DNA of 48,243 nucleotides, from assembly GCA_903877125.1 (NCBI GenBank), contig CAIRCM010000068.1, forward strand, positions 1-48,243, written 5' to 3'. Below, piece by piece: positions 1 to 48,243 of the stretch. The notes under the pieces are model-generated. The model was not told where the DNA came from. It was given only the letters and a program-made list of their open reading frames with translations, and did not search any database. Position 1 is the first letter of the stretch. Each line of letters begins with the position of its first letter. Source of the stretch: an uncultured Acetobacteraceae bacterium (GTDB taxonomy: Bacteria > Pseudomonadota > Alphaproteobacteria > Acetobacterales > Acetobacteraceae). The translations under genes and the position numbers were made by a program.

Positions 1-29
1 CGGCGCACGCACCGCTCTATCGGCCAACC

Positions 30-851
30 ATGTCCGACACAGCCCCGACGGCCGAAGCCGAACTCCGCCGCTTGATCGATATCATGGCCGCCTTGCGCGA
101 CCAGGACACAGGCTGCCCGTGGGACAAGCTTCAAACCTTCGACACCATCGCGCCCTACACGATCGAGGAAGCCTACGAGGTCGCCGACGCGATCGCCGAG
201 CGGGATTTCGCCGCGCTGCCGGATGAGCTGGGCGATCTTCTTTTCCAGGTGGTCTATCACGCGCGCATGGCCGAGGAGGAAGGCCGCTTCGCCTTCGCCG
301 ATGTCGCAAAAGCGATATCGGACAAGATGATACGCCGGCATCCGCATGTCTTCGGCGATGCCGCCGCGCGCGATGCCGCTGCCCAGACCACGGCCTGGGA
401 GGCGCAGAAATCCGCCGAGCGCGCGGCACGGCAGCAGACCGGCGCGCTGGCTGGGGTGCCAAGCGCCCTGCCCGCGCTGACCCGGGCCGAGAAAATCACC
501 AAACGCGCTGCTCGGGTTGGGTTCGACTGGCCGGATGCGGCGGCGGTGTTGGACAAGCTGGACGAGGAAATCGCCGAGCTGAAGGCTGAGCTGCCGGCGG
601 CGGACCCGGTGCGGCTGATGGATGAGGTTGGGGATATGCTGTTCGTGCTGGTTAATCTGGCGCGCAAGTTGCACCTGGATCCCGAAGCCTGTCTGCGGCA
701 CGCAAACGATAAATTTTCTCGCAGGTTCAATGCAATGGAACGGTCTTTTGAGACGGAGGGCAAGTCTCTGACCGGCTTGTCGTTGGCGGAAATGGAAGCG
801 GGGTGGCAGCGGGTGAAGGCATCCGAAGGGGGCGGCAATGGCGGAACCTGA
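30..851 (+). CDS. mazG: MazG family nucleoside triphosphate pyrophosphohydrolase
   Basis: Cytosolic house-cleaning enzyme expected to split (d)NTPs into NMP and pyrophosphate. The 273-residue product has the usual two MazG repeats. The first (about residues 10-120) carries the metal-binding pattern EEAYE at 46-50 and DELGD at 65-69, followed by KMIRRHPHVFGD, a family signature. The second (about 150-265) carries LDEEIAEL and DEVGDMLFVL. Length and both repeats match E. coli-type MazG. No clear Shine-Dalgarno precedes the ATG, and the 29 bases before it show nothing assignable. The 3' end overlaps the following methyltransferase by 14 bases, which suggests co-translation. Family assignment is firm; physiological substrate is not visible. 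Confidence 0.95.
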   Translation: MSDTAPTAEAELRRLIDIMAALRDQDTGCPWDKLQTFDTIAPYTIEEAYEVADAIAERDFAALPDELGDLLFQVVYHARMAEEEGRFAFADVAKAISDKMIRRHPHVFGDAAARDAAAQTTAWEAQKSAERAARQQTGALAGVPSALPALTRAEKITKRAARVGFDWPDAAAVLDKLDEEIAELKAELPAADPVRLMDEVGDMLFVLVNLARKLHLDPEACLRHANDKFSRRFNAMERSFETEGKSLTGLSLAEMEAGWQRVKASEGGGNGGT

Positions 852-1665
852 ATGGCGTCGACGGAACCGAGCGAACTGGGATGAGCGGGTTCCGATTCAT
901 CTGAACGCGCCGGCGGTTTACAACCTGCAACCCCTGCGCGACGGAACCGCGCGGCTTGGACCGATTGCCGAGACGGTTCTTGGGCCGGTCGGCGGGTTGA
1001 AAATTCTGCATCTTCAGTGCCATTTCGGCCTGGACGGTCTGGCGCTCGCTCGGCAGGGCGCCCGTGTGACCGGCGTGGATTTCTCCCAACCCGCCATCGA
1101 TGCAGCCCGAGCGCTGGCCGCGGAATGCGGGTTGGATGCCCGGTTTCTGGTTTCCGATGTTTACGAAACCGCGGCGGTGCTGCCGGAACCGGCGTCGTTC
1201 GACCGGGTTTTCGTCAGTTGGGGGGCGTTGATCTGGCTGCCGGACATGGCAGCTTGGGCTCGGGTGGTCGCACACTTCCTCAAGCCCGGCGGGTATCTGG
1301 CCCTGGCGGAGGCCCACCCTGCCCCGTATGTCTTTGACTCCGCGACAAAAACATCCGACGGCATGCCGGGCTGGTTCCACCCCTATCTCGCCCGCACGCC
1401 GCTTATCGAGGATAGGACCGACGATTATGCGGACCCTGGGGCACGGCTGACCAACACGCGCACGCATGAATGGGTGCATCCCCTCAGCGATATCCTGACG
1501 GGGCTGATCGATGCCGGCCTGCGCCTCGACCGGTTCGAGGAGCACGACACCGTGGCGTGGCAAATGTTCGACTGTCTGGTACGTACCGATACCGGCGGCT
1601 ATCGCTGGCCGGACAAGCCGTGGCTGCCGCTTTCGTATTCGCTGCGGGCGTCCAAGCCGGCGTGA
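838..1665 (+). CDS. Class I SAM-dependent methyltransferase
   Basis: Predicted soluble methyltransferase of 275 residues with a Rossmann-type AdoMet-binding domain. Motif I is degenerate: ILHLQCHFGLDGLALA replaces the common E/DxGxGxG and begins near residue 50, followed by the acidic strand end VTGVDFSQPAI. LKPGGYLALAEAHP is the usual post-motif III strand. The same HLQCHFG form occurs in a group of small-molecule methyltransferases annotated only as class I. The start lies inside the 3' end of mazG, so the two are probably translationally coupled. Substrate unknown. The CoA-transferase downstream begins 57 bases later with its own ribosome binding site. Confidence 0.85.
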   Translation: MAEPEWRRRNRANWDERVPIHLNAPAVYNLQPLRDGTARLGPIAETVLGPVGGLKILHLQCHFGLDGLALARQGARVTGVDFSQPAIDAARALAAECGLDARFLVSDVYETAAVLPEPASFDRVFVSWGALIWLPDMAAWARVVAHFLKPGGYLALAEAHPAPYVFDSATKTSDGMPGWFHPYLARTPLIEDRTDDYADPGARLTNTRTHEWVHPLSDILTGLIDAGLRLDRFEEHDTVAWQMFDCLVRTDTGGYRWPDKPWLPLSYSLRASKPA

Positions 1666-1722
1666 TCTCGACGGTCGCGGCAAACCGTGCTCAAAATCGT
1701 GCGACTTCAAGGAGTAATCAAA

Positions 1723-2895
1723 ATGACTGCTGGCCCCCTCGCCCGCTTCAAAGTGATCGATCTGACCCGCGTGCGCGCCGGTCCCACCTGCGTGCGGCAG
1801 TTGGCCGATTGGGGCGCCGATGTCATCAAGATCGAATCACCCGAGGGTGACGCCGGCCTGGGCGGCGAACGCCACGGCCCGGATTTCCAGAACCTGCACC
1901 GCAACAAGCGCAGCCTGACGCTCAACCTGAAGGCGCCGGAGGGTTTGGCGATCTTCAAGCAGCTCGCGGCGAAGGCCGATGTGGTGGTGGAGAACTACCG
2001 CCCGGACGTGAAGTTCCGGCTGGGCGTGGATTACGAGAGCTTGAAGGCGATCAATCCCCGGCTCGTCTACGCGTCGATTTCCGGCTTCGGACAGGACGGT
2101 CCCTATCTCACCCGCCCCGGTTTCGACCAGATCGCGCAGGGCATGGGCGGACTGATGTCGATCACCGGCCTGCCCGGCCAAGGGCCGGTCCGCGTGGGCA
2201 TCCCGGTCGCCGACCTCACCGCCGGCATCTTTGCCGCGATGGGCGTGCTGGTTGCGCTGCTGGAACGCGAGACCTCGGGCCAGGGCCAATGGGTGCAGTC
2301 GTCGCTGCTGGGCGCGCAGATCTCGATGCTGGATTTCCAGGCCGCGCGCTGGACCATCGGGCATGAGGTGCCGGAGCAAGCGGGCAACAACCACCCCACC
2401 AGCATTCCGACCGGCGTGTTTCAGACCAAGGACGGCTACATCAACATCGCCGCTGCCGGCAACGACATCTATCGCCGTTGCTGCGAGGCTCTCGGCCGCC
2501 CCGAGCTTGCCACCGACCCACGATACAGCACTGGCAAGCTGCGGTCCGACAACCGCGACGCGCTGAACGCGGAGATCGAGGCGATCACGCGCGACAAGAC
2601 CTCGGCGGAATGGATCGAAGCGCTGAACAAAGGCGGCGTGCCCTGCGGGCCGATCTACAAGATGAACGAGGTTTTCGATGATCCGCAGGTCAAGCACCTG
2701 AACATCACCCGGAAAGTGCATCATGCGGCGCTGGGCGATGTGGAGGTGATCGGGCAGCCGATCGAACTCAGCCGGACGCCCTGGTCGGTGCGGAGCGCGA
2801 CGCCGGAGGCTGGGGAGCATACGGATGCCGTACTGGCGGAGTTGGGGTACTCGGCGGACGATATCGCGGGGCTGAAGGCGAAGAAGGTCGTCTAA
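1723..2895 (+). CDS. Class III CoA-transferase (CaiB/BaiF family)
   Basis: Predicted to move CoA between carboxylic acids through an enzyme-bound aspartyl-CoA thioester. The start at 1723 is chosen because AAGGAG sits nine bases upstream and the family-typical N terminus (GPLARFKVIDLTRVRAGP) follows at once; an in-frame GTG at 1687 lacks this support. The product is 390 residues, the normal length. The catalytic Asp lies in RPGFDQIAQGMGGLM (about residue 135). VENYRPDVKFRLGVDY and GQGQWVQSSLLGAQ are further family blocks. The acyl donor and acceptor cannot be read from sequence. It may be co-transcribed with mazG and the methyltransferase. Confidence 0.92.
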   Translation: MTAGPLARFKVIDLTRVRAGPTCVRQLADWGADVIKIESPEGDAGLGGERHGPDFQNLHRNKRSLTLNLKAPEGLAIFKQLAAKADVVVENYRPDVKFRLGVDYESLKAINPRLVYASISGFGQDGPYLTRPGFDQIAQGMGGLMSITGLPGQGPVRVGIPVADLTAGIFAAMGVLVALLERETSGQGQWVQSSLLGAQISMLDFQAARWTIGHEVPEQAGNNHPTSIPTGVFQTKDGYINIAAAGNDIYRRCCEALGRPELATDPRYSTGKLRSDNRDALNAEIEAITRDKTSAEWIEALNKGGVPCGPIYKMNEVFDDPQVKHLNITRKVHHAALGDVEVIGQPIELSRTPWSVRSATPEAGEHTDAVLAELGYSADDIAGLKAKKVV

Positions 2896-2939
2896 CCGAG
2901 GCATGGGTAACGGCGGGCTGGGCTGGAAGGAATTCGCGC

Positions 2940-4427
2940 GTGAACGACGCCCAGGCTTCCAGTCCGTCTGCTGAAGGAACCGGGTCGCGCTTGCGTCGTT
3001 GGTGGTCCGCGCAAGCAGATCGCGCGACCGACACCGCGCCCGGTGCGGCCGCGGTGTTTTCCAGGAATCAGCGCATTCTGTTGCTGATCGGCTTTGCCCT
3101 CGTTCTGATCCTGCGGGTGCCTGGCGCCTGGTGGCATGGCCGTTTTTTGTACGAGGAAGGCTCGATCTTCATGGCCTTCGCCGGGCACCGGCCGGCGGGC
3201 GAGGCCCTTTGGCGGTCCTTCGCCGGTTACCTCAATCTGGGTGCCAACAGCACCACCCTCGCAATGGTGGCATTGATCCGGGCGGGCGTGCTCCCGCTTG
3301 GCCAGGCACCGCGTTTCACCATGACGATCGCGATGTTGTTTCAGATCGTGCCGGCCATTCTGATCCTAACCGCGAGAGGCCGCTGGCTGGCAAACCGACG
3401 GGCGGTGCTGGGCTGCCTGCTGATCGTGGCGATCAGCCCGTTCACGGAGGAAGTATTTGCCAACGTACTGCACATCCAGTTTCATCTCGCGCTCGCGTCG
3501 GCGTTGATCCTGGCGCTGGACATACCGGACTCCCGTCTCACCCGTGCCGCCTATTGCGCGCCGCTGCTGCTCGCACCGTTGTGCGGCCCGGGGGCGATTG
3601 TCATCCTGCCGCTGTTCGCGCTGCGCACGCTGATCGAACGGGATCGCGCCCGGCTGATTCAGACCGGGGCCCTGGCCTTGGGCACGGCGGTGCAGATGCT
3701 GCTGTTTTTTACCCCGAACCCGCTGCGCGGGCATTTACTCGATCCCGCCACGCTTTCGAATGTGCTGTTCGTGCGGCTGGTCGCCCTGCCCTACGCGTCG
3801 GTGTTTGTTGCATTGCCGGTGGGGGAGAGCTTTTACCACCTGTATCTCACCGGCGGGCCGGGCTGGTGGCTGGTGACGGTGCTGTCGCTGTCCTGCTTTG
3901 GTTGGCTGCTGCATACGGCTTTGCGGGGCGGTTTCGATGCGGCGACGTGGCTGGTCCTGTGCGGTTTTTTGCTTGCTTCGGTGTCCTTCGACGCGGGTAT
4001 GCTGGCGATGCACCCGAGCCGATGGTTCAGCCCGGGTTCTGCCGGGCGCTACAATTTTCTGCCGCTTGTGCTGATCGGCATGGGGTTTGTCGCGCTGGCA
4101 ATGCGCAACGATCGTCGTTACGTCAAAATCTGCCGTGGTCTCGTCGTGCTGATGCTGGCGACCGGTGCGGTGACTTTTCCGTACCCGATCCCCGACATGA
4201 ACGTCGGTCCGGACTGGCAGTCCGAGGTCGCTGTATGGCAGAAGAACCATGACCATCTGCTGGCGACCTGGCCGCCGCATTTGTGGGTCGATCTCTCCGA
4301 TCGGGATCGCCCGTGCTCACCGCCAAGCCTGGACAGGATGGCGGCCAGCGAACCAACCTATTGCGAGGGCAACTGGCTGGCGCTGGTGGTCGGAGACAGC
4401 AAACTTCCGGCGCGGCATATGCGATGA
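2940..4427 (+). CDS. Polytopic membrane protein, GT-C-like candidate (copy 1)
   Basis: Integral membrane protein of 495 residues with roughly ten hydrophobic helices between residues 42 and 410, a basic cytoplasmic-looking N terminus (RLRRWW) and a soluble C-terminal tail of about 75 residues with two conserved Cys (RPCSPPS and YCEGNW). The first large loop carries an acidic YEEGSIF motif after helix 1, the place where GT-C glycosyltransferases keep catalytic acidic residues. GT-C assignment is inference only. The GTG start is supported by GGAAGGA upstream. A close paralogue follows 25 bases later, with similar leader sequence. A polyprenyl-phosphate-type family-2 glycosyltransferase lies convergently downstream, which would suit a lipid-linked sugar role. 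No specific family recognised. Confidence 0.8.
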   Translation: MNDAQASSPSAEGTGSRLRRWWSAQADRATDTAPGAAAVFSRNQRILLLIGFALVLILRVPGAWWHGRFLYEEGSIFMAFAGHRPAGEALWRSFAGYLNLGANSTTLAMVALIRAGVLPLGQAPRFTMTIAMLFQIVPAILILTARGRWLANRRAVLGCLLIVAISPFTEEVFANVLHIQFHLALASALILALDIPDSRLTRAAYCAPLLLAPLCGPGAIVILPLFALRTLIERDRARLIQTGALALGTAVQMLLFFTPNPLRGHLLDPATLSNVLFVRLVALPYASVFVALPVGESFYHLYLTGGPGWWLVTVLSLSCFGWLLHTALRGGFDAATWLVLCGFLLASVSFDAGMLAMHPSRWFSPGSAGRYNFLPLVLIGMGFVALAMRNDRRYVKICRGLVVLMLATGAVTFPYPIPDMNVGPDWQSEVAVWQKNHDHLLATWPPHLWVDLSDRDRPCSPPSLDRMAASEPTYCEGNWLALVVGDSKLPARHMR

Positions 4428-4452
4428 CAGGCAACGATGAAGGAATGTTCGC

Positions 4453-5931
4453 GTGAACGACGTGCCGGTTTCCAGCCTGGCGTTCCGATTGCGTCGTTGG
4501 TGGGCGGCGCGAGCCGATGGCATGCCCGATACATCCCCTGGCGCAGCCGCGGTGTACTCCAGAAATCAGCGTCTCCTGCTGTTGGCCGGCTTTACCATCC
4601 TGCTGATTATGCGGATGCGGGTGGCCTGGTGGCACGGCCGGTTTTTGGGTGAGGAAGGCACGATCTTCACGGCCTTCGCCTGGCATCGGCCAGCGGGCGA
4701 GGCACTGTGGCGGTCATTCGCCGGCTACCTCAATCTGGGAGCCAACAGCACCACGCTCGCGATGGTGGAACTGGTTCGGGCGGGTCTGCTGCCGCTCGCG
4801 CAGGCACCGCGTTTCACCATGACGATCGCGACGCTGTTTCAACTGATCCCGGCCATCCTGATCCTGACCGCCCGAGGACGTTGGCTAGCCGACAGAGGCG
4901 CCGTGTTCGGCTGTCTGACGATCCTGGCCACCGCTCCGTTTACTGAAGAAGTGTTCGCCAATACGCTGCATATCCAGTTCCATCTCGCACTCGCTTCGGC
5001 GCTGATCCTCGCGATGGGCATTCCGGCTTCGCGCGTTTCCCGTATTGCGTATTGCGTGCCGCTGGTGCTCGCACCGTTGTGCGGCCCTGGGGCGATCGTG
5101 ATCCTGCCGCTGTTCGTGCTGCGCACGCTTGCCGATCGGGACTCGGACCGGCTGGTTCAAACCGGCGCCCTTGTCTTTGGCTCGGCTGTGCAGATGCTGC
5201 TGTTTTTTACCCCGAACCCGCTACGCGGGCATTTGCTCGATCCAGCCACGCTGGCGAATGTGCTGTTCGTACGGCTGGTGATCATGCCCTACGCTTCGGT
5301 GTTCACCGCGGTGTGGCTGGGAGATCTTATTTACAAATTGTCTCTCGCTGGCGGGCCCGGTTGGTGGCTGACAACTGGGCTGTCGCTGGCATGTTTTAGC
5401 CTGCTCGTCTATTCGGTCGTGCGGGGTGGCCTCGATTCGGCGTTCTGGCTGGTGATGTCCGGCCTGATGCTTGCCGCGGTTTCGTTCGGTGCGGGCATGC
5501 TGCCGATCCACCCGAGTTCATGGTTCTCTCCCGGTGCCGCCGCACGCTACAATTTTTTACCGCTCGTTCTGATCGGCATGGGTCTCATCGCGCTAGCCAT
5601 GCGCAACGATAGACGTTACAGAAACGCCTGTCTTTGTCTTGTCGTGCTAACCATCATGTCCGGTTCATTTACCTTTTTACATCCGATCGGCATCCTGGGA
5701 AGCGGTCCGGACTGGCAGTCAGAAGTCGCGGTATGGCAGAACGACCACGATCACCTGCTGGTGGCTTGGCCGCCGGAATGGGGGGTGGATCTTTCCGATC
5801 GGGATCGCCCTTGTTCGCCGCCGAGCCTGGGCAACATCCCGGCGACCGAACCGAACTATTGCGAAGGCAGTTGGCTGGCACTGGTGGTGCGGGACAGCAA
5901 GCTTACAGCCTGGCATAAAAAACCTTGGTAG
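4453..5931 (+). CDS. Polytopic membrane protein, GT-C-like candidate (copy 2)
   Basis: Tandem paralogue of the preceding gene, 492 residues with the same architecture: basic N terminus, about ten membrane helices, acidic GEEGTIF loop after helix 1, and a C-terminal soluble tail with conserved Cys residues. Blocks such as SFAGYLNLGANSTTLAMV and LLFFTPNPLRGHLLDPATL are almost identical between copies, and long stretches match at DNA level. The region before the GTG (AAGGAATGTTCGC) also resembles that of copy 1, so the duplication included the translation start. The central loop around residues 280-330 and the region before the last helix differ most, which could reflect different substrates. 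Function not recognised; a glycan or lipid-linked sugar role is inferred from shape and neighbours. Confidence 0.8.
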   Translation: MNDVPVSSLAFRLRRWWAARADGMPDTSPGAAAVYSRNQRLLLLAGFTILLIMRMRVAWWHGRFLGEEGTIFTAFAWHRPAGEALWRSFAGYLNLGANSTTLAMVELVRAGLLPLAQAPRFTMTIATLFQLIPAILILTARGRWLADRGAVFGCLTILATAPFTEEVFANTLHIQFHLALASALILAMGIPASRVSRIAYCVPLVLAPLCGPGAIVILPLFVLRTLADRDSDRLVQTGALVFGSAVQMLLFFTPNPLRGHLLDPATLANVLFVRLVIMPYASVFTAVWLGDLIYKLSLAGGPGWWLTTGLSLACFSLLVYSVVRGGLDSAFWLVMSGLMLAAVSFGAGMLPIHPSSWFSPGAAARYNFLPLVLIGMGLIALAMRNDRRYRNACLCLVVLTIMSGSFTFLHPIGILGSGPDWQSEVAVWQNDHDHLLVAWPPEWGVDLSDRDRPCSPPSLGNIPATEPNYCEGSWLALVVRDSKLTAWHKKPW

Positions 5932-5967
5932 CATGGTTCCGCGCGGTGACGGGACCCGAGCGGACCT

Positions 5968-6762
5968 TCAGTGCCGGGCCACGGCGTCGATGTCCGGTTC
6001 GTCGATCTGCAACGTCGCGCTCCGGTCGAGCAGAAGGCGTGGCTTCACCACGCCCCACTGCGTGAGCCGGTAGGTCAGTGCGGTCTTGAGAACGCCGAGC
6101 CCGTACGTGCAACTGCGACGGAAGTTGATACTCGACGCTTCCTTGAAATATCGTGTCGGGCAGGAAATTTCCCCGATATTGTAATCGGCCCATATCGCCT
6201 GCGCCAACATCTGGTTGTCGAAGACGAAATCGTCGGAACAGGCTTCCAGCGGCAGGGTTTCGAGCACTTTGCGGCTCCAGGCGCGATAGCCGGAGTGGTA
6301 TTCGGACAGCTTCTGGCCAAGCAACAGGTTTTCAATCAGGGTCAGCGCGCGATTGGCGATGTATTTGTAAAGCGGCATGCCGCCGACCAGGGCACCTTTG
6401 CCGAGAATGCGCGACGCCAGCACCACGTCGTAGTGACCGGAGGCGATCATGCTGGCCATCGGGAGAACCAGCTTCGGCGAATACTGGTAGTCCGGATGCA
6501 GCATCACCACGATATCTGCACCGCGGGCGAGCGCTGCCTGGTAACAGGTCTTTTGATTGCCGCCATAGCCGCGATTGCGTGGATGAACGATGGTGTGGAT
6601 GCCCAGCGAACGCGCCACCTGGACGGTGTCGTCGTGGCTGGCGTCGTCGGTCAGGATGACATCGTCGACGATGCTCATCGGTATTTCGCGATAGGTGCGC
6701 AACAGGGTCAGCGACGCGTTGAATGCCGGCAGAACGACCGCGACCCTTTGTCCGTCTATCAT
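5968..6762 (-). CDS. Glycosyltransferase family 2 (polyprenyl-phosphate glycosyltransferase-like)
   Basis: Predicted to transfer a sugar from a nucleotide donor, by resemblance to dolichyl/polyprenyl-phosphate mannose or glucose synthases. The GT-A fold begins VAVVLPAFNAS, followed by VDDVILTDDASHDDT, NRGYGGNQKTCY and the donor/metal site VMLHPDYQY; LVGGMPLYKYIANRALTLIEN and EYHSGYRAWS are typical of the DPM1-like group. The ATG at 6762 (MIDGQRVAVVLP) is preferred over an in-frame ATG 126 bases upstream because the fold starts right after it and the longer version would run through palindromic repeat DNA. The 264-residue product has no strong C-terminal membrane anchor. It converges with the two membrane proteins, 36 bases apart. 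Confidence 0.88.
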   Translation of the reverse strand: MIDGQRVAVVLPAFNASLTLLRTYREIPMSIVDDVILTDDASHDDTVQVARSLGIHTIVHPRNRGYGGNQKTCYQAALARGADIVVMLHPDYQYSPKLVLPMASMIASGHYDVVLASRILGKGALVGGMPLYKYIANRALTLIENLLLGQKLSEYHSGYRAWSRKVLETLPLEACSDDFVFDNQMLAQAIWADYNIGEISCPTRYFKEASSINFRRSCTYGLGVLKTALTYRLTQWGVVKPRLLLDRSATLQIDEPDIDAVARH

Positions 6763-6804
6763 CGAGCTTAGCCCCGGGATGGGTGGAAGACACCAATAAG
6801 CGCC

Positions 6805-6841
6805 AGAGCACGATCGGGTCAAGTTGACGCAATCGTGCTCT
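6805..6841. repeat. 37-base palindromic intergenic element
   Basis: Perfect 10-base inverted repeat: AGAGCACGAT at 6805-6814 and ATCGTGCTCT at 6832-6841, with an inner near-palindrome GTCAAGTTGAC. It lies 43 bases upstream of the glycosyltransferase start. Elements beginning AGAGCA and ending TGCTCT are familiar in alphaproteobacterial intergenic DNA (from memory, not searched). It could act as a transcript hairpin or be a mobile palindromic unit. It lies just before the 46-base cloverleaf-like repeat. Confidence 0.7.
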
Positions 6842-6854
6842 ATAAGTCTTTGTT

Positions 6855-6900
6855 TGATCGCGTGCTTCACGTCGCCGTGTGGTGCCACCTTTGGCGATCA
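6855..6900. repeat. 46-base cloverleaf-like repeat, copy 1
   Basis: Outer arms TGATCGC (6855-6861) and GCGATCA (6894-6900) are exact inverse complements. Two smaller hairpins lie inside: CGTG-CTT-CACG and GTGG-TG-CCAC, giving a cloverleaf-like fold. A second copy of the same 46-base length is at 46798-46843 with 7 differences by hand alignment. There is no anticodon arm or CCA end, so it is not a tRNA. Confidence 0.75.
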
Positions 6901-6986
6901 CTCTTTAGCAGTTTCGTTTATTTGTAGGCTATATCCGGCGACGATGAAACCCCGCGCAGTTCGTTCTGGAATTGGCTTGCTCACCA

Positions 6987-8888
6987 TTATTTGTCTATTT
7001 GGAGGGGCTGGCGTGGCTGGGCCATCATGAACCGTCCAAAGAACTCACCCAGCGCCTCGTACCCGTCCAACGGCAATACATGCGCGACGAACTGGTCCGG
7101 TCGCACGACCACCATCGCTCCGGCTACGCGATCGAGGCCGCGGCAGTCGAAAATATCCGCCCCGCCACGAAGATCCGGCGAGAATGCCTTCTCGTAATCG
7201 ATGAGACCGAACCGACCCTTGCGCGGCAGCAGCAGCGGCGGGAGTGTTTCGACCTTCAGATCTCGATGCCCCTGCTGAAAAATCCCCCTGACATCGATGA
7301 CACCGTCGATATCGGTCCCCTCCGGCGTGAACCGGCGAACTGGCGATCCGTCATTTTCGCCCAAATACAACATCAGCTCCCGAAACCGCGTGCCGGCCGC
7401 GTCCGCGAAAGCATAAATCCGCCAAGCCCCATCCGCTCGGTGCACATGGCCCAACTGCATCGGTTTAGCGTCGGCCAGCCGCACCACCGGGGCCGAGTGA
7501 AACCGCATCCCAATCGGAAAGCCCGATGCCAGCGCCTGGTGCGTCGCAGGGGCGGTCAGGTAGGTTGCCGGCGGATAATGTGTACCGACGCCGGCCGTAT
7601 AGCGGCCGGACTTCGTGAAATACGTTTGTAGTTCCTCTGGATCGACGCCTCCACGCTCCGGATGCTCCGGGTCGCGCGGCGGGGAGGCCATGATTTTCGA
7701 CCATTCCTTGTCGAAATCGATCAGGACCTGCGCGACCGCATGCCGCTCGATCGTATAGGTTCGCAACAAATCCGGCGCTGCGTGCCCGTTCAACACCGCT
7801 GCCAGTTTCCAGCCAAGGTTGTAGCCATCCTGCAACGACACATTCATGCCCTGCCCGGCTTTGGCGCTGTGCGTGTGGCAGGCATCCCCGGCGATAAACA
7901 CCCGCGGCAGGCGGTCCCCCGTCCGATCCGCGGGGACATCGTCGAAACGGTCGGTAACCCGTTGTCCCACCTGATAGACCGCGAACCACGCGACATCCCG
8001 CACCTCCAGCGTGTAGGGATGCAGCACGCGCCGCGCGGTCTCGATGACCTGTTCTTGGGTGATCGCCCGTATCGCCTCCCGGTTTGCCGGGTCGATCTCG
8101 CCGAGGTCGACATAGAGGCGCACCATGTATCCGCCCTCACGCGGGATGAGCAGGATGTTCCCCTCTTCCGCCGATTGGATCGCCGCCTTCAGCCTGATAT
8201 CCGGGAAATTCGTGACCGCGAGCATGTCGACGACGCCCCAGGCATGGTTGGCGAAGTCACCGCGCGGGACGGCGCCTATCGCGTCGCGCACCCGGCTGCG
8301 CGCGCCGTCGCAGCCCACGGCATATTTTGCCCGAACGGTTTTACGGGCCCTTGTTCTCACGTTCTCCAGCGTGGCCAACACGGGATATTCGCCCTCGGTT
8401 TCGACCGTGAGAGTGACAAACTCCCAGCCGTAATCGGGCGCCAGCCGGGACGGCGACTTTGCCATGTATTCTTCGAGGTAACTCAGCAGCCGCGCCTGAT
8501 TGACGATCAGATGCGGAAATTCCGACAGCCCGTCCTCGGTGTCCTGCACCCGCCCAGTGCGGACGATAACGGAACGGTCTTCGGGCGAGGGGCGCCAGAA
8601 CACGGTTTCGTTCACCCAGTAGGCTTCGCGCACCAGCTTTTCACTGAGCCCGAAGGCTTCGAAGGTCTCGACCGTGCGGCATGCGACGCCATCGGCCTGG
8701 CCGACCTGCAACGGACCCTCCCGCCGTTCGACGATACGGGTCGCAACGCCGGGGAAGGCGGCGAGCTGTGCTGCCAGCAGCATGCCAGCCGGGCCGGTGC
8801 CGACGATCAGGACGTCCATCGTGTCAGGCAAATCGGTGAGGTGGATGTCCGGATCGCCCGGCCGGTACCCGTTGAGATAGAATTGCAT
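6987..8888 (-). CDS. FAD-dependent aromatic monooxygenase (3-hydroxybenzoate 4-monooxygenase / phenol 2-monooxygenase type)
   Basis: Flavoprotein hydroxylase of 633 residues, the length of MobA/PheA-type enzymes that hydroxylate phenolic rings using NAD(P)H and oxygen. The FAD-binding GxGxxG is VDVLIVGTGPAGM near residue 25, the DG motif is CDGARSRVRDAIG, and the GD motif is VFIAGDACHTHSAKAGQG. QADGVACRTVETFEAFG and VQDTEDGLSEFPHLIVNQAR recall 3-hydroxybenzoate 4-monooxygenases. The C-terminal third fits the thioredoxin-like dimerisation domain of this group. The exact substrate is uncertain. It is the last gene of the minus-strand block, 12 bases after the glycosylasparaginase gene. No strong ribosome binding site precedes the ATG. 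Confidence 0.88.
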   Translation of the reverse strand: MQFYLNGYRPGDPDIHLTDLPDTMDVLIVGTGPAGMLLAAQLAAFPGVATRIVERREGPLQVGQADGVACRTVETFEAFGLSEKLVREAYWVNETVFWRPSPEDRSVIVRTGRVQDTEDGLSEFPHLIVNQARLLSYLEEYMAKSPSRLAPDYGWEFVTLTVETEGEYPVLATLENVRTRARKTVRAKYAVGCDGARSRVRDAIGAVPRGDFANHAWGVVDMLAVTNFPDIRLKAAIQSAEEGNILLIPREGGYMVRLYVDLGEIDPANREAIRAITQEQVIETARRVLHPYTLEVRDVAWFAVYQVGQRVTDRFDDVPADRTGDRLPRVFIAGDACHTHSAKAGQGMNVSLQDGYNLGWKLAAVLNGHAAPDLLRTYTIERHAVAQVLIDFDKEWSKIMASPPRDPEHPERGGVDPEELQTYFTKSGRYTAGVGTHYPPATYLTAPATHQALASGFPIGMRFHSAPVVRLADAKPMQLGHVHRADGAWRIYAFADAAGTRFRELMLYLGENDGSPVRRFTPEGTDIDGVIDVRGIFQQGHRDLKVETLPPLLLPRKGRFGLIDYEKAFSPDLRGGADIFDCRGLDRVAGAMVVVRPDQFVAHVLPLDGYEALGEFFGRFMMAQPRQPLQIDK

Positions 8889-8900
8889 GCTGTCACATTT

Positions 8901-9887
8901 TCATGATTGGTTTGAGGCCCGCGCGGTGTATCGCGCCGTCGGCGAAACACGCCCAATCGCGTCATCGGAAATCGCCACAGCCTCCGCCGGACAACGCCTC
9001 GGCGCGCCTGCCCCCTCCCACAGCCAATAGACGTTGCTGCCGTCGCCGTTGACCGCGACGACCTTGTGGTTGCCGCGCGTATCGATCGCATGGATCGTCA
9101 CCCGGGAAATCAGGCCGCCCTGGAGCGCACGCATATCCTCCGCCGCTTCGTGGACGGCGTCGGCGACGGTCGCCCCTTTCTTCATGTAGAGCACGATGGA
9201 CCGGGCGGTGCCGCAACGGATGGTCATCTCTCCCGCGCCGGTGCAGGCGGCCGCGCCGTAGCGCGTATCGGCATACGACCCCGCGCCGATGATCGGGCTG
9301 TCGCCCAACCGGCCCGGATATTTCCACCCCCAGCCCGAGGTGCTGGTCCCCGAGCAGATGGCGCCGGACGCATCCTGGGCGAGGAAAACGGTGGTGTCGC
9401 GGCCGATTTCCGGGTCGATGGCGTGCCGGCACAGCGGCGCCAGGGCGACGTTGGGCCAGAGGCGCTTTTCCTCGGGCGAGAGTTCCGCGTCGAACCAGGC
9501 CTGCCAGGCGCGTTTGGAATCGGGGATCAGGTTGTCGGTTGTTTCGGCGCCGATCTCGGCGGCAAACCGTGCGGCGCCTTCCCCCACCAGGAGTTCGTGC
9601 GGCAGGCGGCGCATCATTTCGCGCGCCACGCTGACAGGGTGAAGAAAGCCTTTCAGCGCACCGACGGCGCCTGTGCGCAGGGTGGTGCCGTCCATCAGGC
9701 AGGCGTCGAGTTCGACCTCGCCCAGGATATTCGGCCAACCGCCGCGGCCGACTGTGCGGACCGAGGGATCGGCCTCGATCGGACGGATTCCCGCCTCGAT
9801 GGCGTCCAAGGCCCCTGCCCCATCGGCGAGCATGCGCGCGCTGGTGGGGACGCCGAGGGTGCCTTCGTTGTTGGTGACGAGTATCAT
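8901..9887 (-). CDS. Ntn-type asparaginase family (glycosylasparaginase / isoaspartyl peptidase)
   Basis: Member of the N-terminal-nucleophile asparaginase family, which self-cleaves before a Thr and hydrolyses beta-aspartyl peptides, L-asparagine or Asn-linked sugars. The likely processing site is in ICSGTSTSGWGWKYPGR, followed by GDSPIIGAGSYAD, both strongly characteristic of glycosylasparaginase-like members. GYG-free substrate loop CTGAGEMTIR and the early VELDACLMDG block also fit. The length is 328 residues and no signal peptide is visible, so it is probably cytosolic. Its ATG overlaps the stop of the upstream methyltransferase fusion (ATGA at 9884-9887). The oligopeptide-type permease genes upstream suggest that it processes an imported beta-aspartyl or amide compound; that is inference. 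Confidence 0.9.
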   Translation of the reverse strand: MILVTNNEGTLGVPTSARMLADGAGALDAIEAGIRPIEADPSVRTVGRGGWPNILGEVELDACLMDGTTLRTGAVGALKGFLHPVSVAREMMRRLPHELLVGEGAARFAAEIGAETTDNLIPDSKRAWQAWFDAELSPEEKRLWPNVALAPLCRHAIDPEIGRDTTVFLAQDASGAICSGTSTSGWGWKYPGRLGDSPIIGAGSYADTRYGAAACTGAGEMTIRCGTARSIVLYMKKGATVADAVHEAAEDMRALQGGLISRVTIHAIDTRGNHKVVAVNGDGSNVYWLWEGAGAPRRCPAEAVAISDDAIGRVSPTARYTARASNQS

Positions 9888-11176
9888 GGGTTACGTCCTG
9901 CGACGCAGTGGAAGGGATTGGTCGTGAACAGCACGCCCGCCGCCAGGGAGGCTCGTTTGGCGGCATCCCAAACGGCGGCTTCCTCGGACGTCAGGCGCGC
10001 CAGCATGGCTTCCTCCCGGTAACGTATAAACGATGAATCGTCCCAGGCGAATGACGCCAAAGCGGGCGAACACGACAGCACCTGTAACCCGGCCGCCGCG
10101 AACCGGCGGTAGAGGCTGGCATCTGCGACGCCGCCTTTGCCGATTGACTGCGGGGGAATTTCGATTTTGCGGCGAATCGGATTCGGCAGGTCCATGTTCC
10201 AGGACTGGTGTATATCGATGGCGCGCACGATCACCCCCACGCCGCCGCCCGGTCTGACCACGCGGCGCAATTCGCGCAGGGCCTTGTCGGCGTCGCATTC
10301 CTCCAGCACCGTGACGCTGTAGGCGTGGTCGAAGCTGGCGTCCGGGAACGGCAACGTCTCCGCGTTGCCCTGTCGGAAGGTCAGGTACCCGCCCAGCCCG
10401 TCCTGCTCGGCCAGAGCAGCGGCTTCGCGCAGCATGAACGGATTGAGATCCAGGCCGGTCAGCGCATGATCGGGGCCGAGGCGGCGGGCGACGCGGCGGA
10501 TCAGGGCGCCGCAGCCGCAGCCGACCTCCAGAATCGAGGCACCGGGCGCCGGAGCGATAGTTTCCAGCATTTGGTGCAGCATGCCCATATAGGTTGGACT
10601 TTCGCCGCGTCCCTCCAGCACCGCAACGCCGCTCAGGTGCCGTCCGCCCAACCGGATCACGGTGTAGTGTTCGGTCAGGAACGGCAAGGCAGCATCCCAT
10701 TGCGCGGCGGACAGCATCAGCGGGAACAGGACCAAGGTCGGACCGCTGCCCTGAATATCGTAGGATATTCCCTCATGCATGCCGGTGCGGGGGTTGGGCG
10801 GCAGGCAGGTGGCCTCACCCGGCAAGCTCAACAACGCCGCCATCACGGCATCGGTCCGGTCCGACACGCAGTCGTTCCACACCTGCGCGCTGTAATCCGC
10901 CAGAAAAGCGCGCCGGGCCCCCGGGAGCGCCGCGGCGGCGGTGTCGGCGATGCGGGTGGAATGACCCCTGTCGCCGGCGATCAACACTGTCCGGGCAGCG
11001 ACCGGCCGCAGCGCCGCCGGATTGATTCCCGGGGCCTCGCATATTGCCAGGCCGGCGATCCGGTCGGGTTGCGCCTGGGTGAGGACGGCGATATCCACCG
11101 GCAACTGCACCGCGACATGCGCGGCTTCCAGCCCAAGGTGGTCCCATAGCGACAACAGCCGTTCGAGGTGGTTCAT
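9884..11176 (-). CDS. Degenerate alpha/beta-hydrolase segments fused to a SAM methyltransferase
   Basis: A 430-residue protein from the ATG at 11176, which has GAGG six bases upstream; an in-frame TTG at 11191 is the alternative. Residues about 1-120 resemble the C-terminal half of an alpha/beta hydrolase (WDHLGLEAAHVAVQL, then ARTVLIAGDRGHSTRIADT), but the nucleophile elbow GxSxG is absent. Residues about 130-195 resemble the N-terminal strands of such a hydrolase (ISYDIQGSGPTLVLFP). From about 210 a canonical methyltransferase follows, with ILEVGCGCGALIRR, LTGLDLNPFML and LRRVVRPGGGVGV. The hydrolase parts are therefore in permuted order and probably non-catalytic. It sits between the ABC permease and glycosylasparaginase genes and is translationally coupled to the latter. 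Substrate unknown. Confidence 0.85.
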   Translation of the reverse strand: MNHLERLLSLWDHLGLEAAHVAVQLPVDIAVLTQAQPDRIAGLAICEAPGINPAALRPVAARTVLIAGDRGHSTRIADTAAAALPGARRAFLADYSAQVWNDCVSDRTDAVMAALLSLPGEATCLPPNPRTGMHEGISYDIQGSGPTLVLFPLMLSAAQWDAALPFLTEHYTVIRLGGRHLSGVAVLEGRGESPTYMGMLHQMLETIAPAPGASILEVGCGCGALIRRVARRLGPDHALTGLDLNPFMLREAAALAEQDGLGGYLTFRQGNAETLPFPDASFDHAYSVTVLEECDADKALRELRRVVRPGGGVGVIVRAIDIHQSWNMDLPNPIRRKIEIPPQSIGKGGVADASLYRRFAAAGLQVLSCSPALASFAWDDSSFIRYREEAMLARLTSEEAAVWDAAKRASLAAGVLFTTNPFHCVAGRNP

Positions 11177-11187
11177 GGTGGGCCTCG

Positions 11188-12012
11188 TCAAATCCGCTTC
11201 GCGATCCTCGGATCCAGCATATCCCGCACCCCGTCGCCCAGAATATTGATCGACAATACCATCGTGCCCAAAAATAGCCCGGGAAACAGCACGCTCCAGA
11301 TCGCCAGCACGATGAAGTTCCGGCCTTCAGCGATGATGTTGCCCCAGGATGGCACCTCCGGCGGCGTGCCGACACCGAGGAACCCCAGATAGGCCTCGAT
11401 CAGCACCGCCGAGGCCGCGATGTAGGTCGCCTGCACGATGATCGGGGTCAGGGCATTCGGCAGGATATGCCGCAGCAGGATCGCCCAGGTCCGCGTGCCC
11501 GAGGCCACCGCGCCCTGCACGAAGGTCTGTTCGCGGATCGACAGCACCACCGCACGCACGAGCCGCACGACGCGGGGAATTTCGGGGATGGTGATCGCGA
11601 TGATGACGGTCTGCACGCTCGCCCGGGTCAAAGACAGCATCGCGACAGCGAGCAGAATGCCGGGAATGGCCATCAGCCCGTCCATCACCCGCATCACCAC
11701 CGTATCCATCGCCCTGAAATATCCCGCGACGAGACCGACCAGGGTGCCGACGATGGTGCTCAGACACGCCACGGAGGCGGCGATCAGCAGCGAAATCTGG
11801 CCACCCCACAGCGTGCGCGACAGTACGTCCCGCCCGTAAGCATCGGTCCCGAACCAATGCACGCCGGACGGCGGGCGCAGGCGTTGCGCGACGTTCAGCT
11901 TGATCGGGTCAAAGGGCGCGATCCACGGTGCCAGCAGCGACAGCGCCACCAGCACCAACAACAACGTCCCGCCGATGGCCACGCGGGGATAGCGGCGCAG
12001 AAAGACCCTCAA
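11188..12012 (-). CDS. ABC transporter permease, dipeptide/oligopeptide type (DppC-like)
   Basis: Inner-membrane permease of 274 residues with six predicted helices. An N-terminal helix (IGGTLLLVLVALSLLAPWIA) precedes the typical DppC/OppC block HWFGTDAYGRDVLSRTLWG, and the EAA loop for ATPase contact is EQTFVQGAVASGTRTWAILLRHILPN. The C terminus LSINILGDGVRDMLDPR is the family signature. Its start overlaps the stop of the DppB-like gene (ATGA at 12009-12012), so the two permeases are coupled and should form a heterodimer. No ATP-binding subunit follows; the next gene is the methyltransferase fusion. Confidence 0.94.
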   Translation of the reverse strand: MRVFLRRYPRVAIGGTLLLVLVALSLLAPWIAPFDPIKLNVAQRLRPPSGVHWFGTDAYGRDVLSRTLWGGQISLLIAASVACLSTIVGTLVGLVAGYFRAMDTVVMRVMDGLMAIPGILLAVAMLSLTRASVQTVIIAITIPEIPRVVRLVRAVVLSIREQTFVQGAVASGTRTWAILLRHILPNALTPIIVQATYIAASAVLIEAYLGFLGVGTPPEVPSWGNIIAEGRNFIVLAIWSVLFPGLFLGTMVLSINILGDGVRDMLDPRIAKRI

Positions 12013-12950
12013 TACCGGATCCTCGGGTCCAGCAGCGCGTAGGCGACGTCGATGCCGAGGTTGATGAGCACATAGACGAAGGACGCGATCAGGATCACGC
12101 CTTGGATCACGGGGTAATCGCGCTGGGTGACGGCCTCGATGGTCAGGCGACCGATGCCGGGGATGGCGAAGACACTCTCGGTCACAACGACGCCGCCGAT
12201 CAGCAGTGCGATCCCCAGACCGATGGTGGTGACGATGGGCACGGCGGCATTTTTCAGCGCATGCCGGATCAGCACCGGCCCCGGCGCGAGGCCTTTCGCT
12301 CGGGCGGTGCGGATATAATCCTCATTCAGCACATCCAGCATCGTGCTGCGGGTCATGCGCGCCAGCAGGGCCGCGAACACAAGACCGAGACTGATCGCGG
12401 GCAGCACCAGATGCTGCCAGAAGCCGGTGAACCCCTGCGCCATCGGCGTGTAGCCCTGCACCGGCAGCCAACGTAGGGTGCGAGCGAACTCGAACACCAG
12501 CCCGTATCCGATCAGGAATACCGGAGAGGAAAACGCGAGCACCGCGATGCCCATCGCCAGATGATCGATCCAGGTCCCCGCCTTCCACGCTGCCAGCACA
12601 CCCACGGGGATGGCGATGCAGACCGCGAAACTCATGGTCACCGTGGCCAGCGCCAAGGTCGGCTCCATCCGCTGGGTGATCAGGGTCCAGACCGAGACCT
12701 TGTTGAACACCGACACCCCGAAATCGCCCTGCAACAGCGCGCCGATCCACAGCAGGAACTGCTCGATCAGCGGCTTGTCCAGGCCCAGGCTGATGCGGAT
12801 CGCCTCCACATCCGCGGTGGTGGCGTTGTCGCCGGCGATGATCGCCGCGGGGTCGCCGGGGCTGAGGTGGAGCAGCAGGAACACCACGATGGCCACCACC
12901 AGCATCACCGGGATGGTCATCAGGATGCGCCGCAGGATGAAGCCGGCCAT
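12009..12950 (-). CDS. ABC transporter permease, dipeptide/oligopeptide type (DppB-like)
   Basis: Inner-membrane permease of 313 residues. It starts with MAGFILRRILMTIPVMLVV and LHLSPGDPA, the standard DppB N terminus, and has six predicted helices. The EAA loop is EDYIRTARAKGLAPGPVLIRHALKNA, and the end carries GIDVAYALLDPRIRY, typical of the family. It follows the binding-protein gene with almost no spacing and overlaps the DppC-like gene by four bases. Together with the two binding proteins it forms an import system for peptides, opines or similar compounds; specificity cannot be read from sequence. Confidence 0.94.
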   Translation of the reverse strand: MAGFILRRILMTIPVMLVVAIVVFLLLHLSPGDPAAIIAGDNATTADVEAIRISLGLDKPLIEQFLLWIGALLQGDFGVSVFNKVSVWTLITQRMEPTLALATVTMSFAVCIAIPVGVLAAWKAGTWIDHLAMGIAVLAFSSPVFLIGYGLVFEFARTLRWLPVQGYTPMAQGFTGFWQHLVLPAISLGLVFAALLARMTRSTMLDVLNEDYIRTARAKGLAPGPVLIRHALKNAAVPIVTTIGLGIALLIGGVVVTESVFAIPGIGRLTIEAVTQRDYPVIQGVILIASFVYVLINLGIDVAYALLDPRIRY

Positions 12951-12951
12951 G

Positions 12952-14517
12952 TTACTTCTTGTCGATATTCCAGTAGATCGGCATTGGAGCGTCCAGCACG
13001 CCGGTCACGTTGTTGCGGTAGGCGATGGGTTGAAAGTATTGCCCGAGCGGCACGTAGGGGACGGAGACGTAGGCCCGGGCCTGAATGTCCGGAATCAGCG
13101 CATGGCGCTTCGCAGCGTCCGACTCCCGCGTCCAGGTGCCCACCAGCTTGTCGAGGTCGAGGTCACAGGCCCAACCCGGATTGGCCTCCGCACAGCGCGA
13201 ATTGAACCAGATATTGGAGATCGGGCTGGACACGTCCGGCCCGCCCTGGCTGGTGATGAACAGGTTCCAGCCGCCCTTGTCCGGTGGATCCCGCCGCATC
13301 CGCCGGACCGAGATCGTCGACCAGTCCGCGCTTTGCACATCCACGGGAATGCCGGCGCGGCGCAGCGATTCGATCAGCACAGCCGTCGCGGCGTTGTATT
13401 GCGGTCGATCCGTCGGTTGCAGCACCACCAGCGGCTTGCCGTCGTAGCCGGCTTCCTTCAGAAGCGCCCGCGCCTTGGCGAAATCCGGCTTGCGCAGCGG
13501 TTCGGATCCGACATCGGTTTCGGCGGCCGAATGGCACAGGAAGTAGGCGCCGCAGAATTTCAGATAGAGCGATTCATCGCCCGCAACGGCCTGCATGAAC
13601 TCCGCCTGATCGATAATATACAGCAGCGCCTGCCGCGCCTTGTAGTTGTCGAACGGCGGAAACAGCGAATTGGGGCGGAGCAATATCTGCGAGCCCAACG
13701 GGTCGATATTGCGCACCGTGATGTCCGGGCTTTCCTTCAGCACCCGGACGAAATCCAGCGGCGGCATCTCATAGTAATCCACCTCGCCGGTCATCATCGC
13801 GCTCAGTGCGGTATTGGCGTCGGGGATATACAGCCATTCCAGCCGGTCGAGCTTGGCAAGATGCGCGCCCGCCATCATGTCCGGCGCTTCCTTGCGCGGT
13901 ACATAGGCCTGGTTGCGGGCGAACACCACTTTGTTGCCGGGGCGCCATTCTTCGCGCACGAATTTGAAGGCGCCCGACCCGATCGCGGCGGTGATCTGCT
14001 CGTTCGGCGGTTTCCCCGCCTCCCGTTCCGGCATGATATAGGCGGTTGCCGGGCTGCCGAGGGAATCGAGCACGAGGCCGAACGGTTCCTTCAGGACGAT
14101 CCGGAACGTTTTTGCATCCACAACATCCATGTGCGCGACGAATTTCGCGAAGGCCTGCCCTGCCCCGATCTTGATCATCCAGCGCTTCAGCGATGCCAGC
14201 ACATCGTTCGATGTCACCGGCGCGCCGTCATGAAACGCCAGGCCCGGCCGCAGGGTGAAGGTCCAGGTGAGCTTGTCGTCGCTGGTCGTCCAGGTATCGA
14301 CCATCTGCGGTTGCGGCTGGAATTTCGAATCGTAGGCGAACAGCGTGTCGTAGACGACGAACGCGAAACGCGTGGTGATATAGGTCGCGGTCCACGTGGG
14401 ATCGAGCACCTTGATATCCGCGTGGACCACCGCGCGCAGGGTCTTGTCGGCGGCCAAAACACCGGTCGCCGAGGACAATGTCATCGCGGCGGCCAGCAGG
14501 ATGTGACGGATTTTCAT
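12952..14517 (-). CDS. ABC transporter family-5 solute-binding protein (copy 1)
   Basis: Periplasmic binding protein of about 521 residues. The start at 14517 gives a clean signal peptide (MKIRHILLAAAMTLSSATGV, cleavage after VLA); a neighbouring ATG at 14520 is equally possible. Family-5 hallmarks include DPTWTATYITTRFAFVVYDT, WTFTLRPGLAFHDGAPVTSND and YIPDANTALSAMMTGEVDYYE. It has no lipobox, so it should be free in the periplasm. It is clearly paralogous to the next gene upstream, with the same C-terminal GVLDAPMPIYWNI block, and overlaps its stop codon. Delivers ligand to the DppB/DppC-like permease. Confidence 0.92.
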   Translation of the reverse strand: MKIRHILLAAAMTLSSATGVLAADKTLRAVVHADIKVLDPTWTATYITTRFAFVVYDTLFAYDSKFQPQPQMVDTWTTSDDKLTWTFTLRPGLAFHDGAPVTSNDVLASLKRWMIKIGAGQAFAKFVAHMDVVDAKTFRIVLKEPFGLVLDSLGSPATAYIMPEREAGKPPNEQITAAIGSGAFKFVREEWRPGNKVVFARNQAYVPRKEAPDMMAGAHLAKLDRLEWLYIPDANTALSAMMTGEVDYYEMPPLDFVRVLKESPDITVRNIDPLGSQILLRPNSLFPPFDNYKARQALLYIIDQAEFMQAVAGDESLYLKFCGAYFLCHSAAETDVGSEPLRKPDFAKARALLKEAGYDGKPLVVLQPTDRPQYNAATAVLIESLRRAGIPVDVQSADWSTISVRRMRRDPPDKGGWNLFITSQGGPDVSSPISNIWFNSRCAEANPGWACDLDLDKLVGTWTRESDAAKRHALIPDIQARAYVSVPYVPLGQYFQPIAYRNNVTGVLDAPMPIYWNIDKK

Positions 14518-16076
14518 CATTTCTTCTCGATGTTCCAATAGACCGGCATGCCGGCTTCCAGCACCCCGGTCACGTTCTTGCGGTAGGCGATCGGCTGGAA
14601 GAACTGGCCCATCGGCGCATAGGACACCGAGGTATAGGCCTGTTCCTGCAACGCCGGGATCATCGCGCGGCGTTTGTCGCGGTCGGGTTCATGCGACCAC
14701 GCGGCGATCATCGCCTGTAGTTTCGGATCGCAGGGCCAACCGATATTGGCCTTCTCGCAGTTCGCGCCGATCCAGTAATTGCTGACGGGGTTGGCCGCAT
14801 CCGGCCCGCCATGGCCGGTGATCACGATATTCCAGCCGCCTTTGTCCGGCGGATCGCGCCGAGCACGACGGATCGAAATGGTGGACCAGTCCGCCGGTTG
14901 CAGGTCGACGTTCACGCCGATGGCGCGCAGCTTGTCCACCATCACCAGCGTCGCCGCGTTGTAGGGCGGTCGGTCGGTCGGCTGCAGCACGACCAGTTTT
15001 TCGCCCTTGTAACCGGCCTCCGCCAGCAATGCCTTGGCCTTGGCGAGGTCGGGGGCCTTCACCGAACCGGCATCGGTTTCGTTGTCCGATCCGCACATGA
15101 ACAGCGCGCCGCAGAATTTCAAATAGAGGTCGGGATTGCCGACGACCGCCTGGTTGAATTCCTCCTGGCTCGCCAGATACAACAGCGCCTGCCGCGCCTT
15201 GAAATTGTCGAAGGGCGGAAAAAGGCTATTGGGGCGCATGAATTGCTGCACGCCCAATTTGTCGATCACCTTGACTTCGATTTCGGGATTGTCCTTCAGC
15301 AGCGCGATGAAATCCAATGGCGGCAGCTCGTAGTAATCCATCTCGCCGGTGGTCAGCGCGCTGAGCGCGGTATTGGCGTCGGGGATATAGTGCCACTCGA
15401 CCCGGTCGAGTTTCGCGACCTTACCGCCGGACATGTAATCCGGCGGTTCCTTGCGCGGCACGTAATTCGGATTACGAACATAGACGACGGTGCTGCCCGG
15501 CCGCCATTCGTCGCGCTTCATGATGAACGGGCCGGACCCGATCGACGATGTCACGACCTCCGACATCGGCGCGCTCGCCACTTTCGCCGGCATGATGAAG
15601 GGCGGAGCACCCCAACGGCCGAACGTTTCCAGCACCAGCGCGTAGGGTTCGGTCAGCACCAGCTTGAAGGTGGATGGATTCACCGCCTCAAACACCGCGA
15701 TCCGCGTCGCCAACTGCTGGCCCATGGCATCGCGCGCCATCCAGCGCTTGAGCGAGGCGATGCAATCGTCCGAGGTCACCGCCGCGCCGTCGTGAAATGT
15801 GAGACCTGGCCGTAGGGTGAAGGTCCAGGTCAGCCGATCGTCGCTGATGGTCCAGGTATCGACCATCTGCGGGCGCGGCACGAAATGGCTGTCGAGGCCG
15901 AACAGCGTGTCATAGACAAGATAGCCGTAGCGATTGGTGATGTAGGTGGTGTTGGCGGTGGTATCCAACACTTTGAGGTCCGCATGCGCGATGACCCGCA
16001 GCGTCTGCTCGGCGGCCCGCACCTGGCCGCAGGCGAGCAGCGCGGCAACGACGGTCGATATGATCCAGGCCCGCAT
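14517..16076 (-). CDS. ABC transporter family-5 solute-binding protein (copy 2)
   Basis: Periplasmic binding protein of 519 residues with a signal peptide (MRAWIISTVVAALLACGQVR, cleavage near RAA-EQ) and the family-5 blocks WTFTLRPGLTFHDGAAVTSDD, YIPDANTALSALTTGEMDYYE and SNYWIGANCEKANIGWPCD. GGGAG lies just upstream of the ATG. It is first in the transporter set and overlaps copy 1 (ATGATGA). The copies are alignable end to end, so they arose by tandem duplication and may bind related but different ligands through one permease. C residues (FCGALFMCG) near the middle occur at the same place in both copies and may form a disulfide. Confidence 0.92.
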   Translation of the reverse strand: MRAWIISTVVAALLACGQVRAAEQTLRVIAHADLKVLDTTANTTYITNRYGYLVYDTLFGLDSHFVPRPQMVDTWTISDDRLTWTFTLRPGLTFHDGAAVTSDDCIASLKRWMARDAMGQQLATRIAVFEAVNPSTFKLVLTEPYALVLETFGRWGAPPFIMPAKVASAPMSEVVTSSIGSGPFIMKRDEWRPGSTVVYVRNPNYVPRKEPPDYMSGGKVAKLDRVEWHYIPDANTALSALTTGEMDYYELPPLDFIALLKDNPEIEVKVIDKLGVQQFMRPNSLFPPFDNFKARQALLYLASQEEFNQAVVGNPDLYLKFCGALFMCGSDNETDAGSVKAPDLAKAKALLAEAGYKGEKLVVLQPTDRPPYNAATLVMVDKLRAIGVNVDLQPADWSTISIRRARRDPPDKGGWNIVITGHGGPDAANPVSNYWIGANCEKANIGWPCDPKLQAMIAAWSHEPDRDKRRAMIPALQEQAYTSVSYAPMGQFFQPIAYRKNVTGVLEAGMPVYWNIEKK

Positions 16077-16146
16077 ATGCTCCCGTTCCCCCCAATACTT
16101 TATTATCCGCCAGCATAGAGGGGAATGAATGGCCCGGCCAGCCCGG

Positions 16147-16914
16147 CTACATCGCGGTCATGCCGCCATCGACGAACAACAGCGCGCCGGTCACGTAGGA
16201 TGCCTCATCGGAGGCGAGGAACAGGATCGCATTGGCGACTTCTTCGGCGCGGCCGGGACGTTTCATCATCGTGCCCTGGGCGGCCTTGGCATTATATTGC
16301 TCGACGGTTTCGCCGGCCGCGGCGATGCGGCGGGCATGGAAGGGCGTGAAAATCGGGCCGGGGCCGACGGCGTTGACGCGAATGCCCTCGGCCGAGTGGT
16401 CCGCCGCCAAACCCCGCGTGAAGCCGGCGATCGCGGCCTTGGTGGTGTCGTACAGCAGGTTGCCGCCGCCGGCGACGACCGAACGGACGGACGCGAGATT
16501 GACGATCGCGCCGCTGCCGTTCTTGCGCATCAAGGGCACTGCCGCTTTGGCGCAGAAGGCGAAGCTTTTCAGATTGACGTCGAGAATTTCGTTCCAGGCG
16601 GCCGCGCTGGCTTCCTCGGCCTTCTCGTATTTCCGGATACCCGCGTTGTTCACGAGGATATCGAGCTTCCCGAACGTGGCCGCCGCACCGTTGACGAAAT
16701 CGAGGCAGGCGGCTTCGGTCCCGACATCGACCTGGGTGAAGGCAACCTTGTAGCCGGCGGCTTTCAATTCGGCCTCGATCCGCGTGCCGCGTTCGCCGTC
16801 ACGGTCGCCGAACGCGACGCTCGCGCCCTCGGCGGCGAAGCGTCGGACCGTTGCCTCACCGATTCCGGATGCGCCGCCGGTGATCGCCGCGACCTTGCCT
16901 TCGAGCCTGCCCAT
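16147..16914 (-). CDS. SDR family oxidoreductase
   Basis: Classical short-chain dehydrogenase/reductase of 255 residues. Cofactor site GGASGIGEATVRRFA follows the N terminus; VNNAGI, VNLASVRSV (catalytic Ser) and YDTTKAAIAGFTRGLA (Tyr and Lys) complete the active site. The C terminus SYVTGALLFVDGGMTAM is typical. The acidic end of strand 2 (VAFGDRDGE) favours NAD over NADP. The ATG at 16914 is chosen because the fold starts there and GGCGGA precedes it; in-frame sequence further upstream is not SDR-like. It lies downstream of the CoA-transferase and the 56-residue gene in the same direction. Substrate unknown. Confidence 0.92.
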   Translation of the reverse strand: MGRLEGKVAAITGGASGIGEATVRRFAAEGASVAFGDRDGERGTRIEAELKAAGYKVAFTQVDVGTEAACLDFVNGAAATFGKLDILVNNAGIRKYEKAEEASAAAWNEILDVNLKSFAFCAKAAVPLMRKNGSGAIVNLASVRSVVAGGGNLLYDTTKAAIAGFTRGLAADHSAEGIRVNAVGPGPIFTPFHARRIAAAGETVEQYNAKAAQGTMMKRPGRAEEVANAILFLASDEASYVTGALLFVDGGMTAM

Positions 16915-16996
16915 GTTTTCCGCCCTTCGTTTCGTTGATTGGGTAGCGACCGTGGTCTGCGCCGCACGATCGATGAGGATTGATATCAGCCCGCGG

Positions 16997-17167
16997 TCAA
17001 TATTTGAACAACACCCGCTTCTTCCGCTTCGGCTGCGGAATCCGCACGGTCTGCCCCGGCTCCACAAGCTCGAAATCCACGATTGCGTCGGCCACCCCGT
17101 CCTGCAGGCCGGACGCCTGCGCCGGGTCCAGGGTTTCCGACGGTTTCGTGGGTTTCTCCTCGGTCAT
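16997..17167 (-). CDS. Small hypothetical protein (56 residues), coupled to CoA-transferase
   Basis: Short ORF whose ATG overlaps the stop codon of the double CoA-transferase (ATGA at 17164-17167). The product is acidic at the N terminus (MTEEKPTKPSETLDPAQ), has a central DAIVDFELVEPGQTVRIPQP segment and a basic C-terminal tail (KRKKRVLFKY). It has no Cys, signal peptide or membrane helix. The exact stop-start overlap and sensible codon use support translation. It may be a partner or accessory of the CoA-transferase, but no family is recognised. The 82 bases between it and the SDR start show no further feature. Confidence 0.6.
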   Translation of the reverse strand: MTEEKPTKPSETLDPAQASGLQDGVADAIVDFELVEPGQTVRIPQPKRKKRVLFKY

Positions 17168-19773
17168 ATCACGCCTTCTTCCGCCAGTTTCTCGACATCG
17201 GATTTGGTCATGCCGAGCATCGAGGTCAACAGCCATTCGTTGTCTTCGCCATAGCCGGGGGCGCCCCGGTCGATCGGGCCGCCGATATAGGCGGGCGTGC
17301 GGGAGAATTTCATCGGCAGTTCGTACACCGGCCAAGTGCCGATCTTCGTGCCGGTGACCTCGGTCAGCCATTTCAGGTGACGCAACTGCGGGTCCTTGTC
17401 GACGCGGTCCTCGGCGTTCTGGCACACACCCGCCGGCACACCGGCATTTTGCAGCGCCATCATGACGTCCTCGGCGGTCTTGCCCGCAGTCCAGGCACCC
17501 ACGGCTTCATCCAGCGCATCCTGATGCTGCAACCGGTCCGCCAGCGTCGCGAACCGCTTATCCGCGCGCCAATCCCCGCGTTCGGCGACCGAGCACAGGG
17601 CCTGCCAGTGCGTTTCGTCGAAGCAGGCGATCGCCACCCAACGGTCCTTGCCGTGGCATTTATACGCCCCATGCGGCGCGGCCGGCTTGTAAGGGGAACG
17701 ATTGCCGTAGCGCTTCCACTGCCGGTCGTTGGCCGACCAATCCAGGATGGACGTACCCGTCAGGAACAGCCCGGATTCGCATTGCGAGGCATCGATCCAC
17801 TGCCCTTCCCCAGTCTTCTCCCGGTGATACAGGGCGCCGAGCAGTGCCAGCGCGTAGCCGTAGGCGCCCATCCAGTCGAGGTAGGAATATCCCCAGCTCA
17901 CCGGCATCGCCGGTTCCGGCAGACCGGACATATCCGCCTGCCCGCCGAACGCCGCGGCCACGGGGCCGACGGTGCGCATCCGACCATACACGCCATGCGC
18001 GCCCATGCCGGCCTGCTGGATATAAATGATATCCGGGCGGATCGATTTCATCACATCGTAGCCCAGGCCCAGGCGCTGCAACACGCCGGGCGAGAACCCT
18101 TCGGCCACCACATCGCAAATCCGCACCAGGTCCTTGGCGATCGCGAGACCCTTGGGATGGCGGATGTTCAACGAAATCCCGCGCTTGCCCGCGTTCTTGT
18201 TGTTGAATTGGCCGCCCATGTTGAGGTCGTTGACACCCTTCAACGGCCCGGTGGCCGCGTCGCGTGCCGCCCGCCCGCCGACCGGCGCCATCGCCGCCAA
18301 GCGCGTATCGGGATTGTCCTTCCATTCCACCTTGTAGCTTTCCGCGCCCATCGCCGCGAGGAAGCGGGTGCCGCCGGCCGATGCCAGGAACCAGGCGAAA
18401 TCCAGGATTTTCACGCCCTGCAGCGGGAAGGGCTTGCCGTGCAGTGCCGAGAGCTTCGGATTGACGTCCATCTTCGGCTGCGCCGGCACGAAGGGCTGGC
18501 GGTCCAAGGACCCGAGCACAACGGCGTTGTCCTCGCCCAGCAGCGGCGCGCGTCGCCCGACCTGCCAGCTGGTGCCCGTGGCCAGCCACTTGCTCGTCGG
18601 GTAGCGGAACGACCGGCCGTGTTCGGGATGGTGGACGTCGGCGAAGGAGTATCGCTTCAGCCAGTGCTCGTCCAAGGCATTCTCATGCGGTTTGCGCAAT
18701 GGCGCCCAGAGCAGACCGGCTTCCTGCGCTTCCAGCCACGGCATGTCCTTATAAGTCCACGCCCGCACGAAGCGCTGCACCACGTCAAGCATATGCGCTC
18801 GGGCTTCGTCGGACGACGCCGTGCCGGGCACGGCGCGGGCTTTCAGATCGACGTCCGGGCCGGGCGGCTGCAAATCCGCCTGCATGTTGTATTTCGACAG
18901 CAGCGGCACGAGATTTTTCAGATCGCGGGCGCCCATGCCGTGCGAGATGAAGAACCGTCCGTCCTTGGTGTGGACGATGCTGGGGGAATGATTGGGATGC
19001 TCCCCGGCATGACGCGACGTCATGCGCCACAGCGGCACCCGCCGCATCACCCAGGACATGATGTCCAGTTCCGGGTTTTTCGACACTGCCTCATGAATCG
19101 CGACCGACACGTCCTGGCCCAGCCCGTTACGGTGCCGGTTGATCGCGGCGGCGATGATGCCGGTCGCCAGCTGTTCCCCGGCGATGTGATAGGCATGCCA
19201 GACCTGCGGCGCGATAGGCGGTGTGTCGTATTCGAAATTCGGATCGGGATCGTAGCCGCAATTCATCATGATGCCGCCAAGCGCCAGATGAATCAGATCG
19301 GATCCATGAAGATGCGCCCAAGGCCCGTCGTCGCCGAAGGGAGTCATCCGAGCGACAATCAGCTTGGGGAAGCGGTGCGCGAGGGCCACGCGATCCAGGC
19401 CGATCGCGGTGTTCAGCGCGCCGCAGGACGAATCCAGCAGAATATCGGCGCCTTCCAGCAGTTTGCGCATCTGGAACGCGCCGTCCGGCGTTTGCAAATC
19501 CAGCACCACGGATTGCTTGCCGCGGTTGTAATTCCAGTAAAATAACGACCGTTCGAGGCCCGGTTCATCGTTCAGGTAAGGGCCGATGCGACGGGTGGCA
19601 TTGCCCCCGGGCGGTTCGACCTTGATGACCTCGGCACCCAGCCCGGCCAGCAGCAGGCCGGTATATTCGGCGCGTTCGTCGGCGACCTCGATCACCCGCA
19701 GGCCGGCGAGCATTCCAGGACCGGCATTGCCCATCATCGGGCCGGGTCCCGATCCGATATTCGTCGTTGTCAT
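17164..19773 (-). CDS. Double-domain class III CoA-transferase (CaiB/BaiF fusion)
   Basis: An 869-residue protein made of two CaiB-like halves. Domain 1 (about residues 20-420) starts AGLRVIEVADERAEYTG and has LGAEVIKVEPPGG; an Asp in the catalytic position lies at about residue 159 (GSDLIHLALGG). Domain 2 (about 445-860) starts LQGVKILDFAWFLASAGG, with RHPKGLAIAKDLVRICDVV and GEGQWIDASQCE. At the equivalent place domain 2 reads RTVGPVAAAFGGQADMSG, with no Asp aligned, so one half may be non-catalytic. Such fusions occur in catabolic CoA-transferases. A strong AGAGGAAAC site precedes the ATG. It follows the alpha/beta hydrolase gene by 26 bases and is coupled to the 56-residue gene. Confidence 0.9.
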   Translation of the reverse strand: MTTTNIGSGPGPMMGNAGPGMLAGLRVIEVADERAEYTGLLLAGLGAEVIKVEPPGGNATRRIGPYLNDEPGLERSLFYWNYNRGKQSVVLDLQTPDGAFQMRKLLEGADILLDSSCGALNTAIGLDRVALAHRFPKLIVARMTPFGDDGPWAHLHGSDLIHLALGGIMMNCGYDPDPNFEYDTPPIAPQVWHAYHIAGEQLATGIIAAAINRHRNGLGQDVSVAIHEAVSKNPELDIMSWVMRRVPLWRMTSRHAGEHPNHSPSIVHTKDGRFFISHGMGARDLKNLVPLLSKYNMQADLQPPGPDVDLKARAVPGTASSDEARAHMLDVVQRFVRAWTYKDMPWLEAQEAGLLWAPLRKPHENALDEHWLKRYSFADVHHPEHGRSFRYPTSKWLATGTSWQVGRRAPLLGEDNAVVLGSLDRQPFVPAQPKMDVNPKLSALHGKPFPLQGVKILDFAWFLASAGGTRFLAAMGAESYKVEWKDNPDTRLAAMAPVGGRAARDAATGPLKGVNDLNMGGQFNNKNAGKRGISLNIRHPKGLAIAKDLVRICDVVAEGFSPGVLQRLGLGYDVMKSIRPDIIYIQQAGMGAHGVYGRMRTVGPVAAAFGGQADMSGLPEPAMPVSWGYSYLDWMGAYGYALALLGALYHREKTGEGQWIDASQCESGLFLTGTSILDWSANDRQWKRYGNRSPYKPAAPHGAYKCHGKDRWVAIACFDETHWQALCSVAERGDWRADKRFATLADRLQHQDALDEAVGAWTAGKTAEDVMMALQNAGVPAGVCQNAEDRVDKDPQLRHLKWLTEVTGTKIGTWPVYELPMKFSRTPAYIGGPIDRGAPGYGEDNEWLLTSMLGMTKSDVEKLAEEGVI

Positions 19774-19799
19774 TTTCGTTTCCTCTCAGGCTGCCGAAA

Positions 19800-20666
19800 T
19801 CAGGGCCGTGTGCGCGCCAGCATTTCCAGCAGCCACGGGTTGACGATCTCAGGCGATTCATAGGCGGCCCAGTGGCCGGTTTTCGGGATCAGGCGGATGT
19901 CGGCTTCGGGCTTGCGTGCCCGCAGGGTCGCGACGCGTTCCGGCCCTTTCGGGTTGCCGGGCGCGTCCAGTTCCCCCCACATGCCGTTCAGCGGCGACTG
20001 CAATTGGTCGATCGCGGTCAGGATCGCGCCGCTGCGCGAGATCGCCGGGGTTTTCAGGCGGGAGCGGATGGTGTTCCAATCCTGGATTTCGATGGCGAGG
20101 TCGTCGATCTTCGCGGGATCGGCGATCATGAGCTGACCGAGATTGGCGCGATGCGTGTCCCGCCGAGCCTGGCCTTCCAGATGCCGCACCTTTTCCAGCC
20201 GCACGGACGATCCCAGCGCGCCGACGCCCGAGGATCCGATGATCGTGACCGAACGCACCTGCTTGCCACGCAGCGCGCCGATGCAACTCGCCATGGTGCC
20301 GCCGAAGGAGAAGCCGATCACGTCGAACGTGGTGCCCTCGCCAACAATCGCTTCGATCCCGTTGGCCACGATCGCGGCGATGGAAAAGGCATCGTCGCCA
20401 TCCGGGGGAAAATCCGATTCGCCCAGGCCGGGCAGGTCCGGCACCAGCACGCGATAGGTTTCGACCAGCGCCGGGATGGTCTTGATCCAGTGGCGCCACG
20501 ACCCGGCGCCACCATGGCACAGTACCACGACCGGCGCGGTACCGCCCGAACGGTCCCAGAGGTGCCAGACCATGCGGCCGGTTCCGCAGGGGGTTTCATG
20601 GCGGGTGGATTGCGCCTCCAATTGGTCGATAATGGTTTGGGGAGCGAGCGTCGCTTGATCGTTCAT
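19800..20666 (-). CDS. Alpha/beta-fold hydrolase
   Basis: Predicted cytosolic hydrolase of 288 residues. The oxyanion segment is VVVLCHGGAGSWRHW, the nucleophile elbow FDVIGFSFGGTMAS (Ser), the acid is probably Asp in GELDAPGNP and the base is His in IPKTGHWAAYE. LVPDLPGLGESDFP is a standard block. This pattern fits carbon-carbon or ester hydrolases used in ring-cleavage pathways, but substrate is open. The ATG at 20666 is preferred because the preceding in-frame sequence is not hydrolase-like and CGGGAA precedes it. First gene of the minus-strand catabolic block that ends with the aromatic monooxygenase. Confidence 0.9.
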   Translation of the reverse strand: MNDQATLAPQTIIDQLEAQSTRHETPCGTGRMVWHLWDRSGGTAPVVVLCHGGAGSWRHWIKTIPALVETYRVLVPDLPGLGESDFPPDGDDAFSIAAIVANGIEAIVGEGTTFDVIGFSFGGTMASCIGALRGKQVRSVTIIGSSGVGALGSSVRLEKVRHLEGQARRDTHRANLGQLMIADPAKIDDLAIEIQDWNTIRSRLKTPAISRSGAILTAIDQLQSPLNGMWGELDAPGNPKGPERVATLRARKPEADIRLIPKTGHWAAYESPEIVNPWLLEMLARTRP

Positions 20667-21134
20667 CGTGGTTCCCGGGTGGAGAGGCCTGGCCCGTAGG
20701 CGTTGGGACAATCCTACAAAGCCTGCGCCAAACCACCAAATCCGCTCGAAAATCGTGGTCAGGGCGGGATTGGCAAATACCGGCGGCACCGACAGACCGG
20801 ATCGGGAGACCGCCCTTTTTAACCACGTGGGCCGCCAGGCCTTCACGAAGGCTTCACTGAGGTTCTTTTGACGGTGCCCGCAAAGAAATGATAATATCGT
20901 AATAATCTATAATGACCGGAACTTCCCTGGTACATACGGCGTGGTTCTCGGTGCTACATCCAGAAGGCAGCCTGCATCCGCCATGGTTGGCGATGATCAA
21001 TCACCTTCGCGGCATCGTGTCTTTCAGTTCAAAAAACGGCCGCCGCTGCGTCGGGCCGACATATCGGTGGCCTGTCGCGCGGGGCAGCAACCGGTTTACC
21101 GATCCGGAAAGTGTCGATAACCCGCCATATCCGA
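20667..21134. other. 468-base intergenic region
   Basis: No convincing gene. It separates the hydrolase start (minus strand) from the end of the large glycosyltransferase (minus strand). It holds an unusually AT-rich patch at about 20882-20915 that contains promoter-like boxes on the plus strand. A plus-strand ORF beginning at 20912 runs into the antisense of the glycosyltransferase and has no recognisable domain. The promoter of the hydrolase operon should also lie here, but I cannot place its boxes. Confidence 0.5.
20868..20895 (+). promoter_or_regulatory. Possible sigma-70-type promoter on the plus strand
   Basis: TTGACG at 20868-20873 and GATAAT at 20890-20895, spaced 16 bases, within a locally AT-rich patch. 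A second TATAAT is at 20908-20913. No convincing plus-strand gene follows before the convergent glycosyltransferase end at 21135, so this would drive a short RNA or antisense transcript, or be chance. Confidence 0.3.
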
Positions 21135-24100
21135 TCATCCCGAAGGTGAAAGCCACCCCGATCGCCAGTCGTCCAGGCAGGCCGCCAGCGTGCCGCGTGT
21201 CCGATACCCGTCCCAAGCGCCCTGCCCGAGTGTTCGCCGCAGCGTTGTGTCGCGCACCAGCCGAGCCACGGCGCCGTACCAGGCGTCCCCGGTGTTCGGG
21301 ACCAGCATCCCACCTGCCCCGTCTGCCAGCGAACCGCGATAGACCGGTACATCCGATGCCAACAGCGCCAGCCCCAACGCCGCGTAATCCAAGGTCTTCA
21401 ACGCCGATTTCGCTCGGTTGAACGGGCTGTCGACCAGTGGCACGAGCCCGATGTCCCAGGCCGGCTGGCGGATCATGCTGTTGACGAAGGCTGGATAGGA
21501 TGCCGCCGCGGTTGGCGACAGGGCGAGGCGATGGACCCAGGACGGCAGGCGGCCTCGGCCGCTGAACCCGATCATGTCGATCCGGACACGGTCCCCGAAG
21601 GTATCGACCACCCGCGACAACGCCGGTTCGATCATGGCGAAATCGGCATCGTGGGTGGCGGTGCCCATGCACAGAATGCGGACCGGACCGCTGTGCCAAC
21701 CGGCTGGGCGCGGTGGCGGCACCTTCCCCCACAGGCGCTGGTCGAGCGCATTGCCAACCACCCTCGCATCCGCCCGCAGCCCTCGCAGCGCCGGGGTCGA
21801 AACCAGCACCCGGTCCGCATGGGTCAGCATGCGCCGCACGATTTTGGCCTTGGGCCGGAGGTCGCCGGCGTCCGGATGGTCGCGAGGGATGTGCAGCAGA
21901 TCGTCGTCGAGGTCGTAGTAAAGCATTGCGCCGGTCTGCCGGGCATGCGCGGCCAGCCTGTCGGCGGCGTCGATGTCCGGCACCGCATAGCGTTGAGTGG
22001 CGACGATGTCGGCCCGATAGCGGTGCGCCGATTCGGCATCCGCGAGTTGGATGTCCAGCGCACAGGGCTCGGCCGCGTGATCCAGCGGCAGGATCAGCCG
22101 GATATAGGCACACGGTGTCAGTGCCCCGTTGGCGAAACGTTCGGGGACGACCAGTACGCTGGTCCGGCCGGGACGGCGCAGATCGACCGGCCCCGCCCGG
22201 CGCACCGCCGGTGCCGCGACGTAGGCACTGGCGTAAAAATCCGCGACCGGCGCCCGCATCGCAGTCGCCGGCACCGGTGCGCCCAGCGCTGCCCGAGCCG
22301 CTTCGAACGCCTCAATCCAAGGTGCGGCGTTCAGGGTGGGCGGCACCAGCCAGGTCAGCGACCGGCCGGCGAGGCGTTCGGGAAAGGCGCCGAGATCGCT
22401 GGCCACGATCGGCAAACCGGTATCGATCGCGGCGGAGAGCGTGTAGCCGTAGGTCTCCGGTGCCGTGGAGGGAAACCACAGCACATGCGGCTGTGCCGTA
22501 CGGATCAGGTCGGGCAGCGCCTCTTCGTCATATCGGCCGGTGACGGTCAGCCGGTCCCGCATCGCTTCCAGCGCCTCAGGCTCGACATCCCCGATCAGTT
22601 GGAAGGCGAAGGATTCGTTGGGTGCGGCACTGAGCACGGCCTCAACCGCCGCGGCGCCTTTCAGGGCCGCGAGGGTGCCGATCAGCGCGACGCGCAGCAC
22701 GCGGCCGCGCGGCTTCCTCGGGCGCAGCGCCCATGGTCCGCCCACCACCGGTTCATGTGCGGCGACGATCGCGCGTGCGCCCAGGCCGAACCTGGTCAGC
22801 CGGTCTCGCACATCGTTGCTGGGGCAGATGACGCGGTCGGCCTCCCGGAACAGCCAAGCGTGCTGCATCCGCCAGGACAGAATGTCGCGCGCGCCATGGG
22901 TCGGGCGGTCGGCGATGCAGGCGTTGCAGGCGGCGACGTCCGGCTCCCCGCAGTACAGCCCATCGAGCCAGGGCAGTAAATTCACCTGCGGGCAGATGCT
23001 GAAATAGTCGTGTACTGTCAGATCGAACCCCACGTTCAGGCGGTCGATCAGCGCGCGCACGTCCATCTCCATGCCCGCGAGATGGTGGATATGTACCCGC
23101 TCCACCCGCATGAACCGGAGAAAATCCGTCAGGTCGTCCAGCCGGTCGGCGGTCAGGGTCAGCTCGGCATGTCCTGGGATCGCCGGCACCGACAACGCCG
23201 ATCCACGCGGCGTCGTGGACAGCAACAGGCAGTGCGCGCGGCCGGCCAGGCGGTGGACCAGTTGTTCGAGGTGCCGGCGCACGCCGCCGCCCAACGCATG
23301 GCACACCAGCAGAATGACCGGCAGGCTGGATTCGGCAAACAAGGTCGCGGTGACCGCCATCCGGCAGGGGCCGGCATCGTCCTGCCGAGCATGGCGGGCG
23401 ACCTGGTCGAGGTAGTTGGGATAGCGGGCGAGCAGCGTATCCATCACAGTGCTGCCGCGCCTGGCCAACTCGTCGCCGAAGCTGACGGCGCCCTCGTGAT
23501 AGACGAACACATCGCAGGCCAGGCTGTGGTGCCATCCCCTGGCGGCGGCGCGGAGGCAGAAGTCGTTTTCCTCGCCGTAGCCGCGGCCGAACGTGGCCTC
23601 ATCGAATCCGCCGACATCGTCCAGCGCGGCCCGCCTGACGTACATGCAGAAACCAACGGTGGTCGGCACATCCACCCAGCGGCCGGCATTGACCCGCCGG
23701 CACACCGCGTCGATTTCGGCCACCGACTGGCCGAACGGCATGTCGCCACCGGGGATGGTGGGGTAGCCGCAGATGGTCGCGTTGTTGGAGAAGGGCGATA
23801 CGCTGGCGATCCGCGGTGTTCGGTAGGCCTGCGCGGCGAGGCGGGGCAACCAGCCCTTCGGAACCTCGGTGTCGCTGTTCAGCAGCACGACGTCATTGCG
23901 TCCGGCCTCCCGCATGCCGCGGTTGACGGAGGCGACGAAGCCCAGATTTTCTTCATTTCGCAGCAGAACGATGCGCTGTGTGGCCGCCAATCCGGTCAGC
24001 CAGGATGAAAGCGCGGGCTCCGGCGATCGGTCGTCGATGACGATGACCCGCCCAGGCAGGCGATCCGGATCGGTCAGCAGCGATTCCAGGCAGCGCCGGG

Positions 24101-24611
24101 TTTCTTCAAGCCCCCTGTAGACGGGGACGATGACATCGACGACCACCCGCGACGGCACCGGGAGCGGCGGCGCGGTGGAGGGGAAATAATCCGCGATTTG
24201 GATTGGCTTCTCGGTGGGGAACCGGTGGGCAGCCCCGACGCGCAGATGGAACAGCAGCGGGTTTCCCGCAGCGTCCGGGTGCTGGTCGACATACCAGACC
24301 GCATCGAACCGTGGATGCGGATTGCGCCGTTCCATCGCGCCGATCTGCAGGTAGTGCAGCAACGGAACGACACCGGAGGTTCCGACATCGGGATACCTGG
24401 CGGCGTACCAGGCGCTGTCGAACCAGGGGTTGGGATCGCGCTTCTCCAGCGCCCCATGCAGGATGAAATGCCGTATCAGATCGATCCCGGAACGCACCAC
24501 GTCCGGATAGCGCGCGACATACCATGGTGCATCGAACAGGCCCGACAAGGCTTGGCGCAGCGCCACTTCCGACGCGGATTCCAGCGGCGGAAGCTCTGGA
24601 TCGTTTGCCAT
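21135..24611 (-). CDS. Multidomain glycosyltransferase (repeat region, GT2, GT4-like, GT4-like)
   Basis: A 1158-residue protein probably acting in cytosolic assembly of a surface polysaccharide. Residues 26-37, 64-75 and 102-113 are three FDxxWYxxxxPD repeats spaced exactly 38 residues, a module often seen N-terminal to polysaccharide glycosyltransferases. A GT2 domain follows (about 155-390) with VDVIVPVYRGLEETRRC, VIDDRSPE, LLNSDTEVP and GYGEENDFCLRAA. A GT4-like domain spans about 430-780 (LLVCHALGGGVRRHLEQL, then STAPETYGYTLSAAIDTGLP). A second GT-B-like domain fills about 820-1158 (YYDLDDDLLHIP, KSALKTLDYAALGLALLASD). The ATG overlaps the stop of the preceding gene (ATGA). Donors and acceptors unknown. 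Confidence 0.9.
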   Translation of the reverse strand: MANDPELPPLESASEVALRQALSGLFDAPWYVARYPDVVRSGIDLIRHFILHGALEKRDPNPWFDSAWYAARYPDVGTSGVVPLLHYLQIGAMERRNPHPRFDAVWYVDQHPDAAGNPLLFHLRVGAAHRFPTEKPIQIADYFPSTAPPLPVPSRVVVDVIVPVYRGLEETRRCLESLLTDPDRLPGRVIVIDDRSPEPALSSWLTGLAATQRIVLLRNEENLGFVASVNRGMREAGRNDVVLLNSDTEVPKGWLPRLAAQAYRTPRIASVSPFSNNATICGYPTIPGGDMPFGQSVAEIDAVCRRVNAGRWVDVPTTVGFCMYVRRAALDDVGGFDEATFGRGYGEENDFCLRAAARGWHHSLACDVFVYHEGAVSFGDELARRGSTVMDTLLARYPNYLDQVARHARQDDAGPCRMAVTATLFAESSLPVILLVCHALGGGVRRHLEQLVHRLAGRAHCLLLSTTPRGSALSVPAIPGHAELTLTADRLDDLTDFLRFMRVERVHIHHLAGMEMDVRALIDRLNVGFDLTVHDYFSICPQVNLLPWLDGLYCGEPDVAACNACIADRPTHGARDILSWRMQHAWLFREADRVICPSNDVRDRLTRFGLGARAIVAAHEPVVGGPWALRPRKPRGRVLRVALIGTLAALKGAAAVEAVLSAAPNESFAFQLIGDVEPEALEAMRDRLTVTGRYDEEALPDLIRTAQPHVLWFPSTAPETYGYTLSAAIDTGLPIVASDLGAFPERLAGRSLTWLVPPTLNAAPWIEAFEAARAALGAPVPATAMRAPVADFYASAYVAAPAVRRAGPVDLRRPGRTSVLVVPERFANGALTPCAYIRLILPLDHAAEPCALDIQLADAESAHRYRADIVATQRYAVPDIDAADRLAAHARQTGAMLYYDLDDDLLHIPRDHPDAGDLRPKAKIVRRMLTHADRVLVSTPALRGLRADARVVGNALDQRLWGKVPPPRPAGWHSGPVRILCMGTATHDADFAMIEPALSRVVDTFGDRVRIDMIGFSGRGRLPSWVHRLALSPTAAASYPAFVNSMIRQPAWDIGLVPLVDSPFNRAKSALKTLDYAALGLALLASDVPVYRGSLADGAGGMLVPNTGDAWYGAVARLVRDTTLRRTLGQGAWDGYRTRGTLAACLDDWRSGWLSPSG

Positions 24612-25225
24612 CAGCGGCGCCCGCCGATATCGGACAGGGAGAAACCCCGCGGCCGGTTGTTACGCGCGCCGCGAACGTCCAGGCGAAATTGCCGCATTTC
24701 GGCATCGTTTCGCCAGGGGGCGCAATAGAGCTCCGTGTGGTTCGCCGCGTCCGTCGCTGTGCTTGACCCGAAACCAAGGCGGCGCAGGCGCTTGCCGTGT
24801 TCGGCTGTTGCGTCGTCTTCATCCATGACCAGATATCCGCCGTAGAGCAGCGTGTCCCTTGTATACACGGCACAGCCCGTGGGGTCGTCCGCGTATCCCC
24901 ATCGTTGTGCCGCCGTGATCCATCGGTTTTCCCATGCGGCTGTGTCCGGCCGGACATCGGCGGTCAGGACGACGATCGCCTCGCAACCGAGCATCTCGCC
25001 CAGCAGAAACAACGCCCGGTTTCGGTTCCAGGCCGGGCCCATGGCGGGTCCGGTCACCAGCGGCACGTCATTGTCCCGCAGCCAGCCCAACGTGCCGTCG
25101 GTGGAGCCGTCATCGGCCACGACGAAATCGACGCGGGGATGAGCGGTGAAACGGCGCACTGCCTCGACGATGCCGGGCAACGACGCGCGTTGGTTGCACG
25201 CCAGGACCGCCACCCCGATCTGCAT
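24611..25225 (-). CDS. Short GT2-like glycosyltransferase
   Basis: A 204-residue protein related to the following upstream gene, with the GT-A start IGVAVLACNQRASL, VDFVVADDGSTDGTLGWL, and GPAWNRNRALFLLGEMLGCEAI. The DxD-equivalent reads LTADVRPD, so one acidic position differs from the LEDD of its paralogue. Compared with that paralogue it lacks roughly 70 residues, mostly in the middle. The ATG at 25225 aligns with the start of the paralogue; GTG 25255 and ATG 25246 are in-frame alternatives that would overlap the upstream gene. Both paralogues end with an APWRTDAELRQFR-type block. Donor and acceptor unknown. Confidence 0.78.
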   Translation of the reverse strand: MQIGVAVLACNQRASLPGIVEAVRRFTAHPRVDFVVADDGSTDGTLGWLRDNDVPLVTGPAMGPAWNRNRALFLLGEMLGCEAIVVLTADVRPDTAAWENRWITAAQRWGYADDPTGCAVYTRDTLLYGGYLVMDEDDATAEHGKRLRRLGFGSSTATDAANHTELYCAPWRNDAEMRQFRLDVRGARNNRPRGFSLSDIGGRR

Positions 25226-25230
25226 GATCG

Positions 25231-26085
25231 CTAGACCCGCGGCCATCGGCGCCACCCCCAGAACGGTTCCGCCGCGCCCTCGGCGGGGTCGCGGCGGAGT
25301 GCGAAGCCGTGCCGCGCAGATTCGGCGGCGTTGCGCATTTCCACGCGGAATTGCCGCAGTTCGGCGTCTGTGCGCCAGGGCGCGCGTGGAGTTTGTTCGT
25401 TTTGAATATCGGCCGCGAGCGTCAAATTACGGTCCACCTGTTCGGTATCGGAATAGCTATCGGTATCGACCATCGCCAGCGCACCGTGGATCAACCGATA
25501 GGCGACCCGCTGCGTCATGTACGGCGTTTCGTCGATCCCGCCGTAACCCGCCCGAACCAACCGCCTGGAGTGCTCGCCATGCTCGTAACCGTATCCCTTG
25601 AAGCGTGAATCGAGATATCCGCCGAAAAGCAGAGAATCGCGCGAGAACGCGGTGCACTGCCCGGTGGCGACGGGGCACAGGAACGGGTCTTCCGGGGTGC
25701 CTGCGCCGGATTGGAACCGGTCCTCGATCCAAGGCACCGCGAGATTGATATGGCCCCACCGGCGTACTGCCTCGACCCATGCCGCCTCCCATCCGGGCTC
25801 GGCGGGACACGTATCGTCTTCCAGCAGAATAATTGTTTCGCACACCAATATTTTGGACAGCAAAAACAGCGCCCGGTTCTTGTTCCAGGCGATCCCCATG
25901 TTGACACCACCGACCATCGGCACGTGGTTCGCCCGCAGCCAGGCGATCGTGCCGTCCGAAGATCCGTCGTCGGCCACCACCCAATCGACCGACGGCGACA
26001 ACGTGAGATCGCGCACCCTCTCGATCGTGGATTTCAACACGCCGAGCCGGTTGTAGGTGACGATCCCGATCCCGATGCGCGCCAC
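25231..26085 (-). CDS. Glycosyltransferase family 2
   Basis: A 284-residue GT-A enzyme: MARIGIGIVTYNRLGVLKST, VDWVVADDGSSDGTIAWL, NMGIAWNKNRALFLLSK and the donor/metal motif IILLEDDTCP. The GTG start follows a strong GAGGGGAAC site. C-terminal APWRTDAELRQFRVEMRNA is shared with the next gene, so the two are tandem paralogues. The gene starts 12 bases after the chromate-transporter subunit gene in the same direction, so it may share its transcript. Likely part of a surface glycan set with the 1158-residue enzyme; sugar specificity cannot be read. Confidence 0.87.
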   Translation of the reverse strand: MARIGIGIVTYNRLGVLKSTIERVRDLTLSPSVDWVVADDGSSDGTIAWLRANHVPMVGGVNMGIAWNKNRALFLLSKILVCETIILLEDDTCPAEPGWEAAWVEAVRRWGHINLAVPWIEDRFQSGAGTPEDPFLCPVATGQCTAFSRDSLLFGGYLDSRFKGYGYEHGEHSRRLVRAGYGGIDETPYMTQRVAYRLIHGALAMVDTDSYSDTEQVDRNLTLAADIQNEQTPRAPWRTDAELRQFRVEMRNAAESARHGFALRRDPAEGAAEPFWGWRRWPRV

Positions 26086-26097
26086 GGCCCGTTCCCC

Positions 26098-26628
26098 TCA
26101 GGCGATCAGTCGCGCCAGCAGCATCGCGCTGGCCCCGGCCGCCAGCATGTAAAGCGGGCCGATCCGGGTGAAAGCGAATACCGCCGCGCCGACGATGGTG
26201 ATCGCGTATTGGGGTAGCTCGCTCTCCGTCGCGCGCATGAGGGCCAGACCGGAGGCGAACGTCAGGCCGATGGCAACCGGGGCCAGGGCCCGTTCCACGA
26301 CCTCCCGCCATGCCGCCTGCCCGGCGCGGTGCCAGAAGCGGGCAAGCGCGTGCACCAGGAGGCAGGATGGCAGGAACATCGCCACGAACGACACCGCCGC
26401 GCCGGGCAGGCCGGCCGCCTTTTGCCCGATCAGCAATACAATCAACGATCCCGGGCCCGGCGCTGCTCGGGAAATCGCGAACATGCCCAGAAACTCCTGA
26501 GGCGTCATCCAATGATAGGTTTCCACCGCCGCGCGCTGGATGTCCGGCATCACACCGGCACCGCCACCGAAGGCGAGCATCGACAGGATCGCGAACAGCC
26601 AGAACAGTTTCAGCAGCGTGGCGATCAT
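26098..26628 (-). CDS. Chromate transporter subunit, half-size ChrA (second)
   Basis: Inner-membrane protein of 176 residues with about five to six helices, the size of a half ChrA unit of the CHR family. The hallmark FGGGAGVMPDIQRAAVE near the N terminus and FAISRAAPGPGSLIVLLIG correspond to the GGG and PGP motifs of ChrA. Its ATG overlaps the stop of the first half (ATGA at 26625-26628), as in known two-gene short-chain CHR pairs where both subunits are needed. Exports chromate or an unknown anion; many CHR members are not tested. Confidence 0.9.
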   Translation of the reverse strand: MIATLLKLFWLFAILSMLAFGGGAGVMPDIQRAAVETYHWMTPQEFLGMFAISRAAPGPGSLIVLLIGQKAAGLPGAAVSFVAMFLPSCLLVHALARFWHRAGQAAWREVVERALAPVAIGLTFASGLALMRATESELPQYAITIVGAAVFAFTRIGPLYMLAAGASAMLLARLIA

Positions 26629-27182
26629 GCCTTTCGCCCCCACCAGGCGATCGCCAGACTGATCGGCATCATCACCGCCAGCACCATCGGCAGCGGCAGG
26701 CGCAATATGCCGATGCCCACGGCGATGCAGAGCGTGACGAGGGCCGGGCCGATCCGGCGCAGATTGTCGAAGGCCAGCCGCACGCCCAGCCCCAGGTTCA
26801 TCCCGAGCGCCACCGCGCCCATGCCGGCCAGGGCCACGCTGAGCCAGACGCTGCCGCCGTTCGACCCCATGTACAGCGCGCCCGCGCCCAGCACGATCAA
26901 CACCGGCAGCGTCGTCAACCCGAGGAAACAGGCGAGCGCCCCGGGCACGCCGCGCATCTGCGTGCCGATGAAGACCGCGAGATTGACGTTCGTGGCACCG
27001 GGCACCAACTGCGACAACGCGTAGCCGGACAGAAACTGCTGTTCGGTCAGCCACCCCCTGGTCTGCACCACTTCCCGCCTTGTCCAGGCCGCGAGCCCGC
27101 CGCCGAAGCTCATCATGCCGATATGGGCAAATCCCAGGAACAGCGACAGCAGGGTCGGTCTTACAGCTTCACGATTCGCCAT
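26625..27182 (-). CDS. Chromate transporter subunit, half-size ChrA (first)
   Basis: Inner-membrane protein of 185 residues: LFLGFAHIGMMSFGGGLAAW, RREVVQTRGWLTEQQFLSGYALSQLVPGATNVN, then four hydrophobic helices. The FGGG and PGAT blocks align with the second subunit, so the pair is the split form of a duplicated ChrA. It starts 71 bases from a divergently transcribed aldo/keto reductase, so the short gap should hold promoters for both. No chrB-type regulator or other metal-resistance gene is nearby. Confidence 0.9.
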   Translation of the reverse strand: MANREAVRPTLLSLFLGFAHIGMMSFGGGLAAWTRREVVQTRGWLTEQQFLSGYALSQLVPGATNVNLAVFIGTQMRGVPGALACFLGLTTLPVLIVLGAGALYMGSNGGSVWLSVALAGMGAVALGMNLGLGVRLAFDNLRRIGPALVTLCIAVGIGILRLPLPMVLAVMMPISLAIAWWGRKA

Positions 27183-27253
27183 CTGGTCATTCTGGCCCCT
27201 AGGCTGCGGTCCACCAACCTCTTACCGGCAACGTCATACGGGAGCAGACGCAG

Positions 27254-28261
27254 ATGGACTACAGGCCCCTCGGAAAAAGCGGATTGAAGGTCTCGCCGCT
27301 ATGCCTCGGCGCGATGATGTTCGGGGGGGTGACGGATGAGCCGACCGCTTCGCGCATCGTCGACAAGGCGCGCGATCAGGCCATCAACTTCATCGATACG
27401 GCGGATGGCTACAACGGCGGGAAATCGGAGGAGGTGGTGGGGCGCGCCATCCGAGCGCAGCGGTCCTGGTGGGTTCTGGCGACCAAGATCGCCAACCCCA
27501 CCGGCAAAGGCCCCAACGCCCGTGGCCTGTCCCGCCGGCAGGTCAATCACGCGGTGGAGGGTTCGTTGCGCCGGCTGGGCGTTTCGGAGATCGATGTGCT
27601 GTACTTGCACAAGGAAGACCATTCGACCCCGCTGTCCGAGACGGTGCATGCGTTGGCCGATCTCGTTCGCGCGGGGAAAATCCGGTATTTCGGGGTATCG
27701 AATTACCGCAGCTGGCGGATCGCGGAGATTTGCCGGCTGTGCGACGACATCGGCATCGACCGACCGATCGTCAGTCAGCCGCTCTACAACGCACTGAACC
27801 GGGAGGTGGAAACCGAGCATCTGCCGGCATGCGGGTATTTTGGGTTGGGGGTGGTGCCTTACAGCCCTCTGGCGCGGGGGGTGCTGACCGGGAAGTATAA
27901 ACCCGATGTGCCGCCGCCGCCCGGCACGCGCGCGGGGCGGCAGGACCGTCGGATGCTGGAGTCCGAATGGCGCCCGGAAAGCCTGCACATCGCCGCCGAA
28001 CTGACGGCGCACGCGGCGAAGCGGGGGATGACAACGGGGCAGTTCGCCTTGGCGTGGGTGCTGAACAACCGGTTGATCACGGGCGCGGTGGCGGGGCCGC
28101 GGACCGAGGAGCATTGGGACGCTTATATGGCGTCGCTGGGGTGCCAACTGACCGCGGAGGATGAGGCTTTGGTGGACCGGCTTGTGTCCCCAGGGCATCC
28201 GTCGACACCAGGGTATAACGACCCGTCGTATCCGATCGAGGGACGTCCGTTGCGGATGTGA
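27254..28261 (+). CDS. Aldo/keto reductase
   Basis: NADPH-dependent oxidoreductase of 335 residues with the AKR barrel: YRPLGKSGLKVSPLCLGAMM, catalytic Asp and Tyr in FIDTADGYNGG, Lys in VLATKIANP, and His in VLYLHKEDHSTPL. The phosphate-binding region near the C terminus (NRLITGAVAGPRTEEHWD) matches the SxxxGxR-type cofactor site. GGAG lies upstream of the ATG. Divergent from the chromate-transporter genes and followed by a tRNA gene after 71 bases. Substrate unknown. Confidence 0.93.
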   Translation: MDYRPLGKSGLKVSPLCLGAMMFGGVTDEPTASRIVDKARDQAINFIDTADGYNGGKSEEVVGRAIRAQRSWWVLATKIANPTGKGPNARGLSRRQVNHAVEGSLRRLGVSEIDVLYLHKEDHSTPLSETVHALADLVRAGKIRYFGVSNYRSWRIAEICRLCDDIGIDRPIVSQPLYNALNREVETEHLPACGYFGLGVVPYSPLARGVLTGKYKPDVPPPPGTRAGRQDRRMLESEWRPESLHIAAELTAHAAKRGMTTGQFALAWVLNNRLITGAVAGPRTEEHWDAYMASLGCQLTAEDEALVDRLVSPGHPSTPGYNDPSYPIEGRPLRM

Positions 28262-28332
28262 ATGGGGCGTGCATTGCAACCGGATACGCTCTTCCCCGCC
28301 ACCATCCGCTTTTGCTACAACGCCGTCGGTCA

Positions 28333-28409
28333 GTCTCCGTAGCTCAGCAGGATAGAGCACAGGATTCCTAATCCTGGGGCCGTGGGTTCGAATCCCGCCG
28401 GGGACACCA
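28333..28409 (+). tRNA. tRNA-Arg (anticodon CCU)
   Basis: Complete cloverleaf read by eye. The acceptor arm GTCTCCG pairs with CGGGGAC, including one G-U pair. The D-arm is GCTC...GAGC, the anticodon arm CAGGA-TTCCTAA-TCCTG has CCT in the loop, and the T-arm is GTGGG-TTCGAAT-CCCGC. The discriminator base is A, and CCA is encoded at 28407-28409. It reads AGG codons. No attachment-site duplication of the tRNA 3' end is seen in the window. Confidence 0.97.
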
Positions 28410-28422
28410 CTGTTTCGCGGAT

Positions 28423-28977
28423 CTACCCCGCGACGCGCCGGCGTCCCACGATATAGGCCGCCCCGTCCGGGCCGATGATGTCCGAATGCAGGCACCCCGC
28501 CGCCACAGAGCAATGCTGTCCCGCGGTGAAGGTCTCGGCCTCGTTTCCGCGCACGACGGTCACGGAACCGGCCAGAACCATGATGCGCAGTTCGTCCTCG
28601 CCATGGGTATGCGGCGGGAAGACCGTGTTGGGCTTCTGGCCGCTGTAGGTGACCGTGAACCCCTCCCGCCGCAAATCGCTCTCGAACGCCTCGGCCGAGA
28701 GCGGCCCGTTCGGACGCCGCCGAGCAGAGACGAACGCGACACCTTCGGCGCCGGTCTGTTCGGTGTGCATGATGCCGCACGGCACCTCGCAGCACGCGCC
28801 GGCGCGGAAGGTGGTGGGCGCATTGTCGCGCGTGATGGTGATTTCGCCCGCCAGGACGAACAGCCGAGCGTCGAAGTCATGGCAATGGTTGGGGGCGTTG
28901 GTGTGGGGTTTTAGGCTGCTGTGGACGATGGAAAACCCGTCGGCCCGGGCGGCGGTTTCGAATGCGAGGCGGTCCAT
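28423..28977 (-). CDS. Double-cupin protein
   Basis: A 184-residue protein with two cupin barrels. Barrel 1 has HCHDFDARLFVLAGEITI and CEVPCGIMHTEQ; barrel 2 has HTHGEDELRIMVLAGSVTV and CSVAAGCLHSDI. Each supplies a His/His/Glu-or-Asp/His metal-binding pattern. The ATG at 28977 follows CAGGAAAC; an in-frame ATG 54 bases upstream lacks support. Probably a metal-dependent enzyme or sensor acting on a small molecule, substrate unknown. It converges with the tRNA gene, 13 bases away, and is divergent from the TauD-like dioxygenase. Confidence 0.85.
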   Translation of the reverse strand: MDRLAFETAARADGFSIVHSSLKPHTNAPNHCHDFDARLFVLAGEITITRDNAPTTFRAGACCEVPCGIMHTEQTGAEGVAFVSARRRPNGPLSAEAFESDLRREGFTVTYSGQKPNTVFPPHTHGEDELRIMVLAGSVTVVRGNEAETFTAGQHCSVAAGCLHSDIIGPDGAAYIVGRRRVAG

Positions 28978-29098
28978 GGCGTTTCCTGTCGGTTTGGGTC
29001 GACGTTCCCTGGCGCTATCATTCGCCTCCACGCGGGGTCAAGGGGCTTGGGGCCCCTTCCCCAGTGCTATACGCTGACGCCGGATCAGGGAGACGGGC

Positions 29099-30043
29099 AT
29101 GTCACAGACCGACACATTGGCGAAACCCGGGGTGACCGAGATACCGGGGGAGCGCATGCATCGCGGCTACGAGACGCTTCGCCCGGTAGGCGGGACCGAA
29201 ACCAAAACCTACGCCCACATTGCCCACCGCCCGATCGTCCCCGCGCTTGGTGCCGAGGTTGCCGGAGTCGACCTGCGCGCGCCGAGCGCTGAGGCGCAGG
29301 CGGAACTGCGGGACCTGCTGGCCCATCGCAAGGTTCTGGTGTTTCGTGATCAGGACCTCTCGCCGCACCAATATGCCGCGTTCCTGCGGATTTTCGGCAC
29401 CCCGGTGAAGGAGGACATGGTGGTCGATCCTGACCATCCGCCGGAGGTCGGCGCCATCCATACCCAGCCCCACGAACAGCAACAGATCAATTTCTGGCAT
29501 ATGGACCATTCGTTCCGCGAATTGCCGACCCGCGTTCTTTCGCTTTACGCGAAGCTGCTGCCACCGCTGGGCGGGGATACGCTGTTTGCCAGCCTCGCCG
29601 CCGCCTACGACGCGCTATCCGAAGAAATGAAGGAACGGATCGACGGGCTGCATTGCAACCACAAGGTAACGGCCACGCAGAACACCAAGCGTCGTTATAC
29701 GAAAGAACAGGCGGAGGCGATGGAGCATGCTCCGCCGATCGTCCATCCGCTGGTGCCCCGCGATCCCGGCGACGGGCGACGGTATCTGTTCGTCAATGTG
29801 CCGATCTATTGCCGCGGCATCGCCGAAATGCCGACGCCGGAGGGCGATGCGCTGTTGCGTAAGCTGTACCGCCATGTCCAACGGCCGGAATTTCATTTCC
29901 GCCTGAACTGGCAGCGGGATACCGTCGTGGTCTGGGAGAACAGCCACACCCTGCATTATCCGGTGTCCGACTATTATCCGTATGAACGAAAGCTGTGGCG
30001 CGGGGTGATCGCGGCGACCGAGGCTGACCGGCCCAGGGTCTGA
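29099..30043 (+). CDS. TauD/TfdA family Fe(II)/2-oxoglutarate dioxygenase
   Basis: Predicted 2-oxoglutarate-dependent dioxygenase of 314 residues. Iron ligands are His and Asp in NFWHMDHSF and the distal His in SHTLHYPVSDYYP, with the 2-oxoglutarate-binding Arg in YERKLWRGVI. The N-terminal HIAHRPIVPALGAEVAGVDL and KVLVFRDQDLSPHQY blocks are typical of the family. The N terminus is about 35 residues longer than most TauD proteins. GGGAGACGGGC precedes the ATG. Members cleave sulfonates, phenoxyacetates or similar; the substrate here is unknown. Confidence 0.92.
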   Translation: MSQTDTLAKPGVTEIPGERMHRGYETLRPVGGTETKTYAHIAHRPIVPALGAEVAGVDLRAPSAEAQAELRDLLAHRKVLVFRDQDLSPHQYAAFLRIFGTPVKEDMVVDPDHPPEVGAIHTQPHEQQQINFWHMDHSFRELPTRVLSLYAKLLPPLGGDTLFASLAAAYDALSEEMKERIDGLHCNHKVTATQNTKRRYTKEQAEAMEHAPPIVHPLVPRDPGDGRRYLFVNVPIYCRGIAEMPTPEGDALLRKLYRHVQRPEFHFRLNWQRDTVVVWENSHTLHYPVSDYYPYERKLWRGVIAATEADRPRV

Positions 30044-30124
30044 TCGACCCTGGCAAAGGCAGTCCGTCGCTGCTAACACCGGATCACGAAAACGTGAAAT
30101 TCCCGTGACATCCGGACACCGACC

Positions 30125-31030
30125 ATGCGCCAGGCGACAATGTTTCAGACCAAACCATCCATTGGCCGGCGGGCGCTTGTTCTGCTTGCCGCGCTGCTGT
30201 TCCCGGTCAAGGTATGGGCCATCGACATCATTCCGCGCGACTACGTTCCGCTGCCGTCGGGCACCAACCTCAGCGGGCTGTATTACGTCTACGGGAATTA
30301 CGACAATCTTAACCTCTCGGGCGTCGGCACCTTCAAGAGCGGCACCGGCCTGGAGAACAACATCGGCATCTTCCGCCAGATCCGTTACGGCGACTTCGAT
30401 GGCCGGGCCTGGTCGCTGCAGCTGGTGGTGCCGTTCGGGGCGACCGGCGGGCAGATCGCCGGCACCCGACTGCCCGGCAGCAGCGGGATCGGCGATGTCG
30501 TGGTCTCGGCTGGGCTGTCATTTTTGCCGCATCCGGACCCCAGGTATAATGTCGGGATCGTACTGTACACATCGCTTCCCACCGGCGACTACCAGTCCAA
30601 CCGGACCCTGAACCTTGGGGCCAACCGTTTCAGCTTTGATACCCAGATCGGCTACAGCCAGGCCATCGGCGACAAATTCTGGTTCGATGCCGCGATCGAC
30701 GGCATCTTCTATACGCCCAACAACAATACCGGTGCGAACCGTCGGTCGCTGACGCAACGTCCAACCGGCCAGTTGCAGCTCTGGATCGGCTGGCTTCCCG
30801 ACCCTGCGTCGCTTCTTTCGGTTGGCTACGCCGCGCAAACCGGCGGACTTCAGCAGATCGGCGGTATCCCGAATGGCCTGAAAACCGAATCGCAGTCGGT
30901 CCGGGTTTCCTATCAACGATTCTTGTCCGCCTCGTTCCAGGTGGCGGTCGTTTTACAGCGCGACATCGCTGTCTCCGGCGGGTTCAGGGAGGCCTTCGGT
31001 TCGACCGTCCGGTTGATCTATCTCTACTGA
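30125..31030 (+). CDS. Outer-membrane beta-barrel protein (phenol-degradation MetA-like transporter family)
   Basis: Exported protein of 301 residues: basic N terminus and hydrophobic RRALVLLAALLFPVKVWA signal peptide, then alternating amphipathic strands and a terminal aromatic residue (VRLIYLY), the outer-membrane insertion signature. Segments such as GIGDVVVSAGLSFLP, YTSLPTGDYQSN and NLGANRFSFDTQIGYSQ are typical of the Phenol_MetA_deg/SphA-like barrels found in aromatic catabolism loci. ATG 30140 is an alternative start. It precedes the fdxA cluster in the same direction, so it may aid passage of a hydrophobic compound; that link is inference. Confidence 0.82.
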   Translation: MRQATMFQTKPSIGRRALVLLAALLFPVKVWAIDIIPRDYVPLPSGTNLSGLYYVYGNYDNLNLSGVGTFKSGTGLENNIGIFRQIRYGDFDGRAWSLQLVVPFGATGGQIAGTRLPGSSGIGDVVVSAGLSFLPHPDPRYNVGIVLYTSLPTGDYQSNRTLNLGANRFSFDTQIGYSQAIGDKFWFDAAIDGIFYTPNNNTGANRRSLTQRPTGQLQLWIGWLPDPASLLSVGYAAQTGGLQQIGGIPNGLKTESQSVRVSYQRFLSASFQVAVVLQRDIAVSGGFREAFGSTVRLIYLY

Positions 31031-31047
31031 AACGTGATTGGCCCCAC

Positions 31048-31075
31048 TTGCCAGAACGCTTTGACTTGGCATAAA
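31048..31075 (+). promoter_or_regulatory. Candidate promoter for the fdxA cluster
   Basis: TTGCCA at 31048-31053 and CATAAA at 31070-31075 with 16-base spacing, 34 bases upstream of the fdxA ATG, in a locally AT-richer stretch. It would place the start of the ferredoxin-led operon here. Based on box similarity only. Confidence 0.35.
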
Positions 31076-31109
31076 AATCCCCCGTGCCGATGGGCTGGGA
31101 TGGATCGTG

Positions 31110-31445
31110 ATGGCCTATGTCGTGACGGAAGCGTGCATACGCTGCAAGTACATGGAATGCGTGGAAATTTGTCCGGTGGCATGTTTCGCGGCCGGTGAAG
31201 TCATGCTCGTCATCGATCCCACCGAGTGTATCGATTGCGGTCTGTGCGAACCCGCCTGCCCCGCCAATGCCATTTTCCATGAAACCGATCCGCGTACGCA
31301 GGAATGGCAGTCGATCAACGCATCCCACGCCGCGATCTGGCCGAAGATCGCCCGCAAGGGTGCCCCGATTAACGATGCCGACGCCTGGAACGGACGTCCG
31401 GGCAAAGCGGAACTGTTCAGCGGCAAGCCGGCCGGCGCCGCATGA
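31110..31445 (+). CDS. fdxA: Seven-iron ferredoxin (FdxA family)
   Basis: Electron carrier of 111 residues closely matching Azotobacter FdI-type ferredoxins. [18 protein letters not shown] and [12 protein letters not shown] provide ligands for one [3Fe-4S] and one [4Fe-4S] cluster; the intervening spacing and the long C terminus ([17 protein letters not shown]) are those of the family. The ATG at 31110 gives the standard MAYVVTEAC start; the GTG at 31107 is adjacent. Its stop overlaps the start of the 34-codon ORF. Heading a cluster with a FAD oxidoreductase suggests that it passes electrons to or from that enzyme, or that it simply shares the promoter. Confidence 0.95.
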
Positions 31446-31546
31446 ACATATACTGCTTCGGCACCAATGGCGCTGCAACCGTCGCCAGCCCACAGTTTTC
31501 GCTTGCTCTACTCGGCGTCCGCATTAAACCGGCCGAGCGGCCATGA
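31442..31546 (+). CDS. 34-residue small ORF coupled on both sides
   Basis: Starts with an ATG overlapping the fdxA stop (ATGA at 31442-31445) and ends with a TGA overlapping the ATG of the FAD oxidoreductase (ATGA at 31543-31546). Product begins [16 protein letters not shown] and ends [14 protein letters not shown], with one Cys and a hydrophobic centre. The double overlap makes translational relay from fdxA to the oxidoreductase plausible. It may encode a real small protein or only serve coupling. No family recognised. Confidence 0.55.
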
Positions 31547-33678
31547 CGCAAGGAAGCCAGAGCGTGCAACGACCCATCGAAGTCGCGGTAATCGGTGGGG
31601 GGTGCGCCGGCATGACCGCGGCGCTTGAACTGTCCCATCCCAAGCACGGGGGGCGGTTCACCGTCACCGTCTACCAGGAAGGCTGGCGCCTCGGCGGCAA
31701 GGGCGCCTCCGGCCGTGGCCCCTCCGGCAGGGTCGAGGAACACGGGTTGCATGTTTGGCTGGGCTTTTACGACAACGCCTTCCGGATGATGCGCGCCTGT
31801 TACGATGAACTGGCTGCGACCGGCAGTTCTCCTTACGGCGACTGGCGGGAGGCGTTCGTGCCGCAATCCGTCATGGGCCTGTTCGCGACCACCGAACAGC
31901 AGGGTTGGCAGAAATGGGTGGGACATTTCCCGCCCCGGTCCGGTCTGCCGGGCGATCCGCAAACGCCGGGGGAGATGCACAGCCTGCCGCGCTACATCGC
32001 CAAGGCGCTGCGGCTGCTGCGCGCGCTGCTCATCGAAACCGATGTGCATCGGCACGGCGGCACACATCGGCCGGCCGACGATCTGCGCGATCCGAACAAA
32101 CTGCTCGCGGCCGCCCAGACGCTTCTGGGGCGCGGCGTCTTCACCACCGCGGCTGCCCTCGCGGAAGCCATCGGCCTGCTGGGCACCGCCATCGGCATGC
32201 TCGCCGCCCCGTTCGACGCCGCGATCCTGCAACTCGCGGGCAAAGTGGCGGCCGGGCTGCGGCTGTGGCTGGAAACGAACGTCCTGGCCGAGGATCGCCA
32301 CCGCCATGTGTGGGAAATCATCGATCTCGTGCTCGCCATCCTCGTCGGCACCGTCCGTTTCGGCCTGCTGACGAACCCGCAAGGTCTCGACGCGATCGAG
32401 GAATACGAATGCCGCGACTGGCTGCGCCTGAACGGTGCGTCGGAACGGTCGCTGAAATCGCCCTTCATCAACGGTCTTTACGATCTCGCGCTGGCTTATG
32501 AAGACGGGGACCGTGACAAGCCCCGCCTTGCCGCCGGGCAGGCGTTGCGTGGTGCGTTACGCATGTTCTTCGGCTATCGCGGAGCACTGTACTGGCGCAT
32601 GCGATCCGGCATGGGCGACGTCGTCTTCGCCCCGATTTACGAGGTTCTGCGCCGCCGCGGCGTGCGCTTCCGTTTCTTCCACCGGCTGACCAATGTCGGC
32701 CTGCCCGGGAAGGGGCCGGCGGACCACGTCGCCAGTCTGACGTTCGATGTCCAGGCCGAAACGACCGATGGGCGCGACTACGTCCCGCTGCGGGATGTCC
32801 AGGGCCGCCCCTGCTGGCCGTCGCGTCCGGACTGGGCGCAACTGACGGGTGGCGACACCGGGCACGACCTCGAATCCCACTGGGACCGCCACTGCATCCG
32901 CACTGAAACCCTGCACGTCACGCGCGACTTCGACTTCGTCGTCCTCGCTGTCAGCGTCGGCGCCATTCCGCATGTCGGCCGGGAAATTGTCGCCCACGAC
33001 CCGCGCTGGCGACGGATGACCGAGAACGTGAAGACCGTTGCCTCCCAGGCATTCCAACTCTGGCTGACCGAGGACCTCGCGCGGCTCGGCTGGCCAAGCC
33101 CGCCGGATATCGTGTCCGCGTTCGTCAAGCCGTTCGATACCTGGTGCGACATGGCGCATGTCGTGCCCGAGGAAGAATGGGCCACCCCGCCCGCGACGTC
33201 GGTTTATTTTTGCGGCGTCCTGCCCGATCCCGCCGAATTGCCGGCCGACAGCGATGCGCAGTACCCCGAACGCCGGCGGCTGGAGGTTCGCGATCGCGCC
33301 GCCGGTTTCCTCGCCGAGACAGCGCGGCATCTGTGGCCGAATGCCTATGACGCCGGCGGAAAGTTCCGCTGGGATCTGCTGGCGGATGCGACCGGTCAGA
33401 CGCCTCCCCCCAGTGGACCGGAACGCTTCGCGACCCAATACTGGCGTGCCAACGTCAACCCATCGGATCGCTACGTGCTCAACGTGCCGGGATCGTCGCG
33501 TCATCGTATTTCCCCGCTGGACAACACATACGACAATCTGACCATTGCCGGAGACTGGACGAGTTGCGGTTTTAACGAAGGCTGTGTGGAGGCCGCGGTG
33601 ATGTCCGGGCTGCTCGCCGCCCATGCCTTGTCGGGACTGCCCGCGTTGAAGGACATCGACGGCTACGACCATCCCTGA
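31543..33678 (+). CDS. FAD-dependent oxidoreductase, carotenoid desaturase/amine oxidase superfamily
   Basis: A 711-residue flavoprotein. The N-terminal dinucleotide site is VAVIGGGCAGMTAALEL, followed by VYQEGWRLGGKGASGRG and EEHGLHVWLGFYDNAFRMM; the C-terminal FAD block is NLTIAGDWTSCGFNEGCVEAAVMSGLLAAHAL. This end-to-end layout is that of phytoene-desaturase-like and related large oxidoreductases. A long helical insertion occupies about residues 165-300. Large uncharacterised proteins of this type sit near isoprenoid genes in other bacteria (recalled, not searched). A GTG at 31564 with AAGGA upstream is an alternative start. A polyprenyl synthase follows two genes later, so the substrate may be an isoprenoid; this is inference. 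Confidence 0.85.
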   Translation: MTQGSQSVQRPIEVAVIGGGCAGMTAALELSHPKHGGRFTVTVYQEGWRLGGKGASGRGPSGRVEEHGLHVWLGFYDNAFRMMRACYDELAATGSSPYGDWREAFVPQSVMGLFATTEQQGWQKWVGHFPPRSGLPGDPQTPGEMHSLPRYIAKALRLLRALLIETDVHRHGGTHRPADDLRDPNKLLAAAQTLLGRGVFTTAAALAEAIGLLGTAIGMLAAPFDAAILQLAGKVAAGLRLWLETNVLAEDRHRHVWEIIDLVLAILVGTVRFGLLTNPQGLDAIEEYECRDWLRLNGASERSLKSPFINGLYDLALAYEDGDRDKPRLAAGQALRGALRMFFGYRGALYWRMRSGMGDVVFAPIYEVLRRRGVRFRFFHRLTNVGLPGKGPADHVASLTFDVQAETTDGRDYVPLRDVQGRPCWPSRPDWAQLTGGDTGHDLESHWDRHCIRTETLHVTRDFDFVVLAVSVGAIPHVGREIVAHDPRWRRMTENVKTVASQAFQLWLTEDLARLGWPSPPDIVSAFVKPFDTWCDMAHVVPEEEWATPPATSVYFCGVLPDPAELPADSDAQYPERRRLEVRDRAAGFLAETARHLWPNAYDAGGKFRWDLLADATGQTPPPSGPERFATQYWRANVNPSDRYVLNVPGSSRHRISPLDNTYDNLTIAGDWTSCGFNEGCVEAAVMSGLLAAHALSGLPALKDIDGYDHP

Positions 33679-33716
33679 GCGGCAACACGAATGACCCCTG
33701 CAAAAAGGACCACGCC

Positions 33717-34403
33717 ATGACGACAGGTGAAAGAATGAGCCGCCCGGCCCCGGAACGCGAGGCGCCGAACCGCGGTGTTCCTTCGGACCCCGCGGTGCAT
33801 GAGGTCGTGGCCCACGCTGTTCGCGTTGGCTACGAGGTGATCGGCGACAATATCCGCCAGGGCAAGACCGCCGCCGACCGCATCACCGCGGGCGACTACG
33901 CGGTCAAGGATCTGCCGGACGAGTTGACCCAGCTCAGCCTGCGTCTTCTGCAACTGACCCGCGACATGAGCGCGACGACCTTCGATTTGATCGGTGCGGT
34001 GCTGCGCGACCCGAATCTGCAAAATGCGATCAAGGGGCTGGCGCCGTCGCTCACGCCGGCTGTGTCAGGCAAGCCAGCCGCCGCCCCGCCAGCCGCCGCC
34101 CCGCCAACCGCCGCCGTGACGCTGACCTGCGTGGTCCGCGGCAATCCGAAGGCCTTCGGCATGCCCAGCATGCTGCAACACCCCGAACAGGCGGCCGCGC
34201 TGTCGATCGCCGGGCTCTTTTCGCCGAACCCGGCACTGCCGTCGCTGAAGGGGATCAAGTTCGTCCCCGCCCCCGGCGGCCAGGGTATCGCCGCCATCGT
34301 CGATGTGCCGGACAGCCAGCCCGCCGGCAACTACAGCGGCGTGATCTGCGATAGCGCGACGCACCAGACCCTTGGCACCCTGACGGTCCAGGTCATGCCG
34401 TGA
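33717..34403 (+). CDS. Hypothetical two-domain protein (helical N terminus, Ala/Pro linker, beta C terminus)
   Basis: Unrecognised 228-residue protein. Residues about 20-115 are amphipathic helices (VVAHAVRVGYEVIGDNIRQG, TQLSLRLLQLTRDMSATTFD) that look phasin-like, suggesting binding to lipid, polymer or membrane surfaces. A tandem PAAAP linker at about 119-133 leads to a beta-rich C-terminal half (AAVTLTCVVRG, GIAAIVDVPDSQPAGNYSGV) reminiscent of an Ig-like or binding sandwich. It has no signal peptide. AAGGACC precedes the ATG. Its stop overlaps the GTG of the polyprenyl synthase (GTGA), so production of the two is coupled. It may organise the pathway on a membrane or granule; that is speculation. 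Confidence 0.75.
   Translation: MTTGERMSRPAPEREAPNRGVPSDPAVHEVVAHAVRVGYEVIGDNIRQGKTAADRITAGDYAVKDLPDELTQLSLRLLQLTRDMSATTFDLIGAVLRDPNLQNAIKGLAPSLTPAVSGKPAAAPPAAAPPTAAVTLTCVVRGNPKAFGMPSMLQHPEQAAALSIAGLFSPNPALPSLKGIKFVPAPGGQGIAAIVDVPDSQPAGNYSGVICDSATHQTLGTLTVQVMP
34073..34115 (+). repeat. 15-base tandem repeat encoding an Ala/Pro linker
   Basis: About 2.9 copies of GCCAGCCGCCGCCCC, the third with one change, in frame within the hypothetical two-domain gene. It encodes PAAAP repeats. Such repeats can change copy number by slippage. Confidence 0.8.
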
Positions 34404-35458
34404 CACGCGACTGGCCCGCCCTGGCAACGCGTCCGGACACGCCAAGCATCGTACCGAAGCTGCTGCGGGAGTACGGCGGCGCGACACGCCGCGTGGTCGA
34501 ACACTACCTCGCGACCGACCGGCCGGCGCCTTATCTGCACGATTTGCTCATCGACTACCCGCGCCGCGGCGGCAAGATGATGCGTCCCTGCATCTGCATC
34601 GCCAATGCCCGAGCGTTCGGCGCCAGCATGGAGGACGCGCTGCAGAGCGCCGCGGCGATCGAGATCCTTCACAATGCCCTGCTCATCCACGACGACATCC
34701 AGGATGAGAGCGAGGTCCGCCGCGGCCTGCCGACCTTGCATGAACAGCATGGCGTGCCGCTGGCGATCAACGCCGGCGACGCCATGCTCCTCCTCGCCAT
34801 GCGGCCCTTACTGTCAAACATCCGCACACTCGGTCCCCACGTCGCGGCCCGCATTCTGGAAGAGACCATGGCCATGGCCCGCGAAACCGCCGAAGGCCAG
34901 GCGTTGGAACTGGGTTGGCGCGACACCAACCGCACCGACGTCACGGAAGCGGACTACCTCACGATGGTGTTGAAAAAGACCGCCTGGATGGCGACGATCT
35001 GGCCGGCCCAGGTTGGTCTTCTGATCGGTTCCAACGGCATGGCCGATCCCACCAGCGTCGTGCGCTTCGGCTTCTTCCTCGGCGCTGCCTTCCAGATCCA
35101 GGACGATCTGCTGAATTTGATCGCCGACCGGTCGTACGGCAAGGAGTTGAACGGTGACCTGTTCGAGGCCAAACGCACGCTGATGCTCATCCACGCGCGG
35201 GAGACCTGCACCGAGGACGAACGCACGACGCTCGACGCGTTCCTGAAGCTGCAACGGCGCGACCGGTCGCAGGACAAGGTCCGTTGGCTGGCCGATCTGA
35301 TGGATCGCCAGGGATCGATCGAATACGCCCGCACGGTGGCGGGTGCCCTGGCCGGGGCGGCGGAGCATGAATTCGGCCGCGCCTACGGACATCTGCCGCC
35401 ATCCCAGGACAAGGATTTCATTGCCGGCCTGATCCCTTGGGTCTTCGAACGGACCTGA
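34400..35458 (+). CDS. Polyprenyl diphosphate synthase (isoprenyl synthase family)
   Basis: Prenyl chain elongation enzyme of 352 residues. It has RRGGKMMRPC (diphosphate binding), first aspartate motif DDIQD at 98-102 and a second motif reading QDDLLN at 234-239, so the last Asp of the classical second DDxxD is Asn. Positions -5 and -4 before the first motif are Ala and Leu rather than aromatic, which favours products of C20 or longer over FPP; that is inference from known chain-length rules. The GTG start overlaps the preceding stop. It lies in the fdxA cluster beside the FAD oxidoreductase, and is probably dedicated to that pathway rather than a housekeeping synthase. Confidence 0.92.
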   Translation: MTRDWPALATRPDTPSIVPKLLREYGGATRRVVEHYLATDRPAPYLHDLLIDYPRRGGKMMRPCICIANARAFGASMEDALQSAAAIEILHNALLIHDDIQDESEVRRGLPTLHEQHGVPLAINAGDAMLLLAMRPLLSNIRTLGPHVAARILEETMAMARETAEGQALELGWRDTNRTDVTEADYLTMVLKKTAWMATIWPAQVGLLIGSNGMADPTSVVRFGFFLGAAFQIQDDLLNLIADRSYGKELNGDLFEAKRTLMLIHARETCTEDERTTLDAFLKLQRRDRSQDKVRWLADLMDRQGSIEYARTVAGALAGAAEHEFGRAYGHLPPSQDKDFIAGLIPWVFERT

Positions 35459-35488
35459 CCAATATCGAAACGCATAGGAGCCGCCGAC

Positions 35489-36544
35489 ATGGCCGACTTC
35501 ATCGAATCCTTCGACCCACAGGAACTGCCGCCGCCCTTTCGCTTCCCCGGGGTCAGCATGACCACCTTCGCGATCGACCTCGGCCTCGAACACGGTCTGC
35601 CCGGCCTCAACACCTGGTGCGACACTTACCTCAACATCGACCCCGATGCGCGCTACCGTCCGCTGACCCCGGTCGGCTACCTCTGCATCCTGGATTACCC
35701 GCGCCTTTACTGCGACGCACCGGGCTACGGCGACTGGGGCTATGTGCCGCAAAAGGAGGTGTTTTTCACCTTCCCCGCCGTTCGGCTTGGCCGAGCAGTG
35801 GGCAATATCTTTCTGCCGACCGACCTGTCCTGGGCGATGCCGTTTATCGCGGTGAACAACGCGACCTCGGCCATCACCGGCCGTACCGTGCTGGGGTTTC
35901 AGAAGATTTTCGGCGCCATCGACCTCCCGGAAAAACCGGACAAGTCGTTCGAAGCCACCGTCTCCCTGCCGGTTTTTCAGACCACTGGGCATGACGTCGA
36001 GCAGAAATACGAACCTGTCGTCAGCGTCTGGACCGGCCCACCGAACCCTGCAATCCAGGCCCTGGACGGCACATTCCCCTGGAACCTGCTGGGTCACAGC
36101 CAGAGCATGGATTATATCGAGAACACAGCCATGCACCTGCTGGAGGATCTCGTCCCCGGCCTGCTGGAGGTCATCAACCTCAAGCAGATGCGCGGCGGCC
36201 AGAATCCCAAGACGGCGGTCTATCAGGCATTGGTGCAAAGCCGCATGAGTTTCGCGAACATGACCGCGCCGGTGTTCTACGAGAACCCGACCTTCATGTT
36301 CCATGCCGATGCCAGCATGACCTGCGGCATCAACGGCGCCGAACTGGCCAAGATCGGCGGGAAGAAGTTGCCGGCGCTCGCGGCGTTTTCCATGACCCTC
36401 GACATGACTCTGGACCACGTCGTCGATGCCTATGTCAGCCCGCAAGGGGCGGCGGCGGAGCCTGACGGACTTTGCGGCACCTGGCACGGGTTCTGGAGGC
36501 CCTACTTCAAGGATCTGGGGCGCCTGCTGTTCCCCTTCGCCTGA
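35489..36544 (+). CDS. Acetoacetate decarboxylase-like superfamily protein
   Basis: A 351-residue protein, longer than classical acetoacetate decarboxylase (about 245). MPFIAVNNATSAITGRTVLGFQKIFG at residues 117-142 resembles the decarboxylase core, where an active-site Lys pair follows GRE(x)nPKK. Here Lys139 matches the Schiff-base Lys but the second Lys is Ile, from recalled alignment. MSFANMTAPVFYENPTFMFH is a later conserved-looking block. No signal peptide. AGGAG precedes the ATG by 12 bases. Related proteins catalyse aldol or dehydration chemistry instead of decarboxylation, so a biosynthetic role in this cluster is possible. Superfamily call is moderate, function unknown. Confidence 0.65.
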   Translation: MADFIESFDPQELPPPFRFPGVSMTTFAIDLGLEHGLPGLNTWCDTYLNIDPDARYRPLTPVGYLCILDYPRLYCDAPGYGDWGYVPQKEVFFTFPAVRLGRAVGNIFLPTDLSWAMPFIAVNNATSAITGRTVLGFQKIFGAIDLPEKPDKSFEATVSLPVFQTTGHDVEQKYEPVVSVWTGPPNPAIQALDGTFPWNLLGHSQSMDYIENTAMHLLEDLVPGLLEVINLKQMRGGQNPKTAVYQALVQSRMSFANMTAPVFYENPTFMFHADASMTCGINGAELAKIGGKKLPALAAFSMTLDMTLDHVVDAYVSPQGAAAEPDGLCGTWHGFWRPYFKDLGRLLFPFA

Positions 36545-36565
36545 TGCGGCGCGAATATTTTCATT

Positions 36566-36600
36566 CCGTCATGGTCGGCCCTGTCGGACCGGACTGACGG
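36566..36600. terminator. Stem-loop after the isoprenoid-like cluster
   Basis: CCGTCA (36566-36571) pairs with TGACGG (36595-36600), with inner GGTC (36573-36576) and GACC (36587-36590). It lies 22 bases after the stop of the decarboxylase-like gene. There is no T-run, so it would be a weak or Rho-assisted terminator. The remaining 212 bases to the next gene show nothing definite. Confidence 0.4.
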
Positions 36601-36812
36601 AGGACGATCCAAACCGGTCTGCTGCCTGGTTGTTTCCCGTTCTGTTCCAGGTTTTCCACCGAACGCAAACCTCGCCAAGGTCGCTTTCCAATTGGATTGG
36701 AAGCCGCGTGCCGGTATCGTTGTCGCGACCCGCGCGAGACAAATCGTGGATAGCGATACGCGCCACAGCCGAACAGCAAAACATTCGGAAGCCGGCATAG
36801 CCGATTGGAACA

Positions 36813-37571
36813 ATGAAAATGCCCGACGTATCCGCCGAAGGCAGACGGGTGCTCTCCGGAAACCGGCAGGTCATCGTCGGTTTGGGGGTGCTTCTCCTGG
36901 CGCTCCCCCTATGGTGGGGCACGGACCATTTCGTCCCCAGCCTGACAGCGAAACGCGTCGTGGCAACCGCCATATGCTATACCTTGCATGACGCCAGCGA
37001 GGCTCAACTCCGGGGGGCTTTGATCGCGGCGCGGACGCAGGCCGCCGCGGTGGAGGCTACATTCGAACCCGGCGGGAGCCCCGACGGTCATGGCGCGACC
37101 TACTACCTCTCCGTCACCGCCGACACCCCGGAAAAGGCCCGCTCGGATCTCGCGGCTTTCACGGACGCAATCAAGATTGCCTTCCCGTTGGCCGAACGCA
37201 ATCTCCTGGTGTCGACGAACAACTCGACTGTCCCCGAGTCCAATGAACTGGGCCGGCGTGTGACCTTCGGGCTCAGAACCACGGTAATCCTGATGATACT
37301 GGGAGGTCAGTTTCTGACCGTCATCGGTGGCCACCGGGCAGGGTTCGGCCGCGCCGGTCTTCTCGGCACCTTGGCTTGGCCGGTCGTGGTCTTCATCGCG
37401 GCCAACGGTGATTCCGGCGGCACCAGACGCCGCGCGGGCCATGGCCAGCCGTTCGAACTTCCGGACTGGCATTTTGTCGTTCTGTTTCTTGCCCTGACGC
37501 TGGTATCAGTGATTTTGAGCCTCTGGCTTACACGCCGTAAACGACCCGCGGACGGCAGGCCCAGATCTTGA
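36813..37571 (+). CDS. Hypothetical membrane protein (252 residues)
   Basis: Inner-membrane protein with one N-terminal helix (VIVGLGVLLLALPLWWG, about residues 20-36), a soluble, probably periplasmic domain of about 115 residues (ASEAQLRGALIAARTQAAAV, TPEKARSDLAAFTDAIKIAF), and three C-terminal helices (about 157-175, 180-198 and 222-240) ending in a basic tail. This layout slightly recalls chain-length or stress-sensing membrane proteins, but no family is recognised. A second ATG lies two codons in. It follows the isoprenoid-like cluster after 268 bases and may be independent of it. Confidence 0.7.
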   Translation: MKMPDVSAEGRRVLSGNRQVIVGLGVLLLALPLWWGTDHFVPSLTAKRVVATAICYTLHDASEAQLRGALIAARTQAAAVEATFEPGGSPDGHGATYYLSVTADTPEKARSDLAAFTDAIKIAFPLAERNLLVSTNNSTVPESNELGRRVTFGLRTTVILMILGGQFLTVIGGHRAGFGRAGLLGTLAWPVVVFIAANGDSGGTRRRAGHGQPFELPDWHFVVLFLALTLVSVILSLWLTRRKRPADGRPRS

Positions 37572-37934
37572 TGTTCGTCCCGAAAAATCAACCTGGTTAT
37601 TGTCGAATCGAGATATATTGACCCGGGCAATACAAAAGCAAAGCGTTGGGCGGTTCGCGGACAACTGGGTGCGTGCCGGATAACATCTGAAAATCTGCGC
37701 GTCTTTGGCGCTCGGTTCGTCCTGGACGGCACGCCGGCACCTGGTCGGTACGGGATTTCCCGACCGCGTTGACGCCTCGACCGGGGCCGGCAAACGGATT
37801 ACAAATCTAATCAACTATTGGTGAGGCGGGCCGGTGGTTTGCGCGGTACAAGACTTGTCAGCCGCCGCTATCTTGCCTCACCCACGTATCGGTATTGCGA
37901 AAGCCGCATGTAATAAGCGGCCGGGAGTCGGGGT
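37572..37934. other. 363-base intergenic region before the cyclase pair
   Basis: No gene supported. The first half is AT-richer than its surroundings (for example ATATATTGACCC near 37610), so it probably carries the promoter for the cyclase genes. I could not place a well-spaced pair of boxes with confidence. Confidence 0.4.
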
Positions 37935-40900
37935 TTGGCCAGTTTTTGCGCGCAATGCGGACAGGAATGCGCGGACAGCGCGACACGGTGCGACGCCTGC
38001 GGATCGATGTCGCCCGCCGCGCCCACACATGCGGAGCGGCGGCAGGTCACCGCCCTGTCCTTCGCGATTGTCGATTTCGTCGATCAGACCTTACGGCTTT
38101 CCCCTGGCGATCAACTGCGGGTCAAGGACACCTACCTCGCGGCCTGCGACGACATCGTTTCCGAATTCGGCGGCCACGTCATGCAGGACATGGCGGAGGG
38201 CATGGTCGCCTATTTCGGCTACCCCCGCGCCAATGAGGACGATCCGGCCAACGCCGTGCGGGCGGCGATCAAGTTGCGCGATACCATCGGCCATCTCGAT
38301 CTGCCGACCGGGGTCAAACTGCGCTGTCGAATCGGCATCGCCACCGGCCTGATCGTTGTCAGCGAACTGGTCCGCCGGCGGGAAGGGCGTGGCGGCGGGC
38401 TGGTCGGCGGCGCACCCAACCTCGCAGCCCGGCTACAGGCCGCGGCGCTGCCGGACACCGTCGTGGTCGCCGATGCCACACGTCGTATCGCCGAGGGTTC
38501 GTTCGTCTACCGCGACCTCGGTCGGATCGCCCTCAAGGGTTTCCCCGACCCGTTGCCCGCCTTCGAGGCGGTCGAGGCACCGCCCATCGCCAGTCGCTTT
38601 CTCGCCCGCACGCATGGCAACGCAACGCCGATGGTCGGGCGCGGCGGGGAGTTGAACCGGCTGCGCGAACTGTGGGATGCGGCGCGGCAAGGCCATGGGA
38701 AGGCCGTTCTCCTGAAGGGCGAACCAGGGATCGGCAAATCGCGCCTGGTCGATGAACTGCGCCGCACGGTCGCCGATACCCCGCATGTGCAGTTCGCCTG
38801 GTTCTGCGGGCCAAACACCACCGACAGCGCGCTCCACCCGGTGATCGAGCAGATCGCCCGCACGGCTCGGTTCGAACCCGGCGATACGCCGGAGACGCGC
38901 CGCGCCAACCTGCAAAGAATATTCGTTGGCTTCGGCACCACCGATCCCCTGGGCCAGGCCGCCATCGCCGATCTGATGGGCCTGCCGCCCGCGTCGGATA
39001 ACCCGATCGCCGCGCTGACGCCCGACCGCCGCAAGGCGGTGACCCTCGATACCATGCTGAGCATGATGCGCTTCATCGCCAGCACACGCCCCGCCTTGTT
39101 TGTCCTGGAAGACCTGCATTGGTGCGATTCCACGACGCTCGAACTGCTGGAACACGCCCTTGCCTGCACCGCTGACCATCCTTGGATGATCCTGTGCAGC
39201 ACCCGCCCCGATTACGCGGGCCCCTGGCCGGAAACCGACGATATTTCGACCATCGAACTGGGCCGGCTGGATCGCGGCGCCGCGGAACAGATTTGCCGGC
39301 TGCTGGGCACGGATGGGCTGCTGCCAGCCGAATCCGTCCGCCAAATTGTCGAGCGCTGCGACGGGATTCCCCTGTTCGTGGAGGAAATGACGAAATCCGT
39401 CCTCGAAGCCACCGCCGACGGTTCCGCTGTCGCCCCAATTCCCGCTTCGGTGCGGGATTCGCTCATGGCGCGTCTCGATCGCCTCGGCAGCGCCAAGCGG
39501 GTCGCCTGCCTGGGCGCGGCGATCGGCCGGCGGTTCGGCTATGGCCTGCTCGCCGCCGTCGCCGCCATGCCCGAGGCGACGTTGCGGGAGGATTTGCGCG
39601 AACTCTCACTGTCCGGTCTCGTCGAACGTCATGGCGTCCCGCCCGCCAGCTCGTATCTGTTCAAACATGCCCTGATCCGCGACGCGGCCTACGATTCGCT
39701 GCTGCGGTCGGAACGCGAACCCCTGCACGGGCAGATCGCGGCCGAGTTGCGGGACCGTTTTCCGGAAACACGCGACAGCGAACCGGAACTGATCGCATAC
39801 CATTTGACGGAAAGCGGCGCCTTCGACGAGGCGATCCCGCTCTGGGCCAGTGCCGGCCAGCGTGCGTCCTCCCGCGCCGCGCATGTGGAAGCGGTTGGCC
39901 ACCTGCAAACCGCGCTAAAGCTGCTGCGCGAACAGCCGAACGATGCCCAGCGGGTCGGTCTGGAATTGCAGCTGCTGCTGGGCCTCGCCGTGAGTCTGTC
40001 GGCGTCGCGCGGCTATACCAATCCCGATGTCGGCCGGGTGCTGGCCGAGGCCCGCGGCATCTGCGACGCGCTGGGCAACGTCTCCGGCCTGTTCGCCGCC
40101 CTGCGCGGCATCTGCAGTTTCGCCATCGTGGCCAGCGACATCGCAGTTGCCGAGACAACAGCAAGGCATTGCGTCGCCATTGCCGACGAGACCGGCGACG
40201 TCGAGCACCGGATCGAAAGCGACGCGACCCTCGGCTATATTCTCTACGTCAAAGGCGAGCTCGCGACCGCCCGCTTTCACCTTGAGCGTGCGGCCCGACT
40301 CTACACCGAAAACGATGGTATCGGCCGCGTTTTCCCCTCTCCGCAGGATCCGCTGATCGTCGCTTTGTCATCCCTGCTGCACGTCTTGCATGCGATGGAT
40401 GAGACGCAGGCCGCCGACCGCGTCAACGACACGCTGACCGCACATGCCCCAGCGCTGGGGCGGACATTCGATCTGGTGTGGGCGCTGACGTTCCAGTCCC
40501 ATTACCAGCAACAGATCGGCCGCCCCGGTCCCGCCATGCGGCTGCGAGACGAAATGATCCGCGTTTGCTCGGAAAACGGGTACGAGCACTGGCGGATCGT
40601 CGGCGGCGTGTTCCGCGGGTTCGGGCTGGGCTATCTGGGCAAGCCAGCGGAAGGGCTCGAACAGGCCGAGGCCGGGTTGATCGAACTCGACCGCATCGGT
40701 GATCTGCACTGGCGCGCGCTCTATCTCGGCGAAATCGCCCGGCTGAATGCCGAACTTGGCGACATGCTGTCGGCCGCGGCGACGATCGACGCGGCGATCG
40801 CGCGGGCGCGCGAGTCCGGAGAGCACTATTTCCTCTCGCCGTTGTATCGCCGCAAGGCCGAGGTTCTGGTTCGGATGCCCACCCCGGATCCTGCCGCGAT

Positions 40901-41009
40901 CGGCGCCGTGCGCGCCGAAGCGATTGCCATCGCCGAAGCCCAGGGGGCCCGCCGCTTCGCGCGGGAGGCCGCGGTGGCGCATGACTCGCACTTGCCCGCG
41001 ATCGGATGA
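37935..41009 (+). CDS. Zinc-ribbon, class III cyclase-like (degenerate), AAA ATPase and TPR-like signalling protein
   Basis: A 1024-residue multidomain protein. A zinc ribbon (C5, C8, C19, C22: CAQC and CDAC) is followed by a class III nucleotide cyclase domain (about 33-215), then an AAA-type NTPase (about 230-520; Walker A KGEPGIGKSR, Walker B ALFVLEDLHWCD), then helical TPR-like repeats to the end. In the cyclase domain both metal Asp positions are altered (Ala44 and Glu88), while Asn162 and Arg166 (GGAPNLAARLQ) remain, so it is unlikely to be active alone. The TTG start has GGGAG upstream and gives the ribbon immediately. A small cyclase gene follows 54 bases later. Likely a signal-responsive regulator. 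Confidence 0.85.
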   Translation: MASFCAQCGQECADSATRCDACGSMSPAAPTHAERRQVTALSFAIVDFVDQTLRLSPGDQLRVKDTYLAACDDIVSEFGGHVMQDMAEGMVAYFGYPRANEDDPANAVRAAIKLRDTIGHLDLPTGVKLRCRIGIATGLIVVSELVRRREGRGGGLVGGAPNLAARLQAAALPDTVVVADATRRIAEGSFVYRDLGRIALKGFPDPLPAFEAVEAPPIASRFLARTHGNATPMVGRGGELNRLRELWDAARQGHGKAVLLKGEPGIGKSRLVDELRRTVADTPHVQFAWFCGPNTTDSALHPVIEQIARTARFEPGDTPETRRANLQRIFVGFGTTDPLGQAAIADLMGLPPASDNPIAALTPDRRKAVTLDTMLSMMRFIASTRPALFVLEDLHWCDSTTLELLEHALACTADHPWMILCSTRPDYAGPWPETDDISTIELGRLDRGAAEQICRLLGTDGLLPAESVRQIVERCDGIPLFVEEMTKSVLEATADGSAVAPIPASVRDSLMARLDRLGSAKRVACLGAAIGRRFGYGLLAAVAAMPEATLREDLRELSLSGLVERHGVPPASSYLFKHALIRDAAYDSLLRSEREPLHGQIAAELRDRFPETRDSEPELIAYHLTESGAFDEAIPLWASAGQRASSRAAHVEAVGHLQTALKLLREQPNDAQRVGLELQLLLGLAVSLSASRGYTNPDVGRVLAEARGICDALGNVSGLFAALRGICSFAIVASDIAVAETTARHCVAIADETGDVEHRIESDATLGYILYVKGELATARFHLERAARLYTENDGIGRVFPSPQDPLIVALSSLLHVLHAMDETQAADRVNDTLTAHAPALGRTFDLVWALTFQSHYQQQIGRPGPAMRLRDEMIRVCSENGYEHWRIVGGVFRGFGLGYLGKPAEGLEQAEAGLIELDRIGDLHWRALYLGEIARLNAELGDMLSAAATIDAAIARARESGEHYFLSPLYRRKAEVLVRMPTPDPAAIGAVRAEAIAIAEAQGARRFAREAAVAHDSHLPAIG

Positions 41010-41063
41010 TAATATCGGGAATCGATTGGCAATTCAGGCTGGGATGGAGCTGGTCCGATATCC

Positions 41064-41633
41064 ATGTCGACACCGCCCGCTGAACGACGCGCCTACCTGA
41101 CCGAACGGCGGCAGGTAACGGCGCTGTTCTGCGATCTCGTGGATTCGGTGACGCTGACCGTGCGGCTCGACCCCGAGGACCTGAATCGGGTCTTCGACCT
41201 GTATCTGGCGGCCTGCGACAACATCGTCAGCGCCCATGGCGGTGAGGTGATGCAATATATGGGGGATGGGGTACTGGCTTATTTCGGCTATGCCCGTCCG
41301 GCCGATACCGACGCCGCCAATGCCGTTCGCGCCGCCAGGCAACTGCGCGATGCGTTGGGGCGGCTGGCCTTGCCGGCGGACGTCACGCTGCGCAGCCGGA
41401 TCGGCGTGGTCAGCAGTTGGGTGGTGGTCGGCGACGTCAAAGCCCATGGCAACGGCATCCTGGGGGAGACACCGCATCTCGCGTCGCGGCTTCAGGCCTT
41501 TGGCAAGCCAGATTCGGTGATCGTGTGCGAGGCGACGCGGCGGCTTGCCGGCGATGCTTTCACGTTCCGGCACATGGGCATGGTTCAGCCCAGCGGCTTT
41601 CCCGATCCGGTGATGGCATTCGAGGCACTTTAG
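41064..41633 (+). CDS. Stand-alone class III nucleotide cyclase domain protein
   Basis: A 189-residue protein that is just a cyclase domain, strongly alignable with the domain of the preceding gene (shared ERRQVTAL, AACD, AYFGY, ANAVRAA). It has both metal-binding Asp residues, Asp24 (ALFCDLVDS) and Asp68 (YMGDGVLAYFGY), but the transition-state Asn is His138 (GETPHLASRLQ); Arg142 is kept. Class III cyclases work as dimers with shared sites, so the defect here is the mirror image of that in its neighbour. It lacks AAA and TPR parts and any membrane segment. No strong ribosome binding site; GGAG lies rather far upstream. Product (cAMP or cGMP) unknown. Confidence 0.85.
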   Translation: MSTPPAERRAYLTERRQVTALFCDLVDSVTLTVRLDPEDLNRVFDLYLAACDNIVSAHGGEVMQYMGDGVLAYFGYARPADTDAANAVRAARQLRDALGRLALPADVTLRSRIGVVSSWVVVGDVKAHGNGILGETPHLASRLQAFGKPDSVIVCEATRRLAGDAFTFRHMGMVQPSGFPDPVMAFEAL

Positions 41634-41646
41634 AACCTGATCGCCG

Positions 41647-41688
41647 GAGCCGGCCCTGTCGTGGTCTAGACGCCGCGCCCGCCGGCTC
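41647..41688. promoter_or_regulatory. 8-base inverted repeat upstream of the PEP-mutase family gene
   Basis: GAGCCGGC (41647-41654) and GCCGGCTC (41681-41688), 26 bases apart, in the 92-base gap between the cyclase and lyase genes. It could be an operator or a weak hairpin after the cyclase gene. In GC-rich DNA such a repeat may be chance. Confidence 0.25.
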
Positions 41689-41725
41689 TATCCTGACAGC
41701 AGACGAATAACCGGAAGGAAACGCC

Positions 41726-42589
41726 ATGACTGCCCCCGAACGCCTGCGCGCGCTGCTCGCCGAACCCGGCCTTGTGACCATGCCCGCCGTATGGGACGGC
41801 CTGACCGCCAAGATGACCGCCGCCGCCGGCTTCAAGACCGCGTTTCTGTCGGGCTCCTGCGTCGCGGCAAGCCGACTGGGCGGGCCGGACCTCGACCTGA
41901 TCTCGTTCGCCGAGATGTTTGACTCCTTTAACATGGTGCGCGGCGCGGCCCCGGATTTGCTGATCCTGGCGGATGGCGACCATGGCTACGGAAACGCGAT
42001 GAACGTGCAGCGCACCGTCCGCGCGTATGGCCGGGCCGGCGCGGCGGCGATCCTGATCGAGGACAAGATCACCCCCCGCGCGCTGACTGCCGCCGGCAAA
42101 CCGTGCATGCCGCGCGAAGAAGCCCGGATGAAGATCCGTGCCGCCGTGCAGGCCGCCAAGGACTCCGGCATCCTGATTCTGGCCCGCACGGATTGCCGCC
42201 CGACCCAAGGCATCGATGAGGCCGTCGCGCGCATCGAAATGTATGTCGAGGAAGGCGCCGACATCCTGTTCCTGGACTCCCCGGCCGACGACGCGGAAAT
42301 CCGCCGCGCCGTCGCCGCCGCGAAAGGCCGACCGTCATTCGCCGTGCTGTCCCCTGGGGCGCCGCGCGCCACCCCTTCCAAAACCGAAGCCGAGGCGTTG
42401 GGCTTCAAGATCGGCACCTATCCGACGGGTATGCTCGCGCCGGCCGCGGCTGGAATCAAAGCCGGACTCGATGCGCTGCTGGCCGGAGGCAACCAGGCGT
42501 CCAGCGCGATGCCGGGCGCGGAGCTGCGGGCGACGCTCGGCTATGGCGACTACGACGACCACGCCAGGCAGTTCATCGTCGGGGGGTAA
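41726..42589 (+). CDS. Isocitrate lyase/PEP mutase superfamily enzyme
   Basis: A 287-residue TIM-barrel enzyme. Substrate and metal motifs are SGSCVAASRLGGPDL, LILADGDHGYGNAMNVQRTV and ILIEDKITPR. The KKCGH-type catalytic Cys loop of true isocitrate and methylisocitrate lyases is absent (the loop reads ALTAAGKPCMPREE), which favours oxaloacetate decarboxylase, PEP-mutase-like or dialkylmalate-lyase-like chemistry. GGAAGGAAACGCC is a strong ribosome binding site. A TRAP permease follows, suggesting import and cleavage of a dicarboxylate; that is inference. Confidence 0.88.
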   Translation: MTAPERLRALLAEPGLVTMPAVWDGLTAKMTAAAGFKTAFLSGSCVAASRLGGPDLDLISFAEMFDSFNMVRGAAPDLLILADGDHGYGNAMNVQRTVRAYGRAGAAAILIEDKITPRALTAAGKPCMPREEARMKIRAAVQAAKDSGILILARTDCRPTQGIDEAVARIEMYVEEGADILFLDSPADDAEIRRAVAAAKGRPSFAVLSPGAPRATPSKTEAEALGFKIGTYPTGMLAPAAAGIKAGLDALLAGGNQASSAMPGAELRATLGYGDYDDHARQFIVGG

Positions 42590-42599
42590 TGTCCAGCGT

Positions 42600-42620
42600 A
42601 AGGGCGGCGGTCCCGCCCTT
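42600..42620 (+). terminator. Stem-loop after the PEP-mutase family gene
   Basis: AAGGGCGG (42600-42607), loop CGGTC, CCGCCCTT (42613-42620): an 8-base perfect stem beginning 10 bases after the stop codon. There is no T-run beyond the stem, so it may be a partial terminator or an RNA-stabilising hairpin before the TRAP permease gene. Confidence 0.5.
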
Positions 42621-42748
42621 GTCACGCGCGGGTGGGTCGGATAGTGGCGCGGCTGAAAAGCCGTCATAACAGGAACGCCCATGTCCGCCCCTCCCCGCCG
42701 TACCCACCACACCGGCGCCGTTTCGGCGACCGAGGTCGGGGCGTCATC

Positions 42749-44572
42749 GTGACAAACTGGTCCGCTCGTCTCGAAATTCTGCTTCGCCGCATTGTGGAAA
42801 TTCCCGCCGCCATCCTGGTGGTGGCGGAGATCGGGGTGCTGTTCACCGGCGTTGTCGCCCGCTACGGCTTCCACGCGCCGCTGGTCTGGACCGACGAACT
42901 CGCATCGATCCTGTTCCTGTGGCTTGCGATGCTCGGCAGCGTGTTGGCGCTGCAGCGCGGCGAGCATATGCGGCTGACAGCGGTGATCCGGGGCATGTCC
43001 CCGGCCGGCAGCGCCCGGGCCGAGGCGGTGGTGTCCATCGCCATCGCCATCTTCCTGCTGGTGCTGCTGCCATCGGCCTGGGATTACGCGGACGACGAGT
43101 GGTTCATCCAGACGCCCGCGCTCAATATTCATAACACATTCCGAGCGATGGCGATCCCTGTGGGCGCGGTTCTGATGGCGATTACCGCGCTGACACGGCT
43201 GCTGCGCCTGTCCTGGCGCGATGCGCTGGTTGGGGTCGCGGTGTTCGCGGTGCTGGCGCTGGCGAGCCACTATGGCGGTCCCAGCCTGCGGGCGCTGGGC
43301 AACTGGAACCTCGTGCTGTTCTTCGTCGTGCTGATGGGCGCGGGTGTGCTGGTGTCGGTGCCGATCGGGTTCGCGTTCGGACTGGCAACGTTGGGCTATC
43401 TGGCGACGCTGACCCGCACGCCGCTGACCGTCGTCGTATCGCGCATGGATGAGGGCATGAGCAGCCTGATCCTGCTGGCGGTGCCTTTGTTCGTCTTCCT
43501 TGGCCTGCTGATCGAGATGACGGGCATGGCGCGCGCGATGGTCAATTTCCTCGCGGCGCTGCTGGGGCATGTGCGCGGCGGCCTCGCCTATGTGCTGTTG
43601 GGCGCGATGTATCTGGTGTCCGGCATTTCCGGATCGAAGGCGGCGGACATGGCCGCGGTGGCGCCGGCCCTGTTTCCGGAAATGAAACGCCGTGGCGCGA
43701 ACGAGGGCGAACTGGTGTCCCTGCTCGCCGCTTCCGGCGCGATGAGCGAGACGATCCCCCCTTCCCTTGTTCTGATCACCATCGGATCGGTCACCGGGGT
43801 TTCGATATCAGCGCTGTTTACCGGCGGTCTGGTGCCGGCGGCGGTGTTGGCGCTGGCGCTGGCCGGTATCGCGCGCTGGCGCGGCCGGAACGAAAGCATG
43901 GACGGTGTCACCAGGCCCTCGCCAACGCAGGTGCTGCGCACCTTCGTCATCGCCGTGCCCGCCCTCGCACTGCCGTTCCTGATCCGCTCGGCGGTCATCG
44001 AGGGCATTGCCACGGCGACCGAGGTTTCCACCATCGGTATCGTTTACTCCATCCTCGCGGGCCTGTTGATCTACCGGCAGTTCCCCTGGCGCCGCGTCTA
44101 TCCGATGCTGATCGAGACCGCGGCCCTGTCCGGCGCGATCCTGCTGATCATCGGCACCGCCACCGGCATGGCCTGGGCGCTGACGCAGTCCGGGTTTTCC
44201 CGCCAGTTGGCGCAGGCGATGGGTGCGATGCCAGGCGGCGCAATCGGCTTCATGGCGGTGTCGATTCTGGCGTTCGTCGTGCTGGGCAGCGTCCTGGAGG
44301 GAATTCCTGCCATCGTGCTGTTCGGACCGTTGCTGTTCCCGTCCGCCCGCGCAGTCGGGATTCACGAGGTTCATTACGCCATGGTGGTGATCCTGGCGAT
44401 GGGCATCGGCCTGTTCGCCCCGCCATTCGGGGTGGGGTATTACTCCGCCTGCGCCATCGGCCGCGTATCCCCCGACGCCGCGATGCGCCGAATTTGGCCC
44501 TACTTGCTGGCAGTGCTGGCCGGGCTGGTGGTGGTCGCGGCGGTGCCGTGGTTGAGCATCGGCTTTTTGTAG
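42749..44572 (+). CDS. Fused TRAP transporter permease (DctQ-DctM type)
   Basis: Inner-membrane protein of 607 residues from the GTG at 42749. Residues about 5-165 form the four-helix small subunit (LVWTDELASILFLWLAMLGS), then a linker helix leads to the large subunit with about twelve helices (VLVSVPIGFAFGLATLGYLA, VPLFVFLGLLIEMTGMARA, SGSKAADMAAVAPALFPEM, GMSETIPPSLVLITIGS-like block, IVLFGPLLFP, GIGLFAPPFGVGYY). The longer in-frame start at 42632 would add 39 arginine-rich residues not seen in such proteins. Imports organic acids using a sodium or proton gradient. No periplasmic DctP-type receptor gene is present in the window. Confidence 0.88.
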   Translation: MTNWSARLEILLRRIVEIPAAILVVAEIGVLFTGVVARYGFHAPLVWTDELASILFLWLAMLGSVLALQRGEHMRLTAVIRGMSPAGSARAEAVVSIAIAIFLLVLLPSAWDYADDEWFIQTPALNIHNTFRAMAIPVGAVLMAITALTRLLRLSWRDALVGVAVFAVLALASHYGGPSLRALGNWNLVLFFVVLMGAGVLVSVPIGFAFGLATLGYLATLTRTPLTVVVSRMDEGMSSLILLAVPLFVFLGLLIEMTGMARAMVNFLAALLGHVRGGLAYVLLGAMYLVSGISGSKAADMAAVAPALFPEMKRRGANEGELVSLLAASGAMSETIPPSLVLITIGSVTGVSISALFTGGLVPAAVLALALAGIARWRGRNESMDGVTRPSPTQVLRTFVIAVPALALPFLIRSAVIEGIATATEVSTIGIVYSILAGLLIYRQFPWRRVYPMLIETAALSGAILLIIGTATGMAWALTQSGFSRQLAQAMGAMPGGAIGFMAVSILAFVVLGSVLEGIPAIVLFGPLLFPSARAVGIHEVHYAMVVILAMGIGLFAPPFGVGYYSACAIGRVSPDAAMRRIWPYLLAVLAGLVVVAAVPWLSIGFL

Positions 44573-44624
44573 ACGCCGTCAGATTTTTGCGCTACCGAAC
44601 CGTTGGGTAACGGGGGAATGGGCG

Positions 44625-45302
44625 GTGAGAATTTCATTGTTTGGTGCGCTCCTGCTCGGGGGCTGTGCGGCGAACATGCAGGCGGCGGTTCCGACCTCCC
44701 CCTCGGCAGCGCCGAATCAGACATTCGCCACCCAGCTCGCCGGCCCGTCGACGTTCCTGGCGCCCATGCCGACCGCGATCGTGGTGCTGAAGCCCGACGA
44801 TCTGAATCGCAACCGGGCATTCTGCCAGACGTTGATGTCGCGGCTGCCCACGGCGCAGCAGGCCCTTGCCGGCAGCACCGTGGCGCCGAACCTGATCCTG
44901 ACGCGCTGGCTGGTGCAGATGTCCGATGTGCCGGCCGATAAGGCCGGCAACTGCGATTACCTCGTCGGCACCTACGATTACGCCCGGGCTCAAAGATTGA
45001 TCCGATCGGTCAAGGCGCAGACGGGCAGCCTGTCCGGCCGCGGCCCGTTCCTGGCGATGGTCATTGCCGACAGTTCGGGATTGCATCTGTTGGGGCTGGA
45101 CGGGTCCAACTACGATGAAACCTCGTTCGGAACCTTCGTCGAAACCTGGGGCCAGGCGGTGCATCGGACCGAGGCTACTTTCGCGCGCGAGCCGGACCGG
45201 CCCGGTCTGGTACGCAGCGTCTTCGACCTGGTCGCGGCAGTGTTCCGCACGGTCGGGGGCATCACTGCCGGCATTATCCGCGGGGTCGTCGAGGGGCTAT
45301 AA
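44625..45302 (+). CDS. Putative lipoprotein (225 residues)
   Basis: The GTG start, preceded by GGGGGAA, gives a signal peptide with lipobox (MRISLFGALLLGGC), so Cys14 should be lipidated. After a low-complexity segment (about 15-40) comes an alpha/beta domain: FLAPMPTAIVVLKPDDLNR, NCDYLVGTYDYARAQRLI, GRGPFLAMVIADSSG and DETSFGTFVETWGQAVHR. The C terminus has a hydrophobic, glycine-rich stretch (GGITAGIIRGVVEGL). YLVGTYDYARAQRLI may form a small alpha/beta unit. Family not recognised; function unknown. Confidence 0.8.
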   Translation: MRISLFGALLLGGCAANMQAAVPTSPSAAPNQTFATQLAGPSTFLAPMPTAIVVLKPDDLNRNRAFCQTLMSRLPTAQQALAGSTVAPNLILTRWLVQMSDVPADKAGNCDYLVGTYDYARAQRLIRSVKAQTGSLSGRGPFLAMVIADSSGLHLLGLDGSNYDETSFGTFVETWGQAVHRTEATFAREPDRPGLVRSVFDLVAAVFRTVGGITAGIIRGVVEGL

Positions 45303-45320
45303 GGCCCGATTGCCGAGTGC

Positions 45321-45488
45321 CGGGAAACCGTCCTGTTGCTGCATTTGTTGCAGTGGCAAATCCAGCCCGAACGTCGCGCCTTGGCGGGCCGTTTGGCCGA
45401 GGCCGTGGCGCGGCCCTATGGCGACGCGATCATCGCCGCCGATGAGACGGCTCTCCCGGAAAGCGCGTTTCCGGACGTTTGCCCCTGA
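45321..45488 (+). pseudogene. C-terminal remnant of a DUF29-like gene
   Basis: In this frame the DNA reads ETVLLLHLLQWQIQPERR, then an internal gap relative to the family, then PYGDAIIAADETALPESAFP and DVCP before a stop. This matches the end of DUF29 proteins (HLLKWQxQPxxRS ... AxxETGLP ... FPxxCP) as I recall the family. There is no start codon or N-terminal half. The roughly 50 bases after it lead into the duplicated crotonase segment. The 316-base gap between the lipoprotein and the crotonase fragment has no other gene. Confidence 0.55.
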
Positions 45489-45540
45489 TTGTTCGATCCG
45501 GTCATGGCCGCTACCTTCTGGCCCGAAGCGCAGCACTGGC

Positions 45541-45902
45541 GCAGCCAATCCGCCCGCCCAGCTTGACGTCATCCCCCAAGGACGCTGTCCTGCTCCCGAC
45601 TTTCAAAGGGACGAAACCATGGACGACGTATTGCTGACCGAAACCCGCGGCCCGGTCAGGCTGCTGACCCTTGAACCGCCCGAGCAAACTGAACGCGATC
45701 AATTCCGATTTGGTCCATGCGCTGACCGATGCGTTGCACGCCGCGCTGGTCGACAACGACATCGCGGTGGTGATTCTCGCGGGTGCCGGGCGGGCCTTCA
45801 GCGCCGGAGCCGACACCTCGACTCCCCGCCCGCTGACCGTGGAAACCCGACCCAACGTGATCAAGCACGGTGACACCAACATCGCGCTCACGAAACTGCT
45901 CG
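45541..45902 (+). repeat. Direct repeat of about 360 bases, copy 1
   Basis: Matches 46853-47214 with scattered substitutions and small indels. It covers about 78 bases of 5' flank (including the CAAAGGGACGAAACC site) and the first 94 codons of the crotonase gene. Homology stops abruptly at CTGCTCG. Copy 1 is the broken one. Confidence 0.85.
45619..45902 (+). pseudogene. Truncated, frameshifted duplicate of the crotonase gene
   Basis: Starts like the intact gene at 46932 (MDDVLL.ETRGPVRLLTL) but has an extra T at about 45671 that shifts the frame, so the first frame goes wrong after 18 codons. The second frame then reads NRPSKLNAINSDLVHALTDA up to the CTGCTCG breakpoint at 45902. The rest of the crotonase, including the oxyanion-hole Gly segment, is missing. 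A TTG at 45671 could restart a partial protein, but without the catalytic half it cannot be an enzyme. The 267 bases from 45903 to the next gene hold no recognised feature; an ORF remnant there (QKLDALEAQPPRYTGAEAEQ) is unassigned. Confidence 0.85.
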
Positions 45903-46169
45903 TCGGCGGTGCACCTGAGGCAGAAGCTCGATGCGCTGGAAGCCCAGCCGCCGCGCTACACCGGCGCGGAAGCCGAACAACGGCTGGCAGAATGGCGTGG
46001 GGCAATCGGGATTTGTATAATTGATACAAATTTACAACCAACCCCGATACTGGATCGTCTTACGCGTCTGGTTGCAACCGGCAGGATCAACGGGCGGCAG
46101 TTCACCAACCTTCTCCGCCGCGCCGTAACCGGGCGGGACCCGGTGCGGACCACATCCATGGCGCCGCTT

Positions 46170-46592
46170 TCACCACCACTTGGGGAACGTTCGGAAGGCA
46201 TCGGCAAGCGCCGCGACTAAACCCGGTTCGGCACCGAGTTGAACCGTCAAGCGTTCGCCATCGGCCGACTGGGACCCGGAGGTCGGATTCAGAACCAGCG
46301 ATACACGCCCGCTGGCGGCCATCACTTGCAGGATGGGATAACGGCTCATATCGATCAGAATCGCCGGTCGTCGCGCGCGCAGCGCTTCTTCGAACGCGTT
46401 CAGCGCGGAATACAACACCCAGGTTCGGTGAGCCCAATGAAGCGATTGGCAGGCGCCCTTGAATGAAACATCGATGCCCAGCTCCACGCCCCCTGTCCGC
46501 TCATCGACGTCCAAGGGTTCCAGGGCGACCGCGATCTGTTCGTAGCGGCAGGCGATGGCTTTCTGCGACTTGTCATTGTCGGTGACGGGCAC
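46170..46592 (-). CDS. Hypothetical protein (140 residues)
   Basis: The GTG start is preceded by a near-perfect GGAAGGAGAG site. The product has an N-terminal beta-rich half (YEQIAVALEPLDVDERTGGV, VELGIDVSFKGACQSLHW) and a helical centre (LYSALNAFEEALRARR), then AILIDMSRYPILQVMAASGR, a strand pattern seen in small alpha/beta proteins. No signal peptide or membrane helix. Two Cys, spaced far apart. It lies between the two crotonase copies on the opposite strand, so it may have arrived with the rearrangement. Not recognised. Confidence 0.65.
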   Translation of the reverse strand: MPVTDNDKSQKAIACRYEQIAVALEPLDVDERTGGVELGIDVSFKGACQSLHWAHRTWVLYSALNAFEEALRARRPAILIDMSRYPILQVMAASGRVSLVLNPTSGSQSADGERLTVQLGAEPGLVAALADAFRTFPKWW

Positions 46593-46622
46593 GCTCTCTC
46601 CTTCCGGGCGTCATCGCGCCAC

Positions 46623-46678
46623 CATGTCGTCCCTGGACCCAGTAGGCCAGGACTCCTTCGGAGGTCCGGCATGACATG
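46623..46678. repeat. Palindromic intergenic element (RPE-like)
   Basis: Outer arms CATGTC (46623-46628) and GACATG (46673-46678); inner hairpin GGACTCC (46650-46656) and GGAGGTCC (46660-46667) with one bulge. On the minus strand it would translate as HVMPDLRRSPG, like the VMPDLIRHPG reading of common alphaproteobacterial palindromic elements (recalled, not searched). The surrounding 339-base gap (46593-46931) otherwise holds the cloverleaf-like repeat and the 5' flank of the crotonase gene. Confidence 0.55.
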
Positions 46679-46797
46679 GGGCAAAGCCGATACATTGGGG
46701 TCTCCGCCGTTGGTATTGAAGGCCCCCGCGGATGCGACGGCGCGTGCGACAATCGCGGCCAAATGTTCGATTCCGGGGGTATGAGTGCACCCCTGTC

Positions 46798-46843
46798 TGA
46801 TCGCGTGATTCACGCCACCGTGTGGTTGCACCTCTGGCGGTCA
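46798..46843. repeat. 46-base cloverleaf-like repeat, copy 2
   Basis: Same length and layout as 6855-6900: outer arms TGATCGC (46798-46804) and GCGGTCA (46837-46843, one G-T change against a perfect arm), inner CGTG-ATT-CACG and GTG-GTTG-CAC hairpins. Seven differences from copy 1 by hand; most keep the pairing. Confidence 0.75.
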
Positions 46844-46852
46844 CGCTCTGAC

Positions 46853-47214
46853 GCAGGCCAATCCCCTCGCCCGGCTTGACGTCGTCCGCCAAGGAAGCTG
46901 TCCTGTTTCCAACTTTCAAAGGGACGAAACCATGGATGACGTATTGCTGATCGAAACCCGCGGCCCGGTCAGGCTGCTGACCCTGAATCGCCCGAGCAAA
47001 CTGAACGCGATCAATTCCGATCTGGTACATGCGCTGACCGACGCCCTGCACGCCGCCCAGGCCGACAACGACATCGTCGTGATCGTCCTCGCCGGCGCCG
47101 GCCGCGCCTTCAGCGCCGGGGCCGATACCTCGACTCCCCGCCCGCTGACCGTTGAAACCCGGCCCAACGTCATCAAACACGGCGACACCAACATCGCACT
47201 GACAAAGCTGCTCG
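46853..47214 (+). repeat. Direct repeat of about 360 bases, copy 2
   Basis: Intact partner of 45541-45902, containing the 5' flank, ribosome binding site and first 94 codons of the functional crotonase gene. It starts 9 bases after the cloverleaf-like repeat; that repeat is not present before copy 1. Confidence 0.85.
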
Positions 47215-47666
47215 GCCGCATCGACAAGCCAATCATCGCCGCCGTGCACGGCTACGCGTTGGGCGCGGGCTGCGGTCTGGCGTTTGGCAGCGATCTGACC
47301 ATCGCGGCGGAGAGCACCAAATTCGGCTACCCCGAACTGAAGGCCGGCCTGACCGCGACCACCGTGACTGCCCAGGCGGTGCACCTGATGGGTCGCAAGA
47401 TCGCGTTCGAGCTGCTCACCCTCTGCGATAACATGACCCCGCAACGGGCTTACGAGTTGGGCCTCGTGAACAAGGTCGTGCCCGACGACAAGCTGATGGA
47501 CGAAGCCTTCGCGATGGCGAACAAGCTCGCAGGATGGAACAAGGAATTTCTCTGGCAGACCAAGCGGACGTTCCAGCGGGCGACGTCGATGACCATGGAA
47601 CAGGCGCTGGAGATGGCGCGGGATGTTTCGGTGATGATGGGGCGGATTCCTAAAACGACGGCCTGA
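46932..47666 (+). CDS. Enoyl-CoA hydratase/isomerase (crotonase) family protein
   Basis: Acyl-CoA-active enzyme of 244 residues. Oxyanion-hole segments are GRAFSAGADTSTPRP and HGYALGAGCGLAFGSDL. The Glu that normally follows GGGC in hydratases is Gly here (GAGCGLA), while the second Glu survives in KFGYPELKAGL. Loss of the first catalytic Glu suggests an isomerase or other crotonase reaction rather than simple hydration; inference from the family. AAAGGGACG precedes the ATG. A truncated copy lies 1.3 kb upstream and a hypothetical gene follows after 7 bases, probably co-transcribed. Confidence 0.92.
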   Translation: MDDVLLIETRGPVRLLTLNRPSKLNAINSDLVHALTDALHAAQADNDIVVIVLAGAGRAFSAGADTSTPRPLTVETRPNVIKHGDTNIALTKLLGRIDKPIIAAVHGYALGAGCGLAFGSDLTIAAESTKFGYPELKAGLTATTVTAQAVHLMGRKIAFELLTLCDNMTPQRAYELGLVNKVVPDDKLMDEAFAMANKLAGWNKEFLWQTKRTFQRATSMTMEQALEMARDVSVMMGRIPKTTA

Positions 47667-47673
47667 GGTCGGC

Positions 47674-48174
47674 GTGAAGAAGCCGCAACCCCGGCGCGAG
47701 GTTCCGCCTCGATCCAACGAGAACACCAAGCGCCGGCTTTACGACATCATGGAAAGCAGCCAACTGGCTGCACTGTTCGACGGAATGAAGTATGAGGGGT
47801 CGCCCAAGCACAAGCGCCACCCCCATCTTTTCGGCCTCACGCCGTTTCGGGGCGAAAGGGATGACAGAACATTGTGCGACACCCACGCCGGATTCGGTCC
47901 GGACGACCGTGCCCGCATCATGAGACTTCTCGGTCGCGCCCAATCCGCATCGCTGGTCGGGAATTTCATCTGGACCATCGACGACAACGGGTGGATTTAC
48001 GAGCTGACTGTTACGAACATATCCCAGAACCAGCACCACGGCTATCCGTTGCGCCCGGGCGAGGCAATCACGCAGCAGGTGTTCTCACGTTTCGAAGCCT
48101 GGGCTAGCCCCTCTTATTCACCGCATAGCAGGGATTCGCTGGCAGGCACGGCACAACCGTCTGGAATCGCATAA
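47674..48174 (+). CDS. Hypothetical protein (166 residues)
   Basis: The GTG start has GAGG six bases upstream and lies 7 bases after the crotonase stop, implying co-expression. The product begins basic (MKKPQPRREVPPRSNENTKR), followed by a compact-looking segment rich in His and aromatic residues (KHKRHPHLFGLTPFRGER, TLCDTHAGFGPDD) and beta strands (VGNFIWTIDDNGWIYELTV). The combination of His, Cys and Asp in HPHLFG and LCDTHAG could bind a metal. No signal peptide. I have seen no family I can name. The 69 bases after it to the window end show no certain gene. Confidence 0.65.
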   Translation: MKKPQPRREVPPRSNENTKRRLYDIMESSQLAALFDGMKYEGSPKHKRHPHLFGLTPFRGERDDRTLCDTHAGFGPDDRARIMRLLGRAQSASLVGNFIWTIDDNGWIYELTVTNISQNQHHGYPLRPGEAITQQVFSRFEAWASPSYSPHSRDSLAGTAQPSGIA

Positions 48175-48243
48175 GGTTTGGTTCTCGACGCCATACCCGA
48201 TGCCCGGACAGAATCTGCCATGCCCGCCGACGCTGAAGATACC

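Follow-up and report, generated by a model that had tools for sequence, protein, structure and literature searches.

Two adjacent genes in a 48,243-nucleotide stretch of DNA from an uncultured Acetobacteraceae bacterium (the window) rather probably encode a single class III nucleotide cyclase in two parts, an obligate heterodimer with one live site. This reading is drawn from the way in which the catalytic residues are divided between the two proteins.

The large protein (1024 aa, TTG start; positions 37935..41009 of the + strand, which carries all features given below) was described from its open reading frame, Pfam matches and a predicted model. It consists of a zinc-ribbon-like N terminus, a class III cyclase homology domain, an AAA_16/STAND-type ATPase and TPR, in that order. 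Its N-terminal Cys cluster (C5, C8, C19 and C22; 37944..38006) scores 15.8 bits against Zn_Ribbon_1, under the Pfam cut-off of 25. The cyclase domain (38034..38573) is followed by the AAA_16 domain (38631..39173, Pfam E-value of 1e-20; Walker A motif GEPGIGKS) and by a helical TPR-type region with approximate limits (39612..40976), which was delineated from weak Pfam matches and the helices of the model and has the STAND-TPR structure 6mfv as its top structural match. The gene ends in a TGA stop, directly after which the sequence has an in-frame TAA (41007..41012), and 54 bases separate the stop from the start of the small gene (41064..41633). The 189-aa open reading frame of the latter is a cyclase domain only. 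Both proteins exceed the PF00211 cut-off of 21.9 bits (34.1 for the large and 48.9 for the small), and Foldseek matched the models of the cyclase domains to CyaC, Cya2 and CyaB. Scans for promoters, terminators and RNA families gave no useful result.

An earlier note made from the letters had described complementary active-site losses in the two proteins, and both open reading frames and the residues it named for these losses were confirmed. In HMMER alignments, Ala44 (38064..38066) and Glu88 (38196..38198) of the large protein replace the first and second metal Asp of Cya2 (2W01), and Asn162 (38418..38420) and Arg166 (38430..38432) retain its ribose-orienting Asn and transition-state Arg. In the small protein, Asp24 (41133..41135) and Asp68 (41265..41267) align with the first and second metal Asp, and His138 (41475..41477) with the Asn, of both 2W01 and CyaB (3R5G); the Arg is kept in both chains (R166/R142). 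A third swap, absent from the earlier note, concerns the triphosphate Lys between β7 and β8, which is kept as Lys201 in the large protein (38535..38537) and replaced by Ser177 in the small one (41592..41594). The small protein also keeps the β4 Arg as Arg112 (41397..41399). The roles of this Lys and Arg follow passages of PMC2576301 and were assigned here by alignment position. Neither chain has the full set of a homodimer, as the large one is without both Asp and the small one without the Asn and the Lys. The site composed of D24, D68 and R112 of the small protein and N162, R166 and K201 of the large one, however, has six out of six canonical catalytic residues, versus two out of six in its mirror site.

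The pair was found in two species only, the other one being a second member of the Acetobacteraceae (G203), and both frames are open in each. The orthologous pair has the same complete site (6/6) with a 3/6 canonical mirror site, and in both species the division by alignment position is that of C1/C2, with the metal Asp pair in the small protein and Asn/Arg/Lys in the large. Although the N-terminal Cys are lost from the G203 large protein, its second metal Asp is still present at the position of Glu88. Hence, the loss was stepwise.

On the tree, the four domains of the pair form one clade (support of 0.966), in which the two large (0.993) and the two small (0.961) domains group with each other, so that by sequence the large and small cyclase domains are sister duplicates. 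Their nearest relative outside the pair, L062 (support of 0.85), is intact (D, D, N, R and K). The branches of the window lineage are longer for both copies (0.28 and 0.44 versus 0.12 and 0.22), and this lineage acquired the further changes E88 and G159. L062 and L063, from Rhizobiales and Caulobacteraceae MAGs, have the nearest domains on the tree, the cyclase-AAA_16-TPR architecture of the large protein and, in part, the gene neighbourhood of the window. Unlike in the window, a single cyclase domain was found at each of these loci, and L063 has lost D2 and the Arg and has a TIR domain.

The background consists of the best matches to the window proteins in sampled, overlapping sets of 299, 33, 385 and 397 genomes, to which one pattern-limited scan was added. 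At most two candidates per genome were scored in the 299-genome scan and at most eight, at stricter E-values, in the 385- and 397-genome scans. For a subset of the listed matches, 80 stretches were taken (74 for matches without a locus and 6 with one), plus 10 more. A length above 130 aa and an E-value no higher than 1e-8 selected 216 domains, and removal of near-duplicates left 191, i.e. the four of the pair and 187 background domains. Background here means "not from the pair" and may include paired domains, as the flanks are short at many loci. The six-residue counts refer to the 183 of these 187 domains in which none of the six positions is a gap, the rank and random-pair comparisons to the 154 that are nearly complete, and the column-conservation counts to all 187.

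The first metal Asp is kept in 183 and the second in 186 of the 191 domains, and the metal-Asp losses therefore exceed chance. The Asn is lost in 27 domains (25 outside the pair, 21 of which keep both Asp), and the Asn to His change was for this reason dropped as strong evidence on its own. All six residues are canonical in 113 of the 183 background domains, and 70 are without at least one. A metal Asp is lost in seven, six of which are also without Asn, Arg or Lys (with Lys/Arg counted as kept), and the seventh, L218, keeps all three and has an intact copy next to it in tandem. The earlier note had regarded a relative of the large protein that shows these losses but has no small partner as a refutation of the heterodimer; none was found among these 183 domains. 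A second cyclase match is present at six further loci (L079, L087, L104, L114, L168 and L187), and the numbers of other pairs are minimum values because no more than two or eight candidates per genome were scored. A free cyclase frame before an AAA-TPR frame (G209; L128/L233) was rejected as a second case, since its residues are intact and the frames overlap, which suggests one gene split in two.

Five domains without the first Asp (L117, L152, L204, L215 and L216) were considered as counter-examples and rejected, as they have also lost the Asn or the Arg. All five proteins begin with a DNA-binding domain of the Trans_reg_C and/or BTAD type. A second cyclase gene was not found on their stretches, which in some cases are short or run into the end of a contig. 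Their combination of a dead cyclase with AAA_16 is a precedent for reading the pair as a catalytically dead heterodimer that regulates the ATPase/TPR protein by binding nucleotides or in a purely structural way. The purine pocket points the same way, as Gln occupies the purine Lys position in both chains and Gly the second purine position in the large protein of the window. The earlier note had called these positions atypical ("Gln and Gly") and left the product open; the description fits the large protein (Gln84 and Gly159), but the small one has Gln64 and Glu135. The pocket of the proposed live site in the window pair is thus non-canonical (Q84 and G159), with G159, newly acquired in the window lineage, being of a rare type (4 of 191 domains). 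However, Gln at the purine Lys position occurs in 29 of the 191 domains, including the intact sister L062, and was not retained as evidence for an unusual product. Furthermore, the five DNA-binding proteins suffered both kinds of loss within one chain, whereas all six residues of the putative live site are kept in both species of the pair. We therefore regard a dead heterodimer as unlikely.

Conservation differs between the half of the domain with the metal Asp and the half with the Asn and Lys. In the metal half of the window pair, the residue of the sister L062 is kept by the large protein only in no column and by the small one only in 15, versus 29 and 9 columns, respectively, in the other half (Fisher 2e-7 over both halves). 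The columns in which the two species concur give 0 and 11 large-only and 8 and 4 small-only columns in the metal and other halves (p of 0.0013). G203 alone shows the same direction, but its partition falls short of significance (p of 0.10 against L062; Fisher 0.08-0.4 depending on the threshold; max-split permutation 0.15-0.48). The boundary between the halves was chosen after inspection of the columns, for which a max-over-split test allows in the window pair only, and the window pair reaches a Fisher value of only 0.067 when the threshold is at its most stringent (95%, 12 columns). Comparison of the two species gives identities of 86% for the metal half of the small domain and 59% for its other half, versus 70% and 80%, respectively, for the large domain; these contrasts lie in opposite tails (0.8% and 1.9%) of 1263 background comparisons. 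By sequence, the reciprocal partition in the window pair is strong.

These values bear on whether the small protein might be an active homodimeric cyclase with His in place of Asn, the large cyclase domain being only a pseudo-domain for docking or regulation. The small protein retains the two metal Asp and the two Arg, domains without the Asn are common outside the pair, as counted above, and 37 of the 183 background domains keep both Asp but have lost Asn, Arg or Lys, so that activity of the small protein by itself is conceivable. However, a homodimer would require both halves of the small protein, and its Asn/Lys half is relaxed not only in identity but also in dN/dS (0.30 versus 0.116 in the metal half), whereas the Asn/Arg/Lys half of the large protein is held. 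An active homodimer appears quite improbable on these grounds. Ongoing decay of a duplicated cyclase, with complementarity by chance, would suit the longer branches and extra losses (E88 and G159) of the window lineage, but is very improbable given dN/dS far below 1 (0.16 for the large and 0.24 for the small cyclase domain), open frames in both species, the strong partition in the window pair, and a large protein that is, by identity, best conserved in its cyclase domain.

Co-folding, which the earlier note had proposed as a check, gave a divided answer. The model in which the window pair is read through as a single chain is dimer-like, with a TMq of 0.27 to AC5 and 0.26 to AC9, and single-domain chains reach half of that (0.13-0.14). 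The read-through model of G203 is not, as it does not superpose on AC5 (TMq of 0.14). The rmsd across the full AC5/AC9 alignments is 33-46 Å for both models, so that the dimer reading is taken from the TM-score only, and of the 28 alignment rows only 3 extended over the small domain. The earlier note's claim of exactly one complete site is partly supported. It stands as far as the complete set in the second species, the sister duplicates and the reciprocal conservation in the window pair carry it, and is weakened by the non-significant partition in G203 alone and by a dimer-like model in one case out of two.

In the heterodimer that we favor, one cyclase domain would have been duplicated in the common ancestor of the two pair-carrying species. 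The large copy would have lost metal binding, its first Asp before the species split and its second only in the window lineage, and the small copy the Asn and the triphosphate Lys, such that, of the two pseudo-symmetric sites at the interface, one would remain complete and the other would be dead. Metals would bind at D24/D68 of the small protein, the triphosphate would contact R112 of the small and K201 of the large protein, and the latter would also supply Asn162/Arg166. After the mammalian enzyme, the small subunit would be C1-like and the large cyclase domain C2-like, and the AAA_16/TPR part may gate assembly or activity.

Two divergent class III domains also make up mammalian transmembrane adenylyl cyclase (C1/C2) and soluble guanylyl cyclase (α/β). 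In these enzymes, according to passages of PMC8815786 and PMC2576301, one domain provides the metal Asp and its partner Asn/Arg/Lys, and of the two sites one is live and the other degenerate. Unlike in them, the proposed heterodimer would be formed by the products of two bacterial genes, a cyclase-only chain and a STAND-type ATPase/TPR chain, and the duplication lies inside this bacterial clade. The rhodopsin guanylyl cyclases (NeoR/RGC) of chytrid fungi are, as proposed here, obligate heterodimers from separate genes, but the RGC1/RGC2 cyclase domains keep all cyclization-relevant residues (passages of PMC8815786), whereas each window chain is without some.

The large protein resembles the TOMM system kinase/cyclase fusion TIGR03903 over ~990 aa (profile positions 278-1262 of 1267), a model that has no small partner. 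Its score of 492.8 bits is below the cut-off of 705.75, positions 1-277, which we take to be the kinase part, are unmatched, and a kinase domain was not found among 11 Pfam families with E-values up to 1. Cyclase-only genes beside ATPase/TPR-type genes are also familiar from actinobacteria, where the cyclase genes Rv0891c and Rv1359 neighbor those of cyclase/ATPase/TPR/HTH proteins. The PADLOC profile PDLC02367 of the Pycsar cyclase PycC, which is given without a cut-off and may match other class III domains, scores 48.7 bits with the small protein and 23.5 with the large. With regard to a cNMP-gated Pycsar effector (TM or TIR) next to the pair, three of ten neighboring frames scanned with Pfam matched (polyprenyl synthase, PEP mutase and TRAP permease), and no Pfam match at an E-value of 0.001 was found for the other seven, including 35489-36544 and 36813-37571.

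A bolder and doubtful extension is that the pair might be an independent bacterial reinvention of animal C1/C2 as two genes, caught part-way, with a dead site turned allosteric under a STAND-type ATPase and an unusual cyclic nucleotide tied to the conserved isoprenoid-type neighborhood. Eukaryotes are known to have class III heterodimers in which a live site is combined with a degenerate, regulatory one (passages of PMC8815786). A bacterial two-gene obligate class III heterodimer was not found among the titles and abstract openings that searches of open-access literature listed. In our view, the route from a homodimer to such asymmetry is usually inferred from far older events; the pair offers two bacterial species at two steps of the loss, with an intact sister as the outgroup.

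The two adjacent cyclase genes of the window are best read as encoding an obligate heterodimer with a single live site. They lie on the forward strand, 54 bases apart. The large ORF (37935-41009) starts at a TTG codon. Its product has a zinc-ribbon-like N terminus followed by a class III cyclase domain, an AAA_16 ATPase domain and a TPR region; that of the small ORF (41064-41633) consists of a cyclase domain alone. The zinc-ribbon-like Cys cluster (37944-38006) is gone from the N terminus of the orthologue in a second, congeneric Acetobacteraceae species, G203. The source genome (5.15 Mb in 231 contigs, completeness 97.9%) contains PF00211 at four places, the pair accounting for two of them, and has six cNMP-binding places.

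In a class III dimer, according to an excerpt of PMC2576301, one chain carries the metal Asp pair and the β4 Arg, and its partner the Asn, the Arg and the β7-β8 Lys. These six catalytic roles were transferred to the pair by alignment position. The earlier note had set Ala44 and Glu88 of the large protein against Asp24 and Asp68 of the small one, and Asn162 against His138, with Arg kept in both. HMMER alignment to 2W01 and 3R5G shows these to be the metal, Asn and Arg positions and the residue calls to be correct; a third complementary swap, Lys201 (large) for Ser177 (small), was absent from that note. In both species the D, D and R of the small protein and the N, R and K of the large one make up a complete site. 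The mirror site, built from the metal half of the large domain (the part with the two metal Asp positions, D1 and D2) and the Asn/Arg/Lys half of the small one, combines A, E, R and H, R, S in the window pair, and A, D, R and H, R, T in that of G203. The G203 large protein shares the Ala at D1 with the window and retains Asp at D2, so that the metal residues were lost stepwise. In the proposed live site, the purine pocket is formed by Q84 and G159 in the window and by Q and E in G203.

As a control, we used the 183 background domains from sampled genomes that have letters at all six positions. All six are canonical in 113 of them, and 37 have both Asp but lack the Asn, Arg or Lys. A metal Asp is lost in only seven, and six of these are also without the Asn, Arg or Lys (Lys or Arg scored as kept). 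Single imperfections are thus frequent, and metal loss with the remaining residues kept is infrequent.

The losses extend beyond the catalytic residues. We took as test columns the 41 that are conserved in 80% or more of 187 background domains; 18 of them lie in the metal half and the other 23 beyond it. Of these, the large domain of the window has lost 8 and 2, respectively, compared with 0 and 9 for the small domain (Fisher p = 0.0007). With the conservation threshold set to 70, 85, 90 and 95%, p is 0.0026, 0.0014, 0.0079 and 0.067. The G203 counts are 6 and 2 for the large domain and 1 and 4 for the small one (p = 0.10; 0.08-0.4 over thresholds). With the catalytic columns excluded, p is 0.007 for the window and 0.24 for G203. 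None of 11,781 background pairs equals the window complementarity, and 1.9% equal the G203 value. Because the half boundary had been fixed after the columns were inspected, we ran the test again, letting each pair take its best split. The window is then equalled by 0.25% of background pairs at the 80% threshold (0 to 1.8% over four thresholds), with a permutation p of 0.0012 (range 0/5000 to 0.005). In this test G203 is not significant (permutation p = 0.15-0.48; equalled by 4.6-27% of background pairs).

We also counted columns in which one paralogue alone retains the residue of L062, the intact (D, D, N, R, K) sister domain from an uncultured Rhizobiales MAG. In the window, the large domain does so at 0 columns of the metal half and 29 of the other half, and the small one at 15 and 9 (Fisher p = 2e-7; 7e-5 with the Caulobacteraceae MAG domain L063 as reference). 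G203 alone gives 5 and 14 for the large domain and 10 and 8 for the small one (p = 0.10). When only columns shared by both species are counted, the large domain has 0 and 11 and the small one 8 and 4 (p = 0.0013).

Between the two species, the metal half of the small domain is 85.7% identical (Nei-Gojobori dN/dS 0.116) and its other half 59.3% (0.30); the corresponding values for the large domain are 69.8% (0.181) and 79.5% (0.157). Among 1263 background comparisons with identities between 55 and 85%, conservation of the metal half exceeds that of the other half by a mean of 8 points (sd 8). Against this background the small pair, at +26, falls in the 0.8% tail and the large pair, at -10, in the 1.9% tail, both tails being descriptive because the comparisons share sequences. 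Tested singly, the small protein shows a clear difference between its halves (p = 0.0002) and the large protein does not (p = 0.20). The pair does not seem to be decaying: dN/dS is 0.16 in the large cyclase domain and 0.24 in the small protein, values that, like all those given here, are rough because dS is about 1 or above. The AAA and TPR parts give 0.15 and 0.185, and the comparison genes downstream and upstream 0.025 and 0.19. Within the large protein, identity is highest in the cyclase domain (76.5% vs 70.7%).

In G203 the gene order is identical, with 71% identity for the large protein and 65-67% for the small one (several alignments). By agreeing coordinates, its contig matches JANXTL010000293.1 of the MAG Acetobacteraceae bacterium isolate 338R_metabat_61. 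Among the matches listed for this genus (33 genomes), only these two species have a small cyclase gene standing free next to a large one. In a FastTree phylogeny of 191 unique domains, the pair's four domains form one clade (support 0.966), within which the two large (0.993) and the two small domains (0.961) group together; L062 is sister to it (0.85) and L063 is the next branch. The pair is the product of a cyclase-domain duplication that predates the split of the two species.

Four genes precede the pair in both species: a 711-aa FAD amine-oxidase/HpnE-like flavoprotein (31543-33678), a 228-aa protein (33717-34403), a polyprenyl synthase (34400-35458) and a 351-aa protein (35489-36544). A 252-aa gene (36813-37571) that intervenes in the window was not found in G203. 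Our neighbourhood scan covered 234 loci, 134 of them at least 5 kb long. Since relatives of the upstream genes recur beside the sister cyclases (three beside L063; two beside L062, where the end of the locus truncates one) and flavoprotein relatives occur at 9 of the 234 loci (window, G203, L063, L145, L200, L206, L208, L221 and L233), there are hints that this cyclase line may be tied to an isoprenoid-type locus. The last six of these loci have only the flavoprotein relative.

Of the six metal-loss domains that also lack other residues, five (L117, L152, L204, L215 and L216) have lost D1 and belong to proteins that begin with a DNA-binding domain, Trans_reg_C and/or BTAD. In these proteins it is followed by the cyclase domain without key residues and by AAA_16, a recurrent dead-cyclase, transcription-factor-like architecture. 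The remaining one, L063 (1478-4918), is a TIR, cyclase, AAA_16 and TPR fusion with His at D2 and Gln for Arg. The seventh, L218 of genome G253, has Gly at D1, retains N, R and K, and lies directly upstream of an intact gene on the same strand, in a tandem of full-length cyclase-AAA-TPR genes (L230:8677-11931, D1-lost; 12144-15461, intact). Its losses are skewed to the metal half (6/18 columns vs 3/23), and it possibly represents an earlier stage of this process, reached independently. The case that the earlier note had named as contrary, a partnerless homologue with the losses of the large protein, does not occur among the 183 background domains, L218 being in tandem with an intact copy. A tandem is also present in G259 (L232), where the contig end cuts the first copy. 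In G209, cyclase and AAA-TPR with intact catalytic residues are on overlapping ORFs (L233:313-1050 and 1001-3529), probably a split or frameshifted gene. Loci L079, L087, L104, L114, L168 and L187 each have a second, weaker cyclase-domain match. No bacterial two-gene class III heterodimer was found in searches of the open-access literature at title and abstract level.

The pair was folded as a single chain by reading through the intergenic stops (one frame, exactly 1200 residues from A33). The window model has pLDDT 81.7 and pTM 0.66, with just 3 of the 28 alignment rows extending over the small domain. Its TMq is 0.27 to AC5, 0.26 to AC9 and 0.13-0.14 to single-domain chains; GC-A 9bcs_A, with a long extra alignment and one cyclase domain, gives 0.14. 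In this model both domains seem to superpose jointly on C1 and C2, although the whole-alignment rmsd is 33-35 Å. The G203 model (pLDDT 84.6, pTM 0.67; small protein trimmed by 16 C-terminal residues to fit) has an AC5 TMq of 0.14, and its domains are therefore not placed as in AC5. The co-folding proposed in the earlier note, run here as single read-through chains, thus gave a C1/C2-like arrangement for the window but not for G203, that is, in one of two models. The top structural match of the STAND-type part of the large protein is 6mfv, a STAND protein with TPR. In the proposed heterodimer, the small protein would act as C1 and the large cyclase domain as C2, and the STAND-type part would gate the complex.
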